A stretch of DNA of 64,000 nucleotides from Taxillus chinensis (lineage: Eukaryota; Streptophyta; Magnoliopsida; Santalales; Loranthaceae), in assembly GCA_023512835.1 (NCBI GenBank), contig CM042090.1, positions 56,655,865-56,719,864 on the forward strand. The letters run 5' to 3'. A model generated the notes under the pieces. It did no database searches, had not been told where the DNA came from, and saw nothing but the letters and a program-made list of their open reading frames with translations. The position numbers were made by a program, and so were the translations under genes. Positions 1 through 64,000 of this stretch are shown one piece after another; positions within the stretch are counted from its first letter, which is position 1; the number at the start of each line of letters is the position of its first letter.

Positions 1-806
1 CATGCGGAGTAAGGAAGCGCTAATGCGGAGTAAGCTCTCTGAACCACTACTCATGCAGAGTAAGGAAGCGCTGACACTGAATAAGGATTCCAGGACTTCA
101 TTTATACGGAGTAAGCAATCACTGATATGGAGTAAGGATCCGAGCTTCGTTCATGCGGAGTAAGGAAACTTGCAACGGACCAAGAAGACGCTGCTTCATC
201 TCTCCAAGCCGCAATTAATGCTAGCAGCTCGCTATGTCCCGATGTAAGACAAACTCATTGAATACCTAAATTGTCTGATACGTGGAACACACGGAGATGT
301 GGACGCAGTCTCAAATGCAATTGGAATCAAGCAAAGAATTCATTACAACTTATGCTTCCAATATTTCGAGCTCCACATCCGTAGCAGTTAAAGCTTCAGC
401 ATTTTCCGATGAAGAACTTCAATGCTCCACACTGCTCGGAAAATGCAGTTCCAAGATAAATTTCTAGGATGTCTATATATATGCCTGAAGCAATATAAAT
501 TAAAGAGCGTGCTTACTTGTAAAATATACACTCATAAGTGTATATCTTGTAAAGAGCCAAACATAGAGATTCACTGCCAAGTATGTGTAACTATAACAGA
601 GTGTTGTGTTGTAATCAGCTAAAACGCTGTTTTGCTTTGTTGTAATTATCTTCAGATAATAAAGCAACATACTTCCACTACCTGGTTAATCTTCCGCACT
701 GATTTTATCCGTTTAACCAGAGTGAGTGTCTAAGCCATTAAGAGAGAGAAAGAATTTTCAAAGAGCCTATTCACCCCCCCCCCCTTTAGGCTCTCCGGGA
801 CCAACA
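1..806 (+). repeat. 5' LTR of element A (3' portion)
   Basis: This matches 13076-13883 almost base for base, starting within the same minisatellite. It ends in CCGGGACCAACA directly before the primer-binding site. It contains CGGAGTAAGG-type repeats (1-165), a TATA-like CTATATATATGCC near 473 and a C-rich run just before the end. About 500 bp of the LTR lies outside the window. Confidence 0.9.
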
Positions 807-808
807 AG

Positions 809-820
809 TGGTATCAGAGC
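809..820 (+). other. primer-binding site (initiator Met tRNA type)
   Basis: TGGTATCAGAGC follows the LTR end after two bases. This is the standard plant copia minus-strand primer site, complementary to the 3' end of initiator methionine tRNA. Confidence 0.95.
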
Positions 821-869
821 AAGTTCTACCTGCTCGTAGAGATCCCTCACTCCCTCTCAACTTAACAAT

Positions 870-3108
870 GGCCGAAGAAAGCAACATGTTATTCAATACC
901 CGCCTTAACTCTGGGGAGCTCAAGAGCCCCTTCCCAACCGAAGCAGCAGTGAAAATGTTGATCCACCTCAACCTGCTGCTGCCGTTGCTCCTCAACCACG
1001 GAGTTCAGGCTACACTTTAAGTAAACCGCCAAAGTTCACACCAGAGCTTTTTTCCCAGTGGAAAGCTCGCATGAAGATGTTCATGGCCTGTCATGATCAT
1101 CTAATGTGGCCTTGTCTTCATCAGGAGCTTCCCATTCCGATGACCATCGGAGAAAATGGGGTCAGGAGGCCAAAGACTGATGCTGAACTCACTCACGATG
1201 AAAGAGCCTGGCAATATGCTAGTGAAAAGGCTCTCGCTTATGTGACATCGTCCTTGGATTCAGAGGCTTTCACGGATGTCCAGGGCTGCACGACAGCAAA
1301 AGCTGTGTGGGACAAATTGACTATTCTATATGAAGGAAGTCAGTCCCAGATGCAGAATGTCATTTGCGCTCTCAACAGAATTTTGAGAGCTTCAACCACA
1401 AACCTGGCGAATCCCTGGAGAGCATCTATCGGCGATTCGGCAAGCTCATCCTGGAATTGAAAACTGTCAACGAGCATTACACTCAGTTCCAAATAAATGA
1501 CAAGTTCTTTCATTCCTTGCTGGATCGTTATTACTCCAAGCAGCTCCAGATGCAATCCAAAGACAACTGGCAGTATGCTCCCCTAGAAGAGCTATATGGA
1601 GAGCTACGGACTCATGAGGTCAGATTCAAATACACTGACCGAGACGAGAAGATAGCTCGGAAAGAAAAGGGGGTAGCTCTTAAGGCTACGGCTGGACCAA
1701 GCATGCTGACGGAGGATGATACAGAAGAGTCAGAAAACTCTGACTCGGACATGGAAGAAGAAATAGCACTCCTGGTGAAATCCTTCACACAATTTCTGTG
1801 GAAAAGCAGAAAAGGATTTAGAAGAGGTTCTTCCTCATCCTCAAGAAGGAAGGAGCGGTTGGAGTCGACATCCCAAAATTGCTACAATTGCGGGAAACCT
1901 GGTCATTGGGCCAAGGACTATAAATCCAAACCCAAGATGGCCGACAAGGATGACAAGGTCAAACCCCGACGCTCCACCTCAGACAAAAGCAAAATTAAGA
2001 GGAAGGCGTTCGTCTCAAAATATAACAGTGGCTTGGAAGAAGAAGAGGAATCTTCAGACGACGAACCAACGAAAAAGGCGAACGTCTGCCTCATGGCAAA
2101 CACTGAGGTACCTTCTATCTCTGAGCTCTTGAGTAAACTAGAATCTCTTACTAAGGAACGTGATGATGAAAAGAATGAGAGATTAATAATTACTCAAATG
2201 TATCAAAATAGTAGTGGTCAGACTAAACGCCTAGAACTTACTGTTTCTAAACTTGAAAAGGACATAGCTGACTACCGAAGCAGGGAGGTTTGGTATCACG
2301 ACCTAAGAGCTGAGAATCACCTGCTGAATACCAACCTCACAGGCATGAATGTAAATCTTAAAAGACTCGAGATTGAACTTGAGAAGGAAAAGGAAATAAA
2401 TCATAAATGGCTAAAATCCGGAGAAATAGCCTCTACATTTAGAACTGATCCTGACAATATCCGAGTCAAACCTGGCCTAGGATCCGAATCCACTTCCACT
2501 GCTCCAGCTACTAAGTGCCCTCCGGACTACACTCCAAAACTAACCAACCTAAATCCTGTTAGTACATCTAAACCGTTGGATGGTTTTGTTTCAGGTGGCA
2601 CTATAGTTTATGATTGTGGAACAAAGGCTGTTACTGCTAATCCCGAAGTAGTAGCACCCGTACCAAACGATGACAGGAAGGCTGCTGCAGTTAAAGCTGA
2701 AACTGCAGCACCCATAAACAAAAGAAAGGCTAAGGCTGATGCATCCAGGGCCAAGAGCGCGTCACCCGTTCGCAAAGGATTAGGCCATAGGGAACAGAGT
2801 AGAAAACCTGTAAAACCTAAAAAACCTGTATCCCCTATTGTAACTCCTCATCACACGAGAAACGTTCGATATGTCGTGAAATAGGTCATTATCACTATGA
2901 GTGTTGGAGTCTATCTGATGACTGGTTATGTAATCACTCTTCAATCAATAAAAATCCGGTTGTCAAAAAGGGTTCTTCTCGGAAAGCTAAATCTAAAACT
3001 CCTCGGAGTATTTCACCTAAGAAAACCCAAGTTGAAGAAGCAGCTAAGATGGAAAAAGCTAAGTCAACTTGGAAAGTTAAAGTTCCTAGCAACATAAAAT
3101 CCGGAATA
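870..3108 (+). pseudogene. gag of element A (frameshifted)
   Basis: The start is the ATG at 870, matching the gag start of element C. The nucleocapsid knuckle near 1878-1920 has the form CYNCGKPGHWAKDY, with Tyr where the final Cys is expected. Upstream is the retrotransposon Gag core with a KPGESLESIYRRFGKL-type stretch. Downstream is a Glu/Lys-rich, coiled-coil-prone part and a second CCHC-like motif near 2870-2915. By comparison with element C there are single-base deletions near 915 and 1370, and another frame change near 2870. The gag to pol transition is interrupted by the solo LTR at 3114. Gag would form the particle that packages element RNA; this copy cannot. Confidence 0.85.
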
Positions 3109-3113
3109 GTTGA

Positions 3114-4520
3114 TGATGGTCCCTTGGAGCCTAGAGGGGGGTGAATAGGCTCTTATTCAAACTCTTTTTATTCTCTTATGACACAAACACTTATCTAGTT
3201 AAGTGATAGAATCACTGCGGAAGATAACCAGATAGTGGAAGTATTTTGTTTTATTATCAAAAGATAAATACAACAAAATAGAAGCAAGACTCTTTTACAC
3301 TCTGTTTACAAAAGGATTCACACTCTAGCCTCTATTATCTCTTTGAACTCTTGTGCATACACAGGATTTTCAGGCTTGCTCGCACCTCACTTTAAATATA
3401 CAAGTATAAATATTTATACAAAAACATTCTTAAAAGACAACCTTAGAACTTGTAGTTCCGGAATGCGTTCAGCACTAACTATTCCTCGATAGTCTCTCTG
3501 CCTTGACTGCTGCGGTTTGTGGAGCTCAAGATTTTGGGTTTGAAGAGTATAAGTGCCTTTGTGAGTTCCCAAATATAATTAAAGTTTTGTCCACATATCC
3601 GGGTGATCCACGTGTAAGATTCTTCAGGTTCTCAACAAGTTTGTCTTACATCGGGACACCACGAGTTGATAACTTTAAATACGGTAAGTTGAAGTAGCAT
3701 CTTCTTGGTCCAGGTGTAATTTTCCTTACTCCGTTGCTAATGAAGCTCGGAACCTTACTCTGTGTCAGTGGTTGCTTACTCCGTATCTATTTGGTACTGG
3801 AATCCTTAGTCCGTGTCAGCGCTTCCTTACTCCGTATGAATGAGAAGGTCAGAGTGCTTATTCCGTATCAGCAATTCCTTACTCCGCATGTAAGTTCCTT
3901 ACTCCGTATGTAAGTTCCTTACTCCGTGCGAGTCTAAAGGATCGGATGGCTTACTCCGTACTAGCACATCCTTACTCCGCATGAGTGAGTGGTCCGGATT
4001 CCTTACTCCGCATCTAAGTTCCTTACTCCGTGCGAATAAGGACTCGGGTCCTTATTTCGCATCAGTACTTTCTTACTCCGTGTGTATGAAAGACTCGGAT
4101 GCCTTACTCCGTGTCTTCTTTACTTTAGTTCATTTGAGTGAAAGACTTAACTTTTTAGCTACGTGTTGACTCTTTTACTCCGTGCGACCTTGTAGACCAA
4201 GATTCTTACTCCGCATCAGTTTGACTTAGTCCGTTTGAGGCATTAAGAGCAGATTCCGTAATCCGTAGCTTTTAAGTTCTTAGTCCGCACGAATGTTCCT
4301 TATTCCGTATGTATTGGTGACTTGGTTATTTACCAAGTGTTTGACGACACTCACTCTTGTCCGGATCAGGATTATGTATCTTGTCCTTAGCTTTGCTCTC
4401 ACGAGTGTATCTCCGGATTAATAACATATCTTCTGCAATGATCAAAGAAACACAAAAGATCTCAAATCAAATTACATAGGGCTTTATCAGCATTATCCAA
4501 ATTCTGGGCTTGATCCAACA
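3114..4520 (-). mobile_element. solo LTR of the SIRE-like family, reverse orientation
   Basis: The sequence from TGATGGTCCC to GATCCAACA is the reverse complement of the LTRs of elements A and C. It includes the minisatellite, here read as CCTTACTCCG (about 3715-4330). It is flanked by the direct repeat gttga at 3109-3113 and 4521-4525. No internal region remains, so it is a recombined solo LTR. It lies in the gag-pol junction of element A and is therefore younger than A. Confidence 0.93.
3715..4330 (-). repeat. CCTTACTCCG minisatellite within solo LTR
   Basis: Irregularly spaced copies of TTCCTTACTCCGTATG-like units with spacers of about 10-30 bp. On the opposite strand this is the CGGAGTAAGG array of the other SIRE-like LTRs. 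Confidence 0.85.
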
Positions 4521-4525
4521 GTTGA

Positions 4526-7500
4526 CACTGTTGTTGCTTCTCCTAACCGCCCAAAACAAGTTTGGGCACCAAAAATGTAATCTGTTGTCTTGCAGGAGCA
4601 TCTATGGAATTCACTGCCATCTCACTTGAAGTCAAAGATCAATCAAAGCAAGTGGATACTCGATAGCAGATGCTCCCGACATATGACGGGTGATAAGTCT
4701 CTGCTCGTGGATGTTACTGACAAACGAGGCCCATCCGTAACATATAGTGACAACAGTAAAGGTAAGACTGTGGGGTATGGCACTTTAACCAACGGCTGTG
4801 TATCAATTACTAAGGTTGCATTAGTCGAAGGTTTGAAGCATAATCTGCTGAGTGTCAGTAATTTATGTGACAAAGGATTCACAATTTCCTTTTTGTCAAA
4901 CACCTGCACAGTTAGAGATAACTTATCAGGAGATATTAAGTTATCCAGATCAAGAGATGGGGACATATATTTTGTGGTCTTGAGAAACAATTCTTCTGAC
5001 CCTGTATGCTTCCTCACTACAGCATCACATGAAGATAGTTGGCTATGGCACAAGCGTTGCGCACATTTAAATTTTAAGACCTTGTCTAAATTAGTGTCGC
5101 TTGATTTGGTCACTGGTTTGCCTAAACACAAATACTCCAGAGACACTCTCTGTCGAGAATGCCAACTTGGCAAACAGACCAAACATAGTTTTAAGAGCAA
5201 ATCAGTTAATTCAATAACTGCTCCTTTACAACTTCTTCACATGGACCTATGTGGACCCATTTTTGTTTCTTCACTTGCTGGTGCGAGATACACCCTAGTG
5301 GTTATCGATGACTTCACCAGATACACATGGGTGTTGTTCCTGAAATCTAAGGATCAAACCTTTGAACACCTTGTCGATCTCTTCAACTGGATAAGCAATT
5401 CACAAAGACTGAGCATTAAATGCATCAGGAGTGGTCATGGTACAGAATTTGATTTCTCAGAAATGAGGTCATATTGTTCTGAACAGAGCATTCAGCACGA
5501 CTTCTCTGCGCCCAGAACTCCACAACAAAATGGGGTAGCTGAGTGTAAGAATCGCACTTTAGTCAAGGCTGGCAAATCAATGTTAGCAGGGGCAAAGCTT
5601 CCTCTCAGTCTATGGGCTGAAGCGGTGTCTACTGCCTGCTATGTTCAGAACAGAACTCTTATAAATAAATTTACCATGAAAACACCTTATGAGATGTGGA
5701 AGGGCAGAAAGCCTTCTATTTCACACTTCAAAACTTTTGGGTGTACTTGTTACGTACTGAATAATGGAAAAGAATCCCGGAATAAATTTGAACCTAAATC
5801 TGGTGATGGGATATTTGTTGGATACTCATTACATAGCAAGGCTTATCGGATTTTCAATAGAAAACTTTTCAAAGTTGAAGAATCTATCCATGTGATTTTT
5901 GATGAAGCTAACACGGATTGGTCGAAAGTTGGTTCTTCAAGTTCTAATGTGCAGGATCAAGACGACAACATTGACTACTCAAAGTTTATGAATGTTCCTG
6001 TCACTTCTACTGACCAACCATGTGGCACCAATGAAGAACGAAGAAATGATGCAAATGATGCTACGGATGAATCGGACTCGAGACTTCCACATAACTCCGG
6101 ATATATTCCTTTGGATATTCAAAATACCGGAGTACCTTCCAGTCCATCCGGACCAGTTGATACGTAAATGAACAGTAATGGAGAACCTCAAAATACTCCA
6201 GAACCTGTTAATTTGAATAACGCTGGCCCGGAAGAAGCTCAATCAGTGGACGACCAAGGACCACCTAATCTGACAAAGCTTCAAATCATTGAGTATTCAC
6301 CACCACTTGCGCAAAACTATAGGTGGACTTAAAGCCACCCTCAAGAACAAGTGATTGGTGATCCTACTATTGGTGTTAGAACAAGAGCAGCCACCTCCAA
6401 CATGTGCCTCTACTCTTGCTTTTTGTCGCAGATATAGCCAAAAGTGGTGGAAGAAGCTCTTCAAGATTCAAATTGGATAGATGCCATGCAGGAAGAGTTA
6501 AATCAGTTCAAAAGGAATGATGTGTGGACTCTTGTACCAAGGCCAAAGTCTCAACAAGTCATTAGAGTTAAATGGGTGTTCCGAAACAAACTTGATACGG
6601 ATGGAATCATAATCCGGAACAAAGCCCGACTGGTAGCCAAGGGTTATCGTCAAGAAGAAGGAATAGACTATGACGAAACTTTTGCTCCAGTAGCCCGACT
6701 TGAGGCAATCAGAATGTTCTTGGCATACGCTTCATACGAAAACTTCAAAGTTTATCAAATGGATGTCAAGAGTGCATTTCTAAATGGAGATCTTCAAGAG
6801 GAGGTATATGTTGAACAACCTCTAGGCTTCATTGAACCAAAGGTTGGACATCTGGTTTACAAACTAAGGAAAGCCTTGTATGGATTGAAGCAAGCTCCAA
6901 GAGCCTAGTACGACACACTTTTGGAATTCTTACTCGCTCACAACTTCCAAAAAGGGAAGATTGACACCACGCTATTCTTACGGAAAGAGAAGACACATAC
7001 TCTGATCGTACAGATCTATGTGGATGATATCATTTTCGGATCAACTAATTCGAAACTTTGTGATGAGTTCGCCAAGTTGATGTCTGGCAAGTTTGAGATG
7101 AGTATGATGGGAAAACTGTCATACTTCCTTGGGATCGAGGTCAAACAACTAAAGGAAGGGATCTTCATCAACCAAGCTAAGTACACTTGTGACTTAATCA
7201 AGAAGTTTGGTACGGAAGGTTCATCTCCTGTCAAAACTCCAATGCCAGTCAGTGCCAAGTTAGACCCAGATGTTGATGGCAAATCAGTGAATGTGACTGA
7301 GTACAGAGGGATGATAGGATCATTACTGTATCTTACAGCAAGTCGCCCAGACATTATGTTTGCAACTTGCATCTGTGCATGATATCAGGCGAATCCCAAG
7401 GAGTCACATATGCTTCATGTTAAACGGATATTAAGGTATCTTAAGGGAACGATGAATTTGGGACTCTGGTACCCAAAGGAGTCCAACTTCACCTTATCCG

Positions 7501-7963
7501 GATACTCTGATGCCGACTTCGCTGGATGTCGCATCGACAGGAAGAGCACAAGTGGTACGTGTCAGTTTCTTGGAAATAGATTAATCTCATGGTTTAGTAA
7601 GAAGCAGAATTCCGTATCAACCTCTACTGCTGAGGCGGAATATATAGCTGCTGGGAGTTGCTGCGCACAGCTATTCTGGATGCAAAGTCAACTTACTGAC
7701 TACGGTTTCAACATGTCATCTATTCCACTCTACTGCGACAACACTAGTGCAATTGCTATCAGTAACAATCCTGTCATGCATCCTAAGACGAAACATATTG
7801 AGGTCAGGCATCATTTCATTCGCGATCATGTTCTTAAAAAGCACATATCCCTGGAACATGTTACTACTGAAGATCAATCAGGGATATACTTACAAAGCCC
7901 CTACCTGATGTAAGATTTTCTGAACTTCTTCTTAAATTAGGTATGCATGACTTTTCTGCATAG
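4526..7963 (+). pseudogene. copia pol of element A (protease, integrase, RT, RNase H)
   Basis: The domains run in order. Protease near 4650 reads WILDSRCSRHMTGD, so the catalytic DSG is DSR. The GAG-pre-integrase HHCC region lies near 5036-5170. The integrase core has its first Asp near 5244 and the last Glu near 5540, but the middle Asp is Gly (RSGHGTEF, near 5432). Reverse transcriptase runs from about 6450 (LVPRP, then YVDDIIFGST near 7017). RNase H has YSDADFAGC near 7502 and TAEAEYIA. In-frame stops fall at 6165, 6330, 6435, 6906 and 7381. A frameshift near 7875 precedes the conserved tail, which ends at the TAG at 7961. The family copies and integrates the element; this copy is inactive several times over. 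Confidence 0.92.
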
Positions 7964-9727
7964 CTTCTCACCTGTTATCCATCAGTAGTTATTTTTAGAA
8001 CATGCATTGTTGTACTTCGTGGTTAGTGATAGATACTGAACTTCATGTTTAACTATCTTACTTTAGTCGTGTAAATGTTCTGATATTTCTCACTAAGTTC
8101 ATAATGGGAGGATGTTTGCTTATCCGGACTGACAGTGAATCAAGCAAACATAATTAAATTTATATGACACAAATCCTATTCTGATGTCATGAATTCAACT
8201 CCATCTTCCATCACATGTCTTATGATTTCATGACTGACTGAAATATCTAAGATGCATGGTTGAGGAATGATTTGGGATAGCTCGGACTGAAAGTGGAAAT
8301 TCACTGTCTGCTGATCAGCTGCTTGAGTGGAGTAAATCAAGGATAGGCAACAGTTTCTCTCGTTTAATCATAAAACAGGAAACGTCTTAACAAGCTCTAA
8401 AAGTCCACGGGGGAGAAATTGCTCTCTCTATTATCTAGTAATACCCCCGGATTCATATTTCATGACCTCTCTCCTGGCTGTCTATCTGAGGGGGAGTCAT
8501 CCTCGAGAAGATCGCATCAAAATGATTCGCTGATCTCAGGGGGAGACAATACTTCATTGAATCTTAAGTAAGGCCCCCTGTTTCAGCAAAAGGCATGACT
8601 ACAGGGCGAAAGAATGCTTATTATTAAGTAATGCCTCTCTGATATGTCTCGGATGTTCCGCCCTATAACTCTCACTCATAAAGCTGATTGGATTTGCACT
8701 TTTGAATCGGAATTGCGGATTGCTTGGCTGTTATCTTCCTCTTCCTAGCATTTTAGGCATGACGGTCGGTTGTAACATCATACATCATGTGCTCTTCCTT
8801 CCATTTTCACTCATACATTCTCTGATGGATGAAGTCATATAAATCAAATTGATCTTTGCTCTCATTTTCAGTATGAAGGATTGGCTATGTTGACCTATTG
8901 GATTTATGTGTTAATTATCCCACACATACATTGATTTCAGTATGATGGCTTTCACTTCTTATGTATGTGTCTAGCACTTAACTTCTTATGCATAAGTTCT
9001 GTTTCATCTTAGTACGGATTGTGTGTTATACTCTTATATTGTTTATTCGGACTAACCCGAACCTGACGAGACTTGCTCTTCAAAGCATCTATTTGTTAAG
9101 TCACAGGTTCAGATTCTCTTTGCATTTCATTGCTCTATCCTGTCAGATGTCTCGGATTTCTGAGGTGTTGTGGTACTTCATACTCCCTCGACATCAAGAC
9201 CGCAAAGGAATCATCTCTTTTCAACACTGTTATACTGATACAGTTAGTCAGTCTCATCCGGATGATCTTTATATGGATTATCCTGCTTCGGATGAAAGTC
9301 GGTTTATTTCCTCCTGACTCTTGGAATTCTCAATTCGTGATAAACCAAGTAATTATCTTACATCGCTTATTTTTGAGGAGGGATAATGATGGTTCATTTA
9401 ATGCACGCATCGAGCCCGATACTTATTTTTTCAAAAATCCGGAAGTATGCCTACAGCTGTCATCTTTAAATGGTTAGCACAGCCACCACGTCATAAGTCT
9501 ATTCGACGGCGCCAATCCATCACTTCTAATAACATAAGGAAGTCGAGTGGCTCACTGTTTATTTCGCTTAAACTCGAGACCCACTCGCTTCCACGGAAAG
9601 GATCCTATTTATACCGCACTATCGGTGTCGGCCGAGGTTATCACTACCAACTCTCAAAACCCTAAACCCTCGCCGCACCTATTTCGGCAAAGCTCTTCTC
9701 TCCTTCTCCCTTACTCTTTCACTCTCA
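7964..9727 (+). other. spacer between pol and third ORF of element A
   Basis: There is no long ORF in this 1.76 kb. It carries several GGGGGAGA-type polypurine runs (about 8409, 8491, 8540), a feature of SIRE-type 3' regions. The part from about 8500 onward is conserved in element C (44362-45570) and in the relic at 33035-34170. Within it, about 9130-9477 holds an open frame with CCGTS, KTAK and PPDSWNSQ words shared by all three copies. The last 120 bp look like a promoter and leader for the third ORF. Confidence 0.7.
9606..9613 (+). promoter_or_regulatory. putative TATA box upstream of the third ORF (element A)
   Basis: TATTTATA lies 115 bp upstream of the third-ORF ATG at 9728. The same octamer is at the same distance in element C, and an AT-alternating run is at about 104 bp in the 33-kb relic. 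Promoter function is an inference. Confidence 0.45.
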
Positions 9728-12435
9728 ATGGCATCCCAAGATCTCTATGGTGTTGTTCCTGGCCATCTTGTCGATTGGTCCGGAATCTCTGATCCTCCAG
9801 CATGGCTCCACGAGGTTCGCTAGCTACTCGAGCATAGCAACCTTTTCGCGCTTGTTTCTTCCCCGGCCAATCTTCTAGTGTCGGACGTCCTGGCCTTCCA
9901 TCATCACTCCACCTCCACTGAGGAGTTTATCCTTTCTGTGGTTCGAGGGGAAACTATCAAGATCACACCTCAGGTGATCCGGGATGTTTTCAACCTTCCT
10001 GTCGGCGATGACATCCGACCAAACGCTGCTGGCATGGCTGCTTCCATGGGGTGTCCTAATAAGGTGAAGGAGTACAAAATGAAGTCTTTCCATGGTCCTC
10101 ACCACTATATGGCCACCATACTCAGCCGGTGTCTTCTGGCTCGCTCCACGGCTCTCGACTTGGTTTCGTACGATCTCCTGCTGGCGATGTATGCGGTTTT
10201 TGAGTTACTGCCACTTGACTGGGGCAACTTTCTCTTCTGAGTGTTGCGGAATGGGAAACGGAACTCGTCTTTTGGACGGATTCTGTCCCAAATCTTCCGG
10301 CATCTTCACCCCGCGCACTTCCAGGGTGAACTGGTGATTCCCTTCCCAGCGTCCTACTACTTCCGCCATTTTACTGCCGACGGGACCCTCACCGTTCGCT
10401 TCAGAACAGCAAGCGAGTTCTGTTGGTGAACCTGTTGCCAGCTCGGGCCACGAAGTTAGTTCTGCTCTCCGGTCAGTTCACTCCCGCATTCGGTTTGTTG
10501 CCACTCCGGCACGCTCCCGCGGTTCGCTGCACAACATTCGGGCTGACCCGTCTACTGCTGCAGGGCCCTCTCAGCCGCCCTTCCATGAGGTTACCACATC
10601 CGCCTCTCTTGCTGATGTCCCTGCCTCTCTTCCTGCTGTTGTTGCTACTGCTGCTCCTAATGCTGCTGCTGATGCTCCCGCACCCATCTCTCCAGTCACA
10701 GCGGCTGTTGCTGCTGTTCTTCCGGACCTTCCATCTTCTCTTGCGGAAGCCTCTCCCGCTCACTCTCCGGCCCTCCAGGACTATCTCGACCATCTCTCCA
10801 CCGACATACTGAATGACTGCTGGTTGCGCTTCAGCCTCGCCATTACTGCTGACATCCCAGAACCTACCCTCCGGGTGTTTTATGCTCAACACACCCAGAC
10901 CCTGGAGGAATTGCTTACTTGGAACTGCTACCACGGCTTTGTGATGCCATCGCTCCTCAAGGCTGCACCTCCTGCTGCTGCCTCTTCCAGTCATACCCAT
11001 GACGCACGGACACCTACTCCTGCTGAGGCTGGACCCTCTTATCCTGCGGATATCCCTATCATTGACCTCTCCGGTCAAAGTGGATCTGCCGCACCTCCTC
11101 CTGCTGCTGCTGTACAACCACCGTCCTCTCCTGCTGCCGCCGACTCTGCCCTGCCCACACCTGCCCCTCTTCATGCGGGCGAGTCTTCGAAAGCTCCCGC
11201 CTTTGGTCTTGGGCGCGCCTCTTTTGCCACGATTTTATCTGAGGCTGCTTTCTCCGCCCAACTCGATCGCCTTGCCGAAGACAGTCGTCTTCAGACCCAG
11301 GCCCTTTCCGACCATGTCCGGGCCATGGGTGCCGAGTTTCTTTCTGCCTTCTCCTCTACCTCTCTCTCCATGGATCAGAAGCTAGAGCGGCTTGCCGCGT
11401 CTTTCTCTGACTTGTCCACCTCCATTGCGGACTTAACACAAGTCGTGGCCAATCCCTCCCGCTCTCACCGGTCTGCCAAACCGGGGGAGAAATCATCTGA
11501 TCCTTCCCCTCTTTCCACTACTGGCGTTGCCTCTCGCAAACGGTCTGCACCTGCTCTTCCTCCGGGCTTTCCAGTGCCTAAACGCAGCCGTTTCTCCACT
11601 GGCCAGACCAGCTCTCCCACTCTTGTTGTTCCATCTGGTGCCAGCTCCTTCCTCCCATCATACGCGGAATTGCATCCGGATGATGCTAATGGGAGCATTC
11701 TTGCTGCGGCCAAGGCCTATGCCTTCTCCACTGCCGAGCGCCGATGTGTGTCTGCCTCGTCCCCCTTCGAACCTCAAGACATCCGGACCATACTGTTTGA
11801 GGAGGGACAATTTTCCACTGACGACATCGATAACTATGCTCTGGCGGTAAAGATGGAGTTGAGGCTATTCCCCTCTTTACTTGAGGAAGGCCTTGATTTT
11901 GATGTTCTTCCTTGCTGGGTTGAAAACCAGTTTCTCTGCTGTGGACGTTATTCTATCCTACATCAATGGTACAGCAGAGAACAGCCGACCATGGACCTCT
12001 CTGTCCATCGTTTTCATCCCCTTTCGGGTCGACTCCCCACATTTCATGCTGACTGTTTTCCTGATCAAAGAGAAGAAAATCTTGGTTCTGAATTCTCATC
12101 AGGTTGTTGACCGCCCGATTAGAAAGAATCAAATGAGGAGTCTCATTCAAACCTTGTCGGATGCAATCAGACAGAGTTCTCTCTACGAAGACTTGAATCT
12201 ACTGCCTCTTGGTCAGGATGAAGTACTCATGGGGACGATCCGAAACAAGAAGAATGTGCCCCAGCAACCCGATGGAAACAGTTGTGGAGCCTTTGTCTGC
12301 TACTTCTTGAAATTTGTTATCTCCTTCGATGATGACTGGAAAAATATCATCAAGTTCTCCAAGAAGCAGACAATGACACTATGAGAGCATGCAGCAAGGA
12401 TGATCTTCAAATATAGTAAGCCGTATGTACCATAA
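9728..12435 (+). pseudogene. third ORF of element A: plant-transposon-like N-domain + Ulp1 protease (broken)
   Basis: Colinear with the intact 911-codon ORF of element C from MASQ to the C-terminal KPYVP. Breaks include a stop near 9822, a TGA at 10238, a deletion and frame change near 10410, a one-base insertion near 11935 and a TGA near 12382. The Ulp1-like end keeps the His (DSPHFML, near 12030) and PQQPDGNSCGAF with Gln and Cys (near 12260-12290). The expected Asp of the LPDSHQ motif is Asn here (LNSHQ). Ulp1/SENP enzymes process or remove SUMO-type modifiers; this copy could not. It sits after pol and just before the polypurine tract, the env-like position of SIRE elements. Confidence 0.88.
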
Positions 12436-12559
12436 TTTATATCTGTATTAAGGCTTAATGTATTCCTGTTATAACTGAGTGGAAATGTTCTCTTTAATCC
12501 TTACCTCTGTGTTATTTCTTGCTGCCTTACCGGATCAGATTACAAAGGGTTTGGCATAT

Positions 12560-12575
12560 CCATATTGGGGGAGAC
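12560..12575 (+). other. polypurine tract of element A
   Basis: A CATATTGGGGGAGAC-type run directly precedes the 3' LTR. Element C has the same arrangement (complement of ATCTCCCCTAATATG at 41486-41500). It primes plus-strand DNA synthesis in this family. Confidence 0.75.
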
Positions 12576-13883
12576 TTTTGGATCAAATCGAGAATTTGGA
12601 TAATGCGGAACAAACCCTATGTAATTTGACTCGAGATGTTTCATGTTTACCATTAAGTCTGTGCAGATGAGTTAACTCTAAATCCAGACCTACTCATGTG
12701 AGGACAAAGCTAAGGACAGGATACATAATCCTGATCCGGATCATCATGAGTGTTGTCATTCACTTGGTATATAACCAAGTCATCATCCGGAGTAAGGACC
12801 CTTCATGCCGATTAAACACTTGACAAAACGACTAGGAACCTGCGTCTAACACTCAACTAGATTATATCAATTAATGCGGAGTAAGTTCCTGAGTCTACAT
12901 CTTGCACGGAGTAAAAGAAACTTGTGAGAGAGAAAGAATCGAAGTTGCCACTCCAACCGGACTAAGGAAAAGAAGACACGGACGAAGAAATCCGAGTCTG
13001 TTATTCGACCGGAGTAAGGGCAATTGTTGCGGAGTAAGGACATCAAATGCGGAATAAGGAATCCAAACCATTACTCATGCGGAGTAAGGAAGCACTGATG
13101 CGGAGTAAGCTCTCCGAACCACTACTCATGCGGAGTAAGGAAGCGCTGACACGGAATAAGGATTCCAGGACTTCATTCATACGGAGTAAGCAATCACTGA
13201 TACGGAGTAAGGATCCGAGCTTCGTTTATGCGGAGTAAGGAACCTTGCAACGGATCAAGAAGACGCTGCTTCATCTCTCTAAGCCGCAATTAATGCTAGC
13301 AGCTCGCTACGTCCCGATGTAAGACAAACTCATTGAATACCTAAATTGTCTGACACGTGGAACACACGGAGATGTGGATGCAGTTTCAAATGCAATTGGA
13401 ATCAAGCAAAGAATTCATTACAACTTATGCTTCCAATATTTCGAGCTCCACATCCGCAGCAGTTAAAGCTTCAACATTTTCCGATGAAGAACTTCAATGC
13501 TCCACACTGCTCGAAAAATGCAGTTCCAAGATAGATTTCTAGGATGTCTATATATATGCCTAAAGCAATATAAATTAAAGAGAGCGTGCTTACTTGTAAA
13601 ATATACACTCATAAGCGTATATCTTGTAAAGAGCCAAACACAGAGATTCATTGCCAAGTGTGTGTAACTATAACAGAGTGTTGTGTTGTAATCAGCTAAA
13701 ACGTTGTTTTGCTTTGTTGTAATTATCTTCAGATAATAAAGCAACATACTTCCACTACCTGGTTAATCTTCCGCACCTGATTTTATCCGTTTAACCAAAG
13801 TGAGTGTCTAAGCCATTAAGAGAGAGAAAGAATTTTCAAAAAGCCTATTCACCCCCCCCCCTTTAGGCTCTCCGGGACCAACA
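12576..13883 (+). repeat. 3' LTR of element A
   Basis: It starts TTTTGGATCAAATC (TGTTGG in related copies) and ends CCGGGACCAACA. U3 holds the hairpin ACTTGGT-ATATA-ACCAAGT (12762-12780) and a CGGAGTAAGG minisatellite (about 12785-13245). A TATA-like run sits near 13547. Its last 808 bp match the 5' LTR with only scattered changes, indicating moderate age. Confidence 0.9.
12785..13245 (+). repeat. CGGAGTAAGG minisatellite in LTR U3
   Basis: About 15 copies of an ATGCGGAGTAAGGA-like core with variable spacers. Present in the LTRs of A, C and the solo LTR at 3114-4520; absent from the older LTR of element B. Confidence 0.88.
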
Positions 13884-14114
13884 ATGAGGTTGTTCCCTCC
13901 TCTATACGAGGACAATTATATTATTGATGTTCTGTCGTATTGGTATGAGAGCTATCTTCCTGAAGTCGCTCACATTCGGACCTTCATCGACGGAACTGCT
14001 AAGAACAACAAACCATGGAAAAATCTCACAACTATTCTCATTCCGTACCGGATCAATGGCCCGCATTTCATGCTTACTGTATTTTTAATGGAATCAAAGA
14101 AGGTTCTTCTAGTT

Positions 14115-16800
14115 TTTTGGACCCCATTTTGCTCAGGTTGGACATACTAACCCCATTTGATATATATACCTTTTTACCCATGCCATATACCTTGTTGAGT
14201 AGGTCCTTAGAGATTCCCTGTGATGTGCACAAGATGGATGCATTGACATGAACCGGGAAGCCCAAAATGGATAACCACTGCTACAAGTCCCTGAAGTACC
14301 CTAAGACCAATACCAGGGGATAGAGGAGGAAATTTGGGGAATAACGCACTTGACTGAGCTCAATTCCGATGAAAAACGAAGAAGTTATGGCCAAAACAAT
14401 TTTCATTGAAAAAAGTCAAACTTATCAAAAGACGGTCAATGCCCCTGGTCAAACTACCTGAAAATGTGCATGTGAGGAATAGTCCAAAATGTCTATTTTT
14501 ACGAATATGGGTTCTCCCAAATAATCCCCGAAAGGTCGTCCATTTTTGCATTTTGGGTGGGGGTAAAAAGGTAATTAAAAGTTATAAAAAAAAAACGTGA
14601 CTCGTAGCCTCGAAGTGTCGGCAGGTTGAAGCTTCGAAGACTTGAAGCCTTAAAGCCTCGAAGACTCGAAGCTTTGAAGCCTGTCATGCCGACACTCCAA
14701 CCTGCCGACACTTCGACCCACCAACCTTCGACCCCTGACCTTCGAACCCTGTGAGTCTTCGACCCTTCGACCCTGCCGACCTTCGACCTGCCGACACTTC
14801 GACCCATTGACCGTTGACCTTCGACCCACCAAAATTTCGACCCACCGAAGCTTCGACCCTGCCGACACTTCGACCCTGCCGACATTCTGACCCTTTGACC
14901 TCTGACCTTCGCTGTTTGGCCCCTCTCGCTAGCTTTTTCGCTGGCTACTCACGGGATGTGTTTTTATTTGCTGGCAATTGTCAAAGATGTTTTTCAACGC
15001 CTGTCAGATGCATGTGCTCACAAAAGAACGAAAAGGCAATCACAAGCTGCCCCGTTTTACGCATAGGCTGTCCAACCACCAGATAAAGCATAAAATCTGG
15101 AAAATTAATAATGCTGGGATTCATAATACACCCAACAAAGCATTAAAGGCAGCAATTAATGAGATGCAACCAAATCTTTTTAAAACAAGTATCCTCTCCA
15201 TCGAAAAACATTATTACGCCCCAGCTTATTCCCTGCGCAAAAAAGAAAAAGAGAAGAGAGGATAGTCTGCAAAAACAGAAAACGAAAAAGAGCTCTGCTA
15301 TTCTGCCATCTTCACACCCAGTTCCCTGAGCCCAAAAGAAAAAGAGATTTATGCCCAGAAAAAGAAAGGAAGAGAGTTCGCCTAAAAAAACGCCCAGAGA
15401 GAGCGGAAATTCTGCAAAAAAAAAAAAAAAACAAAAAAAGAGGAGTCCCAGAGAACGCCCAGATTTGCTGCCATTTTCGCCTAACTCCTGCATTCAAAAA
15501 ACCAACCTTCTACCATTCTGAAACTAGAAATCGCCCATTCACTTCCAGCCTTCCCTGATATCTCGATACAGCTCTCTTTTTTTCTAATCCCTGCTGCCAT
15601 CTCCATACCCAGCTCCCTAATACAAAAAAAAGAAAGAGAAAACGCCCAGATTCATCAAAAAAAAAACGCCCAGAGCCTTTAACGCCTGCCCAGATCTACA
15701 CCAAAGCCTTTTTCAAAAAAAAAAAAGAAGGAAAACTCCTTCCATTCTCCTCCCTTTCCTTTACGAGCCCCCTTTCCCAAAATCAAAAATCAAAAACTCT
15801 CCCAAATTCTCTCTGTCTTTTACAGGAATTTGGTGGTTGGTAATTCGAGCAGGTGACTATCGACGCTGGCAGGAGCCCAAACGGAAGACTGGTGTTGAAA
15901 GCCCCCAAAGTCGGTTCCGTATTTGTTTCTTTATTGCTTTTTAGCTTATTTCTGTTTCTATTGGATGTAATTTTTAGTAATTTCCTGTATTATTTTTCCT
16001 TTTCCTGTCATCGGTATGTGGTGTATCTTTCCTTGTATTTACCTTTTTATGTTGTTTGTATTTGTTATATTTTCGTTATATTTCCTCTCTTCTGTATATG
16101 TTGTATGATGTAAAAAAAAGAGAGCAAAGAGAGGCATAAAAAAGACGAAAAAAAGAAAAAGAAAGAAGAGTGCTTTTATTTGTGGATGTCATAATCACAC
16201 ACTCCACGTTTTTAACTTTAATGCATATGTTCATTACTTTGATTTATGACTTTGGGTTTCAAAAAAAAAACAAAACAAAACAAAAACAAAACGTTTCTTT
16301 TAGCAAAATACAAAAACCCATAAATGTTTTCTAATAAAAAAAACATATTTCCATTTTTTTGGACTTCAAAATAAAACCAAAAACCAAAACAAACCCCTAG
16401 GATCTCATTCCTCACTTCAAACAAAAAACCAAAACTTTTAGGATTCCCTTTAGAAATTTAGGGTAAATCCATTTTAACTATAACTTCAACAAATAACTTA
16501 GTTAAATAAAAATTATAGGCTCTTTAGGAAATTTAACCCCATCACGGCAATACAAATAAATAGAAAACCTCCTCCTCCGAAAATAGATACTAAAAGAGCG
16601 CTATAGGGGTGCTAATCCTTCCCTACACGTAAGCAACTCCCGAACCCTTCTCTAATAACGCAGACCACACCTTTAAAACTACTCAAAGTAGAGGGTATCC
16701 AACTGTACCCCAAAAATAGTTGGTGGCGACTCTAAATTTCTCACCATTGGTTTTGTTTGAGCCCACCCCAAACGGGCCCGGACGAAAACCAGTGATGACA
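14115..16800 (+). mobile_element. solo LTR, gypsy Tat/Ogre-like, inserted in element B
   Basis: It starts TTTTGGACCCCATTTTG and ends GTGATGACA, with the direct repeat tagtt at 14110-14114 and 16801-16805. The start matches those of the LTRs at 37649 (+) and 50307 (-). The end (GGTGGCGACT to GATGACA) resembles that at about 30600-30797. A GC-rich CTTCGACC minisatellite lies near its 5' end, followed by A-rich and T-rich stretches with no credible gene. No internal domain remains. Confidence 0.85.
14595..14900 (+). repeat. CTTCGACCCTGCCGAC-type minisatellite
   Basis: Short degenerate units built on TTCGACC, TGCCGACA and GAAGACTCGAAG, about 15-20 bp apart, inside the solo LTR. Open frames across it are repeat artefacts. 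Confidence 0.8.
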
Positions 16801-17299
16801 TAGTTGATTCTCATCAGATCGTTGAATGCCAAGTGAAGAAGAATCAATTGGAACCTTTAATTCGAGTTCTATCAGATGCAGTAAGACAAAGCATGCTTTA
16901 TGAAGAAATGGGCCAACCACCCTCGACTCCTAATAAAAAGCTAATTGTGGCGATCCAGGAGCAAGAAAATTGTGCCTCAACAGCCTGAAGGAGATAGTTG
17001 TGGAGCTTTTGTCTGCTTCTTCATCAAGTCCTTCATGAAGGTTAATGAAAACTCAAACAATAATGTGAATTTCACAATGGAACAGATGATGGAGCTTCGA
17101 GAGCAAGCAACAACAATGATTTTCAAGTACAGTGAGTCGTATGTTCCATAAGTTAATCATCTGTACTAAAGCTGAAATTATGTATTTGTTGATGATTTAG
17201 TGAAAAGTGAACTTATCTTTATCTCTGTGTATGTATCTTGCTATCTCACTAACCAAATCAGATTACAAAGGGTTTTGGCATCTCCATATTGGGAGAGAT

Positions 17300-17930
17300 T
17301 GTTGGATCGAACCAGAATTTGGATGATGCGGATAAAACCCTATGTAACTTGGTTTGAGATCTTTCAATGTCTATTCTAACTTGTTGCAGAAGATAAGTTT
17401 AACTAGATCTACACTCGTAAGTGCAAAGCTAAGGACGGAATACATAATCCTGATCTGGATTAACGTGAGTGTCATAAATCAACTTGGTAAATAACCAAGT
17501 TAATTCATTTATACTTCTACGATCTTGAGCTCCACATTCACGACATTAATACTGAGAAGATTATTAATGAAGTTAAGCAACCAAGATGTTTAGTTCCAAG
17601 ACTGTCGTCTTAGGATGTCTATAAACTCACATGTAATATTTACTTGTAAGTGTGTGTGAAAAAATATTTTTGGCTAGTGTGAGCATTTTTGTAAAAAGAG
17701 TATTGCTATAAGAGAGAGATATTCTTCCAGTAGATTCAAGTTAGTGCAAACAGCTTTATTTGCTATTCAAATTTATTGTAATTATCTTTTAATAATAATA
17801 CAAATTACTTCTACTATTAGATCGTCTTCCGTATTGTTTAACTTTTCAGTCTGAATTAGTACAGTGCCAAAAGAGTGAGAAAAGAGTTTTAAAAGAGCCT
17901 ATTCATCCCCCTCTAGTCTCGAGACTAACA
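17300..17930 (+). repeat. 3' LTR of older element B
   Basis: It starts TGTTGGATCGAACC just after a polypurine run (TATTGGGAGAGA) and ends GAGACTAACA after the AGCCTATTCATCCCCCTC motif shared with the other LTRs. Only 631 bp long, against about 1.3 kb for A: it lacks the CGGAGTAAGG minisatellite. It keeps the hairpin ACTTGGT-AAATA-ACCAAGT (17482-17500). Its TSD cannot be checked because the element's 5' end is outside the window. Confidence 0.85.
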
Positions 17931-19480
17931 TCAACTTTGGTGAATGTCTTATGTTTTATCCCAAAGTCCTCTTGCAAAAGTAAAATCCATATTGACTTTA
18001 AGATTTTTTATTTAATTAAAACTTTATCATTTTATCTGGCGAACGTTATCTAGTGATGTCTTTTGTATTTATTCAATTTTCTATAAGTGTATAAAACCTT
18101 AAACACAATTAAACCCCTTGACGAGATCACTCTACAATAATTACTAGAGATCACTCTATAAGATTATTTGACCATGTGAGTTTAAATCACTTCTTTTACT
18201 TTCAATCTTCAATGCTTTAATGCTCGTTTTGTTAATTTCGATCAAATTCTTTTCCAACAAACTCTAGTCTTTAAATGTTAGTCCTGAGGATTCTTCTTTG
18301 GTTCTAAACAAATCCAAATTCTTCGCATCCTCCACAATATTGTACATAAAGGAGGTATTGGAAGATAAAAATATATAAAATATATATTTTAAAATTTTAA
18401 TAATACATAAACAACTTATTCTAAGTTAATTGTTTGTAAATAATATAATTCTAAGTTAATGTAAATACATCTTACTGCAATAATATAAGATATTTATTAC
18501 CATTAACCTTTTCAATTATTGGCTATAATTTTTTACATTACAATATATTTATTTATTATTTGAATTTTCTCTTCTTCTATATTTATCTAGTATTCGAATG
18601 ATCCATTATATATATTTTAATATTTTTATTGATTTAATATAAATTATATAAACATATGTAATTGTTAGAATATATGTCTTCTAAGCATATATATTATAAT
18701 TATTGTGTAAAATTAAATTAAAAAAATTTAATATAAGTATTGATTAAAATAATCAATGTGATATTTTGAAATGCTTTTATAAAGAGTATCGCCCGGTAAT
18801 CTAATTTTTTAAGTCGAGCTTTATATAGTAAAATATATATAATCCAATACTTGTGCTTTAAAAACTCTTGTTTTAATATCTTTTTTAAAAAATAAAAATA
18901 AAAACTATGGTAAAATAGGAAAACGTGTGAAATTAGGATTTTCATATTTATTTCACATGCATTGTACAATGAATTTTTTTTAAAATTATAAAAATATAAA
19001 AAGTGAGAAATATTCACATAAATTTTATAAAACAAAACAAAATAAAATAGGGCAACACAACCCTTAATTTTTCCTAACTCAATATAAAAATTCATAATAA
19101 TAAAAAAACACAACTCACAACCTTTAAAAACTTTACATAAAAGAAATCAGCATTAATTAAAATACATTTCAAAATCTCTTGCATTTACATTCCGTTTGAT
19201 TTTTGTTTTCTGCTTTAAATTTTGCTTAAAAAAAGGAAGAAACCAATTCTTTTCCCGCCTAAAGCGTTTCGATACCTCCTCTCGATTTGGTCTTTTTTTT
19301 TCCCCTGGTCTCGTCATTCTTTCGGGCATAAAACACGCGCACCGAGTCTGGGCCACTGAGTATCGGAAGCCAACAAGAGCATAGAATGACAACACTCCGT
19401 TGGCGAATCTCACTCCCTCATTTCAATTACTAGGGTTTCGATTTCGTTGTCTTTTCCGATTCGATTCTTCGCTGCTTCCA
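17931..19480. other. AT-rich intergenic DNA upstream of MAP65
   Basis: There is no recognisable gene. From 18340 to 19180 it is very AT-rich with many stops. From about 19250 to 19480 base composition rises and should contain the MAP65 promoter and 5' untranslated region. I cannot place a transcription start. Confidence 0.6.
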
Positions 19481-22400
19481 ATGCTGAGCTCGCCACCTTC
19501 TCTCGCTTACACTACATGCGGCTCTCTCCTCCAGGAGTTGCAGGTTTGTTTCATCTTTTTTCATTTCCACGCCAACACTCCGTTTCGATCGCAGTTATTG
19601 CGGCGCTGATCGCTGGGTTTAGGGTTTCGTTGATATTTTTTTTTTGGAACTGTGATCCAAAACTGTCTCGATGCTCGGAAAAAATGATGTTTCAGTTTTT
19701 TTTTGTTTTGATGTTGTCCGTTTCTAACTACTCGGTTCGGTTATCTGCAACTTTATACGCTTCTTGCGTGTTTGTTTTTAAAGCTCTAATCATTAGTGTG
19801 TTGCTTGCAACATCCCCCGAGGCCACGACATTTGAGTTTGTTTGGGTCTTTGTCAAATTCACAATTTAGTCTTAACTGATTACAAAATAGGAAGACATTA
19901 CTGTTTCAATGTTTACTTTTCTTTAACTGGAAACGATTTGGTTGCTCTATTTAGGGGGTTTTGTTCTATGATACTGCCCTAGTTGGTTTCTGGATACCTG
20001 GTCCTGGTTCTCTGCAACTTTATATGCTTTTGTGTATTTTGAAGGCCGAATCAGCAGCATAGCTGGCAACATACTACACCATTCGAGTGGGTCAGGCGAT
20101 TCTTCAATCATGATTTAGACGCCATTGATTAGGAAACAAACAAATACAAGGCAAAGAAACATTATGTAACTGATTTGATATTTTGATGTGTTTTAGAAAT
20201 TATGGGATGAAATTGGGGAGAATGACAGAGAAAGGGATAAGATGCTTCTGCAACTTGAACAAGAATGCCTTGACATTTACCGGAAGAAGGTAGAAAAGTC
20301 AAGGAAGTACAAGACTGATTTACATCATATGTTGAGGGATGCTGAAGCCGAATTTGCCAGTATTGTTGCTGCTCTTGGAGAGCAAGCTTCCTTTTCATGG
20401 GTCTGCTCTTTCTACTCTCCAGATCTATTGAACATTTATTTTTGTTTCATTTTTACCAAAGAAAAGATGTTATATTGATGTGGGTTGGACTAATTTAAAT
20501 GAATTAGTGGATGATGGTTTGGTTGAAATAAATGACCTTAAAATTCTGTACCAATGTTGTGCCCAACTTCACTAATTTTATGACGCTAAAAGTTATGAAA
20601 GCATATCTGTTGATTTAGAGTGTGTCTGAGATAGTTCAAATAAACTCTCCAAACACTTCAGTTGTGTTAAATAGATGTTTATATGCAAAAATAAATTTGG
20701 ACATCGCCTCAGTTTCATTCTGTTTTCAATGATTAGGAAAAGGGCACTCTTAAGGAGCAACTAGCTGCTGTAAAGCCTGTATTAGAGGACCTGAGGTTGA
20801 AAAAGCAAGAGAGGCTTCAGGAGTTCTTAGAGACCGAGTCACAAATTGAGTTGATTTGTGCAGAAATCGCTGGGAAGTCCCAATTCAATTATTCTACTGA
20901 TGTAGCAGTTAATGAGAGGGACTTGACTGCAAAGAAATATGGGGAGCTGAATTTGCATCTTCGGGAGCTTCAGAATGAGAAGGTCTACTTGATTAATTCA
21001 ATAGAGATATGAAGTATATTGTTAGGGTACTAGTAATTTTGATTTATGTATGTTTTTTGTTTTCTTTGCAGAATCTTCGGTTGCAAACAGTTAACAGCCA
21101 TATAAATACCATCCACGAGTTATCAGTCATCATGTCAGTTGATTTTAATAAGACTATGGTTGAAATTCATCCCAGCCTAGGTGACCATGCAACCACTCAG
21201 TCGAAGAACATTAGCATTAGCAATGATACCCTTTCTGGGCTAGTTGGAGCCATACAATCATTGAAGCAAGAAAAGCAACAACGGTTGCAAAAGGTTATAT
21301 AACAATGATTACCCATATATCCTCCACATAATATGACCTATATAATAATGTTGGCAGATCTTTCTTCTGTAACACCCATATATTGTGTATACATATTATT
21401 TAGAATGAAGTGGCTAATTTGGCATAAATTAACATAAGGTTAGTCTTTTGATTGGTCAGGTGACTCAGGTCAAGGCTTATACTGATTTTGGATCATTAAA
21501 CTGTATTAGAAGTTATTTTATATTAAAAGTAATTAAGTAAAACAAGCTTTGGTAGCATATGTTGGCCAAAGCATTTATAACAATTTATATTGGCCATACA
21601 ATTGAAACTCATTCTAGTATCAGGTTGTCTTTTGGGATAGACAAAATATTTGAAAGATATACTTCAGCTTAAACCTCTTGGATTTAGAGTCGTCTTTTAT
21701 TCTCAGCCATACTCCTACCATGAAAACTACCATTTGGATTTGGTTGCAAACCCTCACACTACCTTAGGTTTGATATATCAGGTTCACCGTTTTTTCTACT
21801 GCATGTTACAACCCTGTATTCATCTTTGAAGTATGAATCCCTAAACTTATTTTTGCAGAATTTTCTTATCTTTCACATGAGCCCTTTTCATGTAATTTTT
21901 TTTTACCCCAAGCTAATACATATTTTTAAAATTTTATTTTATTATTAAGAACTTCTGTTATAACTGTTGTTTTAAAGCATTTCTTAATATTTTAAATTTG
22001 CTAATGATGGAGGTCAATTTTGCAATGATAATAAAGTATTGCAGACATAGATTTAAGAGGTGGGATGTTGATTATGTTAAAGGGTTTTCAATAGTGTTAA
22101 TTTCTTATCTTGCATACACGTAGTTTCCTTTGGGTATTTTTAAAGTTTCCTTTAATTTGGAATTATTTTATGGTTTCTCATTTTGTTAGGTCTAAGCTTT
22201 ATTTTGTATATGCTTGTAATGAACCTAATGAAATAAACTTTAATAATAATAATAATAATAATAATAATTTTTATATATATTTCCAGTGTTTTCTCTTGTT
22301 CCTCTCCTGTCTTATACCGGCTAGGCTTTTTTCCCTATCTGAAAATTATTTTTATCTTTCTGCAGCTTCAAGACATTGGGAGTACTTTCATTGAACTATG

Positions 22401-25400
22401 GAATCTCATGGATACACCTCTTGATGAACAAAAGAAGTTTAGCCATGTGACTTGCCTCATTTCTGCTTCTGTTGATGATTTGTCAAGATCAGGATGCCTT
22501 GCTTTGGATGTAATTGAGCAGGTAATGCTTATGAAATCTTGTATTCGTGTTTCTCAGTCCTCATTTTTATTATTTTTTTGGTTGTGACTTTGAGTGCTGG
22601 TGACTGATACCATTTGGTCCTACTATGATGCTAGGCCAAGATTGAAGTTGAACGATTGAATGCTTTAAAAGCCAGCAAGATGAGGGAACTGGTGTTGAAG
22701 AAGGAAAAACAACTTGAAGAAATTTACACTGGAGTTCATATTGATGTGGACAGTGAGACAGAGCAACAAACGCTAATCAGTCTTATAGAATCTGGTTTAA
22801 CCAAACTCTCATCTAGTTTCATACATTGCAAACACCTAAAAGTTAGCTGAGCTCGTCACTTTCAAAAATTTTGTTTTGTAAGATTATTTATTATAAGTAG
22901 TTTCTCTTTGCTTTGTTGGGCAAATAAATTTAGTCACATGTTTTTTGACATGGCTATTTCCTTTTTAATTTGACTCCCCATTTAATGAATTTTCACGGTT
23001 AATAACTTCCTTTTCTTTATTGATTTAAATTTGGACTTCAGTGTAGTGTGTGCATGTATTTAACATTAGATGTTTCTGCGAGCATTGTTGTTTTCTTTTT
23101 TCAAATTCTGAAGCTGTTCTGCGATTTTGTCCACATCTTACAGGGAATGTTGATTTATGTTGTCTGCTTTCAAGCATGGATGATAAGATTGCATGTGCTA
23201 AAGAGCAAGCCTCAAGCAGGAAAGATATTTTGGACAGGGTGGATAAGTGGAAGCATGCATCTGAGGAGGAAAAGTGGCTTGATGAGTATGAAAGAGTATG
23301 CTCTTTATAATTGCTGAAAATCTTCCCTTATTGATACCTGGTTCAATTTATTTTAGGACACTTTATGCTTATTGCTTATCCGTGTAAGCATTAAACTTAG
23401 TTTGTTTAATGATAAATTCTACTGAAGCTGTCAACTCATTAACATTCACTATCTTACTGGATGGAGTCTGGCAGAGAATTAATCTAAACTTTTTTTTTTT
23501 AATGTTATTGCATCTTTAGAATGAAATATTACAGTTTTGCAGACAAGAGCTTGGTCATTGTGCTTTGTTTGTTTAACAATAATTTATTCAGTTTTTTCTC
23601 TCACGAAGCTTGTGGCAGAAGGTTCTGAGTTCTTTTCTCCAAAATGAGTTCAAAATTTGATTAGAGAATTAATCACATTTCAAATAATAAAAGTTTAACT
23701 GTTACACTTTAATGCAAATTTGTTTTTCTTGCAATATAATTTCTCTTATTGTTTGCTTTTCTAATACAGGATGACAATCGGTACATTGCTGGAAGGGGGG
23801 CACATAAAAATCTTAAACGTGCGGAGAAGGCGAGGGCTATTGTTGGAAAAATACCGTGTGAGCTTGCAATCATGTTTCTTTTTATAGTTCGATGTAAACA
23901 TTGACATTCAGACCCACTTTCAGAAGTCTTGATAATTTATTTATTGTCAAGTGCCTAGTTAGATAGAAAGGTGGATGACACTAAAATTTTGAATGGGGCA
24001 AGTGAAGTTGTTCATTATCTTTTTGAAAATGATTTCCACAGCATTAATGAATTCATGCATATTTTCAGGACTGTGATAAATTGGTAATAGTTTCTTCTGC
24101 AATATGCCCAATACTTTTTTTTGTTTTGATATATATATTTTTATATATGTTTTTTCAGTTTTAATTGATGTATTTAAAAATGTCATCATTTATTTTTTAC
24201 TGTTACAATCAGCATTATTGGTACCCGTATCATCATAATTATTACAATGCATTGCCTCTGCTGCAATGTTATCAATTTATATGATATTACAATAATGAGA
24301 TGTCTCGTTCTGGTAATAGAATATTTCTGATGTCAGGGTGATTATTTACAATTTGAAGATGTTGATGATGTTTTACATTTCTATGCTAAAACTGATGAAT
24401 GAAACAAAATTTCTTATTTCTATTAATAAAAATAACAGGTAGGAATTTTTTTGTTAACTGTTTTGTTTTGTTCTTATATTCTTTATTGTTTTGTTATTTT
24501 ATTTATTTTTTTGATCTATGTTTTTGGAACAGCAAGGATGGAAAATGATGGTTAAAAACTCAAAAAGGAAAATCATGTGGCCAAGAGATATTGAGTCCTC
24601 AATTCTGTATTTGGGTTGATTACCATTACCCACAGTGGCCGCCTGCAGGATTGATGTGGATATTAATCATATGATGAATGGAGGCCAGACAGATTTTATA
24701 TGATTGTAGATTCCTTTTGATTTCAAAATGGAAAGTGAGGATTGTAGGTCTTTAACATGGCATGCTCTGTTGTTTGGCGGTTAAGAAATAATCTGAGAAA
24801 GTGTAACTGAGTAGTATTTGCATGACTATGGAGAGATTCATGAAGAGTTCAGAAAGATTTGATAAGAGATGAGATGGGAGAAAATTGTCTGAGGTTGTAT
24901 TCACTATTCATTTTAATCGTTTGCAACTTAGGAACACGGTAGAAATAATCAATTTGGGTAGGAGTTAGTCTTGGGTAGACTACAAAAGGTTTGACTTCAT
25001 TTCATAGGATATTATAATAGATGTAGAAGATGACATGCTTCACCACTAGGAATGAGTGGTGTAGGAGGTTCCCCATTATCCATCTTAACTTTTTTTATTT
25101 TTCAGAATCATAATTCCAAGTTGGTAAACCCAAATTCAAGGTTTAGTCTGTTTGAATGGATGGTTTGCGTTGCTGTTGTGGCCAGCTCTGGCAGCGGCAG
25201 TTGTAGTTGTACTTCTAGGTTTGTGGTTGCTTCAATTTTGGAAGCCTGAAACTTTTTTTTGGTAAAAGGTTCAGTGGAGTTTGTAGTTTGAAAATTTAAA
25301 ACCCCCTATTTTGGTTAAACATTATATATTTATGAATATTCTTCTAACATATACAATTAAATTGATATTTTTCCTTGATACAGTACAATATATTGTTCAG

Positions 25401-27154
25401 TATGGCAATTAAAATTTAAACTAGAAGTCCAGTTCGACAAAACCTATAAAACGATAAATAAAGATAATTTTATTTTTTAATCTTATAATTTGAAAATTTG
25501 AAAATATGAGAATAAGTTCAACTTCATATTTTGCAAACATGTCAAAAACAATTTAAAATAAAAGTTACAAATTTCAAAATTGAAGAAAGATTCAGGATAT
25601 TTCTCACTTCATTTCTTTCAGAATCCACCCTCCATATTGTGGCATATTTGGCTCAAGTACAAGGTGTATTTGTCATTCATTCATTTGCAAGAAAATTTTG
25701 GGCCAAGGTTACATTTTTAGATATTCCGGGTGAAACTTTGGCACTCTATAAACCAAACTCCCATGTAATTTATTTTTTTGTTGTGGTACTGTAGGGATCA
25801 AAGGTTTTCATTTACATGCTTGTGAACTCTAAACAAAATTTGAGGAAAACCTTATATTGGAATTGATATGTGCTTTTTAGATAATTGAGCAATTTGAATT
25901 CTGAAAATGTAGATGAAGGTGATTGCTGTTCACATCGACAGATCTAGTTCCTCCACATACCTAAATTTGTTGCAGGACTTTGCTTTCTGTTTTAGACAAA
26001 GAAGGAATGAAACAATCCATTCATCTATAAAAAAGGAAAAGCTTCAAATGTTGCTCACTATATGTATATCTTTCCTAGGTGTCTGTTCTCTGGCAGTTTT
26101 ATGAATTCTATTTCTCTGGCTATTTTTATCACTGACTTTGCGTTGACTGATGTTGTATGTTTGTTAGTTAGCTGTAGTATGGCATTATGTGACTGTTATT
26201 CTGTCTTTGTCATACAGCTCTTGTTGAGAATTTGGCTGCCAAAGTTCATGCCTGGGAAATCGAGAAAGGAATCCCATTCTTGTATGAAAAGGTGATACTA
26301 TCTTACAAATATTTGCTACCATTCCCAATTAATTCTATAACTTCTTTTGGTATACTTTGCCATTTCTTCCAGGTCTCCTTGTTGCAAAGTCTGCAGGAAT
26401 ACACAGTCCAACGTCATGAGAGGGAAGAGGAAAAACGTAGATCACGGGTATACTTGCAAGTCCCTTTCTCCCAAGTCCCAACATTAGCATTATTCAATTA
26501 TCCTTGTAGCCTTGAAACATGTATAAATTGCTTGAGAAGTTGAGTGCTAGCTTATTACAATGTCATTCCATTTCCTTAACCTGAGAATGGCGTTTCTTGG
26601 AAAACTGGATTTGAGATTATTTTTATTATTTTCATAGAGATAATGCCTCAAAAAATAAATAAAAAATATTGCTCACAAATATTGACTCTGCAAAGCCCTT
26701 TTAGTCTCTGTTTGGTTCTGTTCCTATTTGGACCAATTTACCTTTATTTTGGAAATGGCTAAAGGACCAAATTGGTAGAGTACTTATTGACTGCTAAGGC
26801 ATACATTTACTAGAGTACTTATGATTGTTAAGGCATACGATACGTTATAGAATTTTGAAACAAATTTAAATCCATTCTGCATACATGCAGGAGCAGAAAA
26901 GGCTACAAGAACAATTTGCTACAGAGCAAGAGGCATTGTTTGGTTCAAAGCCGACAATAAAGAAGCCTCTGGGTCAGAGTACTGCAGCTAATACAACAGT
27001 TGGAACACCAACTGCACGGTATTCAGTCACCCCTTTGGCTCGCCATGGTGCATCGGCTGCTAAAGAACGCCGGGACAGTTCCAAGAATAACGTCATGATC
27101 CCCATAAACTATGTAGCTCTTTCAAAGGATGACCCAGTATCTCGTGGCAATTAG
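19481..27154 (+). CDS. MAP65-5: 65-kDa microtubule-associated protein (MAP65-5-like)
   Basis: Eleven exons: 19481-19543, 20197-20400, 20737-20982, 21072-21293, 22366-22521, 22635-22794, 23144-23295, 23770-23857, 26218-26291, 26373-26447, 26891-27154. All introns are GT-AG and phases agree, giving 567 residues, normal for the family. MAP65/Ase1/PRC1 proteins dimerise and cross-link antiparallel microtubules in cortical arrays, spindle and phragmoplast. Seen: the N-terminal CGSLLQELQ and [16 protein letters not shown], long Glu/Lys-rich coiled coil, WNLMDTP near the middle, and the microtubule-binding signature [19 protein letters not shown] from about residue 405. The C-terminal tail (KKPLGQS, NYVAL) resembles MAP65-5 rather than MAP65-1 or -3; paralogue choice is from memory. 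The intron 2 donor (TGG|GTCTGC) is the least certain. Intron 8 is 2.36 kb. The start gives a short N-terminus typical of the family. Confidence 0.9.
22241..22268. repeat. (AAT)n microsatellite in MAP65 intron 4
   Basis: Nine consecutive AAT/TAA units, then AT-rich sequence, about 100 bp upstream of exon 5. Confidence 0.9.
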
Positions 27155-28199
27155 GATGCTATATACATGTGAGCTGCATTTGCATGCATGTGTTGAAGGT
27201 TTTTGGTATATGGGGTTTAATAGTTTGAAGCAGCAGATAGGGTTCTGTATTACGGGATCTAATCATAGATTATAGATTCTACGATACAAAAGGGTATCAT
27301 ATCTTTCACAAAATGTGCATATCGTCACTTGCCATAAAGTCAAGTCACCTAATTGGGTTTCAGCTTAATGGCGTTCTTGCTAGAATTCTGCAGGGCACTG
27401 CCATGTGCCCAGAGGGGCCTTTGATGGTTTGGGCTCAAGCAGTCTTCTGCTTTGTTCTTTACCCTTTGTTCCCCATGGAAGGTAAATGCCTGCAGCAATC
27501 ATAGAAACTCCAAGTACACTGCAACTAGGAGAAACAGTTTCCGTTAGGCATGGGTCAATGCTACCCTAAGGAAGCTGAATTTTTGGTGTGGCAAGCACCA
27601 TATAAAAGGGTTTCCCCCTTTAGGTAGCTTAATGTTGAGGTGTGATGGTAAAGTTATAAATGAATTAAATCCCGAGTAATGAGATGTTTATGTTTGTAGT
27701 TCAAGCTTTAAATTTACATGAGTGATTAAATGTGTTGGATTTTATTTTGTTTGGGTTAGATATATTTTATTAAATTTAATTTTTTTTCATACTATTTTGG
27801 CTTGCTGTAAATTTTTTAGGTCAATAAAGAGTTGTGACTGTTGATTTGAAAATGTTTAATTTTGATGGCTTGTTCAGAAAGACCTTTAAATGTTAGAGTT
27901 AGTTTTAGATGATAGAAAATTAAATTTGAGGATTAATACCTTTAATCGCATTTAATTTTGAGGTCAAATGAAGAAATTATAGTCAAAATTATATTTAGAC
28001 CGCTAATGGTGGTCAAACGACAATTGACCTTCAAAACATTATTTCGAATCAGGGCATAAATCTTATTTTTTTATTTTACTAGTTTTGAGAATTTTAATAT
28101 ATATTGTATATATTTGCTTTTAGAGTATTTCACTCTACCTAGTTACATAGATCATTTTACTGGTCAATGTGGCGTATAATTCACTCCACCTAGTCATGT
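27155..28199. other. MAP65 3' flank and intergenic DNA
   Basis: 3' untranslated region grading into AT-rich DNA with no gene. An AATAAA hexamer lies at about 27823 but is too far from the stop to be assigned with confidence. Confidence 0.5.
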
Positions 28200-29233
28200 A
28201 GCTTGGCCACTGTTCCCCATGAAAACCTTACCCCCAACCACCAATATCTCTTCCAAGTCCACTAGAAACTCCATTAGCCGTCCATTGTGTCATCAAAATC
28301 CAACCCAATTGCTGTCCTTGCATTACTCCAAGCAACTGAAGGATGTAACCCAGTGTGCTGCAGTAGCAAGCCGTTGTCCAAGGAGCAAAGGGGCATCCCT
28401 GTTCATAGAAGAAAAGACCCCTTTGACGCTATCTCTGTGTTTTTTGGATTACCAAGAAATAAACGGTGCCCCTCTTTTATTGTTTGTTTTGGTACACTTG
28501 ATGTTTTACCCTAGCATATGTAGTCTTGGTTACGCTTTATTTTTCTAGTACATTGGTTATTAGACTTGTTGTCTCTTGGTTTGGTCCATTGATTACCATT
28601 CTATACCCCTCTTGCCTTCAACCTTGAGAGAGTTTGCTTGTTGCTCGCTCTATTGTTTAGTTATGGTCTGATCCTGGTCTGTATGATTTTATCCGTTCAT
28701 GGTCTGCCTGTCTCTTTTTTCTAATGCTTGTATGTTCAAGAAAGGCCTATGTTTAGCTTGATCTCTAGTCTCAACATTGGAAGAGCTTGGTTAGAAAAAA
28801 ACAAACAAGACATGAAAAAAACAATAAAGGTTTGCTACTTGAAATACATTTTGGACTTCATATTGTTTCTTGTTATGCTTCTTAGTTATTTAATGGAATA
28901 GCTAGTGATTAACATCTGTTTTTTTAAAAAAAACTATTTGCATGTTTGTTTGGCTGTGGTCCAATTCTCTAGTTGCCTATACTTTAGTTTTGTTTATGCA
29001 TACCTATCATTGTTTTCTTCAAAAAAAAAAAAGGCAGAAAAAAACCAAAAAAAAGAACACCATGTTGGATGGATAATCTTTGGTCTAGTTTGTTTGGCCT
29101 GTTTTCTTCATCATTGTTTGTGTTTGGCTTTTGGCATTTTCTACTCTGTGCGTATGGACTGTTTGTGTTTGGCCTCATGTTGGGTGAGCATGGTTTTATT
29201 TGTTGGGGATGTTTGATCTAAACAATAAGGTTT

Positions 29234-29272
<39 letters not shown>

Positions 29273-30797
29273 TGTTCGTGTTTGGTTTTTTAGTCTGGTG
29301 CCTTTTTTTTCTTTTTTTCTTTTTTTCTTTTTCCCTGCGTGTTTGGCTCCTTTATTTTCTCTGCATGATTCTTGGGTTTCTCTCTTACTGGATCATCATC
29401 CTAAAGACGACCTCTCCCTTACTTATGTTGTGCGTGTACTCTATGTGTTTATTTTCTTTTCACTGTTTGTGTGTTTTGGTGCGAAAGTAGTCAATTGTAT
29501 GACTTTTTGTGTTTGTATTTATATGTGTTGTACCTTTTTTTTATTGGCCTTAGGTTGATGTTAGTACATGCCACTAGAGATCATATAACCAATACCATTG
29601 TAATTTATAAATCAAACATAGTAAAAAAAAAAAGGAAAAAAAGAGAAGTTTTTTTATTTTTGTGGATGGTACTCTTACACCAAAATACCTTTATTTATAT
29701 TTTGTTCTTCAAATTGCTTTTTTTTTTATATATATAAAAATGGAAAAAGAGGGCTTTCTTTTCTTAAAAAGTTTTTTCTAAAATAAAAAACAAATCTTCC
29801 AAAAAAGAAAAACAGAGGGTTTTCCCTTCACCAATAACAAAAACAAAAAGAAAAAAACAAAAAAACAAAAAGAGAGAAAAAATAGCAAGATGTTTTCTTT
29901 CAACAAAATAAAAGAATAAAATAAATATTTTCTTTTGAAAAAAACAAAAAACAAAAACAAAAAACACAAAACAAACAAAAACAAAACAAAAATGTTTTTC
30001 AAATGATTTTTTTTTGAATGATTTCCCAAAGGATAATAAAAGTAAAATTTTTAATCTCTTTTAGAATTTTTTATTGCTCCTTGAATTTAATTTAAGATTT
30101 CTTTCAATCTTTTTATTAAGACCCACTTTTAGTTTTGTACGAAATAATTAGACTTAAATTTTCAACTTAACTTTAATTGCTTTATTGCTCTTTAGACTTT
30201 TTAAGTGGCATTTGAGCTTTTCTTTTACTTTTTTTCTTTCATCATTTTTTAATATTAAGTTTCACCCTTAGCATTTTAGGAAATAATTTAATTTAACTTT
30301 TCAACTTCAATGAAGAATTTAGAAATTTAAAAAAAAAACAAAAAAAAAACAAACAAACCTTAGGATCCCTTTAGATCCTTAAGTAAATTAAATTAAAATT
30401 CTAAGTTCAACAAAAAAACTTTTAGAACTCCCTTTAGAGATTTAGGGTAAATCGAACTTAAAACTCAACTTTGTCAAATAACTTATAAAAATAAAATGAG
30501 TAAAGCTCTAGGCTATAGGAAAATTCGACATTGGCTTACTAGACAAATTCAAGCAAGTGGTTCAAATAAGTTAGAAATCTCCAAATCTTAAGATAGATAT
30601 TAAAAGAGCGTTGTGAGGGTGTTAATCCTTCCTCATGTGTAATCAATTCTCAAGTCCATCACCAGCGACGTAGGTGACCAATCGCACCACAAAAATGATT
30701 GGTAGCGACTATGTTTATTTCATTATCATTCGGATGAAGGTTGGGGGAATCGCTTTCGAAAAGCGATTTCCTCTTCGGATGAAATCCGGTGATGACA
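28200..30797 (+). repeat. gypsy Tat/Ogre-like 5' LTR (start not resolved)
   Basis: The last ~270 bp parallel the end of the solo LTR at 14115-16800: AAAAGAGCG, GTGTTAATCCTTCC, the TTGGTAGCGACT word and a final GGTGATGACA. A gypsy-type primer site follows. The interior is long T-rich and A-rich runs plus a (TA)n tract at 29236-29265. I could not find the TG start, so the left edge is approximate. An unrecognised open frame at 28219-28548 lies within or just outside it. Confidence 0.5.
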
Positions 30798-30799
30798 GC

Positions 30800-30817
30800 T
30801 GATGACTCCGCTAGAGA
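30800..30817 (+). other. primer-binding site, Tat/Ogre-like
   Basis: TGATGACTCCGCTAGAGA lies two bases after the LTR end. It resembles the GCGACTCCGCTGGGGA-type sites of plant Tat/Ogre gypsy elements. tRNA identity was not tested. Confidence 0.55.
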
Positions 30818-31384
30818 CTGTTAGAGAGTAGTCCTAGAATTAGGATTAGGAGGTTTATTTCTTACTTTTCTGTTTGATTGTATATATTGTTCATTCCATT
30901 GTTTATATTCTTCATTTGATCATTTATTTACTTTCCTTAATCGCCGTTGTATGATAGTTGTGATTTATGTGTTTTGATGTTATGATAATCGTGTTTTACC
31001 AGTTTTCTTAAATTATCGCATTCATGCCTAATCCCATACCTGGGTTTCTGTCACAATCTAGGTTAGTGAGGTCTAGTACGGTACTCTGCGCGTCGATCAT
31101 TAGCGAGATTTAATACAGTACCCATGGCATACAGAGCCCTCTATCAAGGAAGTTTAAAAACCAATGAATAAGATAGGATTAGTAATAATGGCCTATTAGG
31201 GGCATCAGCCCACATGTTGTATGATCATAGCATGCCATGCTAATCCTTGTCTTGCAGGGTAGTTACATTAAGGCATCCCTTATTTGAGTTAATTTTCAAT
31301 ATTTGTTTATTCGTTTATCTTGTAAATATCTCTTTGTTTTTATAACATTTTTATATCACATACTATGTCATTCATATATGGTGC
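30818..31384 (+). other. leader of the Tat/Ogre-like element
   Basis: Non-coding leader between primer site and the first ORF, containing the GAGGTCTAGTACGGTAC and CATGCTAATCC words. No gene seen. Confidence 0.45.
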
Positions 31385-31711
31385 ATGACAATGTTTAATC
31401 ATCTCTTAGATGGTATATGGGAGAAGGAGACTGCCTCCGAGGTGGCTCATAAATCTGGTGAGATTCAACGTCTCCTAGGAGTTTTTTCACCTAGAGAATT
31501 GCATAAGGCAGATCAGGTCACAATAGAGCTTTCACAAGACTTTACAAAGGAGTTGCATGTTAAATGGAGTTAGTGGCCTGAAGAGAGGAAGCTCATCTAC
31601 ATCCGGCAGTTTGGGGATGATATTCCCAAGATCGTAGCAAGATCGTTTGGGTATTTATACTTGTATAAAGAGAGAGGGGTGAATCTGTATACTTTAAAAC
31701 TATTTCCTTAG
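31385..31711 (+). pseudogene. first ORF remnant of the Tat/Ogre-like element
   Basis: About 109 codons starting MTMFNHLLDGIWEKE, charged and probably helical, interrupted by one TAG at 31571 and continuing in frame (WPEERKLIYIRQFGDD) to a stop at 31709. Position right after leader and primer site fits the extra ORF1 of Ogre-type elements or the start of gag. Its function is unknown. Sequence after 31712 is unrelated, so the element is truncated. Confidence 0.4.
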
Positions 31712-32746
31712 TTTTAAAAGTAGGATACTTCTAGAGATATTCTAGTAGATGTAGTTAGTATTTGGATGGTATTTTAGTGTCTCATGCAATATCAGCTGAC
31801 AATAGGTATGTATGAGAAGACAAAGACAGAGACACATAGTTTACGTGGTTCGATTAATGTGATCTACTCCACGGTGGTGAGGGTGTACCTACACCGAGTC
31901 TAATCCACTATATGCTTTTGGGTACAGTAGGGTTTAGCCCTTATCACAATAGGATTAACTCTCTCTTCTTTAAATGCAAATACAAAAATAGTATTACTCC
32001 AGTACTCACTCACTGTAAAGAACAGTCTAGTGTAATTTGCTCCTACGTATTGAGTCGTTTGCACTACTTGACCTTCAATCACTCCTTTGCAAAACTTACA
32101 ATTTGTTCGTTGAATGTATGAGGAAGAAGAACAGATGAACTCATTATTATCTTGCTTCCAATTTTCCTCTCTCTAAGTATTCTGTACGAACTACTCTACG
32201 TTGCTCTTGTATCGCTCCAGATACGTTGTGTGTATTCTGTGATATTCTTACGCTTAGTTGAAGTAAGTCATCTTCTTTACTTATATAGGTCAACCGTCGT
32301 AAGAAACCCTTCTACTAGGGTTAAACATGTTTCACTTTTTGATCTTCACCGTTGAAACATGTTAAGTTAGCCTCAGATGACGTCCACGTGTTTTACAGTA
32401 CTTAGCGTATACAAAGATGTTGTCCGAGCAGTAACTTACTGAAATACCGTCCTTCAGCGCATTTCGTTCCTTCGACTAGCCACAATCTCGTAGATATATG
32501 TGCCTCATAGCTTCGTTGTTACTTCACAAGCTACCTCTGAGTCTTCACATACGAATCTTCGAGCCTTGGGAATTGATCTTCCAATTCTTCTGCTCTCTGG
32601 CTTCGAAGCTAGGTTAGAACCAGTGCTCAACTGCCATCTCACTCTACGAACCTTTGAACTCTACGATGGCAGCTTCCATGGGCTTCCATTTGGGCCACTC
32701 CTGTCCATGTCCCAAATGGACTCCCTTTGCGAGCTCACCATGTCCC
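31712..32746. other. unassigned LTR-like sequence
   Basis: Contains GTTTACGTGGTTCG near 31841 and ACTCCACGG near 31866, a pair of words common in plant LTRs and their leaders. Ends and TSD could not be found. No credible gene. Confidence 0.3.
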
Positions 32747-33034
32747 TCATCTAGCTCGATGAGGACCGGGGGGTAGATTGAGAGCGGTGCGGAGGATGTT
32801 GGGGGTGATGACTATGGATTCACCCCGGATGGAGTCGGGGGTGCATCGGATGCGCCGGTAGAACTCGGTGATATCGTCGATAAGGAGATCGACGGGAGTA
32901 GAGACGAGGTTCAGGAGGTGGCTGGCTTCCAGAAGTGGACGAAGCTCCAGAAACCATGCCGAAGGATTGGAAATAGCGTTCCAGTCGACCAGATGGCCTG
33001 GATTAACGCCGGAAAGAGAGGTCTTGGGTGTCAT
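32747..33034 (-). pseudogene. relic of the third ORF, N-terminal domain only
   Basis: 95 residues starting MTPKTSLSGV. The words PGHLVDW, then AW-LELRPLLE, L-LVS, and finally a VRG/ITP-type pair (here IRGES and ITPNILR) align with residues 1-95 of the element C ORF. Identity is much lower than between A and C. The frame ends at 32747 and the Ulp1 part is missing. It shows that the ORF is older than the two well-kept copies. Confidence 0.75.
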
Positions 33035-34170
33035 CGGGGATGAATGCAGAGAAGGGTAAGGAGCTTTAGGGTTTGAGAAGAGAAGAGAGATTGTGAAATT
33101 TGAGAGTGATAAATCGCTCTTTGCGTGAAGGCTTAAGATATATATGGTGGGTCAGTGGATGTCGGCGGGTCTAGGGATTAAGTGAAATGAACAGTGAACC
33201 GCCTTACAATCTAATGTCATTAGCCTTGATAGTTGCACGCCTCTAAATAAAGAGATGACGTGGAGGCAGCATAACTAAGCATTTAAGACAGCTGTTTGCC
33301 TTCTTCTGGAAAATTATCCATCTCGAGACTTGCAATCATTCCTCCTCAAAAACATGCGATGTAAGATAAGACTTTGTTAATCGCTATTTGAGAGTTCCAA
33401 GAGTCAGGAGGAAGTGAATCGACTATCATCCGGACTAAATATAATCCGTAGAAGAGTATTCGGATGAAAAACAAAATGTGGTAAGAGAGAATATATTTCT
33501 TTGCTGTCTTGAAGTCGAAGAGAAACGAAGTACCACAACACTTAAAATCCGAGACTTCAGACAAGATATATATCAGTGAAAATGCAAAGTGAATCTGAAC
33601 CTGTAGCTTCACAAAGATAAACTAAAAAGAACAGAAAGCTTTACAGGTTGGGATTAGTACGGATATAAACAGATACGGAAAGTCAGCATAATCCAAACTA
33701 ATGAAAAATCAGAACTTATGCGTTAGAAATGAATGCGAGAGACGAGTTAATGATCATTTCTACTGAGATCAAGGCAAATGTTAGATAAGAAACACATAAG
33801 TTCATATTGGTCAACATAGCGAAACCTTCACGCTGAACGTTGTAGCTAAGATGAATTAAATGTATATGGTTTGCCCAAATTAAGATTCCTGAGTGAGAAT
33901 GGATTAAAGAACACATGCTAATAGCAATCAATTGATTATTATATTAAAAGGCACAGTTGAAGAAACAAAAACATTTAATCATGCCACAATTCCGATTCAA
34001 TAATGCTTGCCTAGTCAGATCTAGAAGTGAGAATTATAGGGTAGAGCATCTGAGACATATCAGGGGGTTATTACGGAAGTAATAAATGAAGCTTTGGCTC
34101 CCCCTTAGATCGTGCGATCCTCTCGAGAAAGACTCCCCCTCAGATAGATAGCCAGGAAAGAGTCATTATG
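33035..34170 (-). repeat. relic of the spacer upstream of the third ORF
   Basis: In reverse orientation this matches 44362-45570 and 8480-9727, including the CTTCCTCCTGACTCTTGG and CTGGC-ATCTATCTGAGGGGGAG words. A TATA-like ATATATAT sits at 33138-33145, 104 bp upstream of the relic ORF. A short + strand scrap near 34240-34310 (MAASM-KEYKVKSF) also resembles the third ORF. Confidence 0.7.
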
Positions 34171-34334
34171 AGTGAAGAACCGATAGATGCACCAGAGCCG
34201 ATGGCATTTGGGCCACTCCCTCTCATCAGCGCCCAGACCCAGAGCTGATGGCAGCTTCCATGTGCTACACCTTTAAAGGGAAGGAGTACAAGGTGAAGTC
34301 CTTCTAGGGTAACGTCGAACCCATAGGGACAATT

Positions 34335-35933
34335 TGATAAACAAATTTTTAGCCTCCTTAAAAGAGTTAGCTAACATTGTTAAACCTCTCTTCAAGATAA
34401 TTAATTCCCTTAGTTTGCACTAAACATAATAGCAGAAAGTAAGGGATTGAACACACGGGGATTAGCCTAGTTTTCTAGTTTTTAAATCAAATCACCCAAC
34501 TACTCTTGTTTTATAAAATGTCTTCGCAAAAAGTTCTCTTTTTAAAGCTAAAAATATAATTTTTATTTGGTTTTCTGAATAATCAAAGACAGCAGATTTG
34601 ATTTCAAAATTAAAACTCAAGAATTAAAGGCATCTAGGATCACAATTTCACCTCCCTATGCTGTTTCTACTGATTTTAAGGTTCTTGGGATTATTTAAAT
34701 GATAACATGCTATACTTGAGCCAAGGTTCTACAAATGGTCATTGACAGACCTTCTAAATGTTATATACCTGAATGGTCATCATGGCATCAACATACAAAG
34801 CCTATTTATCATATTTATGAAAGGATAATGATCACACCAATCACAAATATGCTTTGAATCCAACATCAGCCCCAGACTAGGGCTAAGAAACCTAGGTGTA
34901 TACAGCCTAGATATAGAAGATAAAGAACATATTCATAAAACATGCAATTTAATAAAACAAACCCAATATTCATAGAATCAGTACAGCAGCATAGGGGGCT
35001 ACATTGCTCCCCTAGATTAAGAAAAATACTCACACATGTTTTTAAAATAGCATAAAGAAATAAAGAACATTATCTCAGAACCAGATGCAGCAGAACTTCA
35101 ACTCTGGATCTTCTCCAGCCGTCGAACTCCTAGGGTCGGCAGCTCCAAGAATGAGAACCTTCCCAGCCGTGAAAGCTCTCTCTCTCTCTAAAAATGTGCC
35201 CCCCTAGATGTTCCTTTTTGTGGCTGTGCTGCCCCTCTATTTATAGAGGAGGCAGCTGTGTAATATGTGCCCTAGCCTATGGGCTTGCCAGCAGTCGTCA
35301 CTTATCAAAACGACGTAGTTTTGATAAGTAGTTTCCATTTTTCCTTCCAACTTGAATAAAACTCAAACCAAGTAGAATTTGGACTAGACTTTTTAGGAAA
35401 AGATCATCAGCATACAAAAATAAAGGCGACGGTGCAAAATCATATCTGCACGTGACAAAAGTCATTGTCACGTGCAACCTCAAAGTAGCCTCAAAGTGCC
35501 CCACAAGCTTGCAAACTTCATCTAGAAAGCTCCGATGCACAAATACATCTGCATGTGACAATGGCATTGTCACGTGCAACCTTAGAATGAGCTGAAAATC
35601 ACCCATAAGCTTCCTGACATCATGTAGCCGCCTCCCATGCAATAATGTCTGCACGTGACAATGACATTGTCACGTGCACATCAAAAATACCTCCTTTTGA
35701 GATCATATTTTGTCACAAGTCCCCTCATCAATATACAAAATGTTCTAGCTGATGTGTGTGAGAAGAAGCACCTAAAAACCTGCCAAAACAACTCAAAAAC
35801 ACATATTTACAGGCAACAGTATCTTCCTTAGGGTTAGAGCAAATATATATGAAATATAGTGCAATTAGGATCTAATCATGCTCTTAATCGCCCTAAATAT
35901 ACAATAGAATAATGGCATAAATGCACGTTATCA
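34335..35933 (-). repeat. LTR of a LARD-type relic (family of element E)
   Basis: On the + strand it starts TGATAAACAAATTTTTAGCC and ends ATGCACGTTATCA, so on the minus strand it begins TGATAACGTGCAT. It matches the element E LTRs (52232-53725, 57224-58716) throughout, with clear divergence. It holds a 12-bp inverted repeat at 35300-35329 and several CACGTG cores. Confidence 0.85.
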
Positions 35934-37648
35934 AACACACCACACTTGGACCATTGCTTGTCCTCAAGCAAAAATATACAAGCACGCAAAAAGAAAACAA
36001 ACACATAGTCAAATAGGAAGATAAATAAAATAACAATCAAGAAGAGTCATGGTTTCCTAAGCATGCAAATCTATCATGATGAAATGAGAATTTAAGCAAC
36101 CAAAATGAATCATAATTTAACTTACTCATGTCCATACCACAAAGTCCAATAACCATGCAATATCATCACTGAAAACTCAGACATCAGCAAACATTCCATG
36201 ATAAAATAACTCTTAGCTTCCCTTAAAATTCTTACCAAGGATAAAGCTGCCTCACTCAAATATAAACTCTCTTTTCTCTCGATCTCACGCCCAATAATAG
36301 TACCTAACAGTTATCAAAAGAGTGATAAACTCCTCTCAACCTTTTCCATTGGCTATTAATTAAGTTCTTGCCAAGCAAACGTGAGAGTTCCTTTATTGTG
36401 CTCATTAAAGAAAACACACCCTTTATTCTACTGTGTAACTCACACTCTATTCTAATTACTGATAAAACACACCTTGAGCCAAGAATTGAGCTCAACACTG
36501 TCTAAACAAACACAACTCAGCCAGTGTGGCTTTTATTTTGAAAAACTTTTTTTTGTTTTTTTGTTTTTTTGTTTTTTTGTTTTTCACACTTCTTTTAAAT
36601 AATAACCTTACAAGGTTGCATTTTATGTTCTCCCTTGATGAATTATTCACTTTTTTTTGATTACATAACACATAAATAAGACTGGCTTTCCTAATGCATA
36701 CCCCTTGCCATTTTGCTAAGTAGGGAGAGACAGAAATGCAATGATGTCTCACATCCCATTATCCAATTAAGTGATGAGCTTTTTGACATTGTACATCACA
36801 GCTTTCTACATAAATAACACAACAAAACAAAAACTAGGATACATAGGAAGTTAAAGTGACTTAAATGATCTTGTATCACTAGCAACACACCAAACACCGA
36901 GCACTAATAAGTAATCATCATGCTTACTTAACTCCTACCATTAAATAACCAATGTAAAGTCAAAAGGATCAAAGAAAACTATTACCCCATAAACCATGAA
37001 TGTCACTCAAGGGCTAGAAAGAGGTTTTTCTCAATTTTCTTTTAGATTTTCTCTTCGCTCAACTCTAAGGGTCACTAAGTATTATCGTAGCATATCATGC
37101 TCATCTAATATTCAAATTCCAGCTCCAAAAACATAGTGATATCATTCAAGAGATATAAACATGATTAAACCAAATCATAACACACCTTAATTACTTTAAC
37201 ACCCTTATCACAACATGATACTAAGGTGGCATAAAAAGTTAAAATTTAAGCCAAAATTGCATATCTAGTATCCATGCCTCTCCACATGCAAATCACATAA
37301 TCAAGCAACTCCGACAAACTAAACACTTAAACAAAAACAAGACATGCAATCACACAACATAAAGGACAAACAAGTAGCTCAAGTCACTCCCCAACACACC
37401 ACACTTAAAGTATGCTATGTCCTCATGGCATGAAGTAGGGAGTAGGAAGATACCTACTTGTCGGTGGATTTCTCCCCAATTTCTGAGCTGAGAAAACACA
37501 TTTTCTTCTATTTGACCTAGTAGACAAGCTCATTTGATGTCGCGTGCAGAACAAAAGTTGCTCCAAATGGTGTCATACACGTGTCCTCCAAATTTCAAAG
37601 CAATTAGACAAAAATTGCCCTTGCACGTGATATGGCCATTGTCACGTG
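35934..37648 (-). mobile_element. internal region of the LARD relic (3' part)
   Basis: It matches 53726 to about 55250 of element E, beginning with the ACCACACTTGGACCATTGCTTGTC-type junction. There is no ORF and no trace of pol. A TTTTTTTG tandem tract lies at 36547-36585. It ends abruptly where a gypsy-type LTR starts at 37649. The 454-codon ORF seen in E is not present. Confidence 0.75.
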
Positions 37649-38228
37649 TGTTGGATCCCATTTTGTCCGGGTTGGGCATACATATTCATTTTAGCTTTAT
37701 ATTATTTCATATTTGTCATTCACTTTGTATAGATAAATAAAAAGGTGTGACTTTTAATTTAAAGAGTGTGACGTTAATTATATATATAAAACACAAAAAC
37801 AAAAACAAAAAACAAAAACAAAAAACAAAAAAATAAAAAAAGAGAGCATAAAATAAGAAAATTCTAAAAAAAAAATTCTTAGAGCCTGTTGTATGTCTAC
37901 ATTTTTATTTTTCAAGTAGCATTTTCTGCACAAAAAAAAACCAACGGTCACGACACTGTTTCAACGGTCATGACACTGTTCCAACGGTCACGGCACTATT
38001 TCCAATGGCTATATTCTCCACCAACGGCCACTTTTCCACCCTATAAATACACCCTCATTCCTCTCCTTCACTCACACAATTTTCACTCTACCACTCTTCA
38101 AACTCTCTTCTTCAATTCTCCACATTTTTTTTGCCTCTTATGCGAAAATGGCTGACTAGGCGAAGTGCGTGCTAACGGTGCTAGTGCTGGCGTGTACTAT
38201 TGTGTATCCTATGCTGGGCAGCGCTTTC
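37649..38228 (+). repeat. gypsy-type LTR fragment, left arm (continues at 48413)
   Basis: It starts TGTTGGATCCCATTTTGTCC, contains (CAAAAA)n near 37795-37835, three CAACGGTCACGACACTGTT-like repeats (37944-38000) and a TATA box (CTATAAATACA near 38041). It then enters a small ORF. Element C interrupts it at 38228 and it resumes at 48413-48650. It is the inverted counterpart of 49510-50307. Confidence 0.8.
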
Positions 38229-39549
38229 TGTTGGTCCCAGAGAGCCTAGAGGGGGGTGAATATGCTCTTTGAAAATTCTTTCTCTCTCTTAATGGCTAGA
38301 CACTCACTCTGGTTAAACAGATAAAATCAGTGCGGAAGATTAACCAGGTAGTGGAAGTATGTTGTTTTATTATCTGAAGATAATTACAACAAAGCAAAAC
38401 AAAGCTTTAGGCGATTACAACACAACACTCTGTTTATGGTTACACACACTAGGCTGTAAATCTCTGTATGAGCTATTTCACATGATACACGCTTGTAAGT
38501 ATATGAGTACAAGTAAGCGCGCGCGTATATTTCTAGCTTTTTACATTGCTATATATATAGACATCCTAGGAATCTATCTTGGAACTGCATTCTCCGAACA
38601 GTGTAAAGCATTGAAGTTCTTCATCGGAAAATGCTGAAGCTTTAACTGCTGCGGATGTGGAGCTCGAGATATTGGAAGCATAAGTTGTAATGAATTCTTG
38701 CTTGATTCCAATTGCATTTGAGACCGCGTCCACATCTCCGCATGATCCACGTGTAAGGTAATTTAGGTTTTCAACGGGTTTGTTTTACATCGGGACGAAG
38801 CGAGCAGATTGCAATAAAAGCGACTTGGAAATGATGAAGCAGCGTCTTCTTAGTCCGTCATAAGGTTCCTTACTCCGTATCACCGAAGCTCGGATCCTTA
38901 CTCCGTGTCAGCGGTTGCTTACTCCGTATGAATGAAGTCCTGGAATCCTTGTTCCGTGTCAGCGCCTCTTACTCTGCATGAAGTATAGGCTCGGAGAGCT
39001 TATTCCGCATCAACGCTTCCTTACTCTGCATAAAGTAGGTACGGAATGCTTACTCCGCATCAGTGAATGTCACGCCCCGGATTTCCAACCCGAGGAAACC
39101 GGTACGTGACTCCCCTTTTTACCCACACGGAGGGCAAAGGGGTTAGGATACAAACCAAGAACCGAACATTTTAAACATTCACAACACATTCAAGAAAAAT
39201 AAAGTCCATCAAGCAGTCCACAAACCAAATCAGTCTTTAATACAAAGTCTTCTTTTCAATCCATCCCCATTGGGGTTACATCAGTTCCCATAATAAAATA
39301 ACATAAACAATAAAATAAATAAGGTCTTCCACCTTGGGGTCCCACCTAACGACTGTAGGTTCCTGTAAAGAAAACAACATGGTAGGAGGGGTGAGCAACC
39401 ACAGCTCAGTAGGGATCATGTCTCCCCAACCCATCCCATGCACCTAATATCTACATGCCTTGTGTACAAGTCTTGTGTCGTGATACAATTATTCCACCAG
39501 ATATAGTTACGGCTATAACAAAGAAACACAATCATACATGGGCTGGTAC

Positions 39550-39765
39550 ATAAACACTCCCGGGCTTCCACAACACCGGGTTTCAAGAACAGTCCCGGCT
39601 TCCACAACCACCGGGTCCCACAAAACAGTCCCGGGCTTCCACACCACCGGGTTCCACAAAACGGTCCCGGGCTTCCACGGCCACCGGGTTCCACAAAAAA
39701 GTCCCAGGCTTCCACAACCACCGGGTTCCACAAAACAGTCCCGGCTTCCACAACACCGGGTGTAC
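39550..39765. repeat. ~38-bp tandem array (CCGGGTTCCACAAAACAGTC)
   Basis: About six units of CCCGGGCTTCCACAACCA followed by CCGGGTTCCACAAAACAGT. Open frames on both strands here are artefacts of the repeat. Confidence 0.85.
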
Positions 39766-39889
39766 AAGCAAACACGCAACACACATGGCCATACAGGCAT
39801 AACATCAAACACTTAGTATGCTTAGTCACACAGAATAACATCGAACACTTAGCATGCATATATCCACAAGCTCATAAACCCACCACACA

Positions 39890-40095
39890 GACATAATCTA
39901 ACACACCTGGACGTGCGTGGCCTCACAGGCATTACCTCAAACACATAACATGCACGACCTCACAGGCATTACCTCAAACACATAACATGCACACCTCACC
40001 AGGCATTACCTCAAACACATAACATGCACAGCTCACAGGCATTACCTCAAACACATAACATGCACGGCCTCACGGGCATTACGTCAAACACTTCA
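39890..40095. repeat. ~37-bp tandem array (CAGGCATTACCTCAAACAC)
   Basis: About five units of GGCCTCACAGGCATTACC followed by TCAAACACATAACATGCAC, within the same solo LTR. Confidence 0.85.
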
Positions 40096-41485
40096 AGGCA
40101 TATATACATATATCCAAACAACACGCCATTGAAGGCCAACATTCATATAGGAGATCACACCTATATGAATTTACATATAAATAGTATGATAACAAGGACA
40201 ATATCCAACGGGTAATTCACCACAGGGCCTAACCCCGGATCGGGTATAAGAAAACAGAACCCCTACCTTAAAGAAGATCCTCCTTGCTCCCGCGTTAGAT
40301 GCCGTCCTCCCCACGCAAGATGCTCCTGGCAAAACCGGCCAGCTTCTCCCCCTTTCCCTCTCTCTAGCTCTCTCTCTCCCACGACGGCCGCAGTGGGCCG
40401 AAAAACCCCTAACCCTAGAACAAGGAGTCTCCTCATCCTTATATGGGCCTCCCACTATCAAAACGACGTAGTTTTGATTAAGTGAAACCCAGGATCAAAA
40501 CGACGTAGTTTTGATCACACAAGTTAGCACCTTTCCGCACCCATATGGGCCAAAATACTCAGAATTTCAACATGGTCCTTTGGAGAAAGTTCCTTAGAAT
40601 GTCAAAACCAAGGGAACCATGCAAAAATATGCCTGCACGCCAATTTGCACGTGAATTCCCCAATTCACGTGCAACTCCATATGCACTCCAAATGCTCTCA
40701 AACTTCACCCCTAGCCTCCTTGCATCATTTAGAAGACAACCACACTTGCACGTGAATTGGACCCATATCACGTGCACCTCACATACATGTCCATTTGGCC
40801 TGAAACTTCTGTGGTAGATAGAGGACATCATTCTAAGCATCTTTCCTTTTGCACGTGAATTCATTGGAGTCCATTTACTAGGTCAAAATCTAGAAAAACT
40901 CTACTCAGGAGGCAAAACTGACTAACTCAAGGTACGGGTCCTTACAGTGAATCCTTACTCCGCATGAGTAATGGTTCGGATTCCTTATTCCGCATTTGTT
41001 ATCCTTACTTGGCAACAATTGTCCTTACTCGGCAACAATTGTCCTTACTCCATTCGAATGAGACTCGGACTTCTTAGTCCGTGTCTTCTTTTTCTTTAGT
41101 CCAGTGGAGTGACAATTTCGATTCTGTCTCTGCAACAAGTCTCTCTTATTTCGTGCGAGTGATAGACTTGGAATATTATTCCGTATCAATTGACTTAGCC
41201 AAATTGAGAGTTAGACACGGGTTCCTTAAGTCGTTTTGTCAAGTATTTAGTCCGCACGAAAAGTCCTTACTCCGGATGAAGACTCGGTTATATACGAAGT
41301 GAATGACGATACTCATAATGATCCGGATCAGGATTATGTATCCTGTTCTTAGCTTTGTTCTCACACGAGTAGGTCCGAATTAGAGTTATATCATCTGCAT
41401 AGACTTAATAGTAAACATGAAACATCTCGAATCAAATTACATAGGGTTTGACCTGCATTATCCAAATTCTAGGTTTGATCCAACA

Positions 41486-41625
41486 ATCTCCCCTAATATG
41501 GATATGCCAAACCCTTTGTAATCTGATCCGGTAGGGCAACAAGAAATAACATAGAGGTAAGGATAAAAGAGAATAGTTCCAGTAAGTTGCAGCAGGAATA
41601 CATTAAGCCTCAGTACAAATATAAA
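41486..41625 (-). other. polypurine tract and 3' untranslated region of element C
   Basis: On the minus strand the third ORF is followed by about 125 bp of non-coding sequence and an ATATTAGGGGAGAT polypurine run that abuts the LTR start. Confidence 0.7.
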
Positions 41626-44361
41626 TTATGGTACATATGGCTTACTATATTTGAAGATTATCCTTGCTGCATGCTCTCGTAGTATCATTGTCTGCTTCTT
41701 GGTGAACTTGATGATATTTTTCCAGTTATCATCAAAGGAGATAACAGATTTCAGGAAGTAGCAGACAAAGGCTCCACAGCTGTTTCCATCGGGTTGTTGG
41801 GGCACATTCTTCTTGTTCCGGATCGCCCCCATAAGTACTTCATCCTGACCAAGATGCTGTAAATCCAAGTCTTCGTAGAGAGATTTCTGTCTGATTGCAT
41901 CAGACAAGGTTCGAACGAGACTTCGTATTTGATTCTTTCTAATCTGGCGGTCAACAACCTGATGAGAATCCGGAAGCAAGATTTTATTCTCCTTGATCAG
42001 AAAAACAGTCATCATGAAATGTGGAGAGTTGACCCGGAAAGGGATGAAGACGATGGACAGAGAGGTCCATGGTCGGCTGTTTTCTGCTGTACCATAGATG
42101 TAGGATAGAATGACGTCCACAGCAGGAAACTGTTCTTCAACCCAGCATAGAAGAACATCAAAATCAAGGCCTTCCTCAAGTAAAGAGGGGAATAGCCTCA
42201 ACTCCATCTTTACCGCCAGAGCATAGTTGTCGATGTCGTCAGTGGAAAATTGTCCCTCCTCAGACAGTATGGTCTGGATGTCTTGACGTTCAAAGGGGGA
42301 CGAGGCAGACACACATCGGCGCTCGGCAGTGGAGGAGGCATAGGCCTTGGCCGCAGCAAGAATGCTCCCATCAACATCATCCGGATGCAATTCCGCGTAT
42401 GATGGGAGGAAGGTGATGGCACCAGATGGAACAGCAGGAGTGGGAGAGCTGGTCTGGCCAGTGGAGAAATGACTGCATTTAGGCACCGGAAGGCCCGTAG
42501 GAAGAGCAGGTGCAGACCGTTTGCGAGAGGCAACGCCAGCAGTGGAAGGAGAGGAAGGATCAGATGATTTCTCCTCCGGTTTGGCAGATCGGCGAGAGCG
42601 GGAGGGACTGGCCACGACTTGCGTTAAGTCCGCAATGGAGGTAGACAAGTCAGAGAAAGACGTGGCAAGCCGCTCAAGCTTCTGATCCATGGAGAGAGAG
42701 GTAGAGGAGAAGGCAGAAAGAAGCTCGGCACCCATGGCCTGGACATGGTCGGAAAGGTCCTGGGTCTGAAGACGACTGTCCTTAGCAAGGCGATCGAGTT
42801 GGGCGGAGAAAGCAACCTCAGATAAAATCGTGGCAAAAGAGGCGCGCCCAAGACCAAAGGCGGGAGCTTTCGAGGATTTGCCTGCATGAAGAGGGGCAGG
42901 TGTGGGCAAGGCAGAGTCGGCGGCAGCAGGAGAGGACGGTGGTTGTACAGCAGTAGCAGCAGGAGGTGCGGCAGATCCACTTTGAACGGAGAGGTCAATG
43001 GTAGGGATATCCGCAGGATAGGAGGGACCAGCCTCAGCAGGGACAGGTGGCCATGCGTCATGGGCAGGTCTGGAAGAGGCAGCAGCAGGAGGGGCAGCAT
43101 GAAGGAGAGATGACGTTATAAAGCCGTGGTAGCGGTTCCAAGTAAGCATTTCCTCCGGGGTCTTGGTGTGTTGAATGTAAAATACCCGGAAGGTAGGTTC
43201 TGGGATGCCAACAGAGATGGCGAGGCTAAAACGCAGCCAGCAATCATTCAGTAGGTCGGCAGGAAGATGGTCGAGGTAGTCCTGGAGGTCTGGAGAGTGA
43301 GCAGGAGAGGCTTCCGTAGGAGAAGAAGGGAGGTCCGGAAGAACAGCAGCAATAGCCGCTGTGACCGGAGAGATGGGTGCGGGAGCATCAGCAGCAGCAT
43401 CAGGAACAGCAGCAGCAGCAGCAGGAAGAGAGGCAGGGACATCAGCAGGAGAGGCGGAGGTGGTAACCTCAAGGAAGTACGGCTGAGAAGGCCCTGCAAC
43501 AGTAGACGGGTCAGCCCGAACGCTGTGGAGTGAACTGCGGGAGCGTGCCGGAGCGGCAATGGACCGGATGCGGGAGTGGATGGACCGGGGAGCAGAACTA
43601 ACTTCGTGACCCGAGCTTGCAACGGGTTCACCAATGGAACTAGCTTGCTGTTCTGAAGCAGCAGCAAGGGCACGGGAGACTAGAGGGCGGTGAACGGTGA
43701 GGGTCCCGTTGGCAGTAAGATGGCGGAAGTAGTAGGTCGCCGGAAAGGGAATCACCAGTTCACCCTGGAAGTGCGCGGGGTGAAGATGCTGAAAAATTTG
43801 GGACAGAATCCGTCTGAAGGACGAGTTCCGTTTCCCATTCCGCATCACCCGGAAGAGAAAGTTGCCCCAGTCAAGTGGCAGTGACTCAAAAACCGCGTAC
43901 ATCGCCAGCAGGAGATCGTACGGAACCGAGTCGAGAGCCGTGGAGCGAGCCAGAAGACACCGGCTGAGTATGGTGGCCATACATCGGTGAGGACCATGGA
44001 AAGACGTCATTTTGTACTCCTTCACCTTATTAGGACAACCCATGGAAGCAGCCATGGCAGCAGGGTTCGGCTGAATGTCATCGCTGGCATGAAGGTTGAA
44101 GATGTCCCGGATCACCCGAGGTGTGATCTTGATAGGTTCACCTCGAACCACAAAAAAGATATACTCCTCAGTGGAGGTAGAGTGCTGATAGAAGGCCAGG
44201 ACATCCGACACTAGAAGATCAGCCAGGGCAGAGACAAGCGCGAAGAGGTTGCTGTGCTCGAGTAGCTGGCGAACATCGTGAAGCCATGCTGGAGGATCAG
44301 AGATTCCGGACCAATCGACGAGATGGCCAGGAACAACACGATAGAGAGCTTGGGATGCCAT
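41626..44361 (-). CDS. third ORF of SIRE-like element: plant-transposon-like domain + Ulp1/C48 protease, 911 aa
   Basis: An uninterrupted 911-codon ORF. Residues 1-250 (PGHLVDWSGI, VVRGEPIKITPRVIRDIFNL, SFHGPHR, PLDWGNFLF) resemble the 'putative plant transposon protein' domain found in many plant elements (my assignment; not searched). Residues 250-690 are Ala/Pro/Ser-rich and probably disordered, apart from a short coiled-coil-like stretch. Residues 700-911 look like an Ulp1/SENP cysteine protease: His781 (NSPHFMM), Asp798 (LPDSHQ), Gln856 and Cys862 (VPQQPDGNSCGAF), with the family's His-Asp spacing and Gln six before Cys; the usual Trp after His is Phe. Such proteases cleave SUMO precursors or conjugates, usually in the nucleus. 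No signal peptide is evident, which argues against an envelope protein. It lies directly before the polypurine tract. It is the only full-length copy here. Confidence 0.88.
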   Translation of the reverse strand: MASQALYRVVPGHLVDWSGISDPPAWLHDVRQLLEHSNLFALVSALADLLVSDVLAFYQHSTSTEEYIFFVVRGEPIKITPRVIRDIFNLHASDDIQPNPAAMAASMGCPNKVKEYKMTSFHGPHRCMATILSRCLLARSTALDSVPYDLLLAMYAVFESLPLDWGNFLFRVMRNGKRNSSFRRILSQIFQHLHPAHFQGELVIPFPATYYFRHLTANGTLTVHRPLVSRALAAASEQQASSIGEPVASSGHEVSSAPRSIHSRIRSIAAPARSRSSLHSVRADPSTVAGPSQPYFLEVTTSASPADVPASLPAAAAAVPDAAADAPAPISPVTAAIAAVLPDLPSSPTEASPAHSPDLQDYLDHLPADLLNDCWLRFSLAISVGIPEPTFRVFYIQHTKTPEEMLTWNRYHGFITSSLLHAAPPAAASSRPAHDAWPPVPAEAGPSYPADIPTIDLSVQSGSAAPPAATAVQPPSSPAAADSALPTPAPLHAGKSSKAPAFGLGRASFATILSEVAFSAQLDRLAKDSRLQTQDLSDHVQAMGAELLSAFSSTSLSMDQKLERLATSFSDLSTSIADLTQVVASPSRSRRSAKPEEKSSDPSSPSTAGVASRKRSAPALPTGLPVPKCSHFSTGQTSSPTPAVPSGAITFLPSYAELHPDDVDGSILAAAKAYASSTAERRCVSASSPFERQDIQTILSEEGQFSTDDIDNYALAVKMELRLFPSLLEEGLDFDVLLCWVEEQFPAVDVILSYIYGTAENSRPWTSLSIVFIPFRVNSPHFMMTVFLIKENKILLPDSHQVVDRQIRKNQIRSLVRTLSDAIRQKSLYEDLDLQHLGQDEVLMGAIRNKKNVPQQPDGNSCGAFVCYFLKSVISFDDNWKNIIKFTKKQTMILREHAARIIFKYSKPYVP

Positions 44362-45570
44362 TGAGAGTGAAAGATTGAGGGAGAAGGAGAGAAGATCTTT
44401 GCAGGAAAAGGTGCGGCGTGGGTTTAGGGTTTGGAGAGTTAGTAGTGATAACCTCGGTCGACGCTGATGGTGCGGTATAAATAGGATCCTTTCCGTGGAA
44501 GCAAGTGGGTCTCGAGTTTAAGCTAAATGAAAAGTGAGCCACCCGACTTCCTTATGTCATTAGAAGTGATGGATTAGCGCCGTCGAATAGACCTATGATG
44601 TGGCGGCCGTGCGAACCATTCAAAGATGACAGCTGTAGGCATACTTCCGGATTTTGAAAAGATAAATTACCGGGCTCAAGGAATGCATTAAATGAACCAT
44701 CATTATCCCTCCTCAAAAATAAGCGATGTAAGATAATTACTTGGTTTATCGCGAATTGAGAATTCCAAGAGTCAGGAGGAAATAAACCGACTTTCATCCG
44801 GAGAAGGATAATCCGTATAAAGAACATCCGGATGAGACTGATTAACTATATCCGTATAAATAGAGTGCTGAGTAGAGATGATTCCTTTGCTGTCTTGACG
44901 CCGAGAAAGTGTGAAGTACTACAACACCTCAGAAATCCGAGACATCAGACAAGATATAGCGATGAATGGCAAAGAGAATCTGAACCTGTGACTTAACAAA
45001 TAGAAGCTTTGAAGAGCAAGTCTCATCAGGTTCAGGTTAGTCCGGATAAACAATATTAGAGAATAACACACAATCCGAACTAAGAAGAAACAGAACTTAT
45101 GCATAAAAAGTTACGTGCTAGACATATACATAAGAAATGAAATCCATCATACTGAAATCAATGTATGTGTGAGATAATTGACACATAAATCCAATAGGTC
45201 AACATAGCCAATCCTTCATACTGAGAATGAAAGCAAAGATTAATTAAATTTGTATGACGTCATCCATCAGAGAATGCATGAGTGAGAATGGGAAGAAGAG
45301 CACATGATGTATGATGTTACAACTGATTGTCATGCCTAAAATGCTAGGAAGAGGAAGATAACAGCCAAGAAATCCACAATTCCGATTCAACAATGCAAAT
45401 CCAATCAGCTTTATGAGTGAGAGTTACAGGGCAGAACATCCGAGACATATCAGAGAGGCATTACTTAATAATAAGCATTCTCTCGCCCTGTAGTCATGCC
45501 TTTTGCTGAAACAGGGGGCCTTACTTAATATTCAATGAAGTATTCTCTCCCCCTGAGATCAGCGAGTGAT
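44362..45570 (-). other. spacer/leader upstream of the third ORF in element C
   Basis: Conserved with 8500-9727 and 33035-34170. It contains a frame at 44827-44552 with GLFPPDSWNSQF and polypurine-like runs near 45510-45557. On the far side it joins gag sequence at about 45570 through a deletion junction that removed the rest of gag and all of pol. Confidence 0.75.
44476..44483 (-). promoter_or_regulatory. putative TATA box of the third ORF (element C)
   Basis: TATTTATA on the minus strand, 115 bp upstream of the ATG at 44361, as in element A. A separate transcript for this ORF is inferred. Confidence 0.45.
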
Positions 45571-47018
45571 TTTTAGCTCTTAGGTCGTGATACCAAACCT
45601 CCCCGCTTCAGTAGTCAGCTATGTCCTTTTCAAGTTTAGAAACAGTAAGTTCTAGGCATTTAGTCTGACCACTCATATTTTGATACATTTGAGTAATTAT
45701 TAATCTCTCATTCTTTTCATCATCACATTCCTTAGTAAGAGATTTTATTTTACGCAAGAGCTTAGAGATAGAAGGTACCTCAGCATTTGCCATGAGGCAG
45801 ACGTTCGCCTTTTCCGTTGGTTCGTCGTCTGAAGATTCATCTTCTTCTTCTGAACCACTATTGTATTTTGAGACGAACGCCTTCCTCTTCGTCTTGCTGT
45901 TGTCTGAGGTGGAGCGTCAGGGTTTAACCTTGTCATCCTTGTCGGCCGTCTTGGGTTTGGATCTAAAGTCCTTGGCCCAATGAGCAGGCTTCCCGCAATT
46001 GTAGCAGTCTTGGGATGTCGACTCCGACCGCTCCTTCCTTCTTGAGGATGAGGAAGAGCCTCTTCTGAATCCTTTTCTGCTTTTCTGCAGGAATCGTGTG
46101 AAGGATTTCACCAGAAGTGCTATTTCTTCTTCCATGTCCGAGTCAGAGTTTTCTGACTCTTCCGTATCATCCTCCGTCAGCATGCTTGGTCCAGCCGTAG
46201 CCTTAAGAGCTACCCCTTTTTTTCCGAGCCATTTTCTCGTCTCGGTCAGTGTATTTGAATCTGACCTCATGAGTTCGTAGCTCTCCATATAGCTCTTCAA
46301 GGGGAGCATACTGCCAGTTGTCTTTGGATTGCATCTGGAGCTGCTTGGAGTAATAGCGATCCGGCAAGGAACGAAAGAACTTGTCATTTATTTGGAACTG
46401 AGTGTAGTGCTCGTTGACAGTTTTCAATTCCAGGATGAGCTTGCCGAATCGCCGATAGATGCTCTCCAGGGATTCGCCAGGTTTGTGGTTGAAGCTCTCA
46501 AAGTTCTGTCTGAGCGCGCAAATGACGTTCTGCATCTGGGACTGACTTCCTTCATATAGAATAGTCAATTTGTCCCACACAGCTTTTGCTGTCGTGCAGC
46601 CCTGGACGTTTGTGAAGGCCTCTAAATCTAAGGACGATGTCACGTAAGCTAGAGCCTTTTCACTGGCATATTGCCAGGCTCTTTCATCGTGAGTGAGTTC
46701 AGCATCAGTCTTTGGCCTCCTAACCCCATTTTCTCCGATGGTCATCGGAATGGGAAGCTCCTGATGAAGACAAGGCCACATCAGATGATCATGACAAGTC
46801 ATGAACATCTTCATGCGAGCTTTCCACTGGGAGAAAAGCTCTGGTGTGAACTTTGGCGGTTTGCTTAGTGTGTAGCCTGAACTCCGTGGTTGAGGAGCAG
46901 CGGCAGCAGCAGGTTGTGGTGGATCAACATTTTCACTGCTGCTACGATGGGGAAGGGGCTCTTGAGCTCCCCCGGAGTTGAGGTGGGTGTTGAATAGCAT
47001 GCTGCTTTCTTCGGCCAT
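45571..47018 (-). pseudogene. gag of element C (truncated, frameshifted)
   Basis: It starts at the ATG at 47018 (MAEESSMLFN) and is open to 46203, where a run AAAAAAAGGGG is two bases shorter than in element A and shifts the frame. It continues in another frame through the Ser-rich part and the knuckle CYNCGKPAHWAKDF (about 45988-46010), whose last Cys is Phe. It ends at the deletion junction near 45570, about halfway through gag. The Gag core (KPGESLESIYRRFGKL) is intact. It could not form a normal Gag without a frame change. Confidence 0.88.
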
Positions 47019-47065
47019 TGTTGAGTTGAGAGGGAGTGAGGGATCTCTATGAGCAGGTAGAACTT

Positions 47066-47077
47066 GCTCTGATACCA
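47066..47077 (-). other. primer-binding site of element C
   Basis: TGGTATCAGAGC on the minus strand, two bases from the 5' LTR end, as in A and F. Confidence 0.95.
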
Positions 47078-47079
47078 CT

Positions 47080-48407
47080 TGTTGGTCCCGGAGAACCTAG
47101 AGGGGGGTGAATATGCTCTTTGAAAATTCTTTCTCTCTCTTAATGGCTAGACACTCACTCTAGTTAAACAGATAAAATCAGTGCAGAAGATTAACCAGGT
47201 AGTGGAAGTATGTTGTTTTATTATCTGAAGATAATTACAACAAAGCAAAACAGCGTTTTAACTGATTACAACACAACACTCTGTTTATGGTTACACACAC
47301 TAGGCTGTAAATCTCTGTATGAGCTATTTCACACGATACACGCTTGTAAGTATATGAGTACAAGTAAGCGCGCGCGTATATTTCTAGCTTTTTACATTGC
47401 TATATATATAGACATCCTAGGAATCTATCTTGGAACTGCATTCTCCGAACAGTGTAAAGCATTGAAGTTCTTCATCGGAAAATGCTGAAGCTTTAACTGC
47501 TGCGGATGTGGAGCTCGTGATATTAGAAGCATAAGTTGTAATGAATTCTTGCTTGATTCCAATTGCATTTGAGATCGCGTCCACATCTCCGCATGATCCA
47601 CGTGTAAGGTAATTTAGGTTTTCAACGGGTTTGTTTTACATCGGGACGAAGCGAGCAGATTGCAATAAAAGCGACTTGGAAATGATGAAGCAGCGTCTTT
47701 TTAGTCCGTCATAAGGTTCCTCACTCCGTATCAACGAAGCTCGGATCCTTACTCCGTGTCAGTGGTTGCTTACTCCGTATGAATGAAGTCCTGGAATCCT
47801 TGTTCCGTGTCAGCGCCTCTTACTCCGCATGAAGTATAGGCTCGGAGAGCTTATTCCGCATCAACGCTTCCTTACTCAGCATAAAGTAGGTACTGAATGC
47901 TTACTCCGCATCAGTGAATCCTTACTCCACATGAGTAATGGTTCAGATTCCTTATTCCGCATTTGTTGTCCTTACTCCGCAACAATTGTCCTTACTCCGT
48001 TCGAATGAGACTCGGACTTCTTTGTCCGTGTCTTCTTTTTCGATTCTCTCTCCACAACAAGTCTCTCTTATTCCGTGTGAGTGATAGACTTGGAATCTTA
48101 TTCCGTATTAATTGACTTAGCCAAATTGAGAGTTAGACACGGGTTCCTTAAGTCGTTTTGTCAAGTATTTAGTCCGCATGAAAAGTCCTTACTCCGGATG
48201 AAGACTCGGTTATATACGAAGTGAATGACGATACTCATGATGATCCGGATCAGGATTATGTATCCTGTTCTTAGCTTTGTTCTCACACGAGTAGGTCTGG
48301 ATTAGAGTTATATCATCTGCACAGACTTAATAGTAAACATGAAACATCTCGAATCAAATTACATAGGGTTTGACCCGCATTATCCAAATTCTAGGTTTGA
48401 TCCAACA
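47080..48407 (-). repeat. 5' LTR of element C
   Basis: 1328 bp with TG...CA ends. It contains the CCTTACTCCG array (about 47710-48010) and a TATA-like run near 47403. On the + strand its right end is GATCCAACA followed by the ctttc TSD. Confidence 0.93.
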
Positions 48408-48412
48408 CTTTC

Positions 48413-48650
48413 ATACCCCTCCTTGCTTTCATCATCCTCTTGTATGTAATGGCAATGACCACAGAATATATTTTAGGTTGAATCATGTAATATCTCCACC
48501 ATGGAGTCCTAAATAAATTGCAGTTTGCGTGTTTATGTTATACGTGTGTGTATATATACATATATATATGTTAAATAAATATATAAATAAATAAATAAAA
48601 CCATCCCAACGATCAGTCGCGGATGACATAGGATTCAAAAAAAACAAATC
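48413..48650 (+). repeat. continuation of the left gypsy-type LTR arm
   Basis: It finishes the 49-codon ORF (to 48481) and then matches, inverted, 49510-49690. Shared words include ATATCTCCACCATGGAGTCC and CGATCAGTCGCGG. Similarity fades after the A-run near 48645. Confidence 0.75.
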
Positions 48651-49509
48651 ATGAATAGTACTCAGGGAACTGTTCATGCCACTATTTGTGAATAGTACCA
48701 GGGGTTACTGTTTCATGAACAGTACCCGCACCCCTTATTTGACTTCTTAATAATAATAATCATAAAAAGAAAAAAAACGGAAGTCCCACATTGGAGGTTT
48801 TACAAAATTTTCTCTTCCATGACTCCTATATAAAGGGGTCCTCTCCCCCTTCTACAAACACACCAATACCATCAAATACACATAACTCAAAAAAAGATAG
48901 TAGAGTATAAAATTAACTGTGGTTCTAAAAAAGAACTGCAGTTATAGTCAAATTAATCTTTTCCTTTCTTTTGCAGAAAAAGGAGGCATTTGGAAGAAGG
49001 ACATCATTGGTCCACGATATTTCAGGTTTTTATTTCTTTCCTTCTTTAGTTTTAATTATTATTTTGTTTAGTAAATTAGTAGTTAGTTTTTAATTAAATT
49101 TAGCATAATTAGTATAATTTTAATTAGTTAAATTTAGCATATTTAGTTAATTAGTAAGTTAGTTTTTTAAATTTAGCATAATTAGGTAGTTAGTTTTTAA
49201 ATTTAGTATAATTAGTATAATTATATTAGCATAATTAGTTAGTTAGTATTTAATTAGCATAATTTAATTAGCGTAAATAATCTGATGTAGTTCTATACAT
49301 ATTTATTTAATTTCCGTTAAAAATAGATCACACAAAAAAAATAATAAAAACAAAACAAGTTATCTGCAGTTCCAGCTAGTGGTCCTTGGTGTCTTACTCT
49401 TCAAGCCGGTGTTACCGCCACCAGAATCGACGATTGTCAGAAACTTGTCAAAGTTAATGTCGATCTTATATATATTTATATTTATAATCAATCCTATTGT
49501 TGTAGCTTG
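48651..49509. other. unique spacer between the inverted LTR arms
   Basis: About 860 bp without a gene. It holds GAATAGTACC/GAACAGTACC repeats, a CTATATAAAGGGG TATA-like box near 48827, a pyrimidine-rich stretch before TTGCAG near 48975 and AT-rich TTTAGCATAATTAG tandem words (49090-49270). Probably more LTR-derived sequence; family not recognised. Confidence 0.4.
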
Positions 49510-50307
49510 CTACATATGTAATTTTTTTTTTGGAATCCTATGTCGGCCGTGACTGATCGTTGGGACAGTTTTATTTATTTATTTATATATTTAATATATA
49601 TATATATGTATATATACACACGTATAACATAAACATGCAAACTGCAATTTATTTAGGACTCCGTGGTGGAGATATTACGTGATTCAACCTAAAATATATT
49701 CTGTGGCCATTGCCATTACATACAAGAGGATGATGAAAGCAAGGAGGGGTATGAAAGCGCCGCCCAGCATAGGATACACAATAGTACACGTCAGCACTAG
49801 CACCGTTAGCACATACTTCGCCCAATCAGCCATTTTCGCAGAAGAGGAGGCAAAAAACGTAGAGAATTGAAGAGTGGTAGAGTGGAAATTGTGTGAGTGA
49901 AGGAGATGAATGAGGGTGTATTTATAGGGTGGAAAAGTGGCCGTTGGTGGAGAATATAGCCGTTGTAAATAGTGCCGTGATCGTAGGAACAGTGCCATGA
50001 CCGTTGGTTTTTTTTTTTGCAGAAAATGCCGTTTAAAAAATAAAAATGTAGACATACAACAAGCTCTAGGAAATTTTTTATTTTTAGAATTTTCTTATTT
50101 TATGCTCTTTTTTTATTTTGTTATTTTGTTATTTGTTATTTGTTTTTTTTGTTTTTGTGTTTTATATATATAATTAACATCACACCCTTTAAATTAATAG
50201 TCACACGTTTTTATTTATCTATACAAAGTGAATGACAAATATGGAATAATATAAAGCTAAAATGAATATGTATATCCAACCTGGACAAAATGGGGTCCAA
50301 CAACTGC
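49510..50307 (-). repeat. gypsy-type LTR fragment, right arm (minus strand)
   Basis: On the minus strand it starts TGTTGGACCCCATTTTGTCC and repeats the left arm: A/C-rich tract, CAACGGTCA repeats, TATA box, 49-codon ORF. Upstream of it on the minus strand is AAAGAGGGGCAGT, a polypurine tract, so it is the 3' LTR of the element whose tandem-repeat region lies at 50309-51244. Its own 3' end was not found. Confidence 0.8.
49684..49833 (-). CDS. 49-aa two-helix hydrophobic protein encoded in an LTR
   Basis: It starts MADWAKYVLTV and ends TEYILG. Two hydrophobic segments (about residues 6-24 and 27-43) with few charges predict a small membrane hairpin. The ATG is 86 bp downstream of a TATA box (TATAAATA on the minus strand, 49919-49926), so a short LTR-driven transcript could encode it. 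The MADW start and the short double-helix plan recall the plant DUF3339 small proteins, but it is shorter and I would not assign it. The left copy is nearly identical apart from one stop. Function unknown; whether it is translated is untested. Confidence 0.45.
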   Translation of the reverse strand: MADWAKYVLTVLVLTCTIVYPMLGGAFIPLLAFIILLYVMAMATEYILG

Positions 50308-50308
50308 C

Positions 50309-51244
50309 CCTCTTTGTGCATTGTTTGTAGACAAACAGTGTACAAAGATAAGAAGGAATCATTTTGGACGGGTTGGAGCACTTACCTGTCTTACCTAGCG
50401 CTGAAGCAGGGTAGGACGTTATGGTTGGGTAAAAAGGGATAGGTGCAAGGGAAATGCGGGATAAATGAAACCCGGACCGCCCTAGGAAAACTGAAATCCT
50501 GACCGCCCAGGATAGAAAGAAAATAGCTAATTCCAGTCTGTTCAGGAAGAAGCTAAACACATAAACCCGGACCGTCCCGAGAAAACTAAAATGAAATGAG
50601 CTAAAACCATTTTGTTCAGGAAGAAGCTCAAACAAAAGAAATCCGGACCACCCCGGGAGAACTGAAATCCTAACCGCCCAGGATAGAAAAAAAATAGATA
50701 ATTCTAGTCTGTTCAGGAAGAAGCTAAACACACAAACCTGGACCGTCCCGAGAAAACTGAAATGAAATGAGCTAAAACCAGTTTGTTCAGGAAGAAGCTC
50801 AAACAAAAGAAATCCGGACCGCCCCGGAACCGAAATCTTGACCGCCCAGGATAGAAAGAAAATAGCTAATTCTAGTCTGTTCAGGAAGAAGCTAAACACA
50901 CAAATCCGGACCGTCCCGAGAAAACTGAAATGAAACGAGCTAAAACTAGTCTGTTCAGGAAGAAGCTCACATAAAAGAAATCTGGACCGCCCTGGAAAAA
51001 CTGAAATCCTGACCGCCCAGGATAGAAAGAAAATAGCTAATTCTAGTCTATTCAGGAAGAAGCTAAACACACAAACCCGGACCGTCCCGAGAAAACTGAA
51101 ATGGAACGAGCTAAAACCTGTCTGTTCAGGAAGAAGCTCAAACAAAAGAAATCCGGACCGCCCCAAAAAAATTGAAATCCTGACCGCCCAGGATGGAAAG
51201 AAAATAGATGATTCCAGTCTTTTCAGGAAAAAGCTAGACAAACA
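50309..51244 (-). repeat. 3' region of the gypsy-type element with ~171-bp tandem repeats
   Basis: From about 50465 to 51230 there are roughly 4.5 units of 165-172 bp, each made of two related halves. Shared words are CCGGACCGTCCCGAGAAAAC, CCGCCCAGGATAGAAAG and GTTCAGGAAGAAGCT. On the minus strand a frame stays open for 352 codons because the period is near a multiple of three. The array resumes at 59772-59880 after solo LTR D. Confidence 0.85.
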
Positions 51245-51289
51245 TGTTGGAAACACAGGATTTGATGAAGCTGCCAACTAATAGTCTAA

Positions 51290-52190
51290 GTCTGGAGACT
51301 CGAAGAGCCGAAGGTCGTAGGGTCGAAGAGTCGTAGTTCGTAGAAGTAAAACTGTCACAGGACACGTTGGCGGGAGGCTCGCAGACTCGTAGGGTCTGGA
51401 GACTCAAAGCAAGGTGGTGACAGAACATCTGGTGACTCGTAGATCCAGGGTCGAAGGTCGTAGAGTCGTAGTACGAAAAAGAGAGAGTTACTGCAAGCAT
51501 CGACAAGCTCGGAGACTCGTAGAGTCGAAAAATTCTAAAGAACAGTAACCAACGCTAAATGACTTGTAGACTCGTAGCCCGTAGAACTGTAGAGTCCCTA
51601 AAAAAAAATACTTAAGTCAATTAACAGAACTTGAACTACCACTAGACTCGAAGACTCGTAGAGTCGTAGAGCCGAATCCTTCGAACACTGTTAAGAAAAT
51701 AGGACTCACAGACTCATAGATTGAAAGTCGTAGAATCGAAGCCTTCAAACAGTTTTAAGCAAACAAGACTCGTAGACTTGTAGGTTGAAAGTCGTAGAGT
51801 CCAAACCTTCGAACATTGTTAAGAAAACAGGACTCATAGACTCGTAGGTTGAAGGTCAAAGAGTCGATGCTATAAAGACTGGCAAACAAATGAAATTGTA
51901 ACTTAAGGGTCGTAGAGTCGTAGACTCGTAGACTCAAGGGATACAGTCACCATAAAGAAATTGCCACACTTCCAGACTCGAAGATCGATGGCTGAGAATT
52001 GTAGCTGAAGGGTCGTAGCCATACAAAAACTCAGTTTATGAGCCTCTGTGAAAGACTAAGAAAAGCGAAGTTTAAGACTCATAGAGTCAAAGATTTTCAA
52101 AGCTACTTAGTCAAATATAGTAAACTGAGAGACCCGAAGGTCGTAGACCCGCAGAGCTAGGGTCGTAGACTCGTAGCTATAATAACAGGT
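51290..52190 (+). repeat. GACTCGTAG/GTCGTAG minisatellite
   Basis: Dozens of degenerate 8-17 bp units built on ACTCGTAG, AGTCGAAG and GGTCGTAG, interspersed with A-rich spacers. The equivalent array in element F is at about 59975-60930. Confidence 0.85.
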
Positions 52191-52231
52191 AGATTAGACG
52201 GATTACGAAGAAGTCACTCTAAGCGTCATTC

Positions 52232-53725
52232 CGACAGACAGATTTTTAGCCTCTTTAAAAGAGCTAGCTAATGTCGTTAAATCTCTCTTCAAGATAATGA
52301 ATTCCCTAAGTTTGCACTAAAAGAATAGCAGCAAGCAAGGGGTCGAACCCACAGGGATTAGCCTAGTTCTCTAGTTCTCAAATCAAAACACCCAATTACT
52401 ATTGTTCTATAAAATGTCTTGGCAAAAAGTTTTCTTTTTATAACTAAAGATCTAATTTTTATGTGGTTTTCTGAATAAACAAAGAAAGCAAATTGATTTT
52501 AGGATTAAGATTCAAGGATTAAAAGCATCTAGGGTCACAATTTCACCTCCCTATGTTATCTCTACTGGGTTCATGGTATTAAGGTTGTCGATTGAAAACA
52601 TGTTAAACATAAGCCAAGGACAACAAATGGTCATTGAGGTCCTTTTAAGAGTTGTATGCCAGAATGGTCATCTAAACACACAAACATGCAAAGCCAATAA
52701 ATCATACTTGCAAAAGGATAATGATCACACCAATTACAAATAAGTTATAAATCTCAATCCGCCCCAGACTAGGGCTAAAAATATCAAGGTGTACATCCAA
52801 ATATAGAATTAAGAACAGATTCATAAAACATGCAAAACTCAATCATCCAAACCCAAATATTCATAAACACAGCAAAGCAACAAGGGGGCTACATTGCTCC
52901 CCTAGATTATAAGAACTACTCACGCATGATTACAAGCAAACACAAAGCAGAAAAGCTCAACATCTTCTTCTTATCCATGTGCGCAACAAAGCTTCAAATC
53001 CAGGCTCCAAAATCCGCGACGGCTGTGACGGCTGCTCTCCTAGGTTAAGGAGCAACCTCCAAGTCGTGGAGCCTCTCTCTCTCTAAAAACGTGTAGGGGG
53101 TCTAGGGATTGCATAGCAGAGGCGTGGAGGCTTGTATTTATAGAGTTTGGATGGGCTTTGAAGTGTGTGCCTAGCCCATTTATCAAAACGGCATAGTTTT
53201 GATAAGTAACACTCGAAACTTTAAAATCTCTATCTTCCATCCACAATTTGGACTTGGGCCTTCAGAAACGAATGATCAGCATGGAAAAACGATAGGATCG
53301 GTCCAAAAATATCTCTGCACGTCAATTTGCACGTGATATGGTGAATTCACGTGCACCTCCAAATCAGCTCAAACTTCTCCCCAAGCTTCCTTGCATCCTG
53401 TAGAGGTCTGAGAGGAAAAAATAGGCTTGCACGTGAAATGGGTGAATTCACGTGCAGCTCCAAATGCTCTGAAATTTCTGTGGTAGGTAGAGGACATCAT
53501 TCTAAGAAACTTTTGTTCTTGCACGCCAATTGTTTGAGGCCATCTACTATGTCAAAAGTGAGCTCCAAAATCTGCCAAAACAGCTTAAAAACGCATGTAT
53601 TTGCAAATAGCATCTTCACAGGGGTTAGAGCAAATATATATGATATATGAGGCAATAAGGCTCTAATCATGCTCTTAAACATCCTAAATAAACACTAGAA
53701 TAATGGCATAAAATGCACGTTATCA
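52232..53725 (-). repeat. 3' LTR of element E
   Basis: 1494 bp. The first + strand base is C where the partner has T. It contains four CACGTG cores (53330, 53348, 53430, 53449) and an inverted repeat around ATCAAAACGGCATAGTTTTG (about 53180-53205). Confidence 0.93.
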
Positions 53726-55556
53726 AATACACCACACTTGAACCATTGCTTGTCCTCAAGGAAAAACATACAAGCATGCAAAAATAAAATAAACACGCAG
53801 TCAAACGGAAGAAAAATAAAATAACAATCAAGGAGAATCATGGTTTCCTAAACATGCAACTCTATCATGATGAAATGGGAATTTAAGCATCAAAATGAGT
53901 CATAACTTAGTTCATTCATGTCCATATCCCTAGTCCAACAACCATGCAATATCACCACTTAAATTTCAAATATGAGCAAGCAATCCATGATAAAATAGCA
54001 TCTAGTTTCCCTTTAAGTTCTTACCAAGGATAAGCAGCCTCACTCAAATATAATAATTCTCAAGCCCAATACCTATCAATGAACAATGGATGGAAAACTC
54101 TATCTCTACACTCGCCATCAGCTATTGATTAAGTACTTGCCAAGCAATCATGAGAGTTCCCTCTTGTGCTCATCAAAGAAAACACACTCTCTATTCTACT
54201 TTATTTGAACTCACACGCTAGTCTAAACTCAATAAACTCACACTCTACTCTAATAACTGATAAAACAAAACCATGAGCTAAAGAATTGAGCTCAACACTC
54301 TCAAATAAACAAAAACTCAGCCAATGTGGCTACAAATCTAAACAATCACACATAAACATCAAGCCAATGTGGCTTTTATTCTGAATTTTTTTTTCTTTTT
54401 TTTTTGTTTTTTTAAGTAATAACCTTACAAGGTTGCATTTTATGCTCTCCCTTGATGGATTATTCACTCTTTTTTTTTTACTCACATAACACATAAATAA
54501 GACTGAATTTTTCTAATGCATACCCCTTTTCAAAATGTGATGGGCTTTTTCCACAATGTGCATCACAGCCTTTTCCAATAATATCACACAATAAAGAAAA
54601 GAATGCAAAGACAGTCACAATGACTTAGAGGTCTTGCATCCTAACTCCACACACCAAACACTGAGCACTAATAAGTAATCACATGCTTACTTGACTCCTA
54701 CCATTAAATAACCAATGTTGAATGCAAGAAGAGTAGCAATTATTACCCATACCCTAAAATGGCACTCAAAGGCTAAAAGAAGCTGTTCTCATTTTTCATT
54801 TCTTTTTCACTCAACTTTAAGGGTTACTTAGGTCTATCATAGCATTTCATGCTCAGCTAATATTCAAAACTCAGCTCCAAAAACATGGTGATATCATTCA
54901 AAAGATAAAGACATGATCAAACTAAATTAGAGCACATTTTAACTATTCAAAAACCCTTATCACAACATGATACTAATGTGGCATAAAAATTAAATTTTAA
55001 GCCAAAATTGCATACTTAATATCCATGTCTCCACAAGCAAATCATTCAAGCAAACAACTCAAACAATCAGGCAAAATAAAAATAAAGGATAACAAAAACA
55101 CTTAAACAAAAACAAGACATGCAATCACACAATATAAAGGACAAACAAGTGGCTCAAGTCACTCCCTACACCACACTTAAAAGTATGCTATGTCCTCATG
55201 GCATGAAGTAGAGAGTAGGAAGATACTTACCTGTTGGTGGATTTCCCATTTCAAGGTGCAAAATATGTCAAATGCCCTTGCATGATTCCCACTTGAAAAT
55301 CCTTGTGTTTTTGAGTTGCAGCTTTGAAAAATCCAGCTTTAGCTTGGCAGTTGAGCCAGTACTTGAGCTTTATTGAGTAGTCCTAAAGTCCAAATCCTAA
55401 TAGAAAGGCCTGCAAAAGGGTTAATGAAGACCAAACTATATCTCCTGCACCATGGTTAGCTTGCAAACAAATTTATTGAATAAAATAAATAAATAAAAAT
55501 AACATAAAATAAAACATAGCAATAAACATTGGGTTGCCTCCCAACCAGCGCTTTAT
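53726..55556 (-). other. non-coding 3' internal region of element E
   Basis: It begins (minus strand end) with an AAGTGTGGTGTATT polypurine-like tract next to the LTR. The rest is A/T-rich, stop-filled sequence also found at 35934-37490 in the relic. No gene seen. Confidence 0.7.
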
Positions 55557-56921
55557 TTAAAGTCTGTAGCTAGACTTTGTCATACTAAGCTTAACCAATG
55601 TATGAAAGGCTTTCATCCTGGCATTATAAACCTCAGCAGTCTCATAAACCATAGCAATCGGATGAATGAACCGCTGTGGGAGCCACTTGAACTCCTGATT
55701 CAATTGTTGATAGGGAGACACCTCCACAAACTTATGATTCTCCTTCCTCTCATTCCATCGAGGTGGTAACACAAATTCAACATACTCCACAATTGGAGTA
55801 GTCATGATGCACGCATGGTTACCTCCCTTGTCAAGCACTTCCTTCTCTTGTATAAGGGAAGATGATTCCAAAGCAAACATAGTAGTGGTGGGCTCATGTA
55901 GCTTGTCTTCATAAAGAGTACCTTGGTTTGATGTGCCTTCAGATATGAGAATTATAGCATCATCATCCAAGATTTGTTCCTGCATCCTTGGGTTGTCATT
56001 TATTGGTTTCTCATGTTCTTCTAACGCCCCGAAACAATTCAAGTCTTCCTCTTCTTCTTGGATGGAAAAATTGTCCTCATAAGCTCCAACCATGGGAAGA
56101 GTTGAAGTGGATACATCACATGGGCTATTAAATTGTGGTGGAGGGACAAGCTCATCATAATGAACCATTGCCCTTGTATCCACTTCTTGGTCTATAGCAT
56201 CATTAATGGTTTGACCAGCTAGAATGCGAGCTTCATCTTCAGAATCATTATTAGCAGAAAACTCCCATTCTTGTGAGGCAGATGTCAAAGATTGATACAT
56301 GGAAGTTGGAGTGATGGCTTTGCAATTCTCTTCAGTCTCTATCTCTGTGTCACCAGCAAAGGAGTTAGATGAGACTCCGTTATCTGGATTTTGAACCATA
56401 CTCATCAATAATTGCTCTATATTTTTTACGGTAGTCTCCAAACTTCCTAGCCTTTCATTCAAATCCTCTCCCTCTCTTTTGGTTTCTTCATCTTCAACTT
56501 GGGGCTGCCACTCTTGTTGTTGATATGGACAATAATTGCCATAGAGTGGGGCTTCAGAGTAAGCTTCATCTTGATATTGCCCAACCCATATGTTCTCAGA
56601 ATATCCATTGAAGACACCATTAAACTCCTCAGGTGGTGGCTCTTGTGGATAGTAGTCACCCTCAGGTTGGGTGTAAGTTAGCCATACTTCTCTACCATCT
56701 CCATTAATACTCCCACCATAACAAGGAGGCTCCTGGTATGAATAACTGCTTGTGGAAGGATCATAGACAGTGTAATCCCAAGCACTATATGAAAATTGAT
56801 CTGCTGCATGGCCTGGAACATAAACATGTTGGTCTGCCATCATTGAATTCTCCTCATCTCTCCCTTGGTTTTCCCACAAATATTTGTTGCCTTGGATCAT
56901 CCTTTCCAAACATTCTTCCAT
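55557..56921 (-). CDS. 454-aa acidic protein of LARD element E, function unknown
   Basis: An uninterrupted ORF from the ATG at 56921. Residues 1-150 are Tyr/Gln/Pro-rich (YSAWDYTVYDPSTSS, CPYQQQEWQPQ). Residues 150-180 form a likely coiled coil (ERLGSLETTVKNIEQLL). The middle is strongly acidic. The last 60 residues are more basic (EFKWLPQRFIHPIAMVYETA to SSYRL). There is no zinc knuckle and no enzyme motif. It lies about 280 bp after the primer site, where gag would be, so it may be a gag-derived or captured protein. I do not recognise it. Intactness in a young element is compatible with either use or mere youth. Confidence 0.6.
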   Translation of the reverse strand: MEECLERMIQGNKYLWENQGRDEENSMMADQHVYVPGHAADQFSYSAWDYTVYDPSTSSYSYQEPPCYGGSINGDGREVWLTYTQPEGDYYPQEPPPEEFNGVFNGYSENIWVGQYQDEAYSEAPLYGNYCPYQQQEWQPQVEDEETKREGEDLNERLGSLETTVKNIEQLLMSMVQNPDNGVSSNSFAGDTEIETEENCKAITPTSMYQSLTSASQEWEFSANNDSEDEARILAGQTINDAIDQEVDTRAMVHYDELVPPPQFNSPCDVSTSTLPMVGAYEDNFSIQEEEEDLNCFGALEEHEKPINDNPRMQEQILDDDAIILISEGTSNQGTLYEDKLHEPTTTMFALESSSLIQEKEVLDKGGNHACIMTTPIVEYVEFVLPPRWNERKENHKFVEVSPYQQLNQEFKWLPQRFIHPIAMVYETAEVYNARMKAFHTLVKLSMTKSSYRL

Positions 56922-57202
56922 GGTTAGCTGCTCCTCATCTCCAAACTATCTATCCATTGGAGTGCTGTTCAGGTTCTGGATTAAAGGACACAAGTTCCCT
57001 AGATACACAACTAGCAATGCCTCAAACACTTGGTGTATGTTCCTATAAAACAACAAGAACACACCCAGCAGCTCCGAACAATGCAAAATAAACAAATAAA
57101 GAACACAAAATAACACAAAATAAAAGACAAAATAAAACACCAAGATCAGAATTCAAACAATTTCACTCAATGTTGATTTCTAAAAACTAGTTAACCGTTG
57201 AA

Positions 57203-57220
57203 TCCCCGGTAATGGCGCCA
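57203..57220 (-). other. primer-binding site of element E
   Basis: TGGCGCCATTACCGGGGA on the minus strand, three bases from the 5' LTR. It is close to the TGGCGCCGTTGCCGGGGA site of Athila/Tat-type gypsy elements. Confidence 0.85.
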
Positions 57221-57223
57221 ATT

Positions 57224-58716
57224 TGACAGACAGATTTTTAGCCTCTTTAAAAGAGCTAGCTAATGTCGTTAAATCTCTCTTCAAGATAATGAATTCCCTA
57301 AGTTTGCACTAAAAGAATAGCAGCAAGCAAGGGGTCGAACCCATAAGGATTAGCCTAGTTCTCTAGTTCTTAAATCAAAACACCCAATTACTATTGTTCT
57401 ATAAAATGTCTTGGCAAAAAGTTTTCTTTTTATAACTAAAGATCTAATTTTTATGTGGTTTTCTGAATAAACAAAGAAAGCAAATTGATTTTAGGATTAA
57501 GATTCAAGGATTAAAAGCATCTAGGGTCATAATTTCACCTCCCTATGTTATCTCTACTGGTTCATGGTATTAGGGTTGTCTGATTGAAAACATGCTAAAC
57601 ATAAGCCAAGGACAACAAATGGTCATTGAGGTCCTTTTAAGAGTTGTATGCCAGAATGGTCATCTAAACACACAAACATGCAAAGCCAATAAATCATACT
57701 TGCAAAAGGATAATGATCACACCAATTACAAATAAGTTATAAATCTCAATCCGCCCCAGACTAGGGCTAAAAATACCAAGGTGTACATCCAAAGATAGAA
57801 TTAAGAACAGATTCATAAAACATGCAAAACTCAATCATCCAAACCCAAATATTCATAAACACAGCAAAGCAACAAGGGGGCTACATTGCTCCCCTAGATT
57901 ATAAGAACTACTCACGCATGATTACAAGCAAACACAAAGCAAAAAAGCTCAACATCTTCTTCTTATCCACGCGCGCAACAAAGCTTCAAATCCAGGCTCC
58001 AAAATCCGCGACGGCTGCGACGGCTGCTCTCCTAGGTCAAGGAGCAACCTCCAAGTCGTGGAGCCTCTCTCTCTCTAAAAACGTGTAGGGGGTCTAGGGA
58101 TTGCATAGAAGAGGCGTGGAGGCTTGTATTTATAGAGTTTGGATGGGCTTTGAGGTGTTACCTAGCCCATTTATCAAAACGGCGTAGTTTTGATAAGTAA
58201 CACTCGAAACTTTAAAATCTCTATCTTCCATCCACAATTTGGACTTGGGCCTTCAGAAACAAATGATCAGCATGGAAAAATGATAGGATCGGTCCAAAAA
58301 TATCTCTGCACGTCAATTTGCACGTGATATGGTGAATTCACGTGCACCTCCAAATCAGATCAAACTTCTCCCCAAGCTTCCTTGCATCCTGTAGAGGCCT
58401 GAGAGGCAAAAATAGGCTTGCACGTGAAATGGGTGAATTCACGTGCAGCTCCAAATGCTCTGAAATTTCTGTGGTAGGTAGAGGACATCATTCTAAGAAA
58501 CTTTTGTTCTTGCATGCCAATTGTTTGAGGCCATCTACTATGTCAAAAGTGAGCTCCAAAATCTGCCAAAACAGCTTAAAAACGCATGTATTTGCAAATA
58601 GCATCTTCCTAGGGGTTAGAGCAAATATATATGATATATGAGGCAATAAGGCTCTAATCATGCTCTTAAACATCCTAAATAAACATTAGACTAACGGCAT
58701 AAAATGCACGTTATCA
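57224..58716 (-). repeat. 5' LTR of element E
   Basis: 1493 bp, nearly identical to 52232-53725, with the same four CACGTG cores and inverted repeat. On the + strand it starts TGACAGACAG and ends ACGTTATCA. Confidence 0.93.
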
Positions 58717-59771
58717 CATTCGAAGAGTCGCAGACTCGTAGAGTCGTAGACTTCAGTTAATGGAGTGACACAAAAGGCTAATCCAACCTGAACTCTAGCC
58801 TCGAAGACTCGAAGATATGAGTTGAAGACTCGTAGAAACACTATAAAGCCTGGAGCAAAACTTCGCAACTTCCTACAGGTTCTAACTGAAATCTTCGAGT
58901 CACCGAACCTACGAGGCATCTACCTCTGAGGCAGACTTACAACCCTAAACATAGTCACTTAGTGATATCGTCAGCTAGGGTTCGTACAGCAAGTTTGCGC
59001 CGTCCTGAGCAGTTGAGCGCATTAATGACACATTAATTGCTGCCAACTGCCATCCGCGGATGAATGGCCAAGATCGACTCCATGTCAAATACGCAGTATG
59101 GGCATCTGATCTACAAATCAGAGCAGATCAACCCATCGCCTGTCATTCCGCATTTTCAGTGGCGGGAAGTCAGTCTGTCGGGATGGACATCATGGTGCAC
59201 GAGCACTTTAATCTTAAAAATATATCTCTCACACACTTAACGACAAAAATCAAGAGTTTAACCTCTCTCTCAAAAGAAGGAAACACATAGAATACAAGAC
59301 AATGGTTCTGACACACTTGAAATAAATAATCCTTTGCAGAACCAACAACGTGTGGGTGTTCCAACGATAGAGAGAGAGACTCTGAGAGAATTCTGATATG
59401 TGCTGTGCGCCGCGTTGACTCGAGAACAAGAGCAATCTATCTGATTATTCACGAACCTCTTGTTCGTCAAAGATCTAGCACTTCCATTAAGTTTAATCTC
59501 TGTGTTGTTTGTTTTCCACACTTCGATCTATAAACCATCACTTTCACAACTGAGATCTGTTGAGAAAAGTGCATTTACTCTTATCTCAGTTTTTATCTGA
59601 TAGTTTATCATCACTCACGTTATCCTCACAATACTACTGTCGTCTTCTCCATAATGACTTTCATCATCATCATCATCTGTAGAGGAATCCAATGCCAGCC
59701 TATAGTCTAGCTTCCGCACACGAAGAAAGTCTATTCACCCCCCCCCCTCTAGACTCACTTTGGGACCTACA

Positions 59772-59927
59772 AAATAGATCCGGACTGTCCCGGGAAAACT
59801 AAAAAGAAACGAGCTAAAACCAGTCCGTTCAGGAAGAAGCTTAAACAAAGGAAACCCGGACCACCCCGAGTTGGAATGACAGTAGTCGTATGATGATGCA
59901 TTATGATGCTTGTTACTATAATGATTG
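59772..59927 (-). repeat. resumed tandem-repeat region between D and F
   Basis: About 110 bp match the 171-bp repeat family of 50465-51230 (CCGGACTGTCCCGGGAAAAC, GTTCAGGAAGAAGCTTAAAC). A short unrelated stretch with ATGATG words follows, up to the LTR of F. This places D and F in the same older element. Confidence 0.75.
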
Positions 59928-61866
59928 TGTTGGGAATACAGGATTTAATGTTGCTGCCAAAATGTAGTCTAAGTCTGGAGACTCGAAGAACCGAAGATCA
60001 TAGGGTCGAAGAGTCGTAGTTCGTAGAAGTAAAACTGTCACAGGACACATTGGCGAGAGGCTCGCAGACTCGTAGGGTCTGGAGACTCGAAGCAAGATTG
60101 TGACAGAACGTCTGGTGACTCGTAGATCTAGGGTCGAAGGTCGTAGTACGGAAAAGAGAGTGTTACTACAAGCATCGACAAGTTCGGAGACTCGTAGAGT
60201 CGAAGAATTTTAAACAACAATAATCAACTTCAAATGACTCGAAGACTCAAACCCTGTAGAACTGTAGAGTCTCAAGAGCGCTTAAGTCACTTAATAGATT
60301 AAAACATCACTAGACTTGTAGACTCAAGGGTCGTAGGGTCGAAGCCCTAGAACACTATTAAGGAAATAGGACTCACAGACTCGTAGGTCGAAGGTCGAAG
60401 AGTAGAAATTAAAAAGACTGGCAAACAAAATGAAACTGTAGTTTCAACGGTCGTAGAGTTGCAGACTCAAGGGTCGTAGACAACACAGACTAATTCAAAG
60501 AACTTGTCAGACATCACAAACTCGGAGATCTTCAAGGTAGAGTAATAACTAAAAGGTCGTAACCGTAGAGTCGAAGACTCGTAGAATACGGAAACTCAGT
60601 GCATAAACAACTACGAAAGACTAAGGAAGAAATGTAAAGTCAAAGACTCGTAGAGTCGAAGATTTTCAAGGTTGAAGACTCGTAGAGTCAAAGAGCCAGT
60701 TAGTTAAATAAAGTAAACTAAGAGACCCGAAGGTCGTAGACCCGCAGAGCTAGGGTCGCAGACTCGTAGCTATAACAACAGGTAGATTAGGAAGACTACA
60801 AAGAAGTCACTCTGAAAGCCATTCGAAGAAGTCGTAGACTCGCAGAGTCGGAGACTTCAGTTAATAGAGTGACACAAAAGACTAATCCAACCTGAGCTCT
60901 AGCCTCGAAGACTCGAAGATATGAGTCATAGACTCGCAGAAACACTGTAAAGCCTGAAGCAAACTTTCGCCACTTCTAACAGGTTCTAACTGAAATCTTT
61001 GAGTCACCAAACCTATGAGGCATCTACCTTCGAGGCAGATTTACAGCCCTAAGCATATTCACTTAGTGATATCGTCAGCTAGGGTTTGTACAGTAAGCCC
61101 GCGCCGTCCCGAGCAGTTGAGCGCATTTAATGACACATTAATTGCTGCCAACTACCATCCACGGATGAACGGCCAAGATCGACTGCATGCCAAATATGCA
61201 GTATGGGCATCTGATCTGTAAATCAGAGTAGATCAACCCATCCCCTGACATTCCGCATTTTCAGTGGCAGGAAGTCAGTCTGTCGGGATGGACAACATGG
61301 CGCACGAGCACTTTAACCTTAAAAAAATATCTCTCACACACTTAACGACAAAATCAAGAGCTTAATCTCTCTCTCAAAAGAAGGAAACACACAGAACATA
61401 ATATAATGGTTTTGACATACTTTAAAGAAATATCTTTTGTAGAACCAACACAAGAGTTCCAACAAAAAAAAAGAGAGACTCGAAGAGAGAAAATTTCCGA
61501 AGTGCTGTGCGCTGTGTTGAACCAAGATCAAGATCAAATCTTTCGATCTACCATACCTTCTTGCTTATTCAAGATCCAGCATAATCATTGAGTCTAATCT
61601 ATGTGTTGTTTTCCACAATCCGAACTATCACAGATCATTCCTTTCACATCTGAGATCTGTTAAGCAAAGAGCATTTACTCACATCCCAGATTTGGCTGAT
61701 AGTTCATTATATCTCTTATTATCACCCATAGTCCATATTGTCATCTTCTCCATTAATACTTCCATCAAAGTTATCCATAGAAGAATCGAAATCCAGCTAA
61801 TAGTCTAGCTTCCGCAAACGAAGAAAGTCTAGTCAATCCCCCTCTAGACTCACTTTGGGACCTACA
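59928..61866 (+). repeat. 5' LTR of element F
   Basis: 1939 bp, TGTTGGGAATACAGG to GGGACCTACA. It carries the GTCGTAG-type minisatellite (about 59975-60930). Its second half matches 58722-59771 closely, for example CTTAGTGATATCGTCAGC. Confidence 0.92.
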
Positions 61867-61868
61867 AT

Positions 61869-61880
61869 TGGTATCAGAGC
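61869..61880 (+). other. primer-binding site of element F
   Basis: TGGTATCAGAGC two bases after the LTR end; initiator-methionine tRNA type. Confidence 0.95.
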
Positions 61881-61908
61881 AGTTCTACAACTCTATAAAG
61901 ATCCCTAA

Positions 61909-64000
61909 ATGGCCGACATGGATTCCAGCAGTGTAGCTCCAACTCCCGAGCAAGCTCCAGTTCCTATTGAGGAACTTGAAGCCAGTCATGCTCCAGAAGA
62001 AGGAGCGATTGGAGACCAGGAGCAGGAAGAACCGAGTACCAGCAGCAACAAGAAAGAACAAGAAGACTTCTATGACGTTCTGCCTGGCTCATCCTCCCAA
62101 GTACCTATGTGTACACCCGCACGTTTTTCCAAATGGAAAGCGAGAATGAGAGCACACCTAGACATGCTCGACACGTATCTCTAGGAAACAATAAAGAACG
62201 GACCTTTCACTCCAAAGATTATGCAAAGAGGTCGGTTAATGACAAAAGGCCTAGACAGTTGGTCTAAGGTGGAGCAAAGGAAAGTAAAGCTCGGCTTCAA
62301 GGCAAAAGCCATACTTTTCTCTGCACTCGACGATGACATGTTCACGGATGTGCAAGATCTCGAGACTGCTAAAGAGGTATGGGACAAGCTCTATCTCATC
62401 TACGAGGGAGATGAACAAATACAGGACAACAAGATCTCCATGCTCAAGCAGGAGTATGAAGTCTTCAGATGTGAACCAAAGGAGTCATTGGACAGTATCT
62501 ATAAAAGGTTCACAGGTCTGATTCAACGGATGAAGACTTATAATGTTGAGATCTCTCAGAAGGACAAGAATGACAAGTTTCTGAGATCTCTACCCTTGAG
62601 ACTTCTGATAAAGACATCAACCATCCATCAGCTGAAGGAATGGAAAACCTGTGCCTTGGAAGCATTATACGGGGACCTCAAGACGTTCGAAATGCAAAAG
62701 GAAGAACTTGAGGCATTTGAGAATCCTTCCAAGAAAAAGGAGAAGTCTGTTGCCTTTAAGGCCGCCTTGAACCAAGGGAACCATCTTCCAGAAGAGGAAG
62801 AAGACGAAGCTGATGAACTTGTTTCAGATAGTGCCTCGAGATGAAGAAGTGGCATTTCGATCAAGAAACTGGCAAGAGAAGGGGGAACTACGGGGAGAAA
62901 AGCAAGGCGGTCATCCTCATCCTTTTCTAAGGGAAAGGATAAGGAGAAGTTGCAGTGTTATCACTGCAACAAGCCCGGCCACTTCGCTGCCGACTGTTAC
63001 AAGCTGAAGAGGGAGAAAAAGGAGGTAGCTGAGCAGAAGAAGAAGACCAAAGGCTCTTCAAGCAGAAAGGATGACAAGAGGAAGAAGGCCCTTGTCACCA
63101 ACAAGTTTAACAGTGAAACTGAGGAGGAAGAAGAATCGTCTGATGAGAAAAAGGAAAGAGGTCTCATCTGCTTCATGGCTGACCATTCACTTCCCCTCAA
63201 GGTAAGAACTTATGAACAGCTCTACATTGAATATGGAGATACCTATAGAGCTCTTAAAGAAATAGAGGAACAATTTCTTCCTATGAAAGCTGACAAAGAA
63301 AGATATTATTCCAAACTGGAAAGGCTTTTATGTGAATATAGAGACTCTATAGATGACTATGAAAGAATAGAGAGAAGATTAAGAGCTGAAGTGAGTGAGA
63401 TGAGAAGCACACACGATGATCTTTTAGACAAAGCTGGATAACTAAAAATGGCTAATAAAGATATTGATAGGCTTGAAAAGGAACTAGCTGAAACTAAAGC
63501 AGAACTGGAAAAGGAAAGACAAATCAGTCAAAAGTGGCAAGACTCTGCTGAAATTGCAGCCCACTTTAGGACCACTCCAGATGTTAAAGGTCTCGCCTTA
63601 GGTCTAGGCTTCTCTGAAGACCAAATAGCCAAGGCCCAGACTTACCCTGTGCAGACCAAGTGTCTGGTTGGCTTTGTTCCTGCTGGCAGTGTGCTCCTTA
63701 ATTGTGGAAAGGAGGTAATGGTTGTTACTAGTCCACCCAAACCAGTAACACCCGAACTCAAAGACCTGGGTACTGTTGCATCTCAGGACAGTGATGCAGT
63801 AGTTGCTAAGATAGAACTGAAAGCTGAACCTTCAGTCAACCTGTCCTCTACATCCCAATGCAAGGGTAAGGGTGTAGTTATTCCGGAGACAAAACCAAGT
63901 AGACACACTACTACGTTTGAGACTGGTTCATCCAGCAAGGCTGCTACCTTCCAATCTAAGTTTGTCCCGAGTGGTAGAGTTAAGAATGGTCTAGGATATG
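61909..64000 (+). pseudogene. gag of element F (stops and frameshift; continues past window)
   Basis: It starts MADMDSSSVAP at 61909. Gag core words (ARFSKWKARM, TAKEVWDKLYLIYEG, EPKESLDSIYKRF) resemble the A/C gag but at low identity. An amber stop lies at 62182, frame changes occur between about 62830 and 62950, and another stop is near 63439. The nucleocapsid knuckle CYHCNKPGHFAADC (62953-62994) has all its ligands. A Lys/Glu-rich coiled-coil region follows (63000-63560), then a Pro/Thr-rich part to the window end. Not functional as it stands. Confidence 0.88.

What the first reader, a model, noticed from the sequence alone, without database searches (positions are those of the whole stretch)
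41626..44361. A SUMO-protease-like (Ulp1/C48) ORF carried by a SIRE-like copia retrotransposon in the env-like position
Seen: an open 911-codon frame between the spacer and the polypurine tract, inside LTRs with a ctttc TSD. Its C-terminus has His781, Asp798, Gln856 and Cys862 in Ulp1 order and spacing; its N-terminus resembles the plant-transposon-protein domain. Known: SIRE-type copia elements carry an env-like ORF after pol, and Ulp1-like genes are known as cargo of some plant Mutator-type DNA transposons. Inference: this lineage replaced or gained its third ORF by capture of a transposon gene. The protein may counter SUMO-linked silencing or process element proteins.
Basis: partly seen in the sequence, partly recalled or inferred. 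Interest (0 to 1): 0.87.

Follow-up and report, generated by a model that had tools for sequence, protein, structure and literature searches.

The report
Retrotransposon carrying a SUMO-protease-like gene
A family of plant jumping genes carries, where relatives carry an unexplained 'envelope-like' gene, a gene that looks like a protein-cutting enzyme of the SUMO-protease family, and its sequence seems to have been kept by selection, so the element may use it, perhaps against the plant's silencing.

Summary
A 911-codon ORF (minus strand, 41626-44361) ends in a significant Ulp1/C48 domain (PF02902, E 3.4e-9 for its last 234 residues) with His781, Asp798, Gln856 and Cys862. It lies between a spacer and the polypurine tract of one LTR element (38229-48407, TSD GAAAG); a paralogous empty site holds a single GAAAG. 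Corrections: this copy has no pol, its gag is interrupted, and its 3' LTR carries a 1.88-kb insertion. A second copy (1-13883) has gag, integrase, RT and then a decayed C48 ORF. Two divergent fragments keep either end of the ORF in the same place; one still has all four catalytic residues. dN/dS of the C48 part is 0.31 and 0.20. So this looks like a lasting gene of a Sirevirus-type copia family, not a nested DNA transposon or a recent capture. A 2022 screen saw no domain gain in plant Copia, and seven open-text searches showed no C48 in a plant copia element. SUMO removal that eases silencing is inferred, not shown. All evidence comes from one 64-kb window; no outside relative was found or examined.

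The parts
38229..48407 (-). Focal LTR element (whole insertion unit)
   Evidence: TG..CA ends, GAAAG on both sides; paralogous empty site with one GAAAG
48408..48412 (.). Target-site duplication next to the 5' LTR (GAAAG on -)
38224..38228 (.). Target-site duplication next to the 3' LTR
47080..48407 (-). 5' LTR (1328 bp), with 11 CGGA[AG]TAAG repeats
47066..47077 (-). Primer binding site TGGTATCAGAGC; junction CA/AGTGG matches the published Sirevirus variant
   Evidence: PMC2829016 passages
45917..47078 (-). gag remnant: Retrotran_gag_2 and zinc knuckle in two different frames (interrupted)
45547..45554 (-). Upstream PPT octamer AGGGGGAG, just after the pol deletion junction
44362..45540 (-). 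Non-coding spacer, about 69% alike in the divergent copy 4; differs less than silent sites of the ORF
44476..44483 (-). TATA-like TATTTATA about 115 bp before the ORF start (possible internal promoter; inferred)
41626..44361 (-). Third ORF, 911 aa
43822..44202 (-). N-terminal stretch weakly like PF20167 (residues 54-180)
   Evidence: 22.5 bits, E 1.1e-4, cut-off 45
42292..43692 (-). Ala/Ser/Pro-rich linker (residues 224-690), with a basic patch RKR at 613
41704..42081 (-). Peptidase_C48 (Ulp1) match, residues 761-886; H781 (42019-42021), D798 (41968-41970), Q856 (41794-41796), C862 (41776-41778)
41495..41530 (-). Left arm of the inverted repeat that borders the PPT; right arm 41428-41468 in the LTR
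41488..41494 (-). Terminal PPT AGGGGAG, followed by the AT/TG attachment site
38229..41485 (-). 3' LTR, interrupted by the nested insertion
39068..40946 (.). 1879-bp TG..CA insertion (probably a solo LTR), TSD TTCAC
1..13883 (+). Copy 2: 5' LTR tail 1-807, gag, integrase region 4581-6167, RT 6438-7382, AGGGGGAG at 8489 and 8538, decayed third ORF 9728-12432, 3' LTR 12576-13883
13884..14111 (+). Copy 3, part of the C48 domain with its His (49% aa identity); copy 2 is inserted just before
16806..17148 (+). Copy 3, rest of the C48 domain with Asp, Gln and Cys, ending YVP-stop; then PPT region and LTR from 17300
32774..34140 (-). Copy 4: two AGGGGGAG (34133, 34098), spacer, N-terminus of the third ORF (48% aa identity)
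49658..49855 (-). Paralogous empty site of the focal insertion

Best explanation
This is a Sirevirus (SIRE)-type Ty1/copia family whose third ORF, in the env-like position, codes for a C48-family (Ulp1-like) cysteine protease joined through a long low-complexity linker to an N-terminal domain of its own. Shown: the C48 match, its four catalytic residues, its place between spacer and PPT in the family's copies, and constraint on its protein sequence. The focal copy is a defective descendant: compared with copy 2, one deletion from mid-gag to the upstream PPT removed pol, gag is interrupted, and the third ORF is still open. Inferred: the protein is made from a separate message started inside the spacer, enters the nucleus, and strips SUMO (or a similar modifier) from host silencing factors or from the element's own proteins. 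This would raise transcription or integration of the family and could act in trans for other copies.
For: C48: PF02902 E 3.4e-9 focal, 1.5e-11 copy 2, 4.4e-8 for a 64-aa piece of copy 3. The 14 PDB sequences listed for the family profile are named Ulp1, sentrin-specific protease, membrane thiol protease, Dub1 or plain 'Protease', though the best E is only 0.078. One unit: spacer, ORF, post-ORF and LTR differ alike between focal and copy 2 (91.9, 91.6, 89.3, 89.5% identity); empty site. Constraint: dN/dS of the C48 part 0.31 (95% 0.17-0.69, 166 codons, focal/copy 2) and 0.20 (0-0.34, 175 codons, focal/copy 3); N-terminus 0.47 and 0.30; middle 0.58; gag C-half as yardstick 0.41. Spacer: 30.6% of 919 sites differ (26.8-34.2) against 63.5% of silent sites of the ORF in the same pair. 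Env-like genes of Sireviruses are reported to be expressed by stop suppression or an internal promoter (PMC3414828 passages). Role: in yeast, loss of Ulp1 anchoring, of Ubc9 or of both Siz ligases raises Ty1 (copia) RNA (PMC8585004, abstract and one section).
Against: No activity, expression or substrate data. The first 65-75 of 217 profile positions are not matched. AlphaFold models were unusable (mean pLDDT 34.5 and 35.2). Yeast Ulp1 has HW where this has HF. Copy 2 has lost the Asp. dN/dS intervals of the regions overlap; polarised C-terminal changes are 7 silent/8 replacement on the focal branch and 8/13 on copy 2's, so no strong constraint shows on these terminal branches. The stretch from the TATA-like box to the ATG is poorly conserved between focal and copy 4 (57.7% differ). 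The yeast data come from loss of Ulp1, not from an added protease. In Arabidopsis the MOM1-SUMO interaction is not required for silencing (section title of PMC6084981). Copy 3 is near saturation at silent sites (dS 1.6).
Confidence: 0.45

Rival explanations
1. The C48 domain acts on the element's own proteins, as a processing protease like that of NeSL/Utopia non-LTR elements may do.
For: Ulp1-like domains occur in NeSL/Utopia proteins (PMC4640811, passages); a weak Peptidase_C5 (adenovirus endoprotease) match, E 0.0037 and below its cut-off, in copy 3.
Against: Copy 2 keeps the PF22936 region before the integrase (E 8.5e-14), the usual copia protease region (recalled), so a second processing enzyme is not needed; the ORF is separated from gag or pol by a spacer of more than 1 kb.
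Confidence: 0.14
2. The domain is a C48 fold used for binding only, or it cuts another modifier (ubiquitin, NEDD8), so SUMO is not the point.
For: The weak PDB hits include a deubiquitinase/deneddylase; the first third of the profile is not matched; Asp lost in copy 2.
Against: All four catalytic positions are kept in the focal copy and in the pieces of copy 3, about half of whose residues differ.
Confidence: 0.25
3. A Ulp1-bearing DNA transposon (Mutator type) happened to land inside a copia element.
For: Ulp1 is a known cargo of plant MULEs (PMC13317346 passages).
Against: None of the four inverted-repeat pairs found lies at the ORF borders; the ORF has the same position in front of PPT and LTR in focal, copy 2 and copy 3; spacer, ORF and LTR diverge alike; the empty site shows one unit.
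Confidence: 0.03
4. A recent transduction of a host gene into one or a few copies, without use to the element.
For: LTR elements do transduce host genes (PMC7264820, part 1 of 3 read).
Against: The ORF is in all four copies seen, down to 44-58% aa identity per piece, with dN/dS below 1.
Confidence: 0.04
5. The focal ORF has been taken over by the host (domesticated) after insertion.
For: It is open over 911 codons while gag is interrupted and pol is gone in the same copy; chance of this given LTR divergence about 0.05.
Against: 0.05 is not rare, and the estimate rests on two LTR indels; polarised C-terminal changes on the focal branch are 7 silent and 8 replacement; no expression data.
Confidence: 0.05

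Closest known systems
SIRE/Sirevirus elements with an env-like third ORF (eORF-3'F)
   Same: Copia gag-pol, long spacer, sense ORF before the PPT, CA/AGTGG junction, inverted repeat around the PPT, polyC integrase signal, AGGGGGAG copies
   Different: Published SIRE third ORFs fall in 19 groups with little or no mutual similarity and no domain common to most elements (PMC6317226 passages; this does not exclude a domain in one group); here a C48 enzyme domain is recognisable. Octamers lie before, not after, the ORF; terminal PPT is a variant; no palindromic LTR motif clusters
KIU/Vandal non-TIR MULEs and Mutator-like elements of melon, rice and grapevine with Ulp1
   Same: Plant mobile element carrying a Ulp1 domain; its exact function there is unknown (PMC13317346 passages)
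   Different: DNA transposons; here an LTR retrotransposon with no trace of MULE ends
Ginger1 transposases and NeSL/Utopia non-LTR elements with Ulp1 domains
   Same: Ulp1 domain in a mobile element (PMC2836005, PMC4640811 passages)
   Different: Reported there from animals, inside a transposase or RT protein; here a separate ORF in a plant copia element
Orchid Ty3/gypsy elements with an AlkB demethylase domain
   Same: Plant LTR element that gained an enzyme domain
   Different: Gypsy, not copia; that study reports no domain gain in plant Copia (PMC9289625 passages)

Membership tests
Peptidase C48 (Ulp1/SENP) | Profile match above the curated cut-off | tested here: met
   37.3 bits vs 20.7 focal; 45.0 copy 2; 33.7 one copy 3 piece; the other scanned copy 3 piece (76 aa) had no hit
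Peptidase C48 (Ulp1/SENP) | His, Asp, Gln, Cys in order and spacing | tested here: met
   H781, D798, Q856, C862; all in copy 3 pieces, Asp lost in copy 2
Peptidase C48 (Ulp1/SENP) | Ulp1 fold | tested here: inconclusive
   AlphaFold mean pLDDT 34.5 from 5 sequences
Peptidase C48 (Ulp1/SENP) | Cleaves SUMO or a related modifier | not testable with these tools
   needs an enzyme assay
Ty1/copia | gag, then integrase before RT | tested here: met
   copy 2: gag_pre-integrs, rve, SH3, then RVT_2; its last pol piece (7383-7910) had no Pfam hit; focal copy lacks pol
Sirevirus (SIRE) | CA/A[TG]TGG 5' LTR-PBS junction | tested here: met
   CA/AGTGG in focal and copy 2; published variant
Sirevirus (SIRE) | AGGGGGAG copies in the linker and as terminal PPT, AT/TG site | tested here: inconclusive
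   Octamers at 8489, 8538, 34098, 34133, 45547 (5 of the 7 in the window), but no terminal PPT is the exact octamer in the three junctions seen; AT/TG in focal and copy 3, changed in copy 2
Sirevirus (SIRE) | Inverted repeat bordering the terminal PPT | tested here: met
   3 of 3 junctions examined; also in almost half of classic copia elements
Sirevirus (SIRE) | polyC-rich integrase signal near the LTR end | tested here: met
   TTCACCCCCCTCTAGG in focal, similar in copy 3
Sirevirus (SIRE) | High-copy palindromic CGG-CCG motifs in LTRs | tested here: not met
   one TGATCCGGATCA in each of the two LTRs scanned; the 11 LTR repeats CGGA[AG]TAAG are not palindromes
Sirevirus (SIRE) | RT/INT phylogenetic position | not tested
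   no labelled reference set at hand
Retroviral-like envelope protein | Conserved transmembrane segment | tested here: not met
   best 19-residue hydropathy 2.08 in focal (residues 39-57), 1.66 in copy 2, 1.25 in copy 4; the stretch holds Asp
Transposase_32 (PF20167) | Match above cut-off | tested here: not met
   22.5 bits vs 45
Mutator-like element with Ulp1 | Own termini and TSD around the gene | tested here: not met
   no inverted repeats at the ORF borders among 4 pairs found

The most novel reading that the evidence does not exclude
The 'envelope-like' gene of Sireviruses is, at least in this lineage, not an envelope at all but a nuclear protease that removes SUMO from the plant's silencing machinery: a viral-style counter-defence carried by a copia retrotransposon and made from its own internal message, usable in trans by copies that have lost pol.
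Probability: 0.3. Interest if true: 0.86.

Novelty: new variant of a known kind. Interest (0 to 1): 0.66.

Why it matters
MASiVEdb states that the origin of the Sirevirus env-like gene is unknown and its function unproven (PMC3414828 passages). A third ORF with a recognisable enzyme domain, its catalytic residues and a constraint signal gives a testable biochemical activity. It would also add an LTR retrotransposon to the mobile elements (MULEs, Ginger1, NeSL/Utopia) that carry a Ulp1 domain, which points to SUMO or related modifiers as a shared target of mobile elements.

Tried and rejected
With residues 680-911: 577 candidates, no hit at E 0.01. The same database does hold plant copia proteins: 3124 hits to the integrase piece of copy 2, best identity 53% among the 120 listed, with several Asteraceae and clovers named. 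So the missing hits mean that no relative sharing 5-residue words was found, not that plants are missing. IMG/VR scans for the ORF and for the integrase gave 14 and 5 pattern matches and 0 relatives; with no copia integrase found, that collection tells nothing about plant copia.

Structure: two AlphaFold jobs gave mean pLDDT 34.5 and 35.2; not used, and no fold search was made. PDB sequence search with the whole ORF gave one hit, ATP synthase delta, E 0.035, outside the C48 part. Rfam: 0 matches at gathering scores in the window.

Domestication of the focal ORF was considered and set aside (P about 0.05). Nested DNA transposon and recent transduction were considered and rejected (see rivals). 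In one search the set 'gag N-half' aligned only 21 codons (dN/dS 1.13, interval 0.35-4.19) because I chose a wrong stretch; it is not used, and the set of two distant gags (H) had saturated silent sites and is not used either. Residues 224-234 and 721-743 are not covered by the focal/copy 2 sets, because copy 2 is frameshifted there; codons facing stops were left out. Bootstrap samples with saturated silent sites counted as 0, which lowers the lower bounds. One search was a first version of that script that stopped with an error after four of its sets.

Literature: 10 searches of the open-licence library only. Seven bear on Ulp1, C48 or SUMO protease in retrotransposons; three were on Sirevirus structure, the PF20167 name and SUMO in silencing. 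Listings were capped (20 of 113, 20 of 1,574, 15 of 310), and 13 papers were opened, in parts. Subscription papers and Repbase were not searched, so 'not described before' is limited to this.
Full report
What is there. The ORF 41626-44361 is real, 911 codons, on the minus strand. Copies of that region with the same dinucleotide make-up give at most a 327-codon open run in 1000 trials. Pfam places Peptidase_C48 at residues 761-886 with 33.8 bits for the whole protein and 37.3 bits, E 3.4e-9, for the last 234 residues. His781, Asp798, Gln856 and Cys862 are as stated. The N-terminal PF20167 match is weak: 22.5 bits against a cut-off of 45. The middle (residues 224-690) is 46% Ala, Ser and Pro, with one short basic patch.

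The element. In minus-strand order: TSD GAAAG, 5' LTR 48407-47080, PBS TGGTATCAGAGC, gag in two frames, an upstream PPT octamer at 45554-45547, a 1.2-kb spacer, the ORF, 140 bp, PPT AGGGGAG, AT/TG site, 3' LTR 41485-38229, GAAAG. The 3' LTR is split by a 1879-bp TG..CA insertion with TSD TTCAC. A paralogous stretch at 49658-49855 shows the site without the element and with one GAAAG. So the ORF travelled with the element as one unit.

No pol here. gag runs directly into the PPT region. Compared with copy 2, one deletion from inside gag to the upstream PPTs, with GCTGA at both sides, removed the rest of gag and all of pol. LTR divergence is 39 substitutions in 1322 aligned sites; with the often used 1.3e-8 per site and year (recalled) this is roughly 1 million years.

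Copies in the same window. Copy 2 (1-13883, plus strand) has gag, integrase region, RT, two AGGGGGAG, spacer, a decayed third ORF (9728-12432, stops and frameshifts) and 3' LTR. So the full order gag-pol-spacer-C48 ORF-LTR exists. Copy 3, into whose C48 domain copy 2 was inserted, has two stretches (13884-14111, 16806-17148) with 49, 44 and 58% identity in three pieces. It keeps His, Asp, Gln and Cys, ends in the same YVP-stop and is followed by PPT region and LTR. Copy 4 (34140-32774) has two octamers, the spacer and the N-terminus at 48%. Copies 3 and 4 were found through similarity to the ORF, spacer or LTR, so this is not an unbiased sample; one stretch like the LTR alone (3114-4523) says nothing about the ORF.

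One unit, under constraint. Between focal and copy 2, spacer, ORF, post-ORF and LTR are 91.9, 91.6, 89.3 and 89.5% identical. dN/dS (Nei-Gojobori, codon bootstrap), focal/copy 2: N-terminus 0.47 (0.26-0.85), middle 0.58 (0.42-0.90), C48 part 0.31 (0.17-0.69), gag C-half 0.41 (0.21-0.78). Focal/copy 3, C48 part: 0.20 (0-0.34) on 175 codons, dS 1.6. Focal/copy 4, N-terminus: 0.30 (0.09-0.51) on 82 codons. The C48 part has the lowest values, but the intervals overlap. Polarised by copy 3, C-terminal changes are 7 silent and 8 replacement on the focal branch and 8 and 13 on copy 2's, so the constraint shows in the deep comparison more than on these late branches, as expected if much of the late change came after insertion. 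The non-coding spacer differs at 30.6% of 919 sites between focal and copy 4 (block bootstrap 26.8-34.2%), while silent sites of the ORF in that pair differ at 63.5%. The spacer therefore seems to carry signals. Its last part, from a TATA-like box to the ATG, is not well conserved (57.7% of 123 sites differ), so an internal promoter is an inference from position only.

Lineage. Of the Sirevirus marks in PMC2829016 (passages), the 5' junction, the inverted repeat at the PPT and the polyC integrase signal are met. AGGGGGAG copies are present but before the ORF, with variant terminal PPTs. Palindromic LTR clusters are not met. I call it Sirevirus-type; an RT tree was not made.

Mechanism. Shown: anatomy, catalytic residues, constraint. 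Inferred: protease activity, SUMO as substrate, nuclear site, separate message. The best support for a SUMO role is from yeast: loss of Ulp1 anchoring, of Ubc9 or of both Siz ligases raises Ty1 RNA, read by its authors as decreased SUMOylation of some host factors (PMC8585004, abstract and one section); an added protease was not tested there. In Arabidopsis the SUMO ligase-like PIAL2 works with MOM1 in silencing, but MOM1-SUMO binding is not required (PMC6084981, abstract and section titles). KIU-bearing Vandal MULEs lower methylation of related copies, but the function of their Ulp1 domain is unknown (PMC13317346, passages).

Novelty. Neumann et al. found third ORFs in 74% of SIRE elements, in 19 groups with little or no mutual similarity and no conserved domain common to most elements of a lineage (PMC6317226, passages); that wording leaves room for a domain in one group. 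Alvarado-Marchena et al. saw no domain gain in plant Copia (PMC9289625, passages). Seven full-text searches of the open library, whose longer listings were capped, showed no C48 or Ulp1 in a plant copia element in the titles, abstracts and passages that I saw. The two papers and the lupin genome were seen in the listing only. I rate it a new variant of a known kind: a known element type with a known type of cargo, in a combination that I did not find in print.

Limits. The host species is unknown; no relative outside the window was found or could be examined; the genome search did not complete (10 calls); all four copies come from one 64-kb window and two of them are fragments.

Noticed in passing
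39068-40946: 1879-bp TG..CA insertion with TSD TTCAC inside the focal 3' LTR, probably a solo LTR of another family.
   Followed up: partly
3114-4523: Inverted LTR-like stretch (about 68-82% like the family's LTRs) between gag and integrase of copy 2, probably a solo LTR of a relative.
   Followed up: no
52233-53728 and 57225-58719: 1.5-kb direct repeats 97.9% alike, with a 454-aa ORF (55557-56921, minus) between them that has no Pfam match; related stretches at 34330-37472.
   Followed up: partly
14112-16805: About 2.7 kb lies between the two parts of copy 3's C48 domain, so a second insertion besides copy 2 seems to have split that copy.
   Followed up: no
50219-51277: 352-aa ORF over roughly 170-bp tandem repeats, with similar repeats near 59774.
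   Followed up: no
62221-63441: gag of another copia element (31.7% aa identity to copy 2's gag) near the window's end.
   Followed up: no
44362-45540: Non-coding spacer that differs less than silent sites of the ORF between focal and copy 4; best kept block ends in TTTTTGAGGAGG. Purpose unknown.
   Followed up: partly
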